A stretch of 64,000 nt of DNA from the NCBI GenBank assembly GCA_947561715.1, contig OX387197.1, positions 23,276,266 to 23,340,265 of the forward strand, read 5' to 3'. Below are positions 1 through 64,000 of the stretch, piece after piece. Below the pieces are notes generated by a model that saw only the letters and a program-made list of their open reading frames with translations, had not been told where the DNA came from and did no database searches. Numbering within the stretch: the first letter of the stretch is position 1; each line of letters begins with the position of its first letter. The stretch is from Ascidia mentula (taxonomy: Eukaryota > Chordata > Ascidiacea > Phlebobranchia > Ascidiidae). Position numbers and translations under genes: made by a program.

Positions 1-101
1 TTTCTCAAAAAACATGTTTCAGTTTAATGTGCACAATACCCTTTTGCCTAAATTGTGTATAAAAAACATTAGCTGAAAAAAATCAGGACACAAAAACTTA
101 C

Positions 102-1990
102 CAAGTTTTGAACCATGTGAGGTCGTTGCATTCTTAAACATTTTACAATCTGAAACATGTCGAGGATTCCTTCTGCTTTGACCTGCTCAAGGGCAGTGGA
201 GAGCGCGCAGAAAGCTCCTGTTCTACCAGCACCAGCACTGAACGACAAAAACAAGCTCTTTAAAAATGAAACACACTTCGGTCCATATGTGTCAGACATA
301 TTTTGCATTTCTGCACCAAATCATGTAACTGTTAAATTTTGCAATGAAACACAGCTGTAAATCAAGGTGTGTTAGTTCAAAGAATAAATTTATGTTGTGA
401 ATGGTGTGAGTTCTTCATATTGTTACCTGCAGTGGATCACAATGGGATGATTTCCTGATGACTGTTGCTGTTTTTGAACTTGTTCGACAAGGTCGATCAT
501 ACTGTAACCAGACACTGGAGGGCCAGTTTCAGGCCAACCGTGATAATGAAACTGAAAATTAAAAATTTTTATGGTAGGTTTTGAAATTTGCATGTCGTCT
601 GGGATAAATCGTTACAAGCAACAAAGCATATACAGCAGTTTTCTGAGAACTATTAGCCCTCCTGAACAGATTGGCTTACATATCAAGTATTCAAATTGTA
701 TGGCTTTTTCTCCATTATACTAAATATGTAAAACCATTTCACTAAATATGCAAATACTTCTCAAAACATTTACAAATATACCTTATGCAAACCCTTGCAT
801 ATAAACTTTGCAATAAAACACATCAATTTTGCATACCTGTCTAACAGACTGTTTCCTGTCTGCATTGTTGGCACTAGTAATGACGAAATCTCTCGTGGAA
901 TAATGTTCAGTTTCATTATTACCCACATTATCTACAGTTAATTCACCATACACCATCGCACTATCCATTGGCCAATACTGCTCACATTTGGCCTGAAAGA
1001 CACAAAGATGTTGTAAATATGGATTTTTTTAGAATAATTTTTCAAATATATTAATTTTTCCCCGATTTACGTATTTCAAATAAATTATTTTTAAACTTTT
1101 CGTAGTTAAATGTTTTACACCAAATTCGTAATTTTCTGAACCAGCTTTCATTTTCTGCTAGTAATAAGACCAGAATTAACTTAAACTATTACAAAAACCA
1201 ACCTGTCCTCTTTCCACAAGCTCAGTAAGCATTACAATAGAAGCAGATTTTGAGTCCCAAACCATCCTCCAGAAATCTTCGACAGTATGTGGAAGAGGGC
1301 CTTGGGTAGCGATGTACGCATCTTTCTGCCTGTATCCCTACATTACAAACAACAAACGTTATGAAAATTAAAAATTAAAGTTAAAACATCTTGAACAAAA
1401 CTTTTAAGTGTTACTTCACCAGGTTAATAAAAGTCATTGGTATTTTTACATAAATATGATAAAATACATACATCTATATATGATGCATTGATGTAGTCTG
1501 TGTTCTCCATTCCATTTCGAATTGGGAGAATTACTCTATTCCAATCATCTGCAAAAAACAACAGCAAAGTATCATTTAATGGCTGTCCTATTAGGTAATA
1601 ATGAAAGAAGAACATACATGGTAGAATGAGAACAACTCTGTTTTTCCTCATATTTGCCGGGTGGTTCCCTGCTCTCATTTGCTCTTTTTGGATTCTGATG
1701 GTTGTAAGTTTCTGAAAAGGGCAATAGTTTGTTTTGCAACAACAACAGAAATATGTTAGTAAAAATACGTCATCCTTAACCAGGCAAATCCATGGTTCAA
1801 ACTATAAAAACTGCCAATAGAAAGCAGGGAAATGACAACATACCCTAAACTCATGTTCCATTCCAGTTACATTTCCAGGAAGTCTTTGATTGAGTTCATC
1901 GATATGTGCGTTGACCTCGGTGGCCTCTACCTCTGTGTCTCCGTACAAGTGGTGTTCAAGCAAGGCATTGTATATGAAGATATATTGTTG
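102..1990 (-). other. PTP domain 2 of the receptor phosphatase (PTPRA-like, WPE-type)
   Basis: Eight exons from 1844-1990 to 102-237 encode the inter-domain linker ([15 protein letters not shown]) and the second PTP domain. It keeps the P-loop [10 protein letters not shown], but the KNRY motif reads KNRV and the WPD Asp is Glu (HGWPETGPP). The same two substitutions occur in PTPRA domain 2, which has only weak activity and a regulatory role. The visible sequence stops after [12 protein letters not shown] at a good donor; the final helix is off the window. Confidence 0.92.
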
Positions 1991-4900
1991 CTGAACGTAA
2001 AATTCACCTTTTTTTATTCACTGTTTTGTTTTTTCTCATAACGCCTAAGGCATGTCAACTATATCTCAGTTAAAATGAACTACTTCAATTAAATCAAGAT
2101 AAATGATTTATTTTAATGCAAATAATTTTAACACAAAAACTTATGCAACCTGAAATGGAATGTTTCTCTGTACAGACAAATCATCAATGCAATTTTACCT
2201 GCTTTTATTACTTAATATACATAGTTTAAACAATAACTATCAAATAAGATAAAGAGGTACATTGCCACAAATCTGTACATCATTTTACAACCTGCTAGAT
2301 TTTGACAACTTACCTCAGTTTGAACCATCTCTGGTCTCTGGCTTCTCATTTGTGAGACAAAACCGTGAACGTCGATCTTACTTTCCCTCAACATCATGTC
2401 CACCATCGCATCGATACAAATAAATGTTCCCGTCCTCCCCACTCCAGCACTGCACACATAATTTTTTTTCTTCAATATCTCTAAATGTGTTGACTACTTG
2501 CTATGGCTATGATAAATTGGCCTGTGGTTATCAAACAGTGCACCATGATACCCTGGTGCATCATATTGTGTTTCCATAACTAGAATAAACACAAAAATTG
2601 GTTTTTGGAAAACAGGTAATTAACAAGTTGAGACAACCTTCTAAGACCGAAAATTGCGAAAAACTAAAAAGGTTTAAGAACCACTGGCACAAGTGGTGTT
2701 TTTTTACCTGCTTTAACAAATCAAGCACAAAATTTGTGTATACCTGCAGTGGACGACAATGGCTCCATATCCAGTTGGGCTGCTGTGCTTGATCTTTCTC
2801 ATGAACTTAAGCATGCCCGATGGTGATTTTGGGACGCCAAAATCGGGCCAACTTGTGAAGTGATAATGCATGAGGTTTCGTCGCATGCTTAAAGTTGCAT
2901 CGCCCCGCATCTAAACAAAAACAAGTATATAAAAAGCAATCTACACAAATCTGTTTGTTATTTGCCACCCACCTGTTGAATGGTAAATTTTCTGATCGTG
3001 TAATCGACGAGTCTGTTTTCACCTTGAAACACGACACTCAAATCACCATACACCGACTTTCCCATGGCCGGCCAGTATTGAGCACATTTAATCTGCTTCA
3101 AAGAAAAAAGTAACACAGTTTCAATTAAAACGAAGATTTTGAAGACTTTCAATCAAAAAGATATTGTCATTACTGAGAAAAACCCATAGCAAATCACAAT
3201 TAATGTATATTTTGATTAAAAAACTACTGTTGTTCCAAAAAATTGCACTATGACATCACAAACCTCTTTTCCCTCTTCCAAGTTTGTCACCATTATAATG
3301 GTTGTAACATTCTGGTCCCAAACCATCCTCCAAAAATCGTTGATGGTGCCTTCCTTTGGGCCCTGGGCTGCGATAAACTTCCCTTTGTGCTTGTATCCCT
3401 GTTAATATCAAGATAGGTTGTTGACCTAAGTTTTACCACCATTATGTTATTTCTAATGCACAAACACATTTGTAACAATTTCCGATAATAACCAATAGCA
3501 ATAATATTTGACAAAAGAATGGGTAAAAAATTTTCAAAATATTTCAAACACCACCGCACGACTGCAAAAGAAAATATATTTCCTTACATCGACAAATGAC
3601 GCATTGATGTAGTCACTGTCATTTGGTCCAGACTTGGGCAAAATCACTCTTGAATGGTCATCTAACAAAACAACAAGAATATTTAGGAAAATATGAAGCA
3701 AAACTCAACCAATACAAGATTTCTTTCAATCAAATCAGTTAAAATCTTTGTTTCTCTGATAAATGTAAAATTGAGTGTATGAGGTTACCAATAGCAACTT
3801 GAACACTCACATGGCAAAATGTTGGTGTAGCGATTTTTGTCTTTGTTTTGAATTTTTCCGCCAGCTTCTCTGGTGCCATGCCCATCAGGTAAACTCTGCA
3901 AAACAGAAATTTTTTCAATTGAAATATTATTTTTCACTAATTGACCCCTCAATAAAAGCTAATAGAACAAAAAATATAACTCCAAAAATTTAAAAACAAT
4001 TTAGATTACAAACTTTAACAACAATTGCAAAACTTTAGGATAAACAATAAAGTCCATGTAGCTGATGTGAAAGTTCATTAACAGTGATTGTAGCTACGAT
4101 CGAAACATTTGCAAATGAATTTGACATCAGCTATGAAGGCTCTATTGTTTGTCTGAAAAATTTACAAAGCCATGAGTTATGTTCTTAAACTGTGAAACAT
4201 CGTCAGAACAAAAAAACATTTTTTTCTTTCAAAAACACTTACAGAAAACTCTTCCCGGAACAACTTATCGTCATCGGCATGTCTTCTATTAAACTCAGAC
4301 TCGAGTCGGTCGAGTGGAAGCGGGGCAAACTTGCTACGTGTGCTCCCGTTCGGAACCAGTTTCTTCAACTCACTCTCATCGTATCTGTTACTAAAAAGAA
4401 ACAGATATAAGTATGAGCCACACAACAAATTAATATGGGGGAATTTAAAACCATTGTGTTGCTTTGTAGGCCACACACATTTCAGATAAGAAGATAATAT
4501 ATTGTTACAAATTTGCTGATTGTGTGAATATCCACTGAGCCAAACATAAGAACAATAATCAAAATGTGTGAAAGAGTAAATGCCTGAAATCTAATTAAAG
4601 CCTTTAAAACATCAATTTAATCATACAATACTGAGCAAATACATGAAAAGCAGCCAACATAAAAATTACATATTTTATAATGAAAGTGTTAACAAAGGTT
4701 TTTTATCGCCGGCACCAAATCAACAAAGACCCTCTTACTGTTTCCACAACGACCACCAAGAATGACAGTGAAAACACTTGGAACTATGACATCACAATTA
4801 GCTGTTTACATTGCACAGATATAATGGGTCTGACTTATTCAGTCTCTACCAGTTAATCTATATTTGGTAATAAGAGCTTCGACCCAAAGTGAACCAGGTC

Positions 4901-7900
4901 AAAACATGGAATACTCGATCAAATCGATGAAAAAATTCAACATTTCTATGTCAACCTACTCATGAATGGGTGAAAAGTTTTTCCGGTAACTTGTGGGTTT
5001 TTTGCTGCGTTTCTTCCAAATAACGCAAACAATAATTGTGACTATGATGAGAACCAAAACTCCAACTAAACCGATGACAACTGGAATGGTGGGGAATCCT
5101 GCAGCAGATGGATCAGCACTAGGGTCGACCTCTGGGGGTGTCGTTGACATAGTTGTGCTTGGGTCTGTCGGGTTTCGAGGAGCTAAAAAGAAAAAAATGT
5201 TGTTAAATGCAACTGATATTATGAGACAAAATTTAACCACAAAACAATGAAAATATTAAACAGCAAAACCAGCCTTATCCTGTTTTATCAAATAAATACC
5301 TTTTACAAATTTTTACAGAATAAGGATACGTAAAACTGCATCTTTAAACTGACAGGGGTTAAAATGTGGCCTGTGTGGGTCCATGCAATACACCTTCGTA
5401 TAACCAAATGTAACAGTATTTACCAGGCGGCTTTGTTTCTTTTGTTGTTTTTGTCCCAGTTGTGTTTTGAACAACGTTTGTAGGTGGTCTTATCGTTGTT
5501 GGAGGTTTTGTTGTTGTTGACGTAACAGAAGTAGTTGGAACGGTAGTTGATGCAGTTCTCTGAGTTGTGGTTGTGGTTGTCTTTTGCTTTGAAGTTGTGG
5601 TGGATTTAGTGGTCATGGTGGTGGGTTTAGTCGTAACAATAAAATCTGTACAAAGAAAAGGTATATATTTTAAAAAAAGTGTAATTTAAAAAACTAAAAT
5701 TTTTTGTAAAAACAAACTTGTGCAGTTTTAAAAAAAGGGCAAACAATGAAAAATCTTAAGCTGACAGAAGAACAATAAAAATGCACCATGTATGGATTTT
5801 TCTGCCCAGCAATATTGAGTGTGTATAATGTACATGAAAAACATATAATTATGCTATAGAACATGCCTAAAACAGTTTGAATTGACAGCGTTATGTAGTC
5901 TTTTTAAAAAATTGTGACATAATTGCAATAGCGGTGAACGGCCTCTATGATAACAGAAAGTATTACCTATACACAGTGTACTTTTTGACAAACCTATGAA
6001 TGTTATTTGCTTTTCACAAACTTGTATTGGAACTTACCTTGTATCCACAGTTAGCAACAACAAACCGCAAAACATAACTGGTTTCAATTTCTCAGACCAA
6101 ATTAAACTTTTATGAATACAAGACTCTAACAATCAAATAAAATAAATGACAAAGAAAAACATATAAAAACCCCCAAAACATCCCAGCACAGTCACTTCCA
6201 ATTCACAATTGACCACTCCAGCAAACAAAACTACAAGCTGAACCAAAACACATTCAATGTGATTTGCCTGGAAGTTATTTGGTCACACCTGGTCTGACAA
6301 ATGATCGGGAACTGACAATTACGTTTGATTCTAACACACTGCTTCCCCTCAACGTCAAGCACTTTTCCTTTTTCTCCCTCTTAAGTGGTTTTTCGTCAAG
6401 TGTCAAATTACGACATTTCAACTGGTTAAGACGTGTCTGTCGTTACGACAATCCGCTTGTAATCGAGTTCAAAGCAGTTGAAAAGATTGGCCCTGAGATG
6501 TCAATCATTTTTTGATAAGTTATATACTAACAGTCAACCACAAAGTGGCCATGAAAATAGCATGTGTAATAATTGTGGTTAAAAAAGCAATCCCAGCTAA
6601 TTCTGATTTCTAAAAGAATAAACAAAACTTTAACTTGACTTAATAGTGTTGCTTTGACTAAAAAAAAAACACGTTTCCCATACTTTTTCTGCCACAACTG
6701 AATGTTTAAGTAACCTTGGGCAAATCTAATGACTTATTCACACATTAAAATACTAAAAGCTGTCAAAAGGGTTTGAAAACTCTGCTCATTTAAAGGTCTC
6801 GTCAAGTTTTCAAACAGCATAAGTTAAACCTTAAAATACTAAAAGCTGCCAAAAGGGCTTTGGGGTCTAAAAAAAGGGACCAAAATGAAACTGGTCTAAA
6901 CATACATTTAACATCCTGAAAAACAAGCTAAACTTGCACAACTCAACCATTCATGGTATCATATTTTAAATACTTTTTAATTAGCAGCAGCCACTGAACT
7001 TGCCATACAGACTAAGCTATGGTATAAAATGAAATCATCGGATTTGTTGGGAAAACCTTTACATTTGTTTACACGGTTCCTTTCTCTTTCCAATAAAACA
7101 TTTTCTCTCACCCATTACTCATTACTTACTGCCATAAACATGGGCACGGTTTACTCTAATATGCCATAAAATATGAATTGTCCACAGCCAACTGAGCTTC
7201 CTGTGTTTGGAAAACTCACATCAGCAAAGTCTTTCCTGTCTCATTAATAATTAACATCTCAAGTGCATCTTGTGGTTTCCACGGTAATGGGTATGAAAAT
7301 GGAGAAATGATTATTGTTCCTGTATATAGGATGGTGAAAGATTTGAGTCCAGGGAAACACATTTAAGACATTTCGGGTTAAGGTCCATAGTATTACGGAC
7401 AAAGAGGATAATGTAGGACTTACTAATCCATTTCTCCAAAGCATGTTGAGGTTTAACTGTCTAGATCTGGTCTGAGATGGATAAATTGTATGATTCATTA
7501 CTTGTTACACATTTACGCCAAGAAAACAAGAAAATCCATAGTAACCTTGCAGCAAGCTAATAATGTCCACAGTAATAAATGATTTCAGACTACTTACACT
7601 CAGTAAAGTTCTGATGCTCTCCAGACATGTTGAATGACTTGTTTCAAATTAAACAGTTACAGGAGAAACCACAAGATAAATATTAACACTTTACAACCTG
7701 TTTCTCCCTGAGATAATACATGAACAAGGCCCAGTTGAAGGTAAATTGTAACAGCTAAAACTTATTCCTATATGAAAAGTGGAAAGAATAAAACCTTTAC
7801 CCATTGCATAAAATTTACATTTTAAAAATAATTACTAAATATCAAAAAATCCTCACACCCCAGTGGAAATAAATGCCACCAAAACTTGATTGGGCAGCTA

Positions 7901-10900
7901 CCGATGACATTCCTTGAAAACTAAATCTCAAAACTGTTGAAATCTCGTTTTTACTGCTGTCTGAACCAGTTGACCAGGCTGGATATAAAACATTGTCTTG
8001 TTGACTTTCCACCATCAGCGGAATCTCCGTTGCCTTATGTTGCCAAACACAAGTGACATTTAACAAACTACTTGAACCAACATCACATTTATGCCGCTTT
8101 ATTAACTGCCAATACATTCCGATAGCCTTAAGAAATTGACACAGACATAACTACCAAGATTTATCATGACCACTACTTACAAGCAAGTAACAACTTGATG
8201 TTCAGAAGTTCTAAGTAACTGAAACTGCAACTTTAAATAATAACATCCATAACTTAACAAGATTTGTCAAATTGTTCCTCTTTACCTCTGAAGAAACTCT
8301 GAAGATTTTTTCCTTTTTTCAGTCATACATCTACTCTACCTCGGTGTTGAGGCCCCAACAAGCCTATTCACTGGTAAACAATGACAACCAGATACAAAGC
8401 TTAGCTGTCATAAGCCAATGGCTGGCGAAGGAAGGTAATCTGATTAAGGTCTATTGAAAGTAATGAATTACGTCCCTAACAATCCAAGTTAAACATATTC
8501 TGGAAGGTGCTTGTATTTCTTGTTTTAAAACTATTTATAATATCACTGATACATGGCGTCTCCACCCACATGAGCCCTTATCTACAATTTGTGGCGTCAG
8601 TCAGGTCAGTTTTATACAATCCTGAAGCTAGATCAACCACGTCATTTTCAACTGATAAAGGCATAAGTTCTTGCCGAAACATTTTGAATAAATAAAACAT
8701 GTCAATGTTTTCAATAGTATTGGCCAGTTTCTTTATTCTCAGAATTATGAGAATTTGTTACTAGTGTTCCTAAAACTATTTAATTACAAAACAACCTACA
8801 TCGGAGATCATCACTGAAAAACTAGTTAAGTTTTGCATTCACACCAAAACACTACAACCGATTCCACGAAACTTTTCTGAACAGATTTACATGAAAGAAA
8901 CATTTTTGGGAATTCATTTCTGGGTTTAGGACTTGCACATTGAAAAATGGAAAACAGAACTGCAGGAATCAACTAAAATAATTATAAATGTTGCTAACTG
9001 AAAAAATATGAAGACTCTGATTTACATGCTGATCCCTATTCACTGCAGTTCAAGTCGAATTTGAGAGATCCCGAACAATAATGACGTAATTTGGCTATTT
9101 GTGATCAACGTTCATGATATGCGTAAATGTCCATTGTCCATGTTACGTATACGCAACACATGCATATAAACAAGATACACAAGCAGATATAAACCAGGTA
9201 AACCATGTATATTATTGTTCTATTCCGATCAACTTACTGCACACAGGTGGTGTTTCGGGAGACCAAGACTTGCTGGCTGTACACACTACGTGGCTCGGTC
9301 CAGATCTTTCGTACCCAGAGTTGCAGAGGAACGCGCATTGCTCGTCAACATACGGAGTTGAGTTGTTCCTGCCCGAACAAACTATTTCACCATGCTTGAG
9401 TGGTGGCAGGGTTTGACATTGGATTTCTGCAAAAATACATAAGATTATGTTATTGTGTTTTATTTTCCAGTTGTATGCTGCTTAATTTTACCAATGTATA
9501 GCAACACAATGCACATCAGAAAAACTTCATTGAATGCTGCACTACTACTTTTACATGTGACGTATTTTACAAAAAACAAATGCTATGCATAATAAAGTGG
9601 TACATACTAATACAGAAACAGCAATCAAAAAAGGCATATATGTTTAAATACCAAAGAAACAAAATATGACCAAACACTAACATAAGATGGTATTATATAT
9701 ATTGTCAAACTTACTTTTGCATGTTGGTTTTTTGGATGTCCATTTTCCATTTGTTCCACAGGAACGACTGTGCACACCCACTATCTCATAAGTTTCATCA
9801 CAGGTAAAATCACACGAGGACTGAAATTCATTGGCGAGATCACAACTTTGTGTTCCATGCTCGATGATCTCACCTTCATCAGGGCATGTGATTTCTGAAT
9901 GAAAATTATGTCGATGGACATTGACACTTTGGACTTTCATTGAGTTGTTAATGCACTGAACTGATGGTGTTGGCTCAACTCAAGCAACATATAAAACTGT
10001 TATAAATCGCATACCGTATTTTACGGACCATAAGGCGGTTTTATTCTATAAAAAAAAATTGATTTTTGTTGTTTTTTGATTAAAATTTATGCATTCCGAC
10101 TGTACAGCAATATTTGTAGATTGTTGAAACATAATCAAAACAAATGCTCTTACTTTTACAAGATGGAGCCCTGGTATTTGACCAACCATCAGCATTACAC
10201 TGAGTTCTCGAGGCCCCCTTTAAACTAAAACCTTCCTGACAGTGAAATTGACAAACTGATCCATAATTGCTAAAGTCGGTGCATGAGACTTTCCCATTGC
10301 TAGGGTTGCTGAAGTCAGGGTTGCACGTTATTCCTGAAAAACACAAAAAAAATCTTACAAAAAAATGAGAATTAATGAAACAAATTTAATACCATAGATT
10401 GTAAAGAAAATAATCGCATATTTTGCTAAAGCCTAAATGTAAAATTGTTTTATCCACATGTATAAGTCCTAGAAATTGTTTTTGAAAGGGATCATTGTTG
10501 CTTTTTTATGGTGTTTTAAACAAATTTAATTCAGTTGACCCGATCAAAAACTGTTTTGTTTATTTTGTGTACAAGAATCTACTTTATCCCAATGAACATG
10601 GGTTATAAGAGCTGTGGCCACTCACTTTCACAATAAGGTAATACAGTACTCCACTTTCCTTCCAGCAAACACTCAGTTGATTTTGCCCCAATTAAGTTGT
10701 AGCCGACACCACAAGAAAATGAACAGGTTGAAGTATAGAATGAACCATCAGTACATGACACTCGGCCGTTACCCAGGTTTTCCAACGATGGGCAAGAGAT
10801 TTCTGGATAAAGTTTCAGTTAAATATTACAGGAGTATGTTGAGGTGGAGGAACAAAAGTGCAAAAACAGGAAAAGTCAGATACATTTACATACTTTTGCA

Positions 10901-13900
10901 TACTGGCTCACTGTTGTCCCAATCTCCCTTTTCATTGCAAGTGAGTAGCTTTTCACCATTCAGTGAATAGCCATTGCTGCATGAAAAAGTGCACTTGCTC
11001 CCATATTTATCTTCATTTGTGCATTTCATGTTGCCATGAGTTGGAGCCTGCACTGGTCTCGAGCAGCTGATGCCTGACACATAAAAAATGTTTTTTACTC
11101 TTATTTCTTTGTTGAAAGTAAGGTGAGAAAACAGAAAAAAAAAAATTTTTACGTAAAAATATTTAACATGAAAATAGTACCCTTTCTGAAAAATTAATTG
11201 GCATTTGCACTGACATAAACATATCAGAAGTATCGTTCATTCAATTGCATGTGAAACCACGATAATAATAAAACTAAAGGATTACAAAAATTACTAAAAC
11301 TCTCATAAAAAATGGCATGTAATTTGTACGTTGGCATGAAGGAGTTTCTGAATAGGTCCAAGTTTCATCTGTCTGACACGATGTTTTATTTCGCCCGATA
11401 AGCTTAAATCCATCACTACACGAATATGTGCATGTCAGTTTTCCTTTCTTGGTACATTTGATGTTTCCATTTGCTGGTTGAACCAAGGAAGGACAAACCA
11501 AACCTGTCACAAGATAAAAGGAATTTTGAAACGAAACTAACTCGCTACTTTTTTTGAACAAAAATTTTTTAATGAATGCCATTGAAATACTGCTAATGGC
11601 CACAATGATTTTCAATTAAAAATGGTAACATTCTTTGAAATTGCAAATAATCAAAAATTATTATTTATGAATGATTGACTTTACAAGTAGCAGGACTTAT
11701 AACATTGGAAAATCATACAAGGAAAAAGGAAATTTCAAATTTCTCAATACGTACGATCACAACTGGGAGCTTGTGCATCCCAACCATTCGCTGTACAGGT
11801 GGTTTCTGTTGCTCCGTACAAGTTAAAACCTTCCTGACAGCTAAAGGAACAGTTTGAGTTGTAATTGCTCCCATCTGTGCAGGCTACTTGTACTTTACGG
11901 AGGTTTTTAAACTCTCTGCATCGGATTCCTGCAAAAAATTCACAAATATGTGTTTATCACTACTTTCATGAGAATATAAGACAGCATAAATGAAAAAAAT
12001 GGCTGGTCAAGCAATTATTCTCTGTAAACAACAGGATTTCAATCCACGACTCAACTGTTCCCCAAAAAATCTAATCCAGACCCAAGTTGTACCATACAAT
12101 AAAAAATGCTAAAAATACTGCATTGAATACACATTCGTATTCTGTAATGGGGAAATATGTGCAAATACCAGGAAGTAAATATTATTGTATGCACATAAAT
12201 GACAATGAAATCTACTCACTTTTGCAATCAAATGGTTCCCTTGACCAAGAACCATTAGCTGTACAGAAAGCAGGTGTAACAGTATCGTCGTCTGGATTCC
12301 TTTCTATGTAACCCTGTCTGCAGCTGAAGAAGCAGTAAGACTTGTACAGATTACCCTCCACACAAGATACTTTACCATTGCGGGGTTTTCTGATTACAGG
12401 GCAAGTCACAACTGAAAAAGTAAAATACAATTTCAATACATCAGAAGATAGAAGTTTTAATGAATGATAAAAGTTTTTAATAAATATATTATTTGGATTG
12501 GATTTCAGTATTTTTGAAAAAAGGTTTTTACACAGTAGCGGGAAGGTTTTACACAATTTTAGGTGGTTAACCACATGTAACAAAAGCAATTCTCAGCAAC
12601 ATCAAATAATTTGAAAATCATTGCAAAACTGATCACTAGGTGGTGTAACTGAGTCAACTTTTGGCCTACAAAATATTCATGAACATTTCACATCAGAAAA
12701 AAATGTACTAAACACAATAGTTTTGTGTACATTGATATATATATATGCATATATACAACGGTATATATATATATATGCATATATATATATATACCGTTGT
12801 AGGTCTCAGCCATCCGAGCAGTTTTTTTAGATACTAATCAAATCTTACTTTCACAATCAGGAATGGAGTCACTCCAACCACCAGCCCCACATGTTACTGT
12901 TTGTGATCCATTAACCATGTAGCCTGTGTTGCATGTGAATGAGCATTGTGAGTTGTAGAATGAACCTGCTGTGCACTGAACATCCCCCTTTAGTGGCGCT
13001 CGCAAAGTTGAACATTCAATGCCTAAAAACAGGTATGTGCATTTTAAAAAAAATTTAATTTACCTCAGAACGAATATTTATTCCAAAAAATCATTTTTGT
13101 TACTGTTGAGAAAAGGATTTTGAACACTTTCACTATGAGAATTTGCAAAAATTTTACCAAACATTTTACTTTTGAATTCAAACCAAACAGTATGGGTAAA
13201 AATGATAAATTGTGTCCAATAAACCAAACCTATTACAGACTAAAAAACACTGAAAAAATTGATAATCCAGATACTGTGACAAATAACATGAATAGAAAAC
13301 ATACGAGTGCATTCCGGGGAGCCGAAATCCCATCCATCTGCAGTACAAGTCAGTGTCTTCTCCCCCTTTACTTGATATCCAGTGTTACACGTGTATGTGC
13401 AACGCGAGCCAAAAAAACTATTGTCCGAGCAAATAACTGAACCATAAGTTGGCCGCGTGAGTTGACTGCATGATATTCCTGGAAAAAAAATAAGGCATTA
13501 TACAATGGGTCATTTTTTTCTCTTGAGACTTTTATGCTATTAACTATAGTTTGCAGACAAAATTCAGCGTTGATATCTTAAAGAATTCACACACTTATTC
13601 ATTAAACATGTACAGGTTGAAGTTCAACCACTTAATTGTTACTTGACAATTAAATCGCATTAGATCAGATAATATCACTGCTGTTTTTGTATTTTCTGTT
13701 CCAGTTAAGTGAAGAAACCTGCATACAGTTGATGGACTCACGTGTGCAAGTAGGGGGCGCTGCACTCCATGTGCGATCATGATTACAAACTGTCGAGCTG
13801 CTCCCATCGAGAATATAACCAGATTGGCAAGAATAACGACAAACTGAACCAAAGTATTCCCCATCTGCACATGTTGTACTTCCATGGCTGAGAGAGTTTA

Positions 13901-16900
13901 AAGCTGGACATTGGATCTCTGACAAATATATACAAATAAAGTTACTTTGTTGCATTGGAACCACTGACAGAGTGACTCAAAATATGGACAGGCTCTGTAT
14001 TAGGGTGTACTGTAATTTATAGAATGAAAAAAGTTCCATAGACAAAAAAGTGCATTACTAGAGAGGAAGTACTTTTTATGTTTAAAAATGGTTTACATTT
14101 AGATCCCTTATGAAGTTTAGTGTCGGCTGTAACTGTAATATATGAGTCTTTTCTGCACAACCAGCAAATGATCTTTCAGTAACAACATAAATTTCATACT
14201 AAAGATTCAAGAGGTGTACACCATGCACTGACTTTGCGTTTGGCCTAAAATTACCTGGTACACAAAATAAATAGTTTTTTATGACTAGCAAATTTATTCA
14301 GCAAACTTTGTACTTTGGCAAACAGGAATAGAAGCATCCCATTGTTTTGTTGCAAGACATTGTCGAGCCCCAGCACCCACAAGCTCGTATCCTCTGTTGC
14401 ATGTGTACTTGCAAACTGACTGATAGAAACTGCCATCAGAACAGTTGACTGCTCCGGAAGCGATGCCAATCTCCACAGCATCAGGAGTACAAGGAGAACC
14501 TAAAGAAAATAATTTACTGTGAATTTACTTCATGAAGCACTTTTATCAAGAAAAGGGGGTTTTGAAGTGTTTTTTGCTTGTTTGAAGAATGAATGACACA
14601 TAAATACAGGCCTTATCAATACACACAATGCAGTGTTGGTGATAATGCAAATAGCGTTAAATCTTAGCATAAAAACAAACCAATTATAGACACCAGCTTG
14701 CTGAGAAATTTTTTCAAATTAAGTGCAGAAAATTACAAAGTGGGACCAAAATGTCTACCTCACACATAAACAAAGCACAGGCATTTGTTTCACTAGAACA
14801 CCAGTTGGAACATAGATAGGGATGTGTTTAGTGATAACACGGAGCCTCGCTAGACACACACTTCTTGATGAGAGAATATACCTTTACAACACCAGACATA
14901 GAGACTGTGGGGTCGGCTTACAAAAATAACAGAAATTCCATTTACGGCAACTCCTGCTTTGTTAACGAAAACACGAAATAGGAGCACACAGCATCACCCT
15001 GTTTTGATTTTAGCACTCAACATGTCAGGTTTTGTAGAGCAAAGCTTTATGTGTTCTATATGAGTGCTGTTTTGTTTTTCTTGTATCATTTTTATTTTAA
15101 GTCAATATGAAGCAAAATTTCTGACCAAATTTTTTTTAATCTTTGCAAACTTTGGTTCTTGGTATTATAATATTTCTTATTTCTACATGAATTCACAGCA
15201 AAACGTTTCAAAAAATGTTCTTTGAAATGCATGACGTAAACCGTAAAAGCTTACTGGGACAAACTCTCTCTGCAGACAAAGACAAGACAGTATTGAGAAA
15301 CACACTTTATATAGTACAAGTTTGTGTGGGAATTTTAATGCCTTTCATGTGCTTGAATATTTTACATTCCAGACATGTTAAGATTAAACACACAACGAAT
15401 TGAGCGAGTAACTGGACAACGTTGTTTGGTCAGTCCAATCATCTGTCCACATCTCCTAACTGACCCAGGGTTAAATAAACATAAAATGTCCTAACGGCTA
15501 CTTACAGAGCCTGAGCAATCAATGACAAATGATGGTGGAATTGGAAAAATAAACAGTTGGTTGCCTGGAATTGCCCATGTCGGGCTGGATTTAAAAACTT
15601 TACTGTTTCTTTGTCAACTGCTCTGGTTTTTACTTTGGTATTTAAAAAACTTGCAACAGATTGGAGTAATGTAACATATTTTGGAATTTTTCTTAAATCT
15701 AAATTATTTTTGCAATATTTGTCAAAAAACTTTTTAATATTTTTTATGTGTGAAACTTTTTACTACTTACGGTTGCAAGTCGGAGCTGGTTTGTCCCAAA
15801 CCCCAGTGTCAGAACAACTGCTCTGTATGCTCGATCCTTCAATTTCATAGCCAGTATTGCAACTAAATATGCAACTGGAGTCCAGGTAGTTTAAATTTGA
15901 GCAGGTCACCTCTCCATTGTCTGGTGCTGACATCACCGGCATGCATATAATGCCTAAAGAAATAATTTATTCATGACTGTTGCTAACACACAAAAATTTG
16001 TGGTTTGGTGTTTTGCACATTGTATGTGTCAGTGCAAATTTAAGAAGAAAATTAAAATTCAGAAAATCAAATTGAAAAGCAAAATACTAAAAAAAAAGTT
16101 GTGTATCCCAATAAAAATCTTATAATAATGGTTTCTGTAAATGTACATGTAGAAAGAATTTTATTTACATCAAAACATTTTTTGGGTCATTGTTATTGGT
16201 TCCAAAAATCGTCCTACAAAATGCCCTCATAAAATTTACAACTGGATAAAAATTGCCATGTATGTTTGACAGTGTGGTTGAACTCAAAACAACACGTACG
16301 TTCACATGTGGTTGTGGAGGCATTAAACATTTCGTTTCTCATGCACACAGCAGGATAGTGACCATTCCGTGGGAGTCGATAGCCATATTCACACCCGAAG
16401 TAACATTCAGAACCTTGGTAGGACTCAAGGGTACAAGAAACTGAACCATGATCAGGTGTTACAGGGGAATTTTTGCATGGAAAGCCTAAAAAGGATAAAT
16501 ATTTTATTAAAAAAGGTCAGTAAAATAAACAAAAATTATAAGTGTATGCAACAAAGTGACATTCAAAAAAAATTATACAATACTGTATATCTCTGAATGA
16601 CAAACCCAACCACCAAATCACAAAAACTAAGATTTAAAAAAAACAGAAAATTAAATTCACAATATTGATACACTAAAAGGCAGACATTGTGATTTAAAAC
16701 AAAGACATTTCTTGGCAACAACAGCTTATGTGTTTTTAAATTTTCGTGTCTATAACATGACAATTCTGTTTTAATCATCATTACCCTGCATGGATGTTAG
16801 ATCTGTGGTCCCAGCATCAACTACTGCCATCCAGTGGCTGGAAGATGATGAGTAAGTAATTCTTCCCGTATCCGAATCCAAATACCGGTAGGAGTCAGAG

Positions 16901-17807
16901 AGGGAAGTAGTTAATTTATCGTAACTCCAACGCTGGGCAATAACGGAATTATCGCAATCTGCAGTAACGACGAGAGAACCGGAAGTGGTTCCATTGGTCT
17001 GAATGCACTTTTGAGTTCTTTCGTTCTTTAACATTTGGAATGAGACCCACGACCAGAGCTGGGAGTCATCCTGTGCATTGCAACTGCTGACGACAGCCAG
17101 GCTTGGTGAGGATGTGAGTGTTGGAGTGTCCATAACAGTTAAACAATGGCCATTTTTTGATTCAATCTGGAAAGTTGGACCTAAAAAAAGACAAACAAAG
17201 TAAAATACCGTTTTCTTTATTTGCTGGTTTAGGGGCTAATGCTCATACTATATTTTAGCTGTTTGGTATTTAATCTGCTAAAACCAATAATTTTTTATGT
17301 AATTAGGTTGAGAAAAAAAACTTATGCTTAAGTGGTGATCTTTAGTTACAAACACACAATGAGGTCTATCAATGGATGTTTCCGGTTTGGTAACATTATA
17401 CGCTGGTCATCCACAGAAATTCATTAACCTGATAGTTTGGAAAGGAAGGAGTGAAGATACATAGATATTGGTGGCCATTTGCTAATACTTCACATTTACT
17501 ACTTAAAATATTTTTTGCAAGAGGCGGGTAATTGTAATACTAGCACTAGATACAGAAATTTAAAAAGAAGAACACCGTTTTTCTTCACTCGATTCCCTTA
17601 TGAAAGTCAAGTGAAAGTATTGTCACAAACGCAAGGTCTGCATGACTTTCCCATCCAGCTTATGCAGTTCAACTCACTGCAAAGCGGGTTTCCGACAAAT
17701 TGAAAGAACAAGGGATTACGCGCGAGGCTGGCAAATATTGACAAAACAGGGCAAAGAACGGCGAAAGCAAAGCTTCGGGCGGTGCTTGTGCTGCGTAATT
17801 GCGACAT
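102..17807 (-). CDS. Receptor-type tyrosine phosphatase with ricin-B lectin, 14 sushi domains and tandem PTP domains (C-terminus off window)
   Basis: Single-pass receptor predicted to dephosphorylate phosphotyrosine at the plasma membrane and to bind a glycan or protein ligand outside. Thirty-two exons read right to left: 17720-17807, 16785-17180, 16300-16485, 15771-15953, 14314-14499, 13742-13918, 13305-13478, 12849-13022, 12220-12411, 11755-11928, 11330-11503, 10894-11073, 10626-10802, 10154-10333, 9715-9894, 9238-9426, 5424-5645, 4960-5182, 4243-4390, 3811-3895, 3588-3661, 3264-3398, 2973-3092, 2744-2910, 2314-2449, 1844-1990, 1618-1711, 1472-1548, 1203-1337, 837-992, 427-551, 102-237. Every junction has GT/AG and the sum is exactly 1,730 codons. 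The intracellular part matches vertebrate PTPRA/PTPRE along its length, including the inter-domain linker. I know of no vertebrate PTPRA/E with sushi or lectin domains. The last exon, expected to encode a few dozen residues after HMVQNL, lies left of position 1. First-exon choice is the least certain part. Confidence 0.9.
2314..4390 (-). other. PTP domain 1 (catalytically complete) of the receptor phosphatase
   Basis: Eight exons (4243-4390 to 2314-2449) carry the juxtamembrane wedge ([11 protein letters not shown], as in PTPRA) and the full PTP fold: pTyr-recognition loop [26 protein letters not shown], the WPD loop (TSWPDFGVP, general acid Asp), the P-loop [10 protein letters not shown] split over two exons at 2744 and 2449, and the Q-loop [13 protein letters not shown]. 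All residues needed for thiol-phosphate catalysis are present, so this domain should be active. Confidence 0.93.
4041..4150. repeat. Palindromic MITE-like element in the receptor phosphatase intron
   Basis: The ends form an imperfect inverted repeat: the left arm begins AAACAATAAAGTCC and runs into AGCTGATGT, and the right arm is ACATCAGCTATGAAGG ending CTATTGTTT. Both arms are about 27 bp with a few mismatches, around a loop containing ATTTGCAAATG. A related sequence lies at 29963-30047, so this is a dispersed family and not a single hairpin. It lies in the intron between exons 3811-3895 and 4243-4390. The family is not recognised. Confidence 0.55.
4960..5645 (-). other. Thr-rich mucin-like stalk and transmembrane exons of the receptor phosphatase
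   Basis: Exon 5424-5645 encodes a run dominated by Thr, Pro and Ser (for example [18 protein letters not shown]), expected to be heavily O-glycosylated and extended. Exon 4960-5182 continues the stalk ([19 protein letters not shown]), then a hydrophobic helix ([20 protein letters not shown]), then the basic stop-transfer WKKRSKK. The next residues enter the juxtamembrane region ahead of PTP domain 1. This gives a type I topology consistent with the signal peptide. Confidence 0.9.
5646..9237 (-). other. Large intron between the last CCP exon and the stalk exon
   Basis: This 3.6-kb gap splits the otherwise compact receptor gene. No exon with matching phase was found. It contains a short direct repeat (about 31 bp, 6745-6775 and 6831-6861, core AATACTAAAAGCTG) and a strong-looking minus-strand donor at 6037 (see rejected items). 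Otherwise AT-rich sequence without recognised features. Confidence 0.7.
9238..16485 (-). other. Array of 14 sushi/CCP domains, one per phase 1-1 exon
   Basis: Fourteen consecutive exons (174-192 bp, all divisible by 3) each encode one complement control protein module. Nearly all have the four-Cys pattern, a G.(V/T).C step early, a Y....C.(F/Y).C core and W......P.C at the end. The final module (9238-9426) leads into the Thr-rich stalk. The first module (16300-16485) lacks the usual Trp before the last Cys. Sushi domains mediate protein contacts in complement regulators, selectins and cell-recognition receptors. Because all boundaries are phase 1-1, modules can be skipped or duplicated without breaking frame. 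Confidence 0.92.
12755..12800. repeat. Perfect 46-bp AT-rich palindrome
   Basis: The sequence reads ACAACGG, then TA repeats, then ATGCAT at the centre, then TA repeats, then CCGTTGT. It is an exact inverted repeat with no loop, adjacent to another TA-rich run. It lies in the intron between two CCP exons (12220-12411 and 12849-13022). Such palindromes can extrude cruciforms and are often length-polymorphic. Confidence 0.85.
16785..17180 (-). other. Ricin-B-type (beta-trefoil) lectin exon of the receptor phosphatase
   Basis: One 396-bp phase 1-1 exon encodes about 132 residues beginning [15 protein letters not shown]. It contains two QxW-type motifs (QLWSW and QRWSY), the hallmark of ricin-B lectin repeats, plus CIQTNGT and a Cys pair in the spacing of beta-trefoil lectins. 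The final repeat is weaker ([12 protein letters not shown]). The domain sits at the membrane-distal tip of the ectodomain, so it is the natural candidate for ligand contact. Sugar specificity cannot be read from the sequence. Confidence 0.8.
17720..17807 (-). other. Putative first coding exon with signal peptide of the receptor phosphatase
   Basis: An ATG at 17807 opens 29 codons starting [13 protein letters not shown], followed by a hydrophobic run ([16 protein letters not shown]) typical of a signal peptide, with a plausible cleavage after SLA. The exon can end at 17720 with the donor GTAATC, a weak consensus. This leaves one base that completes an Arg codon with the first two bases of the lectin exon, so the phase fits. 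No other upstream ATG with a hydrophobic run and matching phase was noticed. A further-upstream first exon cannot be excluded. Confidence 0.6.
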
Positions 17808-20800
17808 GTAACCTACAATAGAAGTCTGGATTGTTTACTTAAGATTTTCTCAATACTTGGAAGCGAGCGCAAAGTGCTCTGACAAAACGACCAGATTGTG
17901 ATGGTTCTGTACCGTTAGGGCCCTTGTCGGGCTTCGAACACTTGTTTTGTGGAATACCACGAAAATCAGGTATTTTTCCTGTGAAACCATGAATGTCATA
18001 CTGTTATGTTGATGTAAATTAACAGTACAGCCAGCAAGATGTTAGAAACCACCATATACTTAAGTACAGCTCTAAGATTCTGTGCAAAGATTTAAAAAGC
18101 AGATATATAGTAAAGCATGTAAATTGTCATTAAATCTTGTTCCAGGTGGAACTCAAATGTACACATTTTGCTGACCAGTACCACACCTTTACCGGCCGAA
18201 CCAACTGGGTCAAGAGAGAGACAATAAATAACGGTCAGTTTCACACAAAAGTCTGCGGCTACTTAACACTTCGTTTACATCCACTCGTATAGTCCAAACC
18301 AATCCATTTAGTACGTCATAAACTTTATCGATCACCGGACTTATGACGTGTGAATTGTGCCATTCTACGTGTGAAAGGCCATTGATTGCGCAACAATTAT
18401 TGAAGAATTTATGACAATGGAATGGTGCCAAAAGCATAAGTGGCTACGATCATATGCCATCATGTATAGATTTAATTACTTGAAAGTAACTGAAAAAACA
18501 ACAGAAACCTTGAATGCAAAACAAGAGTGACATCTGAACTCAAAGTTACAAAATATAGGGAGTAAGAATTCAAATGTCTTATTGATGTTATTACAAGCAA
18601 CAATAGGATTGACTGCAAAAATAAATCTAAGAAAAGTATGCAAGAAGTTCAATCCATTGTGGCCCCATTGTCAGTGTTGCAATCGGCCAGCACCATTTAA
18701 ACTCTTACAGGAATTAACAAAAAGTTCTCCAAAACGTTATGTGCTCAATCACCGATATCGACAGGAGTATTCTTCGAGTGAGATAACCTTCTTGTAAGAA
18801 AAAACCACAAGCTGAGAATATTGACAGACGTAACCACCCACACTGCTCGACATGCGGTCCTCGAAATCTACATACATCACCATGTTCACTCGAACTGCAA
18901 TCCCTGTGAATTGAGCGCTGGGAGTTGTGTGTCAGAAAGATAAGAAAGTAAAAAAAGCAAAAGTAGTAAAATTTGAAAATACTATTTTTAAACAAAAATG
19001 TGCATATACTTTCCCAAAAAATTTACATAGATATGCAACTGTACTACTTAGCTATAACACAAGAATCATCCCCCCCACCCAGTGCGAGAGACCGGCCGGT
19101 CAATGTTACCCCAACGTATCCCGCTGAGCGGAAGAAGGAATTCCAAGACAGTGACGGCAACCTTATTATGACGTAATGAGATTACCATGTACGCATGCTG
19201 TGTCATCTTTATAGATTCCAGACGACAATATTTTGTGGGCGACTAAATTTGATAAAACAAAATAATAAACCTTTTCAAGATCCGGTTTTGCAAGGAAAGT
19301 GTAACGACATTTCTAAATATTTAGCCTGTTGAGAAACATGTGTAGTTTCACAATGCATTTAAGCAGCATCTTTTTTGTTGCTCGACGGAAGACAAACTCA
19401 ACGGCAACTTGGTTTGAAAAAGCAACACTAATCTAACTAAGATGGTGCTTTCCCGCTTGGAGACACAGCAACTGGCCAATAGTGTTCCCGGGTCATTCCA
19501 CGTGACCTTTAGACAACTGCCCATCCGCTTTACGGATGGAGAAACGCCCGTTAGGGGATTGAATGCTTACTCACTATGCATGACGTAATGAACAGCGGGC
19601 GACGCGTATCGGCAAATAGTGATGAACAAGATAATATCAGCGTATCTCGAAGACTGCAATTTGAGCGTGTGACGCCAGATGTTGTCGGCGTAGAAATTAT
19701 GTCGAGCGTAGCTGATAAAATATGACCACAAAGGCAAAGGCGCACTTTCTCACGTCTTGTAGGAGGTTTTGAAAGTCGATTACCACGAATAAAAAAACAG
19801 TTTTTCAATGGTTACCATAGATAACAGACGAATGGTTTAAACATTGTCATAATGTAAATTTAAAAAAAAGTACTTTTGCATGGCCTTTCGTAAAAGAAAT
19901 ATAACTTAAGTCCGTAATGTCCGCTAAGCCATCAAATGTTCCGCTAAAGCGTCATGCTATGGTTGATTGCTGTGACAAGCTTTTAATTTGAAGAATGTCA
20001 ACCCCATTAAAACAGCTGAATCCGGTGCTGGTATACCCATGGGACTAATGCGTCAAAATGCCAATGTTAACACGTACGACCAAGAAACTGGCGTCAAAAC
20101 AAAATGGTTCAGAAACAGTGTTCAAACCAAAGTTCAAGCAATTTTTTTGCCCGTTTAGCACGGTTCACTGCGTACACATTCGAGTATTATGTGTATCCAA
20201 TTTATATAAGCAAGTTATTTGTGCAACGATCTGTGATATTTGTCGGTTATCATAATTTCATAAAACGTTTTTTAAACGATATGTGTCTCCGACACGAACA
20301 TTCTATTATTACTTCCATACTGAACAAAAAATAGGCACTAATCACAACCCACCCAAATGACATTGAAATACTTGCAAGACAAAAACAGAATTTGACAAAT
20401 AACAACCTCGTGTTTACACATTACGATTACCTAACGGCAAAGCTAGCCAAGTAACAAAATCATTTTACAATATAGGTACCGACAGCCTTGGTGAAAAACA
20501 AACTATTGCGACGGAACATAGCGTGTAGATATTGATTTTACGACAAGTTCTTGGTTAGACATCAATAAAACACCAGATAATCCCATGGGTATAAATGGAT
20601 TGAAGTTTACGGGACCTTTCAAAAAACCAAAATACACACAGAACCTTCGGACAAAATAACGTTCATTAGAAAAAAATCTATTTAAGAATTTGGTGAAACC
20701 AGGACAAAAACCAACATTTAACAATGGACTTTGTTGTGAAAAGAGGATTATTCTGCCGAAAACAGTCTGGCAACGAGTCGAAATATCGATCGCATATTGA

Positions 20801-23800
20801 ACAGTTGGTAATCAATGTACAGCACCAAATAATACGTCAGACGATCCGCAGCACAACGCGACAACCGGCTTGAACACACACACATTTCGGCACAGTTTAT
20901 GCAAATAAGACACTAAAGTTATCAAGTATAAAATAGACGAGTTGATTGTCAAGTGGGAACTAACAATGCATGCCAAATATATTGCAATGCAAATAAATAT
21001 GCTGGGAAATTGGCATTAGCTTTAAATCAATGGTCTCCCATGCACTGTATCATAATCTGAATAATGCGTAATAAATGCAAAGATTTGTTGTTAGCATTGG
21101 TTTAACCAAGGGCGTGATTAGTATTGTATCGAAAACGTATTTTGATAGACTTGGTTGCAACCTTAAAGACGTTCAATCATTGAATGAACGCCCAGTACCA
21201 CAGTTATGGTAGAAAAATATTTGCAAAACGTACGAATCCTTCCATATCTCGACTTCCAAATTGTTTTGACATTTCAACAGGGTAATTAATACAACTACCG
21301 TGGGTGCATTCGCCTAATAGGTTTCAGCCACTTGGCATTGTAACGGCATAATAGCCGCTGCTGAGGGTCCTTCAAATCAGTAGGCAAAGTTTGCGACTTA
21401 ATCGGGCTTGTACTGTAATGCGATCACAAGTCGGGATGTAAGGCCAACATGACGCCCTGGGGCTGTAGCAGACTTGCCGAGCTTTTCGCGTTCACTTTGC
21501 AGCACTTCTAAGGCGATTAACAAAGGCAGCACCGATCCATTAAACAAAGGCACTCGATTCGATGGCGGATAATTAAAATCGACGCCATGGCCACGCACCG
21601 ATAAACGTGCCTTTCATGTGAAGCGAAATGTGGTTGGAACTTGGAAAATACAAGCTGGCCGTGAACGGTTTCCTTGGATCCACGAGGTTAAATTGTAACA
21701 GTTGTAATTTACTTGGCTTTCAGATATCTGCTAAGTGCAATGCCACCTGTTTCAACGCCCCACGATAGATTGTCAACTTTTGCCACCTTTTTCACAGTAA
21801 TAACGAATTTCAGCAAACCTGAAACGCATGTGAAACTTAGAACGTTCTCCCGAAAACGCACGTGGAGAAAAATGGCTTATCTAGGGACAAACCAAGCCTA
21901 CAGGAAGCGGAATGAAACAAAATAAACACGTGGCATCTGGAATATGGAGTGTAACATCACATGTTTAATCAGAATAAATTAAACATCGTTGTCAGGTTGC
22001 GGACAAAACAAGCGGAAAGAATTACTTTTCGAATTTCGAAAACACACTGGTAACTTGGCAACGAAAGTTTGGAAAGCTTCAAGCAAAATTGGCCTAGCCA
22101 GCAACGTTACAGAAAGTCTCCAACCAAACTCCTGGACCCTCACCCTTGTCTGTATGACGTCATAGTGGGATAGAATTGAGTCGAAGGTAAAAGAAACAAA
22201 CAACGGGAAGAGGCGGAACGGCAACTCAAATTACTCTTGTGCAATGGACCGTGACGATCACGAGAGAAAACTTTTAAGGCAGTTTTTTTGGCAAAACTTT
22301 TTTTATTCCACTGCCTCGTGTCTGGACCGGGACAAGAGCTTTGCTTGGGAACGAAATTCGTGGTTTCGAAAGAAATAGTGTGGTTCATCGGAAAATTTTT
22401 CGCTAGTCAAATTCGCTGCTTATATAACAGTCATACAAGCACATTAAAATCTCACGAACAGCATACTGACTTGTTAGGGAGACGAATGAAACATGTTGTG
22501 TAATGAAGAAATAACTAAAACATCTTAGTATGAATTGTTTCACTGCAATTCATCTTGTAGTTGGCTATTTTTGGGACAGTCACTACACAAACATAGTTCA
22601 GTCACAGATTTCAAGATAATGACTTCAGTTGGAAGTATCCCACAAGGGCACAATGGGTAAATTCCCCTGTCCCATGAGGCCATTTTGGAAATTACTTCAC
22701 AAGACATCACAAACGCCTTTGATGATGCACACCCATGCGATTATTACGAACAATGGCTACGGATTGTGAGGTTTTAATGGTCGTTAGTTCTGGCGACAAA
22801 CCGTCTATTCGATAACACTGGCGTGTCAATGCAGTCATTTAGAAGTATCACTAGTTTCCAATACTGAAAAAAAACTTATGACCGCCGTCAGAAAGTCATT
22901 GCTGAAAATATTGCCAAACCAAATAATACATATGGAAAGAGGACATTGTAACACACAACCATTACGCAAAAGGAACAAATACGGGCAACTGATTTCAAAA
23001 AAGTTATGAATCATAAGATAAGGTATCATCGCCGCAGCCCACGCATTTAATACCAAGAAACGATAAGCTGCGGGGGTCGGACGGCCGGATTAACCGTCAC
23101 ACCTTTCAAACACGAGTTTGAGTGTTACCTAAACAAAGACTTTTCAAGTTCGTATATTGCGCAACAACTCCTCAGCCTTGTGACGTAACAATAGAAAAAT
23201 ATGAGACGTTCAATTGGTTACCTTTTTCAATATAAAATACTTTTGGTTATGAAAACCTGATATAATTGTTGTTAAAAAAGTTCATGAAGACCATATGTAG
23301 TGGGGGAAAACCTGAAAAAGTTTCTGTTTATACGAAGTATTTCAATACAAGGTCAATTTATTCATTCACTCGTTCCTGCCATTGTGTGCCAGGAGTTACG
23401 GACAGTTGAGTGAGAAAAGACAAGCCCAGTGCAGAGCACAAACAACCGTTGCACTTGCCCACCGCCGCCAGCTCAAACACAAAGAAGGGCATTGTCGTCA
23501 ATTCGGCTTGCGAGTCGCGTTTTACTGCCTTTTGCTGCGAGCCACAGTGTAGGATATATCACCTATGCGATTGGTTGTATTTTGTGTTGACAAAATAAAT
23601 GCTCATGGTATCAAGCGTTTCTCGGTGAACTGATACCCACATCTTGTTCCATGGTTCGTGAAATATTAGCAAGGTTGCATATGTGACAGCAGCATGACGT
23701 TCACATGCAGTTTTACTCACCAAAAATGTTGGTTATCTTAACATGTCAAACAACTTCTTTTGAACAATATCGAACCACATAAGAGCGTTAAACGGGTTCA

Positions 23801-24229
23801 ACTCTTGACCGACAATAACAAATGAGTCACACACAGTGATGCCCACACATCCTTGTTTTGACGCAATCACACGTTTTTGCGTTGCGAATTCAGATTGTGT
23901 GTCTGTTCAAGATTGTGCATATTTTTGTTGAAGGCTATACAACGGCAAATCAATTGGAAAATGCGTAACATTTCAAATAATTAAATTTCGCCAGGCAGAT
24001 ATGCTCGCCCATTTTTTTTACGCTTGTCGTCGCCGGTTACTATCGATTTGTCGATAAACCGCCGATATCTATGTGTCAAGACCCAAACACACGCACATCA
24101 TTTTACAAGCATCTGATTTCGCACGCGCCGCTGGAGTGGAAAATTGACGGTGACAAGATGAATTGATTCCAGGGGTTTAATCCATCACATGCTGGCGTTT
24201 GGTTCAAGCTGAGAATCGGGACGTCGATA
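17808..24229. other. Intergenic region without a supported gene
   Basis: No open frame here shows splice-consistent homology, repetition or a recognisable domain on either strand. The part nearest 17,808 should contain the promoter of the receptor phosphatase. Several TGACGTAA (ATF/CREB-type) matches occur, for example near 19,168, 19,579 and 24,593, but such octamers also occur elsewhere in the window. No transposon ends were identified. Confidence 0.5.
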
Positions 24230-25255
24230 CATGTGTGTTGGGTGACAGACATCTGGCCGATGCCCAAGATTGTTTATGCGATAACTTTTAAAGGATTTCT
24301 GCGACACATTTTTGCAACGCGAAATTCCTTTTTTGGTTCATCACGGCAAGATTATAACGACGTAAAGTTGCTTAAAAACGTTTAGGACAATTTGATTCGG
24401 CTGTAGTTTCCCTGATCCCGAAACACAAAAAAGGCACGAAATTTATTGCGAAGTATCGCTGGGATCGCTAACGCAAATTATACTAGAGTTTCGCTTTCAA
24501 AATGAAAAACCAGGGGTTGCACTCTGGCTAACAGAAGTAAATTTCCAAAAGAAGTGCTCAGGGCTTGAATAAATATTCCCCACTGACGGAAGATGACGTA
24601 ATCGCAAATGCAAACAAGTGTGACGACAAGTGTTTAATCGACAGAAAGGTGCCAAGTTAGTCAAGTGGAACTTGATCAATAAAACTATGTGGGAATAGAA
24701 CGCACAAGTGTCCGTCTGGTAGTTTATGACTGCTTCTTACCAACCACGCTTTGAGATTAAAACCTGCAAGTTTTTAGCTCACATTGCCAAGCAAAGGTTG
24801 CAAGGTGTTTACGGAAATATATAAATACTTTGTTGTAACATTTAACACCATACTGACATGACTTAAATGCTTTTGATTGGAGCATATTCAAATTATGATA
24901 AAGTTTTAATACGGAAAGCAAATGCTTTTCAAGAAACTTGTACCAAAGTAATACTGGAAATGCTCCTTCCTTAAGCTTTTAATGGCCACTTTCAAGTCCA
25001 AAAGTAATAATCAAACTCCCTAGAATATCATAAAAATCTGATCCAGAATGCAAAGTATTTGCCTGGGGCAAAAATTTGCTCAACTTGTTAAATGTGGTTT
25101 AATTGTCTTCTTTATTCCGGCAATAGGAAAATATTAGAGTTATTCAGGAAGCAAATACAGGAAATGTTGAACATTATAGTTTCTTGCAATTGGTTAGGAC
25201 TTACAGATATTTTATTTTGTCTAAATCATCAATTTCTTACAACCTGTTTTTGGAA

Positions 25256-25902
25256 TTATCCTGGATTTGTGTAGACTGAAAAAATAGAAATTAATATGCA
25301 AAAAAATATCCTTACCAATTGGAGTTGGAGGGCAGTAGCAGCATGCAACACGTATCTTGTAGTCGTTGCAAAGCAAGTTGCATGTAAAACCAGTATCCAC
25401 AGAACAAATGACACCAAAATCAGCTGGCTGAACCAGTCTTTGATATTCTACATTGTAGCACTGAATGTCCACAGGCTTTTCACAAAACTGATATCCCTTT
25501 TTTCTTAATTCTGCATAACTCTCAATGTCAACCCCGAAGTTTTCTGCAGGATTATCTCCATTCATCCAAGGTGACCAATCACATGAACAATTTTCTTGTC
25601 CTATAAAAAGTGTAAATCAATTGATGAAAGCAGTTTGGGCAACAATAAAGAAAAATTACATGGCACCAAAACTGTTTGTTACGAACAATTTATATGGACA
25701 CTTCATGACTACAAGTTTATGCCAGTAAACATACCTATGTTACAACTTAACAAACATTACTTAAATTAAATGAACCTAATTAAAATTGCTAATTAAAGTT
25801 ACCATTGGGTGGTGTAATTGGGTCGTCAGCTGACATTGTCCTTGTTATGTAAAATACACAAGTCCAAATTGTAAGCAGGGGCAACTTTGCTTGCGACCGC
25901 AT
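25256..25902 (-). CDS. Small secreted WxxW-domain protein, copy A
   Basis: Three exons: 25803-25902, 25316-25600 and 25256-25275, totalling 405 nt (134 residues). The start MRSQAKLPLLTIWTCVFYIT is a signal peptide with likely cleavage near MSA. The mature protein carries one WxxW domain (CDWSPWMNGDNPAENFG, then GVDIESYAELR, QFCEKP, IQCYN, ICSVDTGFTC, CNDYKIRVACCYC). This is the Cys-rich module found in gel-forming mucins, CILP and otogelin-like proteins. The last exon adds only VYTNPG and a stop, and copy B conserves this boundary. Expected to be extracellular; function unknown. If intron 2 were retained, the tail would be about 30 residues longer. Confidence 0.85.
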
Positions 25903-26735
25903 TGTTTTTCACTTGAGTGTTTTCCTTGCTTTGGTCAAGTATCCTTAACTTCTGATATCCAGATTTCTTTAAGTGTAAACACTAGGTTGTAACAGGCATA
26001 TTTGCCTACAGTATTCTACTCATGCAACTGAAAGCTTTCAAAGGTACAAGCGAACTTCGCCCACAAAAAAGATTGTTCCACACAGAAACAGAAGTAAACC
26101 CACTAAAATCACACTTTAAACCTGCGTTTACAAGTATAGTTTAGGAACAGTATGTAGTGTAGTGTTTAAACCTTGCGAAACTCACCTACGAAACTGCGCC
26201 ACGACCTCACTACCATCATTTCTAACTCACAGCTCAGACCGCACAACTGACAACTTTTCTGTTTCTGCTGTTCTTCGTATCAGCTGTTTAAACTCCCAGA
26301 CAAGCTTTGACGGAAAAAAGCTCACTAGCGACCACTAACGTTAAGAAGAAAACAATTATTTTGGCCGCTTGGAAGCTAATTAAAATATTGATTAAGTTTC
26401 ATCGGCAAAACAAAAGGTTTGATAGGTTCCCTAAGTTAAAATTAACACGGTCTACACAAAATTGTTTGAATAGGTTAAGCTTTACAATAAGTTGCCTTTA
26501 GCAACAAAAAACCTTGGCGCTTATAAATCAAAATAAAGTTTAAATGGTTACACATAAACGTAGATGATGGATATTTTCATCGTAGATGATAGTCTCCCGA
26601 AACATTATAAAGTTCTTACAAGAAAAACTAAATTCACAAAATACCATTTGATCGGTCTATTATTATAGATAAAACTAAAAAAAACATCTTGCAGGTTACA
26701 GTATATGGACTTTAAAGCATTGTTTAGGGTCAAAC

Positions 26736-27674
26736 CTTCTGTTGTGGGGTGTGAAGCAACATCCTCGACATGAAAGCCCTGTAGGAAACGACTTTGAGCC
26801 AAGTGAATGCGAATTCAGGGGCTTTGCTTGGTCGCAGTACGTGATAAGTGTTTCTGCAACAAAACGAAACTGATTGATATTTTTCCCGAAGTCGTTATAG
26901 AAGTTATAGATAGTGCAAACAGAGCGCCTCAATGCATCTCTTATTACTTTTTGCATTCCCAATACTCAAGACTACAAACCAAAGAAATTGAATATCAGAT
27001 GTTGGGACAGTTTGGGTGCTTTTTCTATTCTATAAATGAATACATCATCCGTGTGTCGTGTGCTAAAGGGAGACTCACGTGAAAGCTGTGAGAGTCTGGA
27101 AGTTGATCGACTCGAGAACATGTTCGGGAGCGTTCAACTCATAGAAGAGCATGATGAATATTCTATGGTAGGGCATCTGGTGGTATTCCGTCTGTCGCGT
27201 GTCGTGGTCTTGCGACAAAACCCCAACCAATATTTCGAGCACCTATGCAAGTACACGTGGAATGAGAAGATGAATATCATTAGCTTAAGTATTGTTCGTT
27301 TTATCACAAACTACAGACTGCGCCCTTTGGCATTGTTGAGGCAAAAAAAATTTGATTAAAACAAAAAACGCCGATAAATATACTTTTTTGCAAGGGCTTG
27401 CAAACCCACAAAAAACATGAGGTAATGAAAATTTTGGCGCAACGTATCAGCATTTGGTGCAGAAACAGGTGCATTTTTATAAATTCACAGACAAATTATT
27501 TTGGAGGACGGTTAAGTTTACCTTATTTGGAAGGTTGATCTTGGTGACGGAATTCACCGCGTCCCCTGAATGTTTCACGAGTAACGTGATCAACCTCACG
27601 AACCCATCGAGAGTATAGAAGCACTTCGCACGCACAAGAGTCGGGTTGAGCAAAGACGGACTCACGTTCGCTTC
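26736..27674 (-). pseudogene. CNOT1: CNOT1 three-exon fragment, copy A
   Basis: Exons 27522-27674, 27079-27242 and 26736-26853 read [18 protein letters not shown], then [19 protein letters not shown] with [19 protein letters not shown], then NTYHVLRPSKAPEFAFTWL with LLHTPQQK. These are three consecutive pieces of the C-terminal NOT1 region of CNOT1, scaffold of the CCR4-NOT deadenylase. All three are open with GT/AG sites, but no preceding or following CNOT1 exons are present. It is therefore a captured gene fragment; it could only be expressed as part of a chimera. Confidence 0.85.
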
Positions 27675-28371
27675 CTGCAATGACACGATAACAAATTATA
27701 GTTTGCGATGGGTGTCGTTTTTACTGCAGTTAAATGGTGCCATTGCCCTAAGTGGTTGTTCGTGGATTTGGAAATAATATTACCTCGCAGTGAAACCTCT
27801 CCGTTTACTTATATTTTTTTATGTGCTATTCCATACGATCAATTAGGACTTGAATGTACACAAAAGTTAACACATGTACTCAAAAACTACTTGCAGCGAG
27901 GAAACAATAATACGATTGCTGACAATTTTAAATGAATTTGTGGAGCGATATAATATGTTGCCATGGAGAGAAATACAATTAAAGTGCCAATAAATGTTTG
28001 GTTGCGTGCTACAGTTAATCTGGTTGTAAAATCTGGCAAAAAACAAACAATTTGAAAGCAACTCAAATGTTCACGTCACCAAATTTGCCAAATTTATTCG
28101 GCCGAAAGTTCCATTTTTACTGCATGTATCGTTGCCACGCATATTTTAGCGTGTGTATAGGTCTGAAAAAAACTCTACGAAAGCTATACGAATATTCTTT
28201 TTATTGTCACAGACTTGATCAACATTAACTTTATGCAATTGGTACAGCAGTGTAGGTTATTTTTTAGGTGCCGATAAAGGTTTTTTATGATAGGAATAGA
28301 CCCCATCCAGCACTTGTTTTGTTTAAATTTATGAGGTTTAAAGAGACGGATTCCAAAATTATTTACGCTTT

Positions 28372-28452
28372 ATTCGGCCGAATTTATTCAGAAACTTTTA
28401 CTGAATATTCGGTTTCAGCCGAATAAAAAATTTCGTTTCGGTGCATCACTAT
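28372..28452. mobile_element. Possible hAT-type terminal sequence, copy A
   Basis: The sequence TTCGGCCGAA, GAATATTCGG, CAGCCGAATA and then GGTGCATCACTA resembles ends of hAT elements of the CACCGAATATTCGG kind, read on the minus strand. The partner end was not found. It lies exactly where the homology of this BTB-Kelch copy to the intact gene begins (intron 1). Confidence 0.4.
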
Positions 28453-28645
28453 AGTAGGTAGTATTTAATCACCTTGCTATAGCACACAGCTTTGCAACAA
28501 ACTTGAATTTAATTCTGAACCTGCTTAAATTTACTGACCTCAACATGCCTCGCTTGCTGGATACATCTGCCCCAATGTCAACACTAACGTCATTCTGTAG
28601 GGTCTGATTCAACCTTTCTACAAAGCTACAGCACTTTTGTTGCAG

Positions 28646-30925
28646 ACAACGCGAACTCAAAGAGCTCTGTGACGTCATAATTAAAGTGAAAGACTGTGTT
28701 TTACGCCCATAGAAATGTACTAGCGACAAGGAACGACTATTTCCACAAAATGTTTACAACTGAGATATTTATAGTCAGTAGACCGATCTTTTCGTCTATA
28801 TGGTTCCCTAAACCACGGCCTGCAAGCCAATGTAATAACCCACTGCCCCAAACTTTTGAAATCCTATTTTTGACATGCAAATTTCCCCAAAATCTGGCAG
28901 TAAGAAATCATCCAATGCGATTAGTTGTGGTTACTTTCGACAATACGTAAAACCTCCAGACGCCTACGATTACAATACTACGTGTATATCTAATGTATAA
29001 TGTTGGAATTATATATGAAACCGTAGCTACACTTTCATGGCCTGCCCACCTATTTTATTCTTGGTTTTCGTATTATTTTTCTGCCCACGTATTGTTATAT
29101 AAATTTGCTTTGTCGCCAATCAAACTTTGCGACTCATATTATGGAATGCACATTTTGCCATAAACAATGTGAGCTGTTTTAATCATTGCGAATATCAAAT
29201 GTGTGTGCAAGTGTATAAAACCAATCGATGTGACGAAAACGATTTAAACAATGTGTTGACTTGCTGCAGACTTGTTGGATGCAATCAACGAATTCCTTTC
29301 GAAAGTGGTGAATCCCCTTAACTGTTTGGATTTTCGAGAAATCGGACGATTTTACTCTTTGGAGAAACTCACCAACGTTTCTCACCGCTGTATTCTGGAC
29401 AATTTTGAGAAGGTTTCGAAACAAGCAGAGTTCGCTGAACTTTCGTTGGTTTACCTCGAAGAAATCTTGGCATCCGATGATTTGATCGTAAGTATAGCAA
29501 TCAGTCCAAGACGTGTATTTGCAAAGGAATAACAGACTCTTGCGCCTTGCCACCCTCTGATTTGTTAATAGCAGTTTCGGCACCTCCAAACGGTGATGCG
29601 TGTTGAGGGCTTTCACGTGCTTCGGTGGCAAAAAAACACAAACACAATTTTTAATTTTGGTCAAAGTAACCACGATTTTTGGCAAGTTATCCATCATTTG
29701 TGGAACTTGAATCCACAGCCGTTGGTTTGCGAATTCCACGTTTGCCTCGAAGCGTTTCGGTTTCATTCGAGTCTCATCTGAAGGAATGACCGACGGGCGA
29801 GAAAAGGACAACGGTCCGGTAAATAAAACGATGTCCTACGCATGTTTTTTTCTTGTATAAAACTGTATAACGTTGTTGAATGTTTGTTCAGTGGGGGTAG
29901 TTAAATATACCATATGTGCTGCTTAACCAATCAGTTTATTTATGGTGATAAATTTAGGCAGGACAAACAATACATAACTGCTCTGAAGATCATTTGCAAA
30001 CGTTTTGATTGTAACTACTATCATTGTCAATGGCTATATTGTTTTTTTAAAGATTTACAAAGCTGTAAGTTACGTTTCCCAATTTAAGTTGGCTTCTGAA
30101 AAACGAATGGTTCAGAAAATTCCTGTTCACATATACTTTAAATCCAAACAAGTAGAAGGTACACAGTAGTTTGCTAATGATTAAGATCAAACTTGAAGAA
30201 AGTTTTTTTGTGGAACGAAAATAATGCAAATTTCTAATTCGTTTTATCATATTTTCTCAGATACTCGCTCAGTGGCACTTTTCAGCAATTCAAATTACCT
30301 TCACATCTTCAACACCGAATCAAAACAATGGTCGTAAATCAATGTAAGTTTTCAAAATACTTAGGAATGGAGACAATGTAATGATGTTTTGACATTGACA
30401 TGACGAGAATTAAGCACTTATATGTACACCTATACTTCTAACTTCAGTGAAAGCGTAATTTTTGTTCTCGAAAATAAGGCCTTGATCCAACTTGGTAGCG
30501 AAGTCACCATAATCGATAAGTCAGTTGTCATTCCAACTCGACCGAAATATAATACAGGGCCGATTTTCCGCATAAAACGATTTCTGCCCTATACCTTTGT
30601 ATGGTTTTTGTCGTTTTCGTACATTCCTGATTCTGTAGCATCAAAACATGGTTGCACAATCCGGAAGCCTTCCATGAAGATGAGATTTACATTTTTCCTG
30701 CGGACAACAGCAACTCGTTTCACGTTTATGCCAATGGGAATTGGAGGAAGTATAAGCAAACAGTTAATTTCTCTACAGGGAAATTGTACCTGATCGGCGG
30801 GATCGACATGAATCAGAATGCGATTCATAACGACGTTCTTGTTTATGATTTTAACAACAAATCTTGGACATGTGTTTGCAACCTGCAGACCGGGAGGTTT
30901 GCGATGGGTGTTGTTGCGAACAGAA
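28646..30925 (+). pseudogene. BTB-Kelch (KLHL-type) pseudogene, copy 1
   Basis: Compared with the intact gene at 39,719 it lacks exon 1, exon 3 and exon 5. The BTB exon (28646 on) has a 2-nt loss that puts TAG after DCVLRP, and its donor is lost. The BACK exon (near 29,271-29,488) is open. Exon 6 has a deletion and a TGA, and exon 7 a TAA (QWS-stop). Exons 8 and 9 are fused by a deletion that removed the intron, leaving a Kelch stretch (KLYLIGGIDMNQNAIHNDV). It ends at the unit A/B junction, so the last four exons are missing. Confidence 0.85.
29963..30047. repeat. Second member of the palindromic MITE-like family
   Basis: Begins ACAAACAATA and ends GGCTATATTGTTTT around a core ATCATTTGCAAACG. 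The core and right end, and the following GATTTACAAAGCT, resemble the element at 4041-4150 and its right flank. It sits in a former intron of BTB-Kelch copy 1 and has no counterpart in the short copy 2. Confidence 0.45.
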
Positions 30926-31923
30926 GTAAGTTGTTACGTTCAACCTGCATTTGGCCAAAAGTCATGTGTGCTGGGTTACAGACATCTGGACGATGCCCAA
31001 GTTTGCTTATGCGATCCTTTTCAAGGATTTCTGCGGCACATTTTTGCAACGCGAAATTGCTTTTTGGTAAATTTATCACGGCCAGATTATAACGACGCGA
31101 AGTTTCTTAGATACGTTTAGGACGATTTGATTCGGCTGTAGCTTGCCTGATCCCGAAACACAAACGTATCGCTGGGATCGTTAACATTTGTTTGAAAATT
31201 ATATTAGGGCTTCACATACAAAATGAAAAACCAGGGACTGCACTCTGGCCGATACAAATAAATATCCAAATATGCAAAAAAAGCGCCCAGGGCTTGAATA
31301 AATATTCCTTACTGGCGAAGATGACGTAATCGCAAGTGCAAACAAGTGTGACGGCAAGTGTTTAATCGACAGAAAGGTGCCACGTTAGTCAAGTGGAACT
31401 TGATCAATAAAACTATGTGGGAATAGAACGCACAAGTGTCCGTCTGGTAGTTTATGACTGCTTCTTACCAACCACGCTTTGAGATTAAAACCTGCAAGTT
31501 TTTGGCACACATTGCCAAGCAAAGGTTGCAAGGTGTTCATGGAGATACTGACATGACTTAAATGCTTTTTATTGGAGCATATTCAAATTAATAATAAAGT
31601 TTTAATAAGGAAAGCAAATGCTTTTCAACCAACTTGCAAAAAAACTATTGAAATGCCCCTCCCTTTTAATGACCAGTTTCAAGTCCATAAGTTAATATCA
31701 AACTCCCTAGAAGTTCATAAAGATCTGATCGAGAACGCAAAGTATTTGCCCGAGGCCAAAATTTGCTTAACTTGTTAAATGTGATTTAACTGTCTTCTTT
31801 ATTCCGTTATTCAGGAAGCAACTACAGGAAATGTTGAACATTATAGTTTCTCACAATTAGTTAGGACTTAACAGATATTTTATTTTGTCCAGATCATCAA
31901 TTTCTTACAACCTGTTTTAAGAA

Positions 31924-32599
31924 TTATCCTGGAATTGTGTAGACTGAAAGAATAGAAATCAATAGAAACTGAATAAAATTCTCCTTACCAATTGGTGTTG
32001 GAGGGCAGTAGCAGCAAGCAACACGTATCTTGTAGTCGTCGCAAAGCAAGTGGCATATAAAACCAGTATCCACTGAACAAGTGATACCAAAATCCTCTGA
32101 CTGAGTCAGTCTTTGATATTCTACATTGTAGCACTGAATGTCCACAGGCTTTTCGCAAAACTGATATCCCCTTTGTCTTAATTCTGCATAACTCTCAATG
32201 TCAACCCCGAAGTTTTCTGCAGGATTATCTCCATTCATCCAAGGTGACCATTCGCACGAACAATTTTCTTGTCCTATAAAAAGTGTAACTCAATTGATAA
32301 AAGCTGTTTGGACAACAATAAAATTATATTCTATCAAAGAAAAACTGAAAACTTCCATGGCACCAAAGCTGTTTGTTATGAACAATTTATTTGTACGTTT
32401 CATGACTACAAGGTTATGCCAGTAAACATACCTATGTTTCAAATTAACAATCTCTACTTTAATGAAATGAACCTATTTGAAAGTGCTGATTAAAGTTACC
32501 ATTGGGTGGTGTAATTGGGTCGCCAGCTGACATTATCCTTGTTATGTGAAATACACAAGTCCAAATTGTAAGCAGGGGCAACTTTGCTTGCGACCGCAT
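31924..32599 (-). CDS. Small secreted WxxW-domain protein, copy B
   Basis: Paralogue of the 25,256 gene with identical structure: exons 32500-32599, 31989-32273 and 31924-31943, 405 nt and 134 residues, all junctions GT/AG and no frame break. All Cys and both motif Trp (WSPW) are kept. About fifteen residues differ, clustered in exon 2 (for example YQRLTQSEDFGIT against YQRLVQPADFGVI). A piggyBac-like element is inserted about 400 bp upstream of the ATG, so its promoter context differs from copy A. Confidence 0.85.
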
Positions 32600-33308
32600 T
32601 GTTTTTCACTTGAGTGTTTTCCTTGCTTTGGTGAAGTATCCTTAACTTCTGATATCCAGATTTCACTTTCTTTAAGTGTAAACACTAGGTTGTAACAGGC
32701 ATATTTGCCTACAGTATTCTACTCATGCAACTGAAACCTTTCAAAGGTACAAGCGAACTTCGCCCACAGAAGAGATTGTTCCACACAGAAACAGAAGTAA
32801 ATTCACAAAAATCACACTTTAAACCTGCGTTTACAAGTATAGTTTAGGAACAGTATGTAGAGTAGTGTTTAAACCTTGCGAAACTCACCTACGAAACTGC
32901 GCCACGACCTCACTACCCTCATCTCTAACGCACAGCTCAGACCACACAACTGACAACTTTTCTGTTTCTGCTGTTCTTCGTATCAGCTGTTTAACCCTTT
33001 AAGCGCCACGCCCTATAATCAACAATTGAAGATTTTTCATTGTTTAAGTTCAGGAAGCTATAACTTTTTATCTATCTACAAACGCTAGACTAAAAAATAA
33101 AACACAAAAATCATGTACAAATTCATACTCTACACAGTTATCGCTTTTAACCACTCCTACTAAAATAGTTTCCAAGCCATAGGTACCCTATTTAAAATTT
33201 CCATAACTCCCGAAATTGTGCGAATTTTAAAATAATTCGACTGTTGACTCAATCAGTGTGAACACCAAGACGCAATGAAGCGAAAAAACTGGGACGCTGC
33301 ATTTGATA

Positions 33309-33936
33309 CAGGGTTGCCAGATTGGCGCTTTCGGCGCCAAATTCCCTGAATTTGGCTTTTTTCCATTTTGTCTGGCGCGCAAAATTTGGTTTGGCTTATT
33401 TGGCCCTTTTCTGGCGTTTTTCCTGTTAGCTTTGCGTTCGGAAGTTGCCCGGGCTCGTTCGTGACGAAACAGGTTCGCGGTATGCTCCTTTTCGGTAAAA
33501 AACGTCACGCATCACAGCCCAAGCTAGTTCAGAAGCGTTGCAAACTGTATGCCTGGGTCGCGTAAACCAATGTCCACAGAAAACATTTCTATGACTTTTT
33601 CGTAAACTTGACTACTTCTTTAGTGACGTCATAATTTGAGTTTTGAAAGACTGTTTGTTAAAAGTTTGCGTAGCACTGGCACTGCTATGCACATAGAAAG
33701 ACGGATATAATCCAAGAGCATAAATAAACAAAGAAGAGATTATATGTTGCTCTACCACATGAATGTAATTTGCCTGTAAATACAATTGAACTTATGTTAG
33801 GGGAGCAGAAAATTAAACAATACAGTATTTAAACGATTGACTCTTTTCTGTTTCACTCAAAACTAGTTTTGGCGCTTTTTGGCGTTTTTTGTCGTGTTGT
33901 TTGGCTCTAAACAAAAAAAATATTCTGGCAACCCTG
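33309..33936. mobile_element. hAT-like non-autonomous element nested in the piggyBac-like element
   Basis: Ends are CAGGGTTGCCAGA and its inverse TCTGGCAACCCTG. It is flanked on both sides by the exact 8-bp duplication ATTTGATA (33301-33308 and 33937-33944), the target size of hAT transposons. Length is 628 bp. Subterminal TGGCG/GGCGC motifs recur on both sides. No transposase is encoded. Confidence 0.9.
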
Positions 33937-34200
33937 ATTTGATATTTTTGAGCGACGGTACTGTCTAGTAAACTGAAATTTTAGGGAGTTATTTTGGTAT
34001 AACCTACTTATACTGTTAGTTATTGCTTGTAAAAGGGCTTGTAAACTTTATAACACAGCTCAGGCGTTTGCTAACTGATAGCAGATGAATTTGACAGCAC
34101 TTCTAAAAAAAATTTTTTTTGTTTGTTTCTTTTTGTGTTCAACTGGTAGTGTATGTCAGCAAGTTGATGAAAAAGAAGGCATAACATCAATGTATATTGA

Positions 34201-34890
34201 TAATTGAATAGACAAGCCTTCTACCAGTGCACATAAACCTTTTCCACAACATAACAGAGACAATGTAGAAAAAAAAACAAGGAAAAAAATCAGTTGTATG
34301 AAATTGAAGCTACCCTAATTACTGGGTGACGCCCACAGCCACACCCACAACTGTTGGATACTTGAACAAATTGCATGAATATGGTTCCATATATGATGCT
34401 TTGATAGCAAATTATACATCAGGGATGTTACAGAGGTGACTGTGACATGACCACATCATCATCATTGAACTTTTTGTGGTTCTGTTTTGGATATACCCTT
34501 CCGAGAACAATTGGCGATTGTTATGCAAAGAAAAGAATATGAATAATTGAGTATACAAGCCAACTACTAGTGTATAAGCCTTAGCCACAACATGACAGAG
34601 ACACTCTAGAAAAAAGACAAGGAAAAAATCAGCTGTATGAAATTGAAGCGACCGTATTTACCGAGTCACGCCTTCAACGACACCCACAACCCTTTGATTC
34701 TTGAACAAATTGCATGAATATGGTTCAATATATGATGCTTTGATAGCAAATTATGCATCAGGGATGTTACAGAGGTGACTGTGACATGACCAAATCATCA
34801 TCATTGAACTTTTTGTGTTCTGTTTTGGATATACCCTTCCGAAAACCATTGGCGATTGTTATGCTGAGGAAAGAATTACTCAATTGTCTA
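34201..34890. repeat. Two tandem units of about 343 bp inside the piggyBac-like element
   Basis: TAATTGA at 34,201 recurs at 34,544, and the following sequence matches with scattered differences (for example TGCATGAATATGGTTC and GATGTTACAGAGGTGACTG in both). The duplication lies on the right half of the element. Confidence 0.8.
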
Positions 34891-35841
34891 TTGTCCGGAA
34901 AGCAAAACCAGTGTTATGGAACCAGAATAAAAACCTGTAACTATAAGTAATGAAGGTGTTCATGTTATGTACATTTGTTCCTGCTATTTTGTTGTTTTGT
35001 ACGCAAAAAATACAACAATACCACCAGTCAAAATTTGCATGCGCACATCTCGCCATTGTGACGTCATAGAAAGAAACGGAAACCGCCGATCGAAAGCTGA
35101 GACCCTCGCGCACAATTCGTCTGTAGAACGTTTCGCGCTACTCCCAACGGGTAGTTGGCCATTTAATTGGCCAATTTGGTTTGTTCATAATGATAATCAT
35201 CATCAAATGAATGACTAATTAATCAAAAAATTTCAATGCAAATGTATTTTTTTTTTTTTTTTTTTCAATAAACTTCACGCTTCAAGTTGTCTGTTGCTGA
35301 AAACCTTATGTCTCTAGGCCAATCACAACGGAATTGATAATTAATCAAAAAAAGCACCTCTTTGGGCCTTAAGTGGCCCGTGGCGCTTAAAGGGTTAAAC
35401 TCCCCGACAAGCTTTGACGGAAAAAAGCTCACTAGCGACCACTAACGTAAAAATGAAAACAATAAATTTGGCCGCTTGGAAACCTGTAAATTAGAATATT
35501 GATTAAGTTTTATCGGTAATGCAAAAGGTCTTGATTTTGGTGGGTTCCCCAAGTTAAAATTAACACGGTCTACACAAAATTGTTTGAATAGATTAAACTT
35601 TACAATAAGTTAACTTTAGCAACAAAAAACCTTGGCGCTTATAAATCAAAATAAAGTTTAAACGGTTACACATAAACGTAGATGATGGATATTTTCAGTC
35701 TCCCGAAACATTATAAAGTTCTTACAAGAAAAACTAAATCATCACAAAATACCATTTGATCGGTCCATTATTATAGATAAAACTAAAAAAACTTCTTGCA
35801 GGTTACAGTATATGGACTTAAAGCATTGGTTAGGGTTAAAC

Positions 35842-36781
35842 CTTCTGTTGTGGGGTGTGGAGCAACATCCTCGATATGAAAGCCCTGTAGGAAACGACTT
35901 TGAGCCAAGCGAATGCGAATCCAGGGGCTTTGCTTGGTCGCAGTGTGTGGTAAGTGTTTCTGCAACAAAACGAAACTGATCAATATTTTTCCCGAAAAGT
36001 CGTAAAAGAAGTTATAGATAGTGCAAACAGAGCGCCTCAATGTATCTCTTATTACTTTCTGCATTCACAATACTCAAGACTACAAACCAAAGCGATTGAA
36101 TATCAGATGTTGGGACAGTTTGGGTGCTTTTCCTATTCTATAAATGAATACATCATCCGTGTGTCGTGTGCTAAAGGGAGACTCACGTGAAAGCTGTTAG
36201 AGTCTGGAAGTTGATCGACTCGAGAACATGTTCGGGAGCGTTCAACTCATAGAAGAGCATGATGAATATTCTATGGTATGGCATCTGGTGGTATTCCGTC
36301 TGTCGCGTGTCGTGGTCTTGCTACAAAACCCCAACCAATATTCCGAGCACTTATATGCAAGTACAGGTGGAATGAGAAGATGAATATCATTAGCTTAAGT
36401 ATTGTTCGTTTCATCACAAACTACAGACTGCGCCCTTTGGCATTGTAGGGGCAAAAAATTCGATTAAAACAAAACACGCCGATAAATAGACTTTTTGCAA
36501 GGGCTTGCAAACCGACAAAGAACATGAGGTAATGAAAATTTTGGCGCAACGTATCAGCATTTGGTGCAGAAACAGGTGCATTTTTTATAAATTCACAGAC
36601 AAATTAATAGGAGGACGGTTAAATTTACCTTATTTAGAAGGTTGATCTCGGTGACGGAATTCACCGCGTCTCCTGAATGTTTCACGAGCAACGTGTTCAA
36701 CCTCACGAACGCATCGAGAGTGTGGAAGCACTTCGCACGGACAAGAGTCGGGTTGAGCAAAGACGGACTCACGTTCGCTTC
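35842..36781 (-). pseudogene. CNOT1: CNOT1 three-exon fragment, copy B
   Basis: Same three exons as copy A (36629-36781, about 36187-36350, 35842-35959). The second exon has an in-frame TAG where copy A has TCG (Ser, in the stretch VGVL-QDHD), and its acceptor is altered. The third exon remains open ([19 protein letters not shown]). This confirms a non-functional relic of the CNOT1 gene. Confidence 0.85.
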
Positions 36782-37280
36782 CTGCAGTGACACGATAACA
36801 AATTCTAGTTTCCTATTGCCGACGTTTTTCCTGCAGTTTTAATGGTGATATTTCCCTTGTTGAGAGTTCATGGATTTGGAAATAATATTATCTCGCAGTG
36901 AAACCTCTCCGTTTACTTATGTTTTTTTCCGTGCTATTCCATACGATCAATTAGGACTTGAATGTACACAAAAATTAACACATGTACTCAAAAACTGCTT
37001 GCAGCGGGGAAACATTAATACGATTGCTGACAATTTTTAAATGAATTTGTGGAGCGATATAATATGTTGCCATGGAGAGAAATACAATTAATGTGCCGAA
37101 AGCTATACAAATATTAGTTTTATTGTCACAGAATAACTTTATGCAATTGGTACAGCAGTCGAGGTTAGTTTTTAGGTGCCGATAAAGGTTTTTTTATGAT
37201 AGTAGTAGATCCCATCCAGCACATGTTTTGTTTGAATTTATGAGGTTTAAAGAGACGGATTCCAAAATTATTTACGCTTT

Positions 37281-37361
37281 ATTCGGCCGAATTTATTCAG
37301 CAACTTTTACCGAATATTCGGTTTCAGCCGAATAAAAAATGTCGTTTCGGTGCATCACTAT
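37281..37361. mobile_element. Possible hAT-type terminal sequence, copy B
   Basis: Duplicate of the sequence at 28,372-28,452, in the same position ahead of BTB-Kelch copy 2. It was therefore present before the A/B duplication. Same limits on identification. Confidence 0.4.
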
Positions 37362-37573
37362 AGTAGGTAGTATTTAATCACCTTGCTATAGCACACAGCT
37401 TTGCAACAAACTTGAATTTAATTCTGAACATGCCTAAATTTACTGACCTCGACATGCTTCCCTTGCTAGATACATCTGCCCCAATGTCTACATTAATGAC
37501 ATTCTGTATACAGATAGGGTCTGTTTCAAACTTCCTTCAAAGCTTCCCCACAGTTACAGCACTTCTGTTGCAG

Positions 37574-38140
37574 ACAAGGCGAACTCAAAGAGCTCTGTGA
37601 CGTCATAATCAAAGTAAAAGACTGTGTTTTACGCCCATAGAAATGTACTAGCGACAGGGAACGACTATTTCCACAAAATGTTTACAACTGAGATATTTAT
37701 AGTCAGTAGATCGATATTTTCGTCTATATGGGTCCCTTAACCACGGCATGCGAGCCAATGTAATAATCCACTGCGCATTGCCCCAAACTTTTGAAATCTT
37801 AGACATGCAAATTTTCTCCAAAATCTGGCACTAAGACATCATCCAATTCGATTAGTTGTGGTTACTTTCGACAATATGTAAAAACTCCATTTTTCATCAC
37901 CCATTGATGACACAAAGAATCTTGAGTTTGTTATATCTTTGGTAAGAAATCGCACATAATGTATTTTATACACAACCTCTTTGTATTGACACCATTATGG
38001 TAAGAAATATGTTTTGTTGATGTCAGTTTTTCTGTAAACTTTACCTTAAGTGTGAAAAACTACCCCTTGTTTCGACCAGTCATGGTAACTTTCCTGGTTT
38101 TTATTATGTAATTCCAGATGAAAGACAAATATAAGAAGAC
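37574..38140 (+). pseudogene. BTB-Kelch pseudogene fragment, copy 2
   Basis: Only the BTB exon 2 remnant (37574-37692), intron 2 and about 22 bp of exon 3 (38118-38140, MKDKYKK) remain. Then the sequence jumps to WxxW flank DNA. It shares with copy 1 the same 2-nt loss (DCVLRP then TAG) and the same lost donor (GAG followed by ATATTT), so those lesions predate the A/B duplication. Confidence 0.8.
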
Positions 38141-38660
38141 CTGCGTTTACAAGTATAGTTTAGGAACAGTGTGTAGTGTAGTGTTTAAACCTTGTGAAAC
38201 TCACCTACGAAACTGCGCCACGACCTCACTACCCTCATTTCTAACGCACAGCTCAGACCACACAACTGACAACTTTTCTATTTCTTGCTGTTTTCGCATT
38301 AGCTGTTTAAACTCTCAGACAAACTTCACATTTGGCGGAGAGAGCGCACCAGCGACCACTAACGTTGAAGACAAAACAATTATTTCGGCCACTTGAAACC
38401 CTGTAAATCAAAATATTGATTAAGTTTTATCGGTTAACTGCGAGGTCTTAACAGGGGTAATTAAAGTTTTTAACAAAATCTACACAAACTTGTTTGAATT
38501 GATCAAGCCTTACTTTAAGTTGCCTGTAGTAATAAAAAACCTTGGCGCTTATAAATCAAAATAAACTTTGAATGGTTACACATAAACGTAAACGTTGGGT
38601 ATTGTTACAAGGTCTCCCGAAACATCAAAACGTTCTTGATGAAACAGTACAGAAATCGAT
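38141..38660. repeat. Third, partial copy of the WxxW upstream flank
   Basis: From CCTGCGTTTACAAGTATAG onward this matches the flanks at about 26,123 and 32,822, upstream of the two WxxW genes. It includes the unoccupied TTAA where the piggyBac-like element sits in unit B. The WxxW coding exons are absent here. Similarity fades near 38,660. Confidence 0.75.
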
Positions 38661-39718
38661 TTGATGAACGCAATAAAACCACAGAACCGAAAGTATATTT
38701 CCGAATTTTCGAGGGTAGGTAAGAACAAAAACACTTTTCAAATTATACAAGTCACGAAGTAACGGAGAATTTTAAGTCAATTTAATGAAAATCTGTGGTT
38801 TACATTTTAACCTTGAGGGGAATTGTGGGAAAATGGTGTACTTTTACTCTGTCTGCTGTTTCCATTATTTGTTTGCGCTGGAGCATGATTCCTTTGTTTG
38901 CGCGCCATGGGCTTGAACAAAAATACCCCGACACAAAGATAGGGCGTCAAACGGACGTTGGGCAACAACCTGTTTCAAATAAGTCAATGCTTCAATAAAG
39001 GAGCAAACGGAAAATCCCCTGGTTGGAAACAACATTCAGCATCGATGGCGTTAACGTTAGTCGGTTGTGCCGACACTAAAAGTTGCGTCGTTGTCAATAG
39101 ATTTTGTTTGTTGAACACCGTAAGCTAGTTGCCATGAGGTAGCAGCCTCCATACGGCAAAGTATTATTCGTGGCTTTTGTAAGTGTTCATCGTGTTTCGT
39201 TTTGTGAAAAATATCTACTGTATGTCATGCTATATCACGTTGCATTTAAACTATGATGGCAAATCATGCTTGTACGTGCAGGATTGTAACATCGCTAATA
39301 ATTAACTGGTGGTAACTGGTTTGTAATGGCACCGGCGTATAAGTACATATATCTGCTGAACAACAGTGGCAAAAGAACGATTTTGTCTCTACGCTGTCAG
39401 TTTATGTTTGAACTTACAGTCAGTCATTACTTTAGCCGCGTGCCCTTGTGTTGGAAAAGTTTTTTGCGACTATAGGTAAAGTTGTGTGATCGTGTTACTT
39501 GAAAACTTGTCGTTTATTGGCACGGAGAACAAAGCGCATAACAGGGAGGTATAGAGGTAGCCAGAAATGCAACATGTGTGTGGATCACAGCATATATGAC
39601 GTTTTTAAGTGATTTAATTTTCATAACTTTTTTGCGTACATTTAACAGCACCAGCACTCCGATTTATTCAGGCGGCGGTTGTTTAATAGTCCTATTCTGT
39701 ACATGCCCACTCTTTACT
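38661..39718. other. Upstream region of the intact BTB-Kelch gene (first copy)
   Basis: Unique sequence between the end of the WxxW flank copy and the ATG at 39,719. It should contain the promoter; no clear TATA box or other defined site was identified. Confidence 0.4.
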
Positions 39719-42700
39719 ATGAACATATCAAGGGTTCTAAAAGTGGGCGAACATACGAACACCATTCTGACCAATTTGGGGACGTAAGTATTTAATCACT
39801 TTATAGCACACAGCTTTGCAACAAACTTGAATTTACCTCTGAACATGCTTAAATTTACTGACGTCAACATGCTTCCCTTGCTATATACATCTGCCCCAAT
39901 GTCAACATTAACGTCGTTCTGTAGGGTCTGTTTCAAACTTTCTATAAAGCTACAGCACTTTTGTTGCAGACAACGCGAACTCAAAGAACTCTGTGACGTC
40001 ATAATCAAAGTGAAAGACTGTGTGTTCTACGCCCACAGAAATGTACTGGCTGCCGGAAGCGACCATTTTCACAGAATATTTACAACAGAGGTATGAGTCT
40101 GTAGACCGACATTCTAGTCTAGCTATCACCAAAGTACGACCCGCGAGTTAATTTAACAGGCTAGATTAGAAATCTTCCAATGTGATTAGTTGTGGTTACT
40201 TTCAACAATACGTAAAACCTCCATTTTCCATCATTCATTGATGACACAATGAATCCTCAGTTTTTTATATCTTCAGTAAGAAATCGCTCATATAATGTAT
40301 TTTATACACAACCACTATTGACACCATTATGGTAAGAAATATGTTTTGTTGATGTCAGTTTTTCTGTAAACTTATAATTGTATTGGATCAGCATTCAACC
40401 CGAAAACATTAGTCCCACTCAAAAATCTGTCCTGATGTATTAAATAACTACCTCTTGTTTCGACCAGTTATGGTACCTTTTCAAGTTTCAAAAAATAATT
40501 CCAGATTAAAGAGAAATATCAGAGAACAGTTACCATAGGTGACGTCACACCTGGTGCTGTTAAGAAGGTTTTTGATTTCTTGTACAGCGGCGAAATCGAA
40601 GTGAGCACCAATAATGTAACGGACGTTGTGCACGCCGCTTCTGTCATGCAAGTACCAGGTAAATGTTCGGACGTTTTACGACTGCCCGCTACCCTACTAT
40701 ACCTCCATTCCGCAAAATTCCAACGAAATGCAATACTATGTGTATACATGATGTAGGCTATAATGATGGAAAAATATATAAAACCGAAACTACACTTTCA
40801 CGGCCTGCTCAACTATTTCATTCTTAGTTTTCTTATTGTTAGTATTTTTTTATATTTAAGTAATTTTCTGCCTACTATTTTTATTACACACTTGCTTTGT
40901 CGCCATCAAACTTTGCGACTCATATTATGGAATGCACATTTTGCCATAAATATTGTGAGCTGTTTTAATCTTTGCGAATATCAAAGGTATGTGCAAGTGT
41001 ATAAAACCAATTAAAGTAACGAAAACAAACCCGAGGTAACATATATTTTGTTGTTTAACGATTTACACAATGTGTTGACTTGGTGCAGACTTGTTGGATG
41101 CAATCAACGAATTTCTTACGGAAGTGGTGAATCCCCTTAACTGTTTGGATTTTCGAGAAATCGGGCGATTTTACTCTTTGGATAAACTCACCAACGTTTC
41201 TCACCGCTGTATTCTGGACAATTTTGAGAAGGTTTCGAAACAAGCAGAGTTCGCTAAACTTTCGTTGGTTTACCTCGAAGAAATCTTGGCATCTGATGAC
41301 TTGATCGTAAGTAGTAGCAATCAGTCCAATACATATATTTACAAAGCAAGTACAGACTCTAGCACTTTGCCACCTCCTGATTTGTTAATTCCCTTCGTAT
41401 GTAGTAGCACTTCGCAATTTATCTTTCAAAACACTCAATTTAAAATAATGCAGAAAATATTTTTTTGCTCTATAGGTGGCATCTGAGAGCATCGTATTTG
41501 AAGCGTTGATGATATGGACGAGACAATTAATGGATGAGCGAAAGCATTTGTTTCCGCGGCTTTTCAAAAACATACGACTTCAAAAGATGTCATCCGAATA
41601 TCTTTCAGCTGAAGTATCGAAGGAGGTAATAAGGCATTTAAAGTCCAACTGCCAATATGCCTTGACAAACTGCAAACCTATTATGAGATGGTTATGCGTT
41701 TTGATGGCTTTTACGTGCTTCGGCAGCAAAAAAAATCCAAACATATTTTAAATTTTGGTCAAACGTACCACGATTTTTGCCTTATTTTTTAAAACATTGT
41801 TCAAGTTTTTCATTAATCGCGGAATTTAAATCCACAGCCTTTGGTTCGCGAATTCCACGTATGTCGCGATATCGTAGATGAAGCGTTTCGATTTCATTTG
41901 AGTCTCAACAGAAGGAATGACCAACGGGCGAGAAAAGGACAACGGACAGGTAAAACCGTTTACTACTGCAATATCAACAATTTTCTTGCGACAAAACCAG
42001 TTGCAGTCACAAAAATACAAAATTCGAATTCGTTTCATCATCTTTTCTCAGATATTCACTCAGTGGCACTTTTCAGCAATTCAAATTACCTTCATATCTT
42101 CAACACCGAATCAAAGCAATGGTCGTATATCAATGTAAGGTTTTATAGTATACTTGGGTAATGATGTTTTGACATTGAAATAACTATAGAATTAAGCACC
42201 TTATGTACACTTACTTTTTCACGCTTACATACGACATTTAGGGCAAAATAAGGCCTTGAAGCAGCTTGTGTAGCGAAGTTACTATAATTGATGTGTCTGA
42301 TGAGATTCCAATTAGACCGAAATATAATACAGGGTCGATTTTCCGCTTGGAACGATTTTTACCCTGTACGGTTTTTCTGTCGTTTTCGTACATTCCCGAT
42401 TCTGCAGCATCAAAACATGGTTGCACCATCCGGAAGCATCGTCACCTTCTATGAGGATGAGATTTACATTTTTCCTGCGGACAACAGCAACTCATTTCAC
42501 GTTTATGCCAATGGGAATTGGAGGAATGAAACCGCGATTCCAAGCAGACGAGATTACGCCGAGGCCGCTGTCGTCGAAGGTGAATTGCTTTGGGTTTGAA
42601 AACTTGCAGAATGCTTGATTTATGTACTTAAAGTTGTATCAAGCAAACAGTTCATGTCTCTACAGGGAATTTGTACCTGATCGGCGGGATCGACATGAAT

Positions 42701-44284
42701 CAGAATGCGATTCATAACGACGTTCTTGTTTATGATTTTAACAACAAATCTTGGACATATGTTTGCAACCTGCAGACCGGGAGGTTTGCGATGGGTGTTG
42801 TTGTGTACAGAAGTAAGTTGTTACGTTAAACCTGCATTTGGCGCCAACACTTATTTTTGCACTGTTCTGCTTCTCAAGCTTTCATCTTAGCTCGTCTTTG
42901 TTGCGCGCCGTAATCCATCACCGTAAAAAATAAAGTCCACCAATGAGACAAAAACGTACTGCAATTTTTGCTTCCAAATGTTTGTGGCCTATCCACGTCC
43001 ATAAAAACAGTCACATAACGGATTGTATGGCTACGAATTCTATTAAGTTAACGTTTCAATTTCTACATTGTTCTGTAGATGAGATATACAATTTAGGAGG
43101 GTATACTGATGTTGGAAAGACCACAGGTACAATTATTTCTCTTTCTTCTTCTTCTATTGTGACACTGCTCCTAACGCACTTTGTTTCCAGCCTCCTGCGC
43201 GGTTGAAACTTTGGACACGGAGTCAAAAATTTTGACCCCTAAGTCGAACATGAACACAGAACGGGCGATGTTTGGAACCGTGTTGTTTGGAGACAGAATC
43301 TACGCCTTTGGTATGAAAACAAAGCAGCAAGCAATGTTTTTAGTCCATTTGAGGATCTCCACAAATTAATGTAGCCAAAGCGAACGTTACGCTTGGTTAA
43401 AAACACAATTTTAGGGATAAATTGTCCCATAGTGATAGAGCGTGCTGGTCCCAATGAACCACGTTAAAGCAACCACATGTGAAAAATCTTGTGTTAATAA
43501 AAACACGCATTTAATTTCGAAAACGATCTAAATTTTCTGATAGTAAAATTGGGGTGAAATCGAACGATTTGAACATTGTTATTGCAACCAGCATGGTTAA
43601 ACCACTGTGGTTCACTGCATTTAAGAAGTCATTTATACATATGATTGAGATAAATTATCCCCAAAATATCTTTAATTTAGCGTATAATGTTCACTTTGGC
43701 CATATAAGCTTGTCGAGATATACCAGTTGACCTAATGTAACGGGAAATTCCACCAATGCAACAACATTTTAACCATGGTTCATTGTTCATTGACTTTTTC
43801 GTTCCTGTTTATCAAGCCCACAACAATTTTTATGCTTTCGTCGCAGGTGGAATTGGCAACAACGGGACTGTATTAACTTCTGTTGAATTTATGGATATCG
43901 AGGAGAGTGTTTGGACAAACTTCACCACAGACATTCCTGTGGAGCTTGGAGCCAATTCGGCTTGCTGTGTGGGGAATCGCGTTGTTTTGCTTGGAAAGTA
44001 AGCAGATGTTGTATCCCGCATACGTTTATTTGCCATACCGGGATTCGAACCCAGGTTATCATGTGCACAAACCTTGATATAAAAAACGTGGCAGTTTGCA
44101 CGTTTCAGCGGGTGAAGTACGGTTCGAACCACTAATCTTTAGACTATGCCAACAAATTTACAGAGAAAACGTGCTGCTGAGTTTCGACACATGCACTTCG
44201 ACGTGGAGAACAGAAAGTCAAGTCCTCCCATCAGTGCAAGGAGCTAAACTTGTTCCGTTGCCATGTAATGATGAGGAAAGATAA
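39719..44284 (+). CDS. BTB-Kelch (KLHL-type) protein, intact copy 3
   Basis: Predicted substrate adaptor of Cullin-3 ubiquitin ligases. Thirteen exons: 39719-39783, 39970-40090, 40505-40658, 41089-41306, 41476-41625, 41838-41949, 42052-42134, 42408-42579, 42666-42812, 43079-43126, 43191-43310, 43847-43997, 44164-44284. They sum to 1,662 nt (553 residues). BTB: LCDVIIKVKDCVFYAHRNVL to VVHAASVMQVPG. BACK: NPLNCLDFREIGRFYS to EFHVCRDIVDEAFRFH. Kelch repeats from SVALFSNSNYLHIFN to the C-terminal PSVQGAKLVPLPCNDEER. Start chosen because the same 65-nt first exon is conserved at 59,053. Exon 9 starts later than in the 59,053 paralogue (about 16 residues shorter), and the Kelch Trp of exon 11 is Leu. 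Human orthologue not assignable. Confidence 0.85.
44020..44150 (-). repeat. tRNA-like (SINE-type) sequence in BTB-Kelch intron 12
   Basis: On the minus strand two B-box-like motifs occur: GGTTCGAATCCCGG (near 44,040) and GTGGTTCGAACCG (near 44,113), each in a tRNA 3'-half context. No complete cloverleaf with a paired acceptor stem was found. This suggests a decayed tRNA-derived SINE or paired tRNA relics. Confidence 0.45.
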
Positions 44285-45891
44285 AGAACAATTTTTACTG
44301 GCAGTTGATAAATGTGCGTGCAGGGTGTAGCGTTGCAACAAACAACCTTGTGGTGACAAATATTGATTTTTCAAAACATCAGGTTTTAGCGAATATTTTT
44401 GATGCGCTACAACTCTTGTGGACTGCATGTTATATGATTTATGGTCAAAGATATGAGCAAAAAACAAGCCATACCATATATATTATGACCAGTAGTCAAT
44501 ATGTAGCAAACTATACGTTGAACGTCCTTCTAAAGTTGTGTTTTTAGCGTTTGATTCTCTTTTATGTATCAGCTTACGTGCCATCAATTTTCTAACCTCA
44601 AAATTTTTGAAAAAGCAACCTCGTGAAGACGCTGCTATGTAACCCAAAAAAAAGTAACCCTGCTGAACAATTTGTGAATTGTTGACATGGTTTAAATTGA
44701 ACTTAGTTAGCATTGGATTTTAAAGGCTAAGAACTTGTGTCAACACATTCAACGTATCTAGTTAATCAAGTAGTCGAAGTAAATGCACAAAGTTTTTCGA
44801 CTAACTTGGCCGCATTACAGGGCAGCGAATGACAAAATTAAATTCAACGCACAAAAAACATAATTTCATTGCATTCTCACTTGGTGTAATTTGACTTTTT
44901 TGATGGCAATTATCACAGGTCCACACTGCAGCCACTCAAACATAGAATGAAAAAACCAACAATGCACGTTGAATCCTTTTCAAGTGAATCTATTACGTCA
45001 CAAGCTTAATTACTGTTCAAGCGTCAACAAAACATACACGTATGTCGTATGTACAAGATATAAAGGCGATGTATATCATTCCTCCCGCACAATTTAGTTC
45101 TACAGCGGAGAATAAAAATCGGGTCGCCTTCGCTCGCGTGTAGGATAACGTCCAGCGCGGTTGTGTTGTTGGGCGTCCTCACTGTAGGACACGTTTCTGC
45201 GTGGTCCTGACCAGCATTATCACTTTTATCGCTGGAAATCTCCGGCAATCGTGGTTGACGTGTCTTTTCCACACACCTCTGTGCACGAAGCGTTCTGCTT
45301 CTCCGTTTGAAGCTGGGTGAAATACGTGCGATGTGACATGACGAATATCCAGTCAAGCTGGTATCACGATCCGACTTTGAAGCAACGTCCAAAGAATTTT
45401 CGGATTACGTTGAACTACATACGTTATATCTGCTTTTGATATCGAGTAATTACGACAATGTGTCAACACATTAACATATTCACACGAAAGTTTAAATTTC
45501 TGAAAACAATCAACGTCATGAAGAGGCTTGCATTCTCACGTGGTGTAATTTGCGTAAAGCATTGTGCCTTGGCAAAACTTTCTGGACTCCACGGTTGATT
45601 ACGCAGAAAAGAAAAAGTGCTCTGTGTGTTGAATTTTGATGTCTGGACTTTGGTGCATGAACGAGAAGGCTAAAAGTTGTTTATTAACTAGACCGGGCAG
45701 TTGAGCAAAGCAAAAGCCTACCGAACTGTCTCTGATAAGAGTTGTCACAAACTAGATCAATCGTTTAGTAATAAGCTCTTTTTTGGCATTTTGGCAATAT
45801 TTTAGTGTTAGTGAAGTATTTATACCAACCCAATATATTTCAAAACAAAGGCCTAATTTTTCTTGAGTGTTATACTGAAGCCTATTACATA
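44285..45891. other. Intergenic region before sulfotransferase gene 1
   Basis: Contains a short stretch (about 45,440-45,630) similar to 48,535-48,790, so the sulfotransferase duplication carried upstream DNA with it. A minus-strand frame of 122 codons (45024-45392, start MDVASKSDRDTSLTG) is open but has no recognised domain, splice support or paralogue. Confidence 0.45.
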
Positions 45892-48123
45892 ATGTCTTTA
45901 CGCAAATTACCACCTTTTATAAGAGATGCTTACATGCTTTTACCCGAAAACAAGCGACCAGATCCAAAAGAATTTATCCAGTATATGAGGGATGTGTTCA
46001 AGGAACCTATCCAAGTTTCAGAATGGAAAGGTTACCGGATGTTTCCTGCTTTTGAAGCCGAAACAGCCCAATATTGTTATGATCATTTTGTCCCACACAG
46101 TGGAGATGTGATCGTTGCAACATATGGGCGCACGGGTAAGTACAGCTTGGTAATGAATATAGAGAGCAATCAACATTTCGTAACATAAATTTTACATTTT
46201 AATAACAGTTGCCAAATGCATCTTTTCTCAAAACATTTATTTTGTTACAAACGCTGGAAATATATAACGTCTAATTTTCTAATTTAGGGACCCATTGGCT
46301 TCAGGAGATTCTGCGTGGGATCTTTTTCTGCAAAGACCCAGAGCAACTAAAATCAAACCAACGCCTGAGTGTGTTTTTCACGCGTCTGGAAACTGGTCCA
46401 GGTAGCACAGAAACATATGCAATTATTGCAATCTACCCTTTTGCTAATTTAAGCAGAAATGCGAACATTTTGACTGGAGTCAAGAAGAATGTATCGCACG
46501 GAAAAGTAACAGAACAGAAACTCTATTAATGTTTTCCGCAAATATTTGCTTGATTGCTGTGTCATTTAGTGTGTTAAACAACCAAAAAAAAGTTCATACC
46601 AAACTAAAGCCTTGCACTACTTTTACTTAGTGTCCAAATATAAGGTGCTGGAAAACCTCAACGTGAAAAGAAGGTGTCTGTCCACCCATTTACCAGCGGA
46701 ACTGTTCAATTTTGAAAAATTCAAAAAATATGGAGCAAAGGTAACAGGCTACTGTTTTTGGATAAGATAAATACAATAAAAGGCTTTGCAGCCAATTCCC
46801 TCTTACAAAAGTTGAAAACTCTAAGTAAATAAGAAGCTGACAAAGTTTGATGTGTTCAGGTTTTCTACGTGATTCGCAACCCCAAAGATCAGGCGGTGTC
46901 ATGGTGTAAGTTTATCTTATCACAAGAATACATCGGCAATTACCCACTAAACGAACGATATCCCAAAGACGAAAAGCTTTTCTACGATTCTTATATATCA
47001 GGTATGATGAAACCGATAAAGAAATTTACAGAAGTTTTCGTCGCGCGCTGTTTCAATATCGTCGGCGCTACCACTGGCACCACTACATGTACGTCCATTA
47101 AAAGAAGTATATAAGAAAGCTGCGCTATTAGTAACAATGCTGTAATCTTCCAGGAAATCTTTTCAACCTATACCGATATGCATGAAGGTTGGTAGATGCG
47201 AACTAATCATACATCGTGTTTAGGTGAACAACACACGTTTGCAAAACCAGGCGAGGGTTATTTGGAACATGTGCGAGATTGGTATCGACACAAAGACGAC
47301 CCAAATGTTATGATTCTGATGTACGAAGATATTAAACAGGTAAAAAACAATACTAATCGACTGGCCTGTACTTCACCTAACGATGGATAAATGTAAGACA
47401 ATTGACAAACATTTGCTTTTATGACTTTCTTAACAGGGCTATCGGTTGCTTCGTTACATCAAAAAATTCCTTTGTTTTTCTTCCTGCAGGACCTGGCAGA
47501 AAATATACAAAATATTGCCAACTTTTTAGGAGTTAATTTAGCCGATGAAGACTTGGTGAGGATTGTGGACAACGTGTCGTTTCCGTCCATGAAGAACAAC
47601 ACTAACTTTGGAGACAGACAAATGTCATCGAACATTTTTCGTAAAGGTCATAAATTTATATAATATTGTAATGTTTATTGCAATAAAGATTCAAAATAAT
47701 ATTCGTTTGGAGGGTTCTTATGATAATAAAAATTAAAGGGTACTTTTGTATAAATCATATGTAGACCTACCTACCCTGGGAGTTTCAGTATAATCAATAC
47801 GTTTCATGTATTTCTCTGTTCAATTGTAGGAGAAGTTGGAACGTGGGTGGATCACCTAAGTAAAGAACAGTCGGATTTGATTGACAGGAAGGTGGAAAAA
47901 GTATTAGGAGATACTGACGTAAAGTTCATCTACAGTATCAACTCGAAATGGTATATGGTTACCGAATTATGTATTGCGGAATATCGATTAACTACAAAGG
48001 CTTAAAATATAACTTTATCTATAATCATGCGCAATGTATGTATGTGTTTGTAAGTTACGTAGACACAAATTTTTTTTTATTTTTTTTTACAGTAAACAGG
48101 AAGAACGGAAATCCAAGTTATGA
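45892..48123 (+). CDS. Cytosolic-type sulfotransferase, gene 1
   Basis: Transfers sulfonate from PAPS to a small hydroxyl or amine acceptor, in the cytosol (SULT family). Eight exons: 45892-46135, 46288-46401, 46631-46740, 46860-47001, 47224-47339, 47490-47646, 47830-47950, 48093-48123; 1,035 nt, 344 residues. Seen: 5'-PSB loop ATYGRTGTHWLQEI (canonical YPKSGTTW), catalytic His in LSTHLPAELF, 3'-PSB VIRNPKDQAVSWCKF, and RKGEVGTWVDHL. The canonical Lys of the PSB loop is Arg. The last 31-nt exon is supported by the identical layout in gene 2; reading through exon 7 would instead end at a TAA near 48,005. Start MSLRKLPPFI is shared in position with genes 2 and 3. Substrate unknown. Confidence 0.88.
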
Positions 48124-49066
48124 AGTCAACAAATCGGTGTTAAAAAAAGATGCAAAACCGATTATAATTATGTAAATTATTTATTTTCATCGATGTTTCT
48201 CGTGCTATATTGAAATTTTGTCCACTAACATTACGCCCAATACCGATGGTATTTTTGTTCAGCATCGAAGTGTCCACAAACATTACTTCTGATCGAGAAA
48301 TTGCCATATCAAGATTATATTTCTTTAACGTTTCCATGGAAAATACAAAAATAAAGTCACGAGAGGTTATGTTTCTATTGTTCTGATGCGTAAATATATA
48401 ATTGAACCATTCGGTGATTTTAAGGTGAATGCTGTGACACAAAATGTCAAAGCTTATATTGACGATCATCCGCCTTTGAGCCACGCCCAAAGAATTTTTG
48501 GATCACTGCAATCACAAACGCTGGATCAGCTTTTGAGACCGAGCAATTACGACAATGTGTCAACGCATTAAACTTATTCAGGAAGTTGAAGGTCAAAGCA
48601 AACGCACGATGTTTTTGGTAAAATTTTGCCACATTTTTTAAACAAGTACTCTGAAAACGCAATTCAACGCACCAAAACTTTGTCGCGATTAAGGTGTGAA
48701 GTAAACGTATTTTGTGTAATCAATGCGACGTCACGAATCGTTCAGGATGTTTTTTACGGTTGATTGCACAGAAAGAAAAAAAGTTTTTGCTGTCGGCAAT
48801 GCTGCGTGACAAAGGAACAGGCAAAACAAACATGTCCTTTAGCTGCCAAAGTTTGACTTGACCGTGCAAACAGTTGGTTATTATACTTAGCCGTTGTACC
48901 AAGCACTAGCTTGCTGCACAGCTATATCTTATTGCTAGTAGGCTTCATTATTCATATCATAGTTTGCTAATAACTTTTAAAACCCTTTTCGCCGGAAGTG
49001 CTTTGATTCAGTTTGTTTTGCAGCTAATTGTGATCTTACTTAAGTGTTACTCAAGTCTATTACATA
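48124..49066. other. Intergenic region between sulfotransferase genes 1 and 2
   Basis: The part from about 48,535 resembles the upstream flank of gene 1 (for example GCAATTACGACAATGTGTCA and ACGGTTGATT). It should hold the 3' end of gene 1 and the promoter of gene 2. Nothing else is recognised. Confidence 0.5.
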
Positions 49067-51676
49067 ATGTCTTCACGTAAATTGCCATCTTATATTCAAA
49101 ATGCTTACATGCTTTTACCTGAAAACAAGCGACCAGATCCAGAAGAATTTATCCAGTATATGAGGGATATGTTCAAGGAACCTGTCCGTGTTTCGGAATG
49201 GAAAGGTTACCGGATGTTTCCTGGTTTGGAAGCCGAAACAGCCAAATATTGTTATGAACATTTTGTCCCACACAGTGGAGATGTAGTCGTTGCAACATGT
49301 GGGCGTACGGGTAAGCAGATCATTATATACCGATATAGCTGTAATCATTATTTCACTGTAGCTATTTTAAGTCAACAACTTCTACCACAGCAAATTTTAC
49401 GCTGCCCACCGTAGTCATGCTCCACGAAAATGGAGTGCAGTGGGTGTGGCGCAACGGGCGTCTAGGGGATCCATAACAAACAATTAGGGGCCCGCGAACA
49501 TCAATTTTTGAAACTGAGGGATTTCTATCGTAAAGGATGGGTTCTACCGATAAGGTTATGTGATCTCCATTAAAAGGGCACCGACACATTATATTTTAAG
49601 GACCCAGGGGACAATAATCAAAGTGTTTATTTTTACACAAACTAGGTTTTCTGCAATGTGGGCACAGAAATTGTAAAACGCAGAACGCCGCGAAAACAAA
49701 TACGACGTCTTGTTGAAACAGAACGTATGTAACAATTATCCACCGGACGAAATCACGCTTTGTTGTAGAATATGCAACTTGTGTCGTATTTATTTTTTGG
49801 TAATGTTTTTAATCATTTTAAAACTTATTTATGTTCAGTATAATTTCAGGGACTCACTGGATTCAGGAGATCTTGCGTCAAATTATTTTCTGCAAGAACC
49901 AAAATCAGTTAAAAGCAGTCCAACGAATCGCTTCGTTTTTTTCACATCTGGAGCAAGGTCCAGGTATCAGGGGCGTGTAGGTTTGGTGGGCTTGCAATTG
50001 CAAAATGCTTTTGGCACAGTATACCAACATCAATTTAAATTATATGCTTCAAGAAAAATTTATAAATTTATTTTATTAATGATCAACTCATCTTATCCAT
50101 TTGCTTAGTTTCCAAATACAAGGTGCTGGAAAACCTTAACGTGGAAAGAAGGTGTCTTTCAACCCACTTACCAGCAGAACTGTTTAATTTCGAAAAATTT
50201 AGAAAATACGGAGCGAAGGTAACGAAATTTAACAACTTGTTATTAACCGTATAGTTACAGGGCATTTATTTTTGTATTTTTTATAGCATGCCCCCAACGA
50301 GTTTAAAATTTTGTTCGCCACTTAGTCAAATCTTCCTTCATAATTAAACACATTAAACAAGCAAAGTTTAATATGTTTATATTAAGGTTTTCTACGTGAT
50401 TCGTAATCCCAAAGATCAAGCAGTTTCATGGTGTAAGTTTGTCTCGTCTCAGACTCACATTGACAACTACCCATTAAACGAAAGATATCCCAAGGACGAA
50501 AAGCTTTTCTACGATTCTTATATATCAGGTAATCGGGTCAGAGTTTACCAGTGTACGTCATCTTACTTTGGCACGTTGCTACGATATTGTATTATTGAAT
50601 TGCAGCCATTTCAAAACACTGTAAAATTGACAAAGTGTATAAAAGCTATCGTAGTGCTGTATCCCTCCAAGAAAGTTGTTTAAACTATATTCAATATGCG
50701 TCAAAAACAGTGCAAAATGCCCAATATGCGAGAAAGTTGCAATATATGGATTAATGATAAATCGTGTTTAGGTGAACAACACACGTTTGCAAAACCAGGT
50801 GAGGGTTATTTGGAACATGTGCGAGATTGGTATAAACACAAAGACGACCCAAATGTTATGATTCTGATGTACGAAGATATAAAACAGGTAAAAAAAACAG
50901 TACTAATCACCTGGCCTGTACTTCACCTAACGATGGATAAATGTAAGATAATTAAAACATAATCTCTGTACACAGAAACGCTATCCATTGTTTTATTGCA
51001 CCTAAAAATCCTTTGTTTTTCTTCCTGCAGAATCTGGAAGAAAATATACAAAAAATTGCCAACTTTTTGGAAGTTAACTTATCCGATGAAGACGTGGTGA
51101 GGATTGTGGACAACGTGTCGTTTTTGTCCATGAAGAACAACACTAACTTTGGTGATAAACTGTTGTCAAAGAGACTTTTTCGTAAAGGTATATATACCCT
51201 AGCTACCATTTGTAAAAACACGTTTAATAAATATTCATACCAAATGAACGAATATTTTGTTTTAATTGTGTTGAAATATTTGAACAAGTACAATAAACGT
51301 TGAAATTATATTTTTGAAAAAGGAAAACTAATCATTAAGACGCATTGTCTGCCTATAAACTCAAATAATTAGTTCGAAAATATTTTTTAATGTAGGAGAA
51401 GTTGGGACGTGGGTGGATCACCTAAGTAAAGAACAGTCGGATTTGATTGACAGGAAGGTGGAAAAAGTATTAGGAGATACTGACGTAAAGTTCATCTACA
51501 GCATCAGCCAACAATGGTATATGGTTACTGAATAATGTAGTAAGAGAAGCGTATGAAATATTCATAACGATTAACGTCAAAACCATTAAATCATGTAATT
51601 ACTGTTTTGTATCGACACAAAACTATGTGTTTATGTTTTTCACAGCACACAGGAAAACGGTAAAGCCAAGTTATGA
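49067..51676 (+). CDS. Cytosolic-type sulfotransferase, gene 2
   Basis: Tandem paralogue of gene 1 with exactly the same exon lengths: 49067-49310, 49850-49963, 50109-50218, 50387-50528, 50772-50887, 51031-51187, 51396-51516, 51646-51676; 1,035 nt, 344 residues. PSB loop ATCGRTGTHWIQEI (Tyr to Cys, Lys to Arg), THLPAELF, VIRNPKDQAVSWCKF and RKGEVGTWVDHL. Exons 5 and 7 are almost identical to gene 1, whereas exon 2 differs heavily. The final exon encodes CTQENGKAKL after splicing; without that splice the frame stops at TAA near 51,533. Intron 1 carries about 250 bp of extra GC-richer sequence (49,395-49,640) not seen in gene 1. Confidence 0.88.
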
Positions 51677-53562
51677 AGTCAACAAACCGGTTTTCAAATA
51701 CACTGAAAACCGTTGGTTTTAATTTGCTATGTGTCAATTACTCGCTCGTATTTCCGCCCATCTTACTCACGTGGAATATATTGAAGCAACTTTGACGTCT
51801 TTTGAAACCATATCTTCGTGTTGAGGCGAATCTTGGCAATGGTGTTTCGTCAAGCCCGCTGGCAATGGTGTTTCCTCTCTCCTCTAAACGTGTTCACTGA
51901 GGCGAGACTTGCGGGACATTAAGCAAACTTGTAACTTTCGTTAGACAAGAAAGAGGATGCGTCTGGTGGAAAGGCGAGAACCCGGTTCATGCGAACCAGA
52001 TTATTCAATTGTGAGATTTGAGGATAACTGTAGAAGTGAAACCATAGCAACTGGAGTTTGTATTTTTTTTGGTTTAGTCGAAAATATTTGGTTCCCGCGC
52101 GTGTTATATTGCAACCAAGCCAGGTAATGCAATTAGGCAAACTGCCCTTCGTTTGGAGAGTTTGAACATCAGTAATAGGTTTACTATTAAATGTCAAACG
52201 GGTTTACTCTAAATCAGTATAAGAACAATAACTACATTACCCAAAATAATGTGACCAACCTGTTCCTGAAATGCGGTGCAGGTACACCAAGATAACAAGG
52301 AAACGGTGCCTGACCCCGAGGCAAAAACATGGACGAGGCCTGGTCATTAATTCCAGGTGGTGCAAAATAACTCGAGCGAGGCTGAGCTATGAGAGTAGGA
52401 GAATTCGGTTTCGTAGTGATCGGTCGAATAATGGCGTTTGTTAATGCGGCACCGTAATGTGAGGCGGCGCTTCCAGGAGCGTTAAAACCGCTTGTACAAC
52501 CGAACAAATCGTTACCTGGCAAATCATCAGCTGTAGAGGAAACTAATGTCTGACATGTCTGCTGAGTGGCTGCGTGAGATGTAGTCCCGAAATCGCCTGG
52601 CGTGACCAACATTGCAACCCCTTTACTGAAAAAAATCATAAATCAGAAGGTTAATTGCGTCGGGGTCACCAAATTTCTGCAGGGACGTTAATCAAAACGT
52701 GTAAAGAATTATAACACTGCCGTATATCTGACTCCTGAAAAAAGCTTCTATCAAACTCAAAGTTAAGCGATCAGTTTAATAAATAATTAACAATCGTACG
52801 ACGAGTTTACAACCCCACAACGTGCGCATGAGTCTCGGTAGGTATGTCTGCCCTGACATGCTCTGCCTCGTGTGGTCAAGTAATCATGTCTCAGAAAGTT
52901 CTTCGGATATATAGTGTATTCATATACTTCAATAGGCTTGACATAACAGTACATAACGGTGTCTTCGGTTCAATTGTATATTATTTTGATCTTGATTTGG
53001 TTCAGTTAAATAGAACAGAACTGTAGACTGATTTTCGATTAGAATGGTGATTCCACAAAGAATGTAGTTAAAGGCACACATGAGTGTTTATGTTTGGGTT
53101 ACAGGAAGCTGGTTGGTTGATTTAGTCACGTAATGCAGTGCAACACTTGGTCGTCAAAGAGCGGACGATGTCTGTAGTTTTCGTCCGAGTATGATAGGGA
53201 TTGGTGCGTTCGTAGTAAGTGAGTACGTGACAAAAAAACCATTGCCGGAAGCCAATTAAAACCGGGTGATGCCAGGACAAAGATAATTAGTTAAGAACAT
53301 AAAGGTCATTACACTTTAAAAGACGTCATAATATAAGGGAAATAAGATGTTCACAGATATATATGCTCGCGGCAGGCATTACAAAAAAACAAGAATGTGG
53401 TCTATAGTAAAAACGACAAGAAATCTTGGTGAAATTATCAACACCATTAAAGCATAAAACATGATGCATATTTGCAAAGCTTGACGTTTGCTGGCTTGTC
53501 TGGCAAGTTGTGCGCCTGTGCACCAGTGTGCCTTGGCCACAATATACCCCGTGAAACCACTG
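51677..53562. other. Intergenic region between sulfotransferase genes 2 and 3
   Basis: Holds a minus-strand open frame of 135 codons (52232-52639; from the inner Met it reads MLVTPGDFGTTSHAATQQ) in a stretch of higher GC. It ends near a possible donor (CAG then GTTGGT at 52,258), but no partner exon or domain was recognised. It is recorded as an unsupported candidate exon. The remainder is featureless. Confidence 0.4.
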
Positions 53563-53832
53563 AACTCCTGTAGCTCAGTTGGTAGAGCGTTGGGCCTGGT
53601 TAGCCAAAAGTCGTGAGTTTAAACCTTACCTGGAGCTTGATTTTTCAAATCTTGCTCCGACTTGTCGTGAAAAAGTGGCTGATCCAGCTAGGCTGCATTA
53701 TCTGGGCTGCCAAGCGTGCAAACCTCATGATCGCAATACGTGAGCTATGATCGCCAAGCAAGGACCTGTGCAGTGGGTCGATCATGCCATTGCATGTGAT
53801 ATCACTGCGGTATTTGCAAAGCAAGTGAAACA
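53563..53832 (+). mobile_element. tRNA-derived SINE, copy 1
   Basis: The head has a Pol III A box (TAGCTCAGTTGGTAGAGC) and B-box-like sequence (GAGTTTAAACCTTACC). It is followed by a tRNA-unrelated body (GCTCCGACTTGTC, GTGGCTGATCCAGCTAGGCT, GCAAACCTCATGATCGC). The same head plus body is found reversed at 59,833-59,998, and the body alone at 54,703-54,865. That makes it a SINE family and not a tRNA gene. Confidence 0.8.
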
Positions 53833-53932
53833 AGGATTTTACAGATTTGGGTCATAAATGTTAGTGTAAATATGAATATTTAGCCGCATTATTACAATGT
53901 CAATATATTCGTTTTTCAAGGTTTTTATTATT

Positions 53933-56273
53933 ATGTCGGTCAAGAAACTGCCAACATTCATTTCAAATTCTTACGAACTTGTACCGAAAAAACAGCAACC
54001 TGATCCAACTGAATTTCTTGAGTATGTCAACAATCTTTTCAAACAACCAGTCCGCGTTTCAGAATGGAAAGGTTATCTAATGTTTCCGGGATTTGAACGG
54101 GAAGCCTCCAAATATTGCTATGAAAAGTTTTTACCTAACAGTGGAGATATAATTATTGCGGCATATGGCCAAACAGGTAACTTACCTATATATGTGGTTA
54201 CAACAAACTGGTAAAACTACTGTGGCGATGTGGTAATTTTAAGCATTTGGTGCATCAACTGCAAATATGAAAGTGATAAAATAAGATGTTTTTTTTTAAC
54301 TTTGTTACATTAATTGGTCCAAGGATTATTAAACATTTTTTCAGCAAGCTCAAGTTGTATCTTCTATAAATATTTTCTTGCTTTTATTTAAAGGAACCCA
54401 TTGGCTTCTGGAGCTGGTGCGCCAAATACTTTTTCACAACAATCCAGAAAAGCTAAGAGAAACCCAAAAGTTATCAGGGTTTTTTACGCACCTTGAGTAC
54501 GGTCCTGGTTAGTCGCTTTTCCTGTGTTTTATTTGATTTTATACCTAAATTTAAGCAGAGAAAAGACTATTCAGTATTTCCCTTGAAACTTGACTTAAAA
54601 CTGATTTACTATGATAAAAATAAGAAATATATGTCCTTTAAGCAAAAAAAAAATTTTGACCCATGTTTTTAGGATTTTTAAATCATTCATGATTCAACGC
54701 AGTAATATTTCATGTAATGGTATGATTGGCAGAATCGCCCCACTGCGCCTCTGGTCCTTGCTTAGCGATCACAGCTATTGTATCGCGATCATTAGGTTTG
54801 CAGGCTTGGCAGACCAGGCATTGTAGGCTAGCTGGATCAGCCACTTTTTCCTGACATATTTGCAGTTGATGATCCAGCTAGGCTGCAATGCCTGGTCTGC
54901 CAAGCCAACTAGTGTTCTGTGCAAAGAACTTGATATTGCTACAGAACCAATCTTTTCGTATGCCCTCAAACATTTTCTTTGTTTTAAGTTTCTAAGTACA
55001 AAGTGTTGGAAAATGTGACTCTTGAACGAAGATGTCTTTCTACCCATTTACCAGCTGCCTTGTTTAACTTTGAGAAGTTTAGAAAAAAAGGAGCCAAGGT
55101 ACAAACAATCTTCAACATTATGGTAATTCACATCGAATAAAAAATTCACAGTATATTTTGGAAGATACTGTATGTGGTTCGCAACCCTAAGGATCAAGCA
55201 GTAGCATGGTGCAAGTTCATATTGTCATTTGACAACATTGGCAACACACCACTAAATAAACGATATCCAAAGGATGAAAAGCTTTTCTATGATTCTTATA
55301 TATCAGGTATGAGAGAATTGGACCATAATGCGTTGTTTACAAACCATATGATACATAGGTGAACAACAAACATTTGCAAAGCCTGGTGAGGGTTACTTGG
55401 AACATGTGAGAGGTTGGTATGAACACAGGAATGACCCAAATGTTATGATCCTCACATATGAAGAGATAAAACAAGTAATTATTTGTGTACACCATTGTTG
55501 CTTTGTTATAACACATGTGGACATGTATGTAGTTATTTATTTTGGATTTTTTTTTCAGAACATAGGAGAACATATTAGAGAGATTGCTGACTTCATTAAC
55601 TGTGATGTAAACGATAACGATGTGTTGAAGATTGCTCAAGGAATGTCTCTTCCATTTAGTAAAGGAAAAATCGAACATGGCAACATCAGCTTAGTTTCAA
55701 AGATGTTGTTCAAAAGTTGGTTAAGTTTATCTTTGAAATTTAAAACCAGATTGGAAGATAATGGATAGAATGCACTTGACTCGCGAATACACGTAGAACC
55801 TATTTGGTTTTGCCTAAAGACGCATGTTAAGGTACAATTGTTTCTCGTCATTATTCGGGCTTGTTGACGTATTTAATAGTACGATAACGGCCCGCCCATT
55901 AAACAATGTGTGTCTGCGACAACATGTTTGCTGTTTCAATGCAAAGGCGACTAAGGCCTAAAACACAATTCGCCTCTTGTCGAAAATGTCAATGTTATAA
56001 AATTTTATCAATTTAGTGCGTCACCGTTCCATGGAGCCACTGCTTTTTATGTATGAACCATATGTTTTACTCTATAGCTTTGCGACGTTTTCAGTTACGT
56101 TAATGATTGGCTCGGAAAAGTATCGCTCGTAACTTGCAAGATAATTTTTGACAGACGAAATTGGGTCGTGGAGAAAACACTTAAGCAAGGAGCAGTCGGA
56201 TGAAATTGATAAGAAGGTGGAAGAAGTCCTTGGCGATACTGACATTAAATTTGTGTATGACATCAAAAGGTAA
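53933..56273 (+). pseudogene. Sulfotransferase gene 3, with one-base frameshift and altered PAPS loop
   Basis: Seven exons: 53933-54176, 54394-54508, 54989-55098, 55165-55306, 55359-55474, 55559-55715, 56155-56273. All lengths equal those of genes 1 and 2 except exon 2, which is 115 nt instead of 114. The extra base lies in a run of seven T near 54,480-54,486 and leads to an early TGA; either the gene is dead, the allele is null, or the base call is wrong. The PSB loop reads AAYGQTGTHWLLEL (Lys position is Gln) and the RKG motif is lost (FKNEIGSW). THLPAALF and VVRNPKDQAVAWCKF remain. The rest is fully open, ending DIKFVYDIKR, which favours a recent loss. Confidence 0.75.
54703..54912 (-). 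mobile_element. tRNA-SINE body fragments in intron 2 of sulfotransferase gene 3
   Basis: The minus strand of about 54,703-54,862 matches the body of the SINE at 53,563 (GTGGCTGATCCAGCTAG, GCAAACCTAATGATCGC, AAGCAAGGACC). Immediately next, 54,867-54,912 repeats part of the body on the plus strand (GATCCAGCTAGGCTGCAATG), giving an inverted pair. No tRNA head is present. Confidence 0.75.
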
Positions 56274-56541
56274 TTGGATATTAAATTATACCTAAGATTA
56301 AATTGGTTGTACCTATTTTGGATGCGATCGATTACGTCAGGATGATGACAGTTTGTAGAGACGTAGATCGAATGATAAATTTGTTTACACTAACAATCCC
56401 AACTTTATCAAAATAAGAACGTTCAGATGATAAACATAGCAAGTTTATTAGAAGTATCACATTTGCACTTTCTTTGCTCAACTTTAAGTTTTACAAATGG
56501 CTGAATGGCAAGCCTATATAGTACTAACTTTATTGTAAACA

Positions 56542-56547
56542 AATAAA
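56542..56547 (+). terminator. Possible polyadenylation signal of sulfotransferase gene 3
   Basis: AATAAA about 270 bp after the TAA stop at 56,273. Reasonable position for a 3' UTR end; no downstream element checked. Confidence 0.35.
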
Positions 56548-57419
56548 ATACACTGAAATGTGTTAAAAACTTAATCTTTTTACACTATCTTGCTTTCCTT
56601 TGAAATCCGATTCTTGGCGTACAAATTTATTGTCAAACTTCATTTTAAATCAGAAACCAAGACGATCTCCGGAACAAACTGTGACAGGATATCCCGCAAT
56701 CGCATCTCTGCCTAATCGTGCTACCTTATATCATATTTCTCTAATCGTTGTTTTTTTAATTTTAAATTTTATGCTTTCGATACGCAGCTGATTTTTGTTG
56801 GCCACGGAAATTGATATATCTCTGTAAAAGTTCCTTGATATAAGTTCCTCTGCCAATTTCTTTCGTTTTTGTTTATTTCAATGTTTTAAATCGATGCTCT
56901 CAAATAATTTAAATATATTTGAAAACACACTACTAGAGATTGGCGACCCATGCCAGTGGAGCCAAAATGTGACTCTTTCACTTCCCGTTACAGCTCCATT
57001 AAGACGGCTAGCTCCTCCAGGGAAAACACCATAATGCAAACAAAAGAGATAGATTTAAACCAATAATGCACTTTTGTACGTTTTACTTAAAATGGATAGT
57101 GACGAGTAATGTGGTTCTTATGCCTTGGAAAACAATATATCAACCAACTTACGTTTTGTGGCTCCGAATATGTTTTAGTTCAGCGCAAACAGAGTGTGGC
57201 TGTACTAACAAATATCGAACGTCGTACAAATCACACGATGATGTTAACAATGAAAAGGTAACGCTTTGTTTACAAAGAGCAATTTTTGCAGTGACTTAAC
57301 AGGATCTTGCAGCATGGCTTTTTTGGTAAAAACATGTCACATAATTAGGCATATTTATAAGAAGTTTATTGTAGTATAGCGGTTGAAGGGTTTATTTGGA
57401 GCGCCTCAGAAAGCGGAAG

Positions 57420-58010
57420 TTAAAACGCATGCGAACAGCAGATTTTAAGGGCGAAAATGGCACACTGCACGCTTTGGTGCACACTGTTTGTGACACGTTC
57501 AATGTGGTCGCCACGGCCCCCGCAGTCGTCACGCCTGGTCGGCCCAACGAGCACATATTCACTCGTCTTGATGCTTTTTGTAATGCTTACGCGGACCGTG
57601 CTGTGTCTCAATATCTGTTTAAGATATTTCTGTAGTGCAGGCAAAAACGTTCTGGGCTCTTCTTTGATTGTAGGAATGAACTGCCCAGACACTGCCAATG
57701 TTATGCCTTAAACCATCTACGCTGAAGATTTTTGCGAGTCTTCCAATTGGAGTAGCTGAAACGAGCCATGATCGCACTTTTGAGGTGACGATAAAATCTC
57801 TTCACTAATCCACCGGTTTGTGGGTGATAGGAAGCGGTTCGATGAAGTGGAATTTTCAAAAGCTGGTTTGCCGGTTATCTTAGATAAAAGGGTGAAAAAT
57901 TCATGCGAAAAAGGCACACTGCACGCTTCAGTGCATATTGTTTGTGGTACGTGTGATGAGGCCGCCACAGTAGCACAAAATAACCGTTGTCCTATCAATG
58001 GAGTCATGCT
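57420..58010 (-). mobile_element. Ty3/gypsy LTR-retrotransposon fossil (integrase region)
   Basis: The minus strand contains a segment typical of the Ty3/gypsy integrase C-terminal part (SYHPQTGGLVKRFYRHLK and nearby residues). The adjoining sequence resembles the region after it. A short motif (GGCACACTGCACGCTT) occurs twice, at about 57,458 and 57,912. No LTRs, gag or reverse transcriptase were found. It is a short, broken, clearly old remnant with several breaks; boundaries are approximate. Confidence 0.65.
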
Positions 58011-59052
58011 ATTTTTTCCACTCGGCGCAATTGAATTTACAGGTTATTATTCGTTGTAAGAGTAAAATTTACATAAAATTTGCAACTTTTTTGTAATTTC
58101 GGTTACTAATGGTAGGCACTGATAATAGTCCATAAAAAGTCTGGGAATAGCGAGTAGTTTTATCTGTTTGAAGGTGCCGCACACCTGGCCTATCGGCATA
58201 AAACTTGGAAAATCAACCACAAGCCTGAAATATCTACCACAAGCCCTATAAAAGTGCACCATTGGGGAATCCCCGCGAGCAAGACAACGGTATTCCTTTC
58301 GACGCTTTGTTAAGTTTGTGCGTTGGCTGCAGATATTTTCTCGCTTGGTTTGCCCAGCATAGAATGCCATGTCATACAGTGTTTAGCTCCGTGGTGTATA
58401 AAGAAGTTGCGAGGTTTGACAAAACACAACTTAAATAATGTGTGCATATTTTTTACAGTGTCTCTGTCGGGAATATCAGACACATGTTGTACAGTATTCA
58501 TCCTAATTTCGTTTTATCACGATGTTATATGCTGCATTCGACCGGGCAGATAGTTTTGGGGTTAAAGCCGTTTAGATTGCGTTTTTTGCAGCTTGGTTTG
58601 CACTTTGCTGAAGCCTAAAGACAGTAACCTGAGATCAGGACTTGAAAACAAGAACACAGATAGTCGCAAATGGACGTGGGCCGGTAATGATTAACATACT
58701 TGGAGAAAACGAGGTGTTGCCAGGGCCTGGTTGCGTGCGCACCAAAAGTTGACTTTAGTTCAATGAAAGAGGCGGCGCTCAGCTGAATGATAACTTCGTC
58801 TAGAATCCAGATATAACGACTATAGAGCTGCTTTAATATTGATTGACCTATTTTTGTGATATTTGTTTCGTTTTGAAAGACGTTTTAGCATTTCTTAAGT
58901 CAATATTTTCTTAAGTTAATTGACTGCTAGCCATAACATTTTTCGTCACAAAGCTCTTTGGTATTCTTAGTTATCCACCACACTTCTACATCCCAGGTTT
59001 ATGTGTGTTGTTAAACGTATATCAGGGGTTAGACCTTAAAAACCCTGCAACC

Positions 59053-62000
59053 ATGAGCATATCTCGGGTGATAAAAGTTGACGAACACCCGAACACCATT
59101 CTAACCAACTTAAAGTCGTGAGTATCTCAATTCATTTTATTAATGTTGGTCATTTTACACACACTTATTAAATTAACCAAACAGCCACTAAATACGTTTG
59201 GCCCATTACATAAACATGTTTGGGCAGTAGCAAAAGGTAAATTGGCGAACAGTGATGCATTAAGCAACTAACACAAATACTAATGTTAGTTTTGCTGCTG
59301 ATATATAAAATATGCAAACAACACTGCTGAAATTTGCATCCTTTTGAAAATGGGTTGATTTTGTGTAATTGCAGACAACGCGAACTTAAAGAACACTGTG
59401 ACGTCACAATCAAAGTGGGAGATCGTTTGTTCCACGCGCACAAAAATGTACTGGCGGCTGGGAGCGACTACTTCAACAAAATGTTTTCGACTGAGGTAAG
59501 AATATGTTTGACGGTATTTTACATTGATAAAAACACATTTCCTGAACCAGATGAAAGAGAAATATCAGAAGACAGTTACCATAGGTGACGTCACACCAGG
59601 TGCGGTGGAGAAGGTTTTTGATTTCTTGTACAGCGACGAAATCGAACTGAGTACTAATAATGTGAAAAACATCCTTCATGCTGCTTCGGTCATGCAGGTT
59701 CCAGGTGCGGAGTTGGGCTATTCTATTTCTTGTAATTTTTCACAGCGACATGACACGAAAACCGCGCACTGTACTGTACGTTTTCGGGTTCCAAGGCAGA
59801 AGGTTTACCTTGATATTAATTAATGATATATTGACTATCATGAGGTTTACAGGCTTCGCAGCCAAGGCATTGCAGCTCAGCTGAATCTGCCACTTTTTCC
59901 TGACAAGTCGGAGCGAGATTTATAAAATAAAGCTCCCGGTGAGGTTTGAACTCACGACCCTGGGCTAACCAGGCCAAACGCTCTACCAACTGCGTTGTTG
60001 ACTAGTAATGCAAAGTATCAAAATTTGAGAGGGACAATAAAGTACCAGAATGCATGTTCTCTTTTGTTTATTTTAAGAACACGATTTTAATTAAGATTTG
60101 TTGGTTGCTATCAACGATTTCCTTTCGGACGTGGTAAACACTCCAAACTGCTTAAACTTTCGAGAACTCGGTCGTTTTTATTCACTCGACAACCTTTCCA
60201 ACAAGTCACACCGCTGTATTCTGGACAACTTCGAGAAGGTTTCCAAACAAACAGAGTTTACAGACCTTACACTAGTTTACTTGGAGGAAATTTTGAAATC
60301 GGATGATTTAATGGCAAGTCGTAGCCTTGATATTTATTTTATCAAGTCTTTTTTTCCCAAAGTCTTACAAATAGCCTAATATTAACCTTATTACTAACTT
60401 AAGTCTTATTTAGAGCAAGCTAATATCAATACCCCATAGGTGACATCCGAGAGTATCGTTTTCGAAGCTTTGGTGAGATGGACGATGCATTCGTTTGATG
60501 AGAGAAAAGATTTGTTTCCCAAACTTTTCAAACACGTTCGACTCCAATTGATATCGGCCGAGTACATTTCAACCAATGTGTCAAAAGAGGTAAAGCTTCT
60601 GGGATGGTAAAGATTTGGGAAGGACGCAAATGTAAATGTCGACTGTGTTTTTCCCTTTTTTGAGAAATTAAGAATCTTTTTGGCTTTGCGCCAATATGTA
60701 CTGCAATTGTACTTATACGCTTCTCTATAGCCTTTCATAAGACAGCTTCTTTTTAATCCTTTTTGAAACATTTTCCGACTACACCGGGATTTGAACCCAT
60801 GATGTCCTGGCCACGAATCCCGACCAGGTTTTCATCAGGGTATATTGGTCGGGCGCTTGACCAATGCTGTCAATCACCCATTGCATATTTTTCCTCATAC
60901 AATGGCAATTGCTCCTTCATCCGCAGCCGCTGGTTCGAGAATTCCACGTTTGTCGCGACATGGTGGACGAAGCGTTTCGATTTCATTTAAATTTAAACGA
61001 GGGCAGGAACCAGCATGCAAGAAAAGGACAACAAACAGGTAGTATGTAGTTAATGTGAAGCCTAAGGTAAATGCAGTAGTTTTAGTCAATATTGCTTGTC
61101 AAACGCCAAGTTTTTCTAAAATATATAGAGCAGCTGTAGATAACACACCACAGTTGTAGATGACACACCTTTGTTTGTTAAACTTAACATTACATTGGCA
61201 GAAATTCACTCTGTGGCTTTGTTCAGCAAAACCAACTGTCTCCACATCTTCAATTTCGATTCGAAACAGTGGTCGTACATTACAGTATGTTTCGGATATA
61301 ATTTATTTTAAGATTTTGTTGATAAAAAATGAAACAAATAAAATGAAAACTTATAAACTTGGTAAACGTAAAAAGCAGACATTTTACCTCCATACACCCC
61401 ATATACATATTTCAAACTAGCACCAAAACATGGTCACTCCTATCGGAAGCATGGTTACTTTTCACGCAAACGAGATTTTTATTTTTCTTGCTGATAACAA
61501 CCGACGATTTTCTATCTACTCAAACGGTGATTGGAGAAACGAAACGACGATTCCAAACATAAGAGTTTGGGCCCAAGCTGTTTACGTCAATGGTAATGCT
61601 GCAATAGTTCCCATAATCAATTAATACTTCTTTTTTTCCTTTTTGAATTCATTATTTGTGCTGTTTTCGTTTTGGAATTTTGAATCAATGTAGAGCGATT
61701 TGTGAGTCTTACGCAACAACCTGCTGTAAACCTTGTTACAGATATGGTGTATATAATTGGAGGACAAAATTTTACAAATGGCACAATTAGCAACAACGTC
61801 TCCGCATACGACTTTACGAGCAAAACCTGGAAAACTGTTTGCAACCTTCGTTCCCCAAGATGTGCGATGGTGGCTCTTGTTTATAAAGGTGTGACAAGGT
61901 CTTTGTCGCCCAATTTTAAAAGTTTTGATTCCTTTTTCAGCAATGCATTTGCTTGGTTCGGATCCAATTTCATAATGTGTTGGGCGCTAAATTTATGGGC

Positions 62001-63340
62001 CGTGTGCATAACCTGTAGGATATTTCATGATTTACCCAACTGGCCACATTTAACCTCGAAGCAACACTTTTATCTGTACAACCAACTAATTTGTTTTGCT
62101 ACTAGATGAAATTTTCGTCCTTGGAGGATACACTGATTACGGAATGACTCAAGGTATGACAAACGTATTCTATCATATCATTTAAGTAAATAAACTTAAT
62201 TTCCAACTACCTGTGGTGGTTGTTATGAAAATAGTGCTAATTAATTGTACAACCCCTTTTCCCCAGTACAAATATAAAACCGTTAGCTTAAATTTTTTTA
62301 GAGGAAGTCCTTTACGGTTGGAAACCATATAATCCACTTTTTGTTGAAGTAAAAAGCCTTTACATATGACCATAGAATTTTGAAGTTTTTGTGAATTTGA
62401 CGGTATATTTTAGAGCAGACTCTCAGTGTTACTTATTGCTAAATAATTTTTTTTGTTAAAATTGGAGAATTTAGTTTTTATTTCTTTACAACCTATTTTT
62501 TTGTGTCAAGTGTGCTGTTTGGTGGAAGTCCTTAATCCCGTTTCAAAGACATGGAATCAAATGCCGAACATGAACACAGAACGAGCAAACTTTGGAGCTG
62601 TGGTGTTTGGCGACAGAATCTACGCATTTGGTAACAAAAACATTGCAGATTGATGTAGATTATTGCCAACACGATATACGTCGGCAACAGACACTCCAGA
62701 AAACGAAGCCAACTCAAAGCACCAAAAACGCAAAACAAACCTACACTGCAATTAACAAATTTTTTGGCAAAACAATTATTTGGTTCATACACATATGTGT
62801 AGCTACTGTATGGTTTCTTACATGCTTGCTCATTAAGATCCAGACAGAACCATTTGCCGAACAAGCCTTGCCAAAATAATTCAGATATAGGCTTAAAAAC
62901 GTTACCATATTCTTAGGCGGAATGCGAAACAACAACACTGCTATAAATACTGTTGAGTTTATGGATGTTGAGGAGAGTGTTTGGACAAACCTCACCACAG
63001 ATATCCCTGTGGAGCTTGGAGCCAACTCGGCTTGCTGTGTCGGGAATCGCATTGTTGTGTTGGGAAAGTGAGTGTTCAACAATTTTTCTGTTATTATTTT
63101 TTTATTAAACAGTGGCCTATGCGATTTTTTGAGTAATTTGTAGGTCTAGTATTGATTCTACTGTTTGCATTGTCAAGTTTGTTACTTTATTTCACAACTC
63201 TCAAAACAATTTACAGAGAAAATGTGCTTCTGAGTTTTGACCCTTGTACTGCGACATGGAAAGTCGAAAGTCAAGTCCCCCCATCAGTGCAGGGCGCAAA
63301 ACTTGTCACATGGCCCTGGAATGAAGACTTGAAGCCATGA
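59053..63340 (+). CDS. BTB-Kelch (KLHL-type) protein, intact copy 4
   Basis: Predicted Cullin-3 adaptor. Thirteen exons: 59053-59117, 59375-59495, 59551-59704, 60096-60313, 60440-60589, 60927-61038, 61202-61284, 61421-61592, 61694-61888, 62106-62153, 62511-62630, 62917-63067, 63217-63340; 1,713 nt, 570 residues. BTB: HCDVTIKVGDRLFHAHKNVL to ILHAASVMQVPG. BACK: CLNFRELGRFYSLDNLSNKS to EFHVCRDMVDEAFRFH. Kelch repeats include DMVYIIGGQNFTNGT, EIFVLGGYTDYG and WNQMPNMNTERANFG. Intron 4 uses a GC donor (ATG then GCAAGT at 60,314). All exon lengths except 9 and 13 equal those of the 39,719 gene, which supports both models. Divergence from copy 3 is high in exons 4-9 but low in exon 12. Introns 3 and 5 carry SINE/tRNA-like sequence. 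Confidence 0.88.
59833..59998 (-). mobile_element. tRNA-derived SINE, copy 2, in BTB-Kelch intron 3
   Basis: On the minus strand: GTTGGTAGAGCGTTTGGCC (A-box region), GAGTTCAAACCTCACC (B box), then the body GCTCCGACTTGTC, GTGGCAGATTCAGCTGAGC, GTAAACCTCATGAT. Same family as 53,563-53,832; its B box is closer to consensus. Confidence 0.8.
60770..60882 (-). repeat. tRNA-like sequence in BTB-Kelch intron 5
   Basis: On the minus strand a tRNA-like 5' part (TTGGTCAAGCGCCCGACC) and a B box with T-arm (GGGTTCAAATCCCGGTGTAG, then TCGG) lie about 70 bp apart. The 5' acceptor strand does not pair well with GTAGTCGG, so this is probably a different tRNA-derived SINE or a tRNA pseudogene. Confidence 0.5.
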
Positions 63341-63829
63341 AATAAGGAAATTAAGATGAACAATGTCTGCAAAATTACGTTTTGTTTTGTAATTTTGTCG
63401 TTTAAAATCTCACATAAAAATTGTATGCTAATTAGACAATCATATGTTATACATAGGCCTTTGAAACATACACAGTCATTCTATGTTTTTACAACAGCTG
63501 CCATATTAAAAAGACTTTTACGCGCCCAATTCTGACAGTTTATTTTGATTGGAATTGGTCCCCGCAATAAAATTCCTGCTTGCCGTAATAAAATCCCAGT
63601 AAGATCTTTGTGATATTTTCTGGCTACCCTGTTGTTTGTAATGCATTCATGCGGAACGTGACGTCACACGCACACTTTTGACTTCATCGTAAACTGAACG
63701 TCACATAATTGAAACTAATATTTTTCGTACCTCGGGTAATGCACATCAATTTCAAGTACACAATGCACAGCGAATAGTGAGCTGCTCCAGAAAGAGGTGT
63801 ACCACAGTTTCAAAAGTTATTAAGCTATC
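63341..63829. promoter_or_regulatory. Short intergenic region with a perfect CRE ahead of the right-end gene
   Basis: About 490 bp separate the BTB-Kelch stop from the next ATG. TGACGTCA, the palindromic cAMP-response element, lies at 63,659-63,666, about 165 bp upstream of the ATG at 63,830. AATAAA occurs at 63,566 and again near 63,587 and may serve the BTB-Kelch transcript. Whether the CRE is used cannot be judged. Confidence 0.4.
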
Positions 63830-64000
63830 ATGGGTAGCAGACACGAAAGCAGCGAAAGAGCAAAACACTCTAAACATGAAAAGAAGTCTAAGCACAAAAA
63901 GAAGTCTCATAAACATGACAAAGATGTCAAAAAGAAGAAAAGCAGACATAGATCGGAGTCCAGTGATGCGGAATCTTTCAGTGACTCAAGTAATTCATCA
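63830..64000 (+). CDS. First exon of a Lys/Ser/His-rich probable nuclear protein (runs off window)
   Basis: Fifty-seven open codons from ATG at 63,830 to the window end. The start reads MGSRHESSERAKHSKHEKKS and continues with KHKKKSHKHDKD, KKKKSRHRSESSD and a Ser/Asp tail. This low-complexity basic composition is typical of splicing-associated and other nuclear proteins (SART1-, BRD7- or RSRC-like N-termini), but no family is identifiable from it. A stop-containing upstream sequence and the purine-poor but acceptable start context support this ATG. Confidence 0.65.
   Translation, partial: MGSRHESSERAKHSKHEKKSKHKKKSHKHDKDVKKKKSRHRSESSDAESFSDSSNSS

Follow-up and report, generated by a model that had tools for sequence, protein, structure and literature searches.

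In vertebrates, the receptor tyrosine phosphatases PTPRA and PTPRE have short, glycosylated ectodomains without folded modules, roughly 120 amino acids long in PTPRA; which ligands they bind and how they are regulated has long been unclear. To our knowledge, no vertebrate PTPRA carries a lectin and complement-type outer region. Long tandem arrays of complement-type (CCP, or sushi) domains characterize CR1, CR2 and factor H, which are not known to have a phosphatase or a ricin-B domain. PTPRA dephosphorylates Src at Y527 and activates Src-family kinases, and its phosphorylated Y789 recruits Grb2, Src and BCAR3/Cas (PMC7959691). In Ciona embryos Ptpra RNA is mosaic and notochord-specific (PMC11728170); this is the sole account of ascidian Ptpra expression found in print.

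The window, a 64,000-nucleotide stretch of Ascidia mentula DNA, contains most of a PTPRA-like gene on the minus strand. The gene was modeled as 33 exons, all with GT-AG introns, in a single frame of 1,768 amino acids (Table 1). The predicted order of domains is signal peptide, ricin-B lectin, 14 CCP modules, Thr-rich stalk, membrane span and tandem PTP domains. Ten splice sites, located in CCP 3, 9 and 10 and in four D1 exons, were set by hand against domain homology. The original prediction placed 32 exons at 102–17807, and an independent rebuild agrees with these coordinates. The exons also join in frame as predicted, whereas the codon count of 1,730 became 1,744 with the splice choices made here. 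Exon 33 lies outside the window and supplies the end of the protein, EQYEFCYRAVQEYIDSMSEYYNFK, and the stop codon. Exon 1 is the sole signal-peptide-like first exon that the strict scan identified within 17181–18500. Overall, the gene structure looks real.

Table 1 Predicted features of the PTPRA-like gene and its surroundings, numbered by window position.
Feature	Position	Strand	Basis
Exon 1: start codon and signal peptide, donor phase 1	17678..17807	-	strict signal-peptide scan, exon table
Exon 2: ricin-B-type lectin, single phase 1-1 exon	16785..17180	-	PF00652, 40.8 bits
Exons 3-5: CCP 1-3	14314..16485	-	exon table, Pfam
Exons 6-10: CCP 4-8	11755..13918	-	exon table, Pfam
Exons 11-16: CCP 9-14	9238..11503	-	exon table, Pfam
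3,592-base intron, CCP 14 to stalk exon	5646..9237	-	signal-peptide, poly(A), CpG scans
Exon 17: Thr/Ser/Pro-rich stalk	5424..5645	-	exon table
Exon 18: stalk end, transmembrane segment, start of cytoplasmic tail	4960..5182	-	exon table
Exons 19-25: juxtamembrane linker and PTP D1 with WPDFG	2314..4390	-	exon table, Pfam, alignment
Exons 26-32: PTP D2	102..1990	-	exon table, motifs, alignment
Exon 33: D2 end, terminal YYNFK, stop	-91 to -165	-	in locus L009
CpG-poor block (o/e about 0.5), whole gene	1..18500	.	CpG scans

Over their full length, the linker, D1 and D2 align with PTPRA and PTPRE, which bears out the match first proposed for this tail. Comparison with solved structures yielded 881 bits for PTPRA and 789 bits for PTPRE, versus 579 bits for PTPRF/LAR, the next family, and the Pfam Y_phosphatase profile matches two stretches with 572.9 bits. 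The features shared with the vertebrate receptors are the WPD of D1, the WPE of D2, a terminal Tyr-x-Asn-Phe and a Thr-rich segment before the membrane span. All catalytic motifs of D1 are kept (KNRY, WPD, HCSAGxGRTG and the Q loop), which makes the proposed signaling by dephosphorylation likely. The protein ends in YYNFK (residues 1764–1768), aligned with the YANFK end of PTPRA, such that Tyr1764 is by alignment the equivalent of Tyr789 in the PTPRA YxNF site. The model contains four YxN motifs over its whole length, as does the prediction for Ciona robusta Ptpra, the same gene by name (PMC11728170).

The Pfam scores for the PTP, Sushi and ricin-B profiles are all far beyond chance. Together with the 14 six-cysteine exons, they confirm the predicted ricin-B lectin and 14 sushi domains. 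The Ricin_B_lectin match exceeds its cut-off of 29 bits and covers profile positions 3–91 of 126, whereas a complete domain of this kind would be a beta-trefoil with three QxW-type repeats. The closest solved sequences are ricin-type B chains, followed by the Cys-rich domains of the mannose receptor family, and single-sequence fold prediction of the domain gave a pLDDT of 31.6. By eye, the canonical sugar-binding aspartates of the ricin type seem to be missing, and sugar binding is therefore doubtful. The Sushi profile scores 316.2 bits, with 13 stretches individually passing E 0.05, so that tandem CCP modules, an RCA-type feature, are present. Each of the 14 CCP exons encodes one module with six cysteines; the first lacks Trp. 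The best solved-structure matches of this part are CR1, CR2 and factor H. The stalk (exon 17 and the start of exon 18) comprises 104 residues, 60% of which are Thr, Ser or Pro, and leads into a transmembrane segment at residues 1121–1146 or thereabouts, as judged by eye. With the signal peptide taken by eye to end near residue 30, the ectodomain spans about 1,090 residues, compared with roughly 120 in PTPRA, and differs from the short, module-free vertebrate form by the lectin and 14 CCPs. As judged from its sequence, the gene is a counterpart of PTPRA/PTPRE by its cytoplasmic part and not a standard PTPRA.

A search of the genome with the cytoplasmic part returned 81 matches. All those with at least 71% identity belong to the PTPRA-like locus and the others are 35–61% identical; among the 71 candidates scored out of 438, there was no further complete PTPRA-type gene. 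Across the lectin and CCPs the best other match is 27% identical, and the gene is regarded as single-copy. An 80-residue exon of a gene at C1:8.58 Mb scores higher with LAR than with PTPRA (238 versus 189 bits). One array exon on C2 and one D2 exon on C67 place PTPRE or PTPRA first by small margins, so diverged relatives may exist. The ascidian spliced-leader word has 2,157 copies and none in the reversed control, which speaks for a tunicate origin of the DNA; part of the copies lie in a tandem array of 719–720 bp.

The genome holds tandem arrays of RPTP genes, surveyed in 20 stretches: open reading frames were inspected in parts of nine (C67, C2:6.29, C72:17.0), and eleven were covered by tblastn and CpG analysis. 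The repeat unit at C67:4.97–5.03 Mb shares with the PTPRA-like gene CCP exons, a lectin-type domain, a membrane span and PTP exons. In place of ricin-B it has a C-type lectin and a weak EGF-like match, and unlike the PTPRA-like gene it occurs in tandem copies. Its D2 exon matches PTPRA first (80 versus 73 bits) and ends in YMNF with an altered P-loop, CSDGSSRTG, and its D1 exon scores higher with PTPRS/LAR than with PTPRA. In one copy, splice sites compatible with phase 1-1 flank seven of nine module exons, the exceptions being a CCP without sites at threshold and a second C-type lectin exon with only a phase-0 donor; the acceptor before the membrane span is in phase and weak. The Pfam search gave no match for this second lectin exon or for one of the six candidate CCP reading frames. 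These units likely combine CCP and C-type lectin modules with RPTP parts. The array at C2:6.31 Mb was dropped as a lectin-bearing candidate, the four ectodomain reading frames tried having no Pfam domain at E 0.05.

Low CpG observed/expected (o/e) ratio is a proxy for gene-body methylation. The ratio is 0.58 in the PTP part, 0.54 in the stalk and membrane span, 0.45 in the 3.6-kb intron and 0.48 in the CCP/lectin part, compared with 1.06 and 0.97 in the 10-kb flanks. Only 0.6% of 500-bp steps exceed 0.9 in the gene, versus 92.8% on the left (beyond -3500) and 63.0% on the right (beyond 19000). The CpG-poor block runs on past the stop codon and takes in about 3 kb of the left flank. Local ratios are higher in windows of the D1 part at 3885–4484 (0.97–1.0) and in 500-bp windows across CCP 14 (up to 0.89). 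The CpG-poor body suggests gene-body methylation of a broadly expressed gene, given that in Ciona such methylation accompanies conserved, broadly expressed genes (PMC3827831).

We consider it probable that the locus as a whole is one gene, the tunicate counterpart of PTPRA/PTPRE, encoding a type I receptor that acts via Src-family kinases. The Thr-rich, mucin-like stalk would then probably correspond to all of the short ectodomain seen in vertebrate PTPRA, and the lectin and CCPs would have been inserted, presumably by exon shuffling, as phase 1-1 exons between the signal-peptide and stalk exons. If spliced in vivo as modeled, the lectin/CCP rod may bind a protein or a glycan presented by the matrix or by adjacent cells, and ligand binding would cluster or position the receptor. 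Phosphorylated Tyr1764 would recruit a Src-family kinase or Grb2, and D1 would strip the inhibitory C-terminal phosphate from Src-family kinases, presumably activating Src.

Tentatively, cassette splicing might yield two receptor types from the same locus, although we regard this as rather unlikely: a short vertebrate-like PTPRA, with the signal-peptide exon spliced straight to the stalk exon, and long forms that include the lectin and a variable number of CCPs. The exon 1 donor is in phase 1 and exons 2–16 are all phase 1-1, so that any skip among them preserves the frame, and the stalk is about as long as the vertebrate PTPRA ectodomain. However, such phase symmetry is general among CCP genes and is no proof of skipping. 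Various splice variants are reported for a complement-receptor-like Ciona gene with CCPs (PMC5465252).

The original prediction of an immune, fertilization or allorecognition receptor fared poorly, and we consider such a role improbable. Matrix and adhesion proteins often contain CCPs as well, and the C67 array and a frame on C69 combine lectin and CCP modules too, so domain make-up alone does not imply recognition. In favor of the role, Botryllus fester carries Ig and sushi domains (PMC12065747), and the CCP-bearing Ciona gene (vCRL1) is made by hemocytes (PMC5465252). Both link CCP/sushi domains to recognition and vary among individuals; the available text of these accounts mentions no tyrosine phosphatase tail. 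Arguing against it are the single copy, the CpG-poor body and the notochord-specific Ptpra RNA of Ciona (PMC11728170). The last two conflict on the breadth of expression, and neither suggests blood cells or gametes. Similarly improbable is the broader idea that in tunicates PTPRA/E became a splice-tunable pattern receptor. The conserved gene with its 15 skippable ectodomain exons would then stand beside the CCP/C-type-lectin RPTP arrays (C67, C72) as a lectin/complement-type class that signals by dephosphorylation and could set Src-family thresholds in self/non-self or matrix recognition.

Least probable is that two adjacent genes are present, one for a lectin-CCP protein, secreted or membrane-bound, and one for a PTPRA-type phosphatase that starts from a separate first exon within or close to the 3.6-kb intron. 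The original argument that in-frame joining excludes an artefact of two genes does not hold, since a phase of 1-1 is usual for CCP exons anyway, which makes the frame weak evidence. The intron has about 2.8 times the length of the second largest in the gene (1,271 bases), and if it were left unspliced CCP 14 would reach a stop after 8 codons. The 450 bp adjoining CCP 14 have a CpG o/e of 0.84, readable as a CpG-retaining patch, and two adjoining methylated genes could lie in a single CpG-poor block; in the C67 array CpG drops over the CCP/lectin exons and not over the PTP exons, so CpG need not follow the transcription unit. Nonetheless, the strict scan found no signal-peptide first exon in the intron, compared with one in 6 of 24 control windows, and the relaxed scan gave two weak starts (control mean 1.7 over 24 windows). 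Poly(A) signals in the intron are below control means (AATAAA 2 versus 3.9, ATTAAA 2 versus 3.5). The donor and acceptor are good and equal in phase. The intron is mostly CpG-poor, with a 500-bp maximum of 0.73, whereas in one transgenic Ciona line a promoter remained unmethylated within a methylated intron (PMC3827831). The matching splice phases, signal-peptide scan and CpG-poor block thus favor one gene.

The search for this combination of lectin, CCPs and PTPRA-type tail, confined to open-access literature as far as its text was available, found no account of it among the papers listed. If the tunicate PTPRA counterpart does have a lectin/CCP ectodomain, a defined module could serve as bait for its ligand, and the question would arise whether vertebrates lost this ectodomain or tunicates gained one. 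It would also mean that in the sister group of vertebrates receptor phosphatases became linked with lectin and complement-type modules, possibly in tandem arrays as well.

The exons of the minus-strand PTPRA/E-type gene were each anchored on a peptide, and splice sites were picked automatically, ten of them then being corrected by hand. The model comprises 33 exons and 32 GT-AG introns in a single frame of 1,768 residues with one stop; the gene structure looks real. The first 32 exons fall where the original prediction had placed them, its protein lacking the final exon and differing by 14 codons elsewhere. Pfam searches of the model protein gave 572.9 bits for Y_phosphatase, 316.2 bits for Sushi, with 13 stretches passing by themselves, and 40.8 bits for Ricin_B_lectin (cut-off 29). 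Fourteen CCP (sushi) exons were counted, each with six cysteines, the first missing its tryptophan. Over the 91 CCP pairs the median identity is 34% and the highest 55%, so the modules are not recent copies of one another. The stalk (104 residues) is 60% Thr, Ser and Pro. When the genome was queried with the lectin plus the first CCPs, the lectin part was near-identical at one place, this gene; the next place covering lectin and CCPs was on contig C69, at 27% identity. PF00652 has eight matches in the genome, six above cut-off, on C1 (this gene), C72, C70 and C69.

Table. Features of the window and of related loci in the same genome
Feature	Position	Strand	Remarks
Exons 1-32, gene model	17807 to 102	-	
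Exon 33 (last), gene model	-91 to -165	-	Outside window, in neighbouring locus L009
Mucin2_WxxW exons, two alike	25221-25616 and 31924-32289	-	57.9 and 60.5 bits
Kelch	30631-31089	+	Domain match
BTB	39788-40093	+	Domain match
BACK	41476-41748	+	Domain match
BTB	59512-59820	+	Domain match
Three similar ORFs	45775-46185, 49034-49411, 53876-54211	+	No Pfam match at E 0.01
Sulfotransfer_1 exon	55352-55765	+	35.5 bits
Tandem RPTP-like genes	C67:4970000-4999999 (L024-L026)		PTP exons preceded by CCP, C-type lectin and weak EGF-like exons and a membrane span
Large PTP-exon array	C72:17000000-17029999 (L018-L020), and ~0.5 Mb around		C-type lectin and Ig-like ORFs between
PTP gene arrays	C2:6.29-6.31 and 4.25-4.27 Mb (L015-L017, L027-L028)		Membrane-span-like ORFs in first
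3,792-codon open frame	C69:7125000-7139999 (L035-L036)		Ricin-B and CCP repeats

Compared with solved structures, the cytoplasmic part scores 881 bits with PTPRA, 789 with PTPRE and then 579 with PTPRF/LAR. D1 keeps the catalytic motifs KNRY, WPD and HCSAGxGRTG as well as QRPEMVQ, and D2 carries WPETG and a ten-residue stretch. The protein ends in YYNFK, whose first Tyr aligns with that of the PTPRA end YANFK, Tyr789. A genome search with the cytoplasmic part returned at least 81 matches (71 of 438 candidates scored); among those listed, all with at least 71% identity belong to this locus, the others lie at 35-61%, and no second full PTPRA-type gene was seen. An 80-aa exon of the gene at C1:8.58 Mb scores higher with LAR (238 bits) than with PTPRA (189 bits). 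Diverged relatives may nevertheless exist elsewhere in the genome, because an exon of the C2 array scores best with PTPRE (136, PTPRS 134) and a C67 D2 exon with PTPRA (80, PTPRE/PTPRS 73), both narrowly. The model protein contains four YxN motifs, and four YXNX were reported in 2024 for the predicted Ciona Ptpra (PMC11728170).

We consider it probable that one gene joins the lectin, CCPs, stalk, membrane span and PTP tail; two adjacent genes, lectin-CCP and PTPRA-type, split around the 3,592-base intron that separates the CCP 14 and stalk exons, are unlikely. Phase 1-1 is usual for CCP exons, so the reading frame does not by itself decide the matter. Against two genes, the CCP 14 donor and the stalk-exon acceptor score well and agree in phase. 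In a first-exon scan (ATG, hydrophobic segment, phase-1 donor) the modelled exon 1 was the single candidate in 17181-18500 and the 3,592-base intron had none, which also argues against two genes, 6 of 24 same-size control windows having one; with relaxed thresholds the intron holds two candidates (control mean 1.7). Poly(A) signals in the intron are likewise below the expected numbers (AATAAA, 2 against ~3.9; ATTAAA, 2 against ~3.5).

CpG depletion serves as a proxy for gene-body methylation. Observed/expected CpG is 0.58 in the PTP part, 0.54 over the stalk and membrane span, 0.45 in the intron and 0.48 over the CCP and lectin exons, and 1.06 and 0.97 in the 10-kb flanks. Of the 500-bp steps, 0.6% in the gene lie above 0.9, against 92.8% beyond -3500 in the left flank and 63.0% beyond 19000 in the right. 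The CpG-poor block covers the PTP part, intron and CCP/lectin part alike, which speaks against two genes. In Ciona, methylation covers gene bodies in domains and spares promoters, and in one transgenic line a promoter inserted into a methylated intron remained unmethylated (PMC3827831). The source species need not behave as Ciona, from which this reasoning is borrowed. Because promoters there are unmethylated and depletion is taken as the methylation record, a long-standing promoter within the intron should appear as a CpG-retaining stretch. The maximum in 500-bp windows inside the intron is 0.73; however, the 450-bp window adjoining CCP 14 reaches 0.84, which makes two genes slightly more likely and one gene slightly less. 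Windows of 500 bp straddling the CCP 14 exon reach 0.89, D1-part windows at 3885-4484 reach 0.97-1.0, the block extends ~3 kb past the stop codon, and in the C67 array CpG falls over ectodomain exons only; because of these features, the CpG mark supports one transcription unit without proving it.

Outside the gene (window 19000-64000, loci L009-L010) CpG observed/expected is mostly near 1, with short CpG-poor patches at ~25.0, 32.0, 34.0 and 54.0 kb, two of which overlap the Mucin2_WxxW exons. The Kelch, BTB and BACK matches are apparently pieces of a local BTB-Kelch gene family, and the ORFs from 45775 to 55765 look like a tandem sulfotransferase family. The genome spans 195.8 Mb in 79 contigs. 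Its 2,157 copies (1,091 + 1,066) of ATTCTATTTGAATAAG, which we take to be the ascidian spliced-leader word, against none of the reversed control, make a tunicate origin of the DNA well supported. Many of these words, among the places listed, lie within a 719-720-bp tandem array (listed part C1:15239666-15297871).

A PTP family search of the genome gave at least 211 matches, many tandem (150 of 532 candidates scored), with many at C72:16.9-17.4 Mb. In the C67 repeat unit, read over 4.971-4.9875 Mb, five of six candidate CCP ORFs meet or pass the cut-off for Pfam Sushi, one of them lying right on it; the C-type lectin exon scores 24.0 bits (cut-off 22.6), the EGF-like match falls under cut-off, and seven of nine module exons have phase 1-1 sites. 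Its D2 has the P-loop CSDGSSRTG and a terminal YMNF, and, among the matches listed, four places on C67 have D2 exons of near-equal score. Between the PTP exons of C72 at 17.0 Mb sit Ig-like ORFs that stay under cut-off and a C-type lectin exon scoring 30.2 bits. None of four ectodomain ORFs tried in the C2:6.29-6.31 Mb array had a Pfam match. The C69 open frame encodes a putative second lectin and CCP protein.

PTPRA takes off the inhibitory Src Y527 phosphate, and once its Y789 is phosphorylated, Grb2, Src and BCAR3/Cas are recruited to it (PMC7959691). Our best guess, because the D1 motifs and tail tyrosine are retained, is the same output: D1 would remove the inhibitory phosphate of Src and the tail tyrosine phosphate would recruit partners. 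The ectodomain suggests binding of a putative ligand, a glycan or protein on matrix or cells. Of the original prediction, the immune or allorecognition role holds up least well, the gene being single-copy, its body CpG-poor and the Ciona RNA in notochord. The CpG-poor body suggests methylation, which in Ciona goes with broad expression (PMC3827831), whereas Ciona Ptpra RNA, the sole published ascidian Ptpra pattern found, is mosaic and in notochord (PMC11728170); these two hints disagree.

The surprise is a lectin/CCP ectodomain carried by an otherwise conservative PTPRA/E gene, whose skippable phase 1-1 exons could permit a short vertebrate-like form. Given the combinations on C67, C72 and C69, it seems that RPTP tails either acquired CCP or lectin modules repeatedly or inherited and reshaped them.
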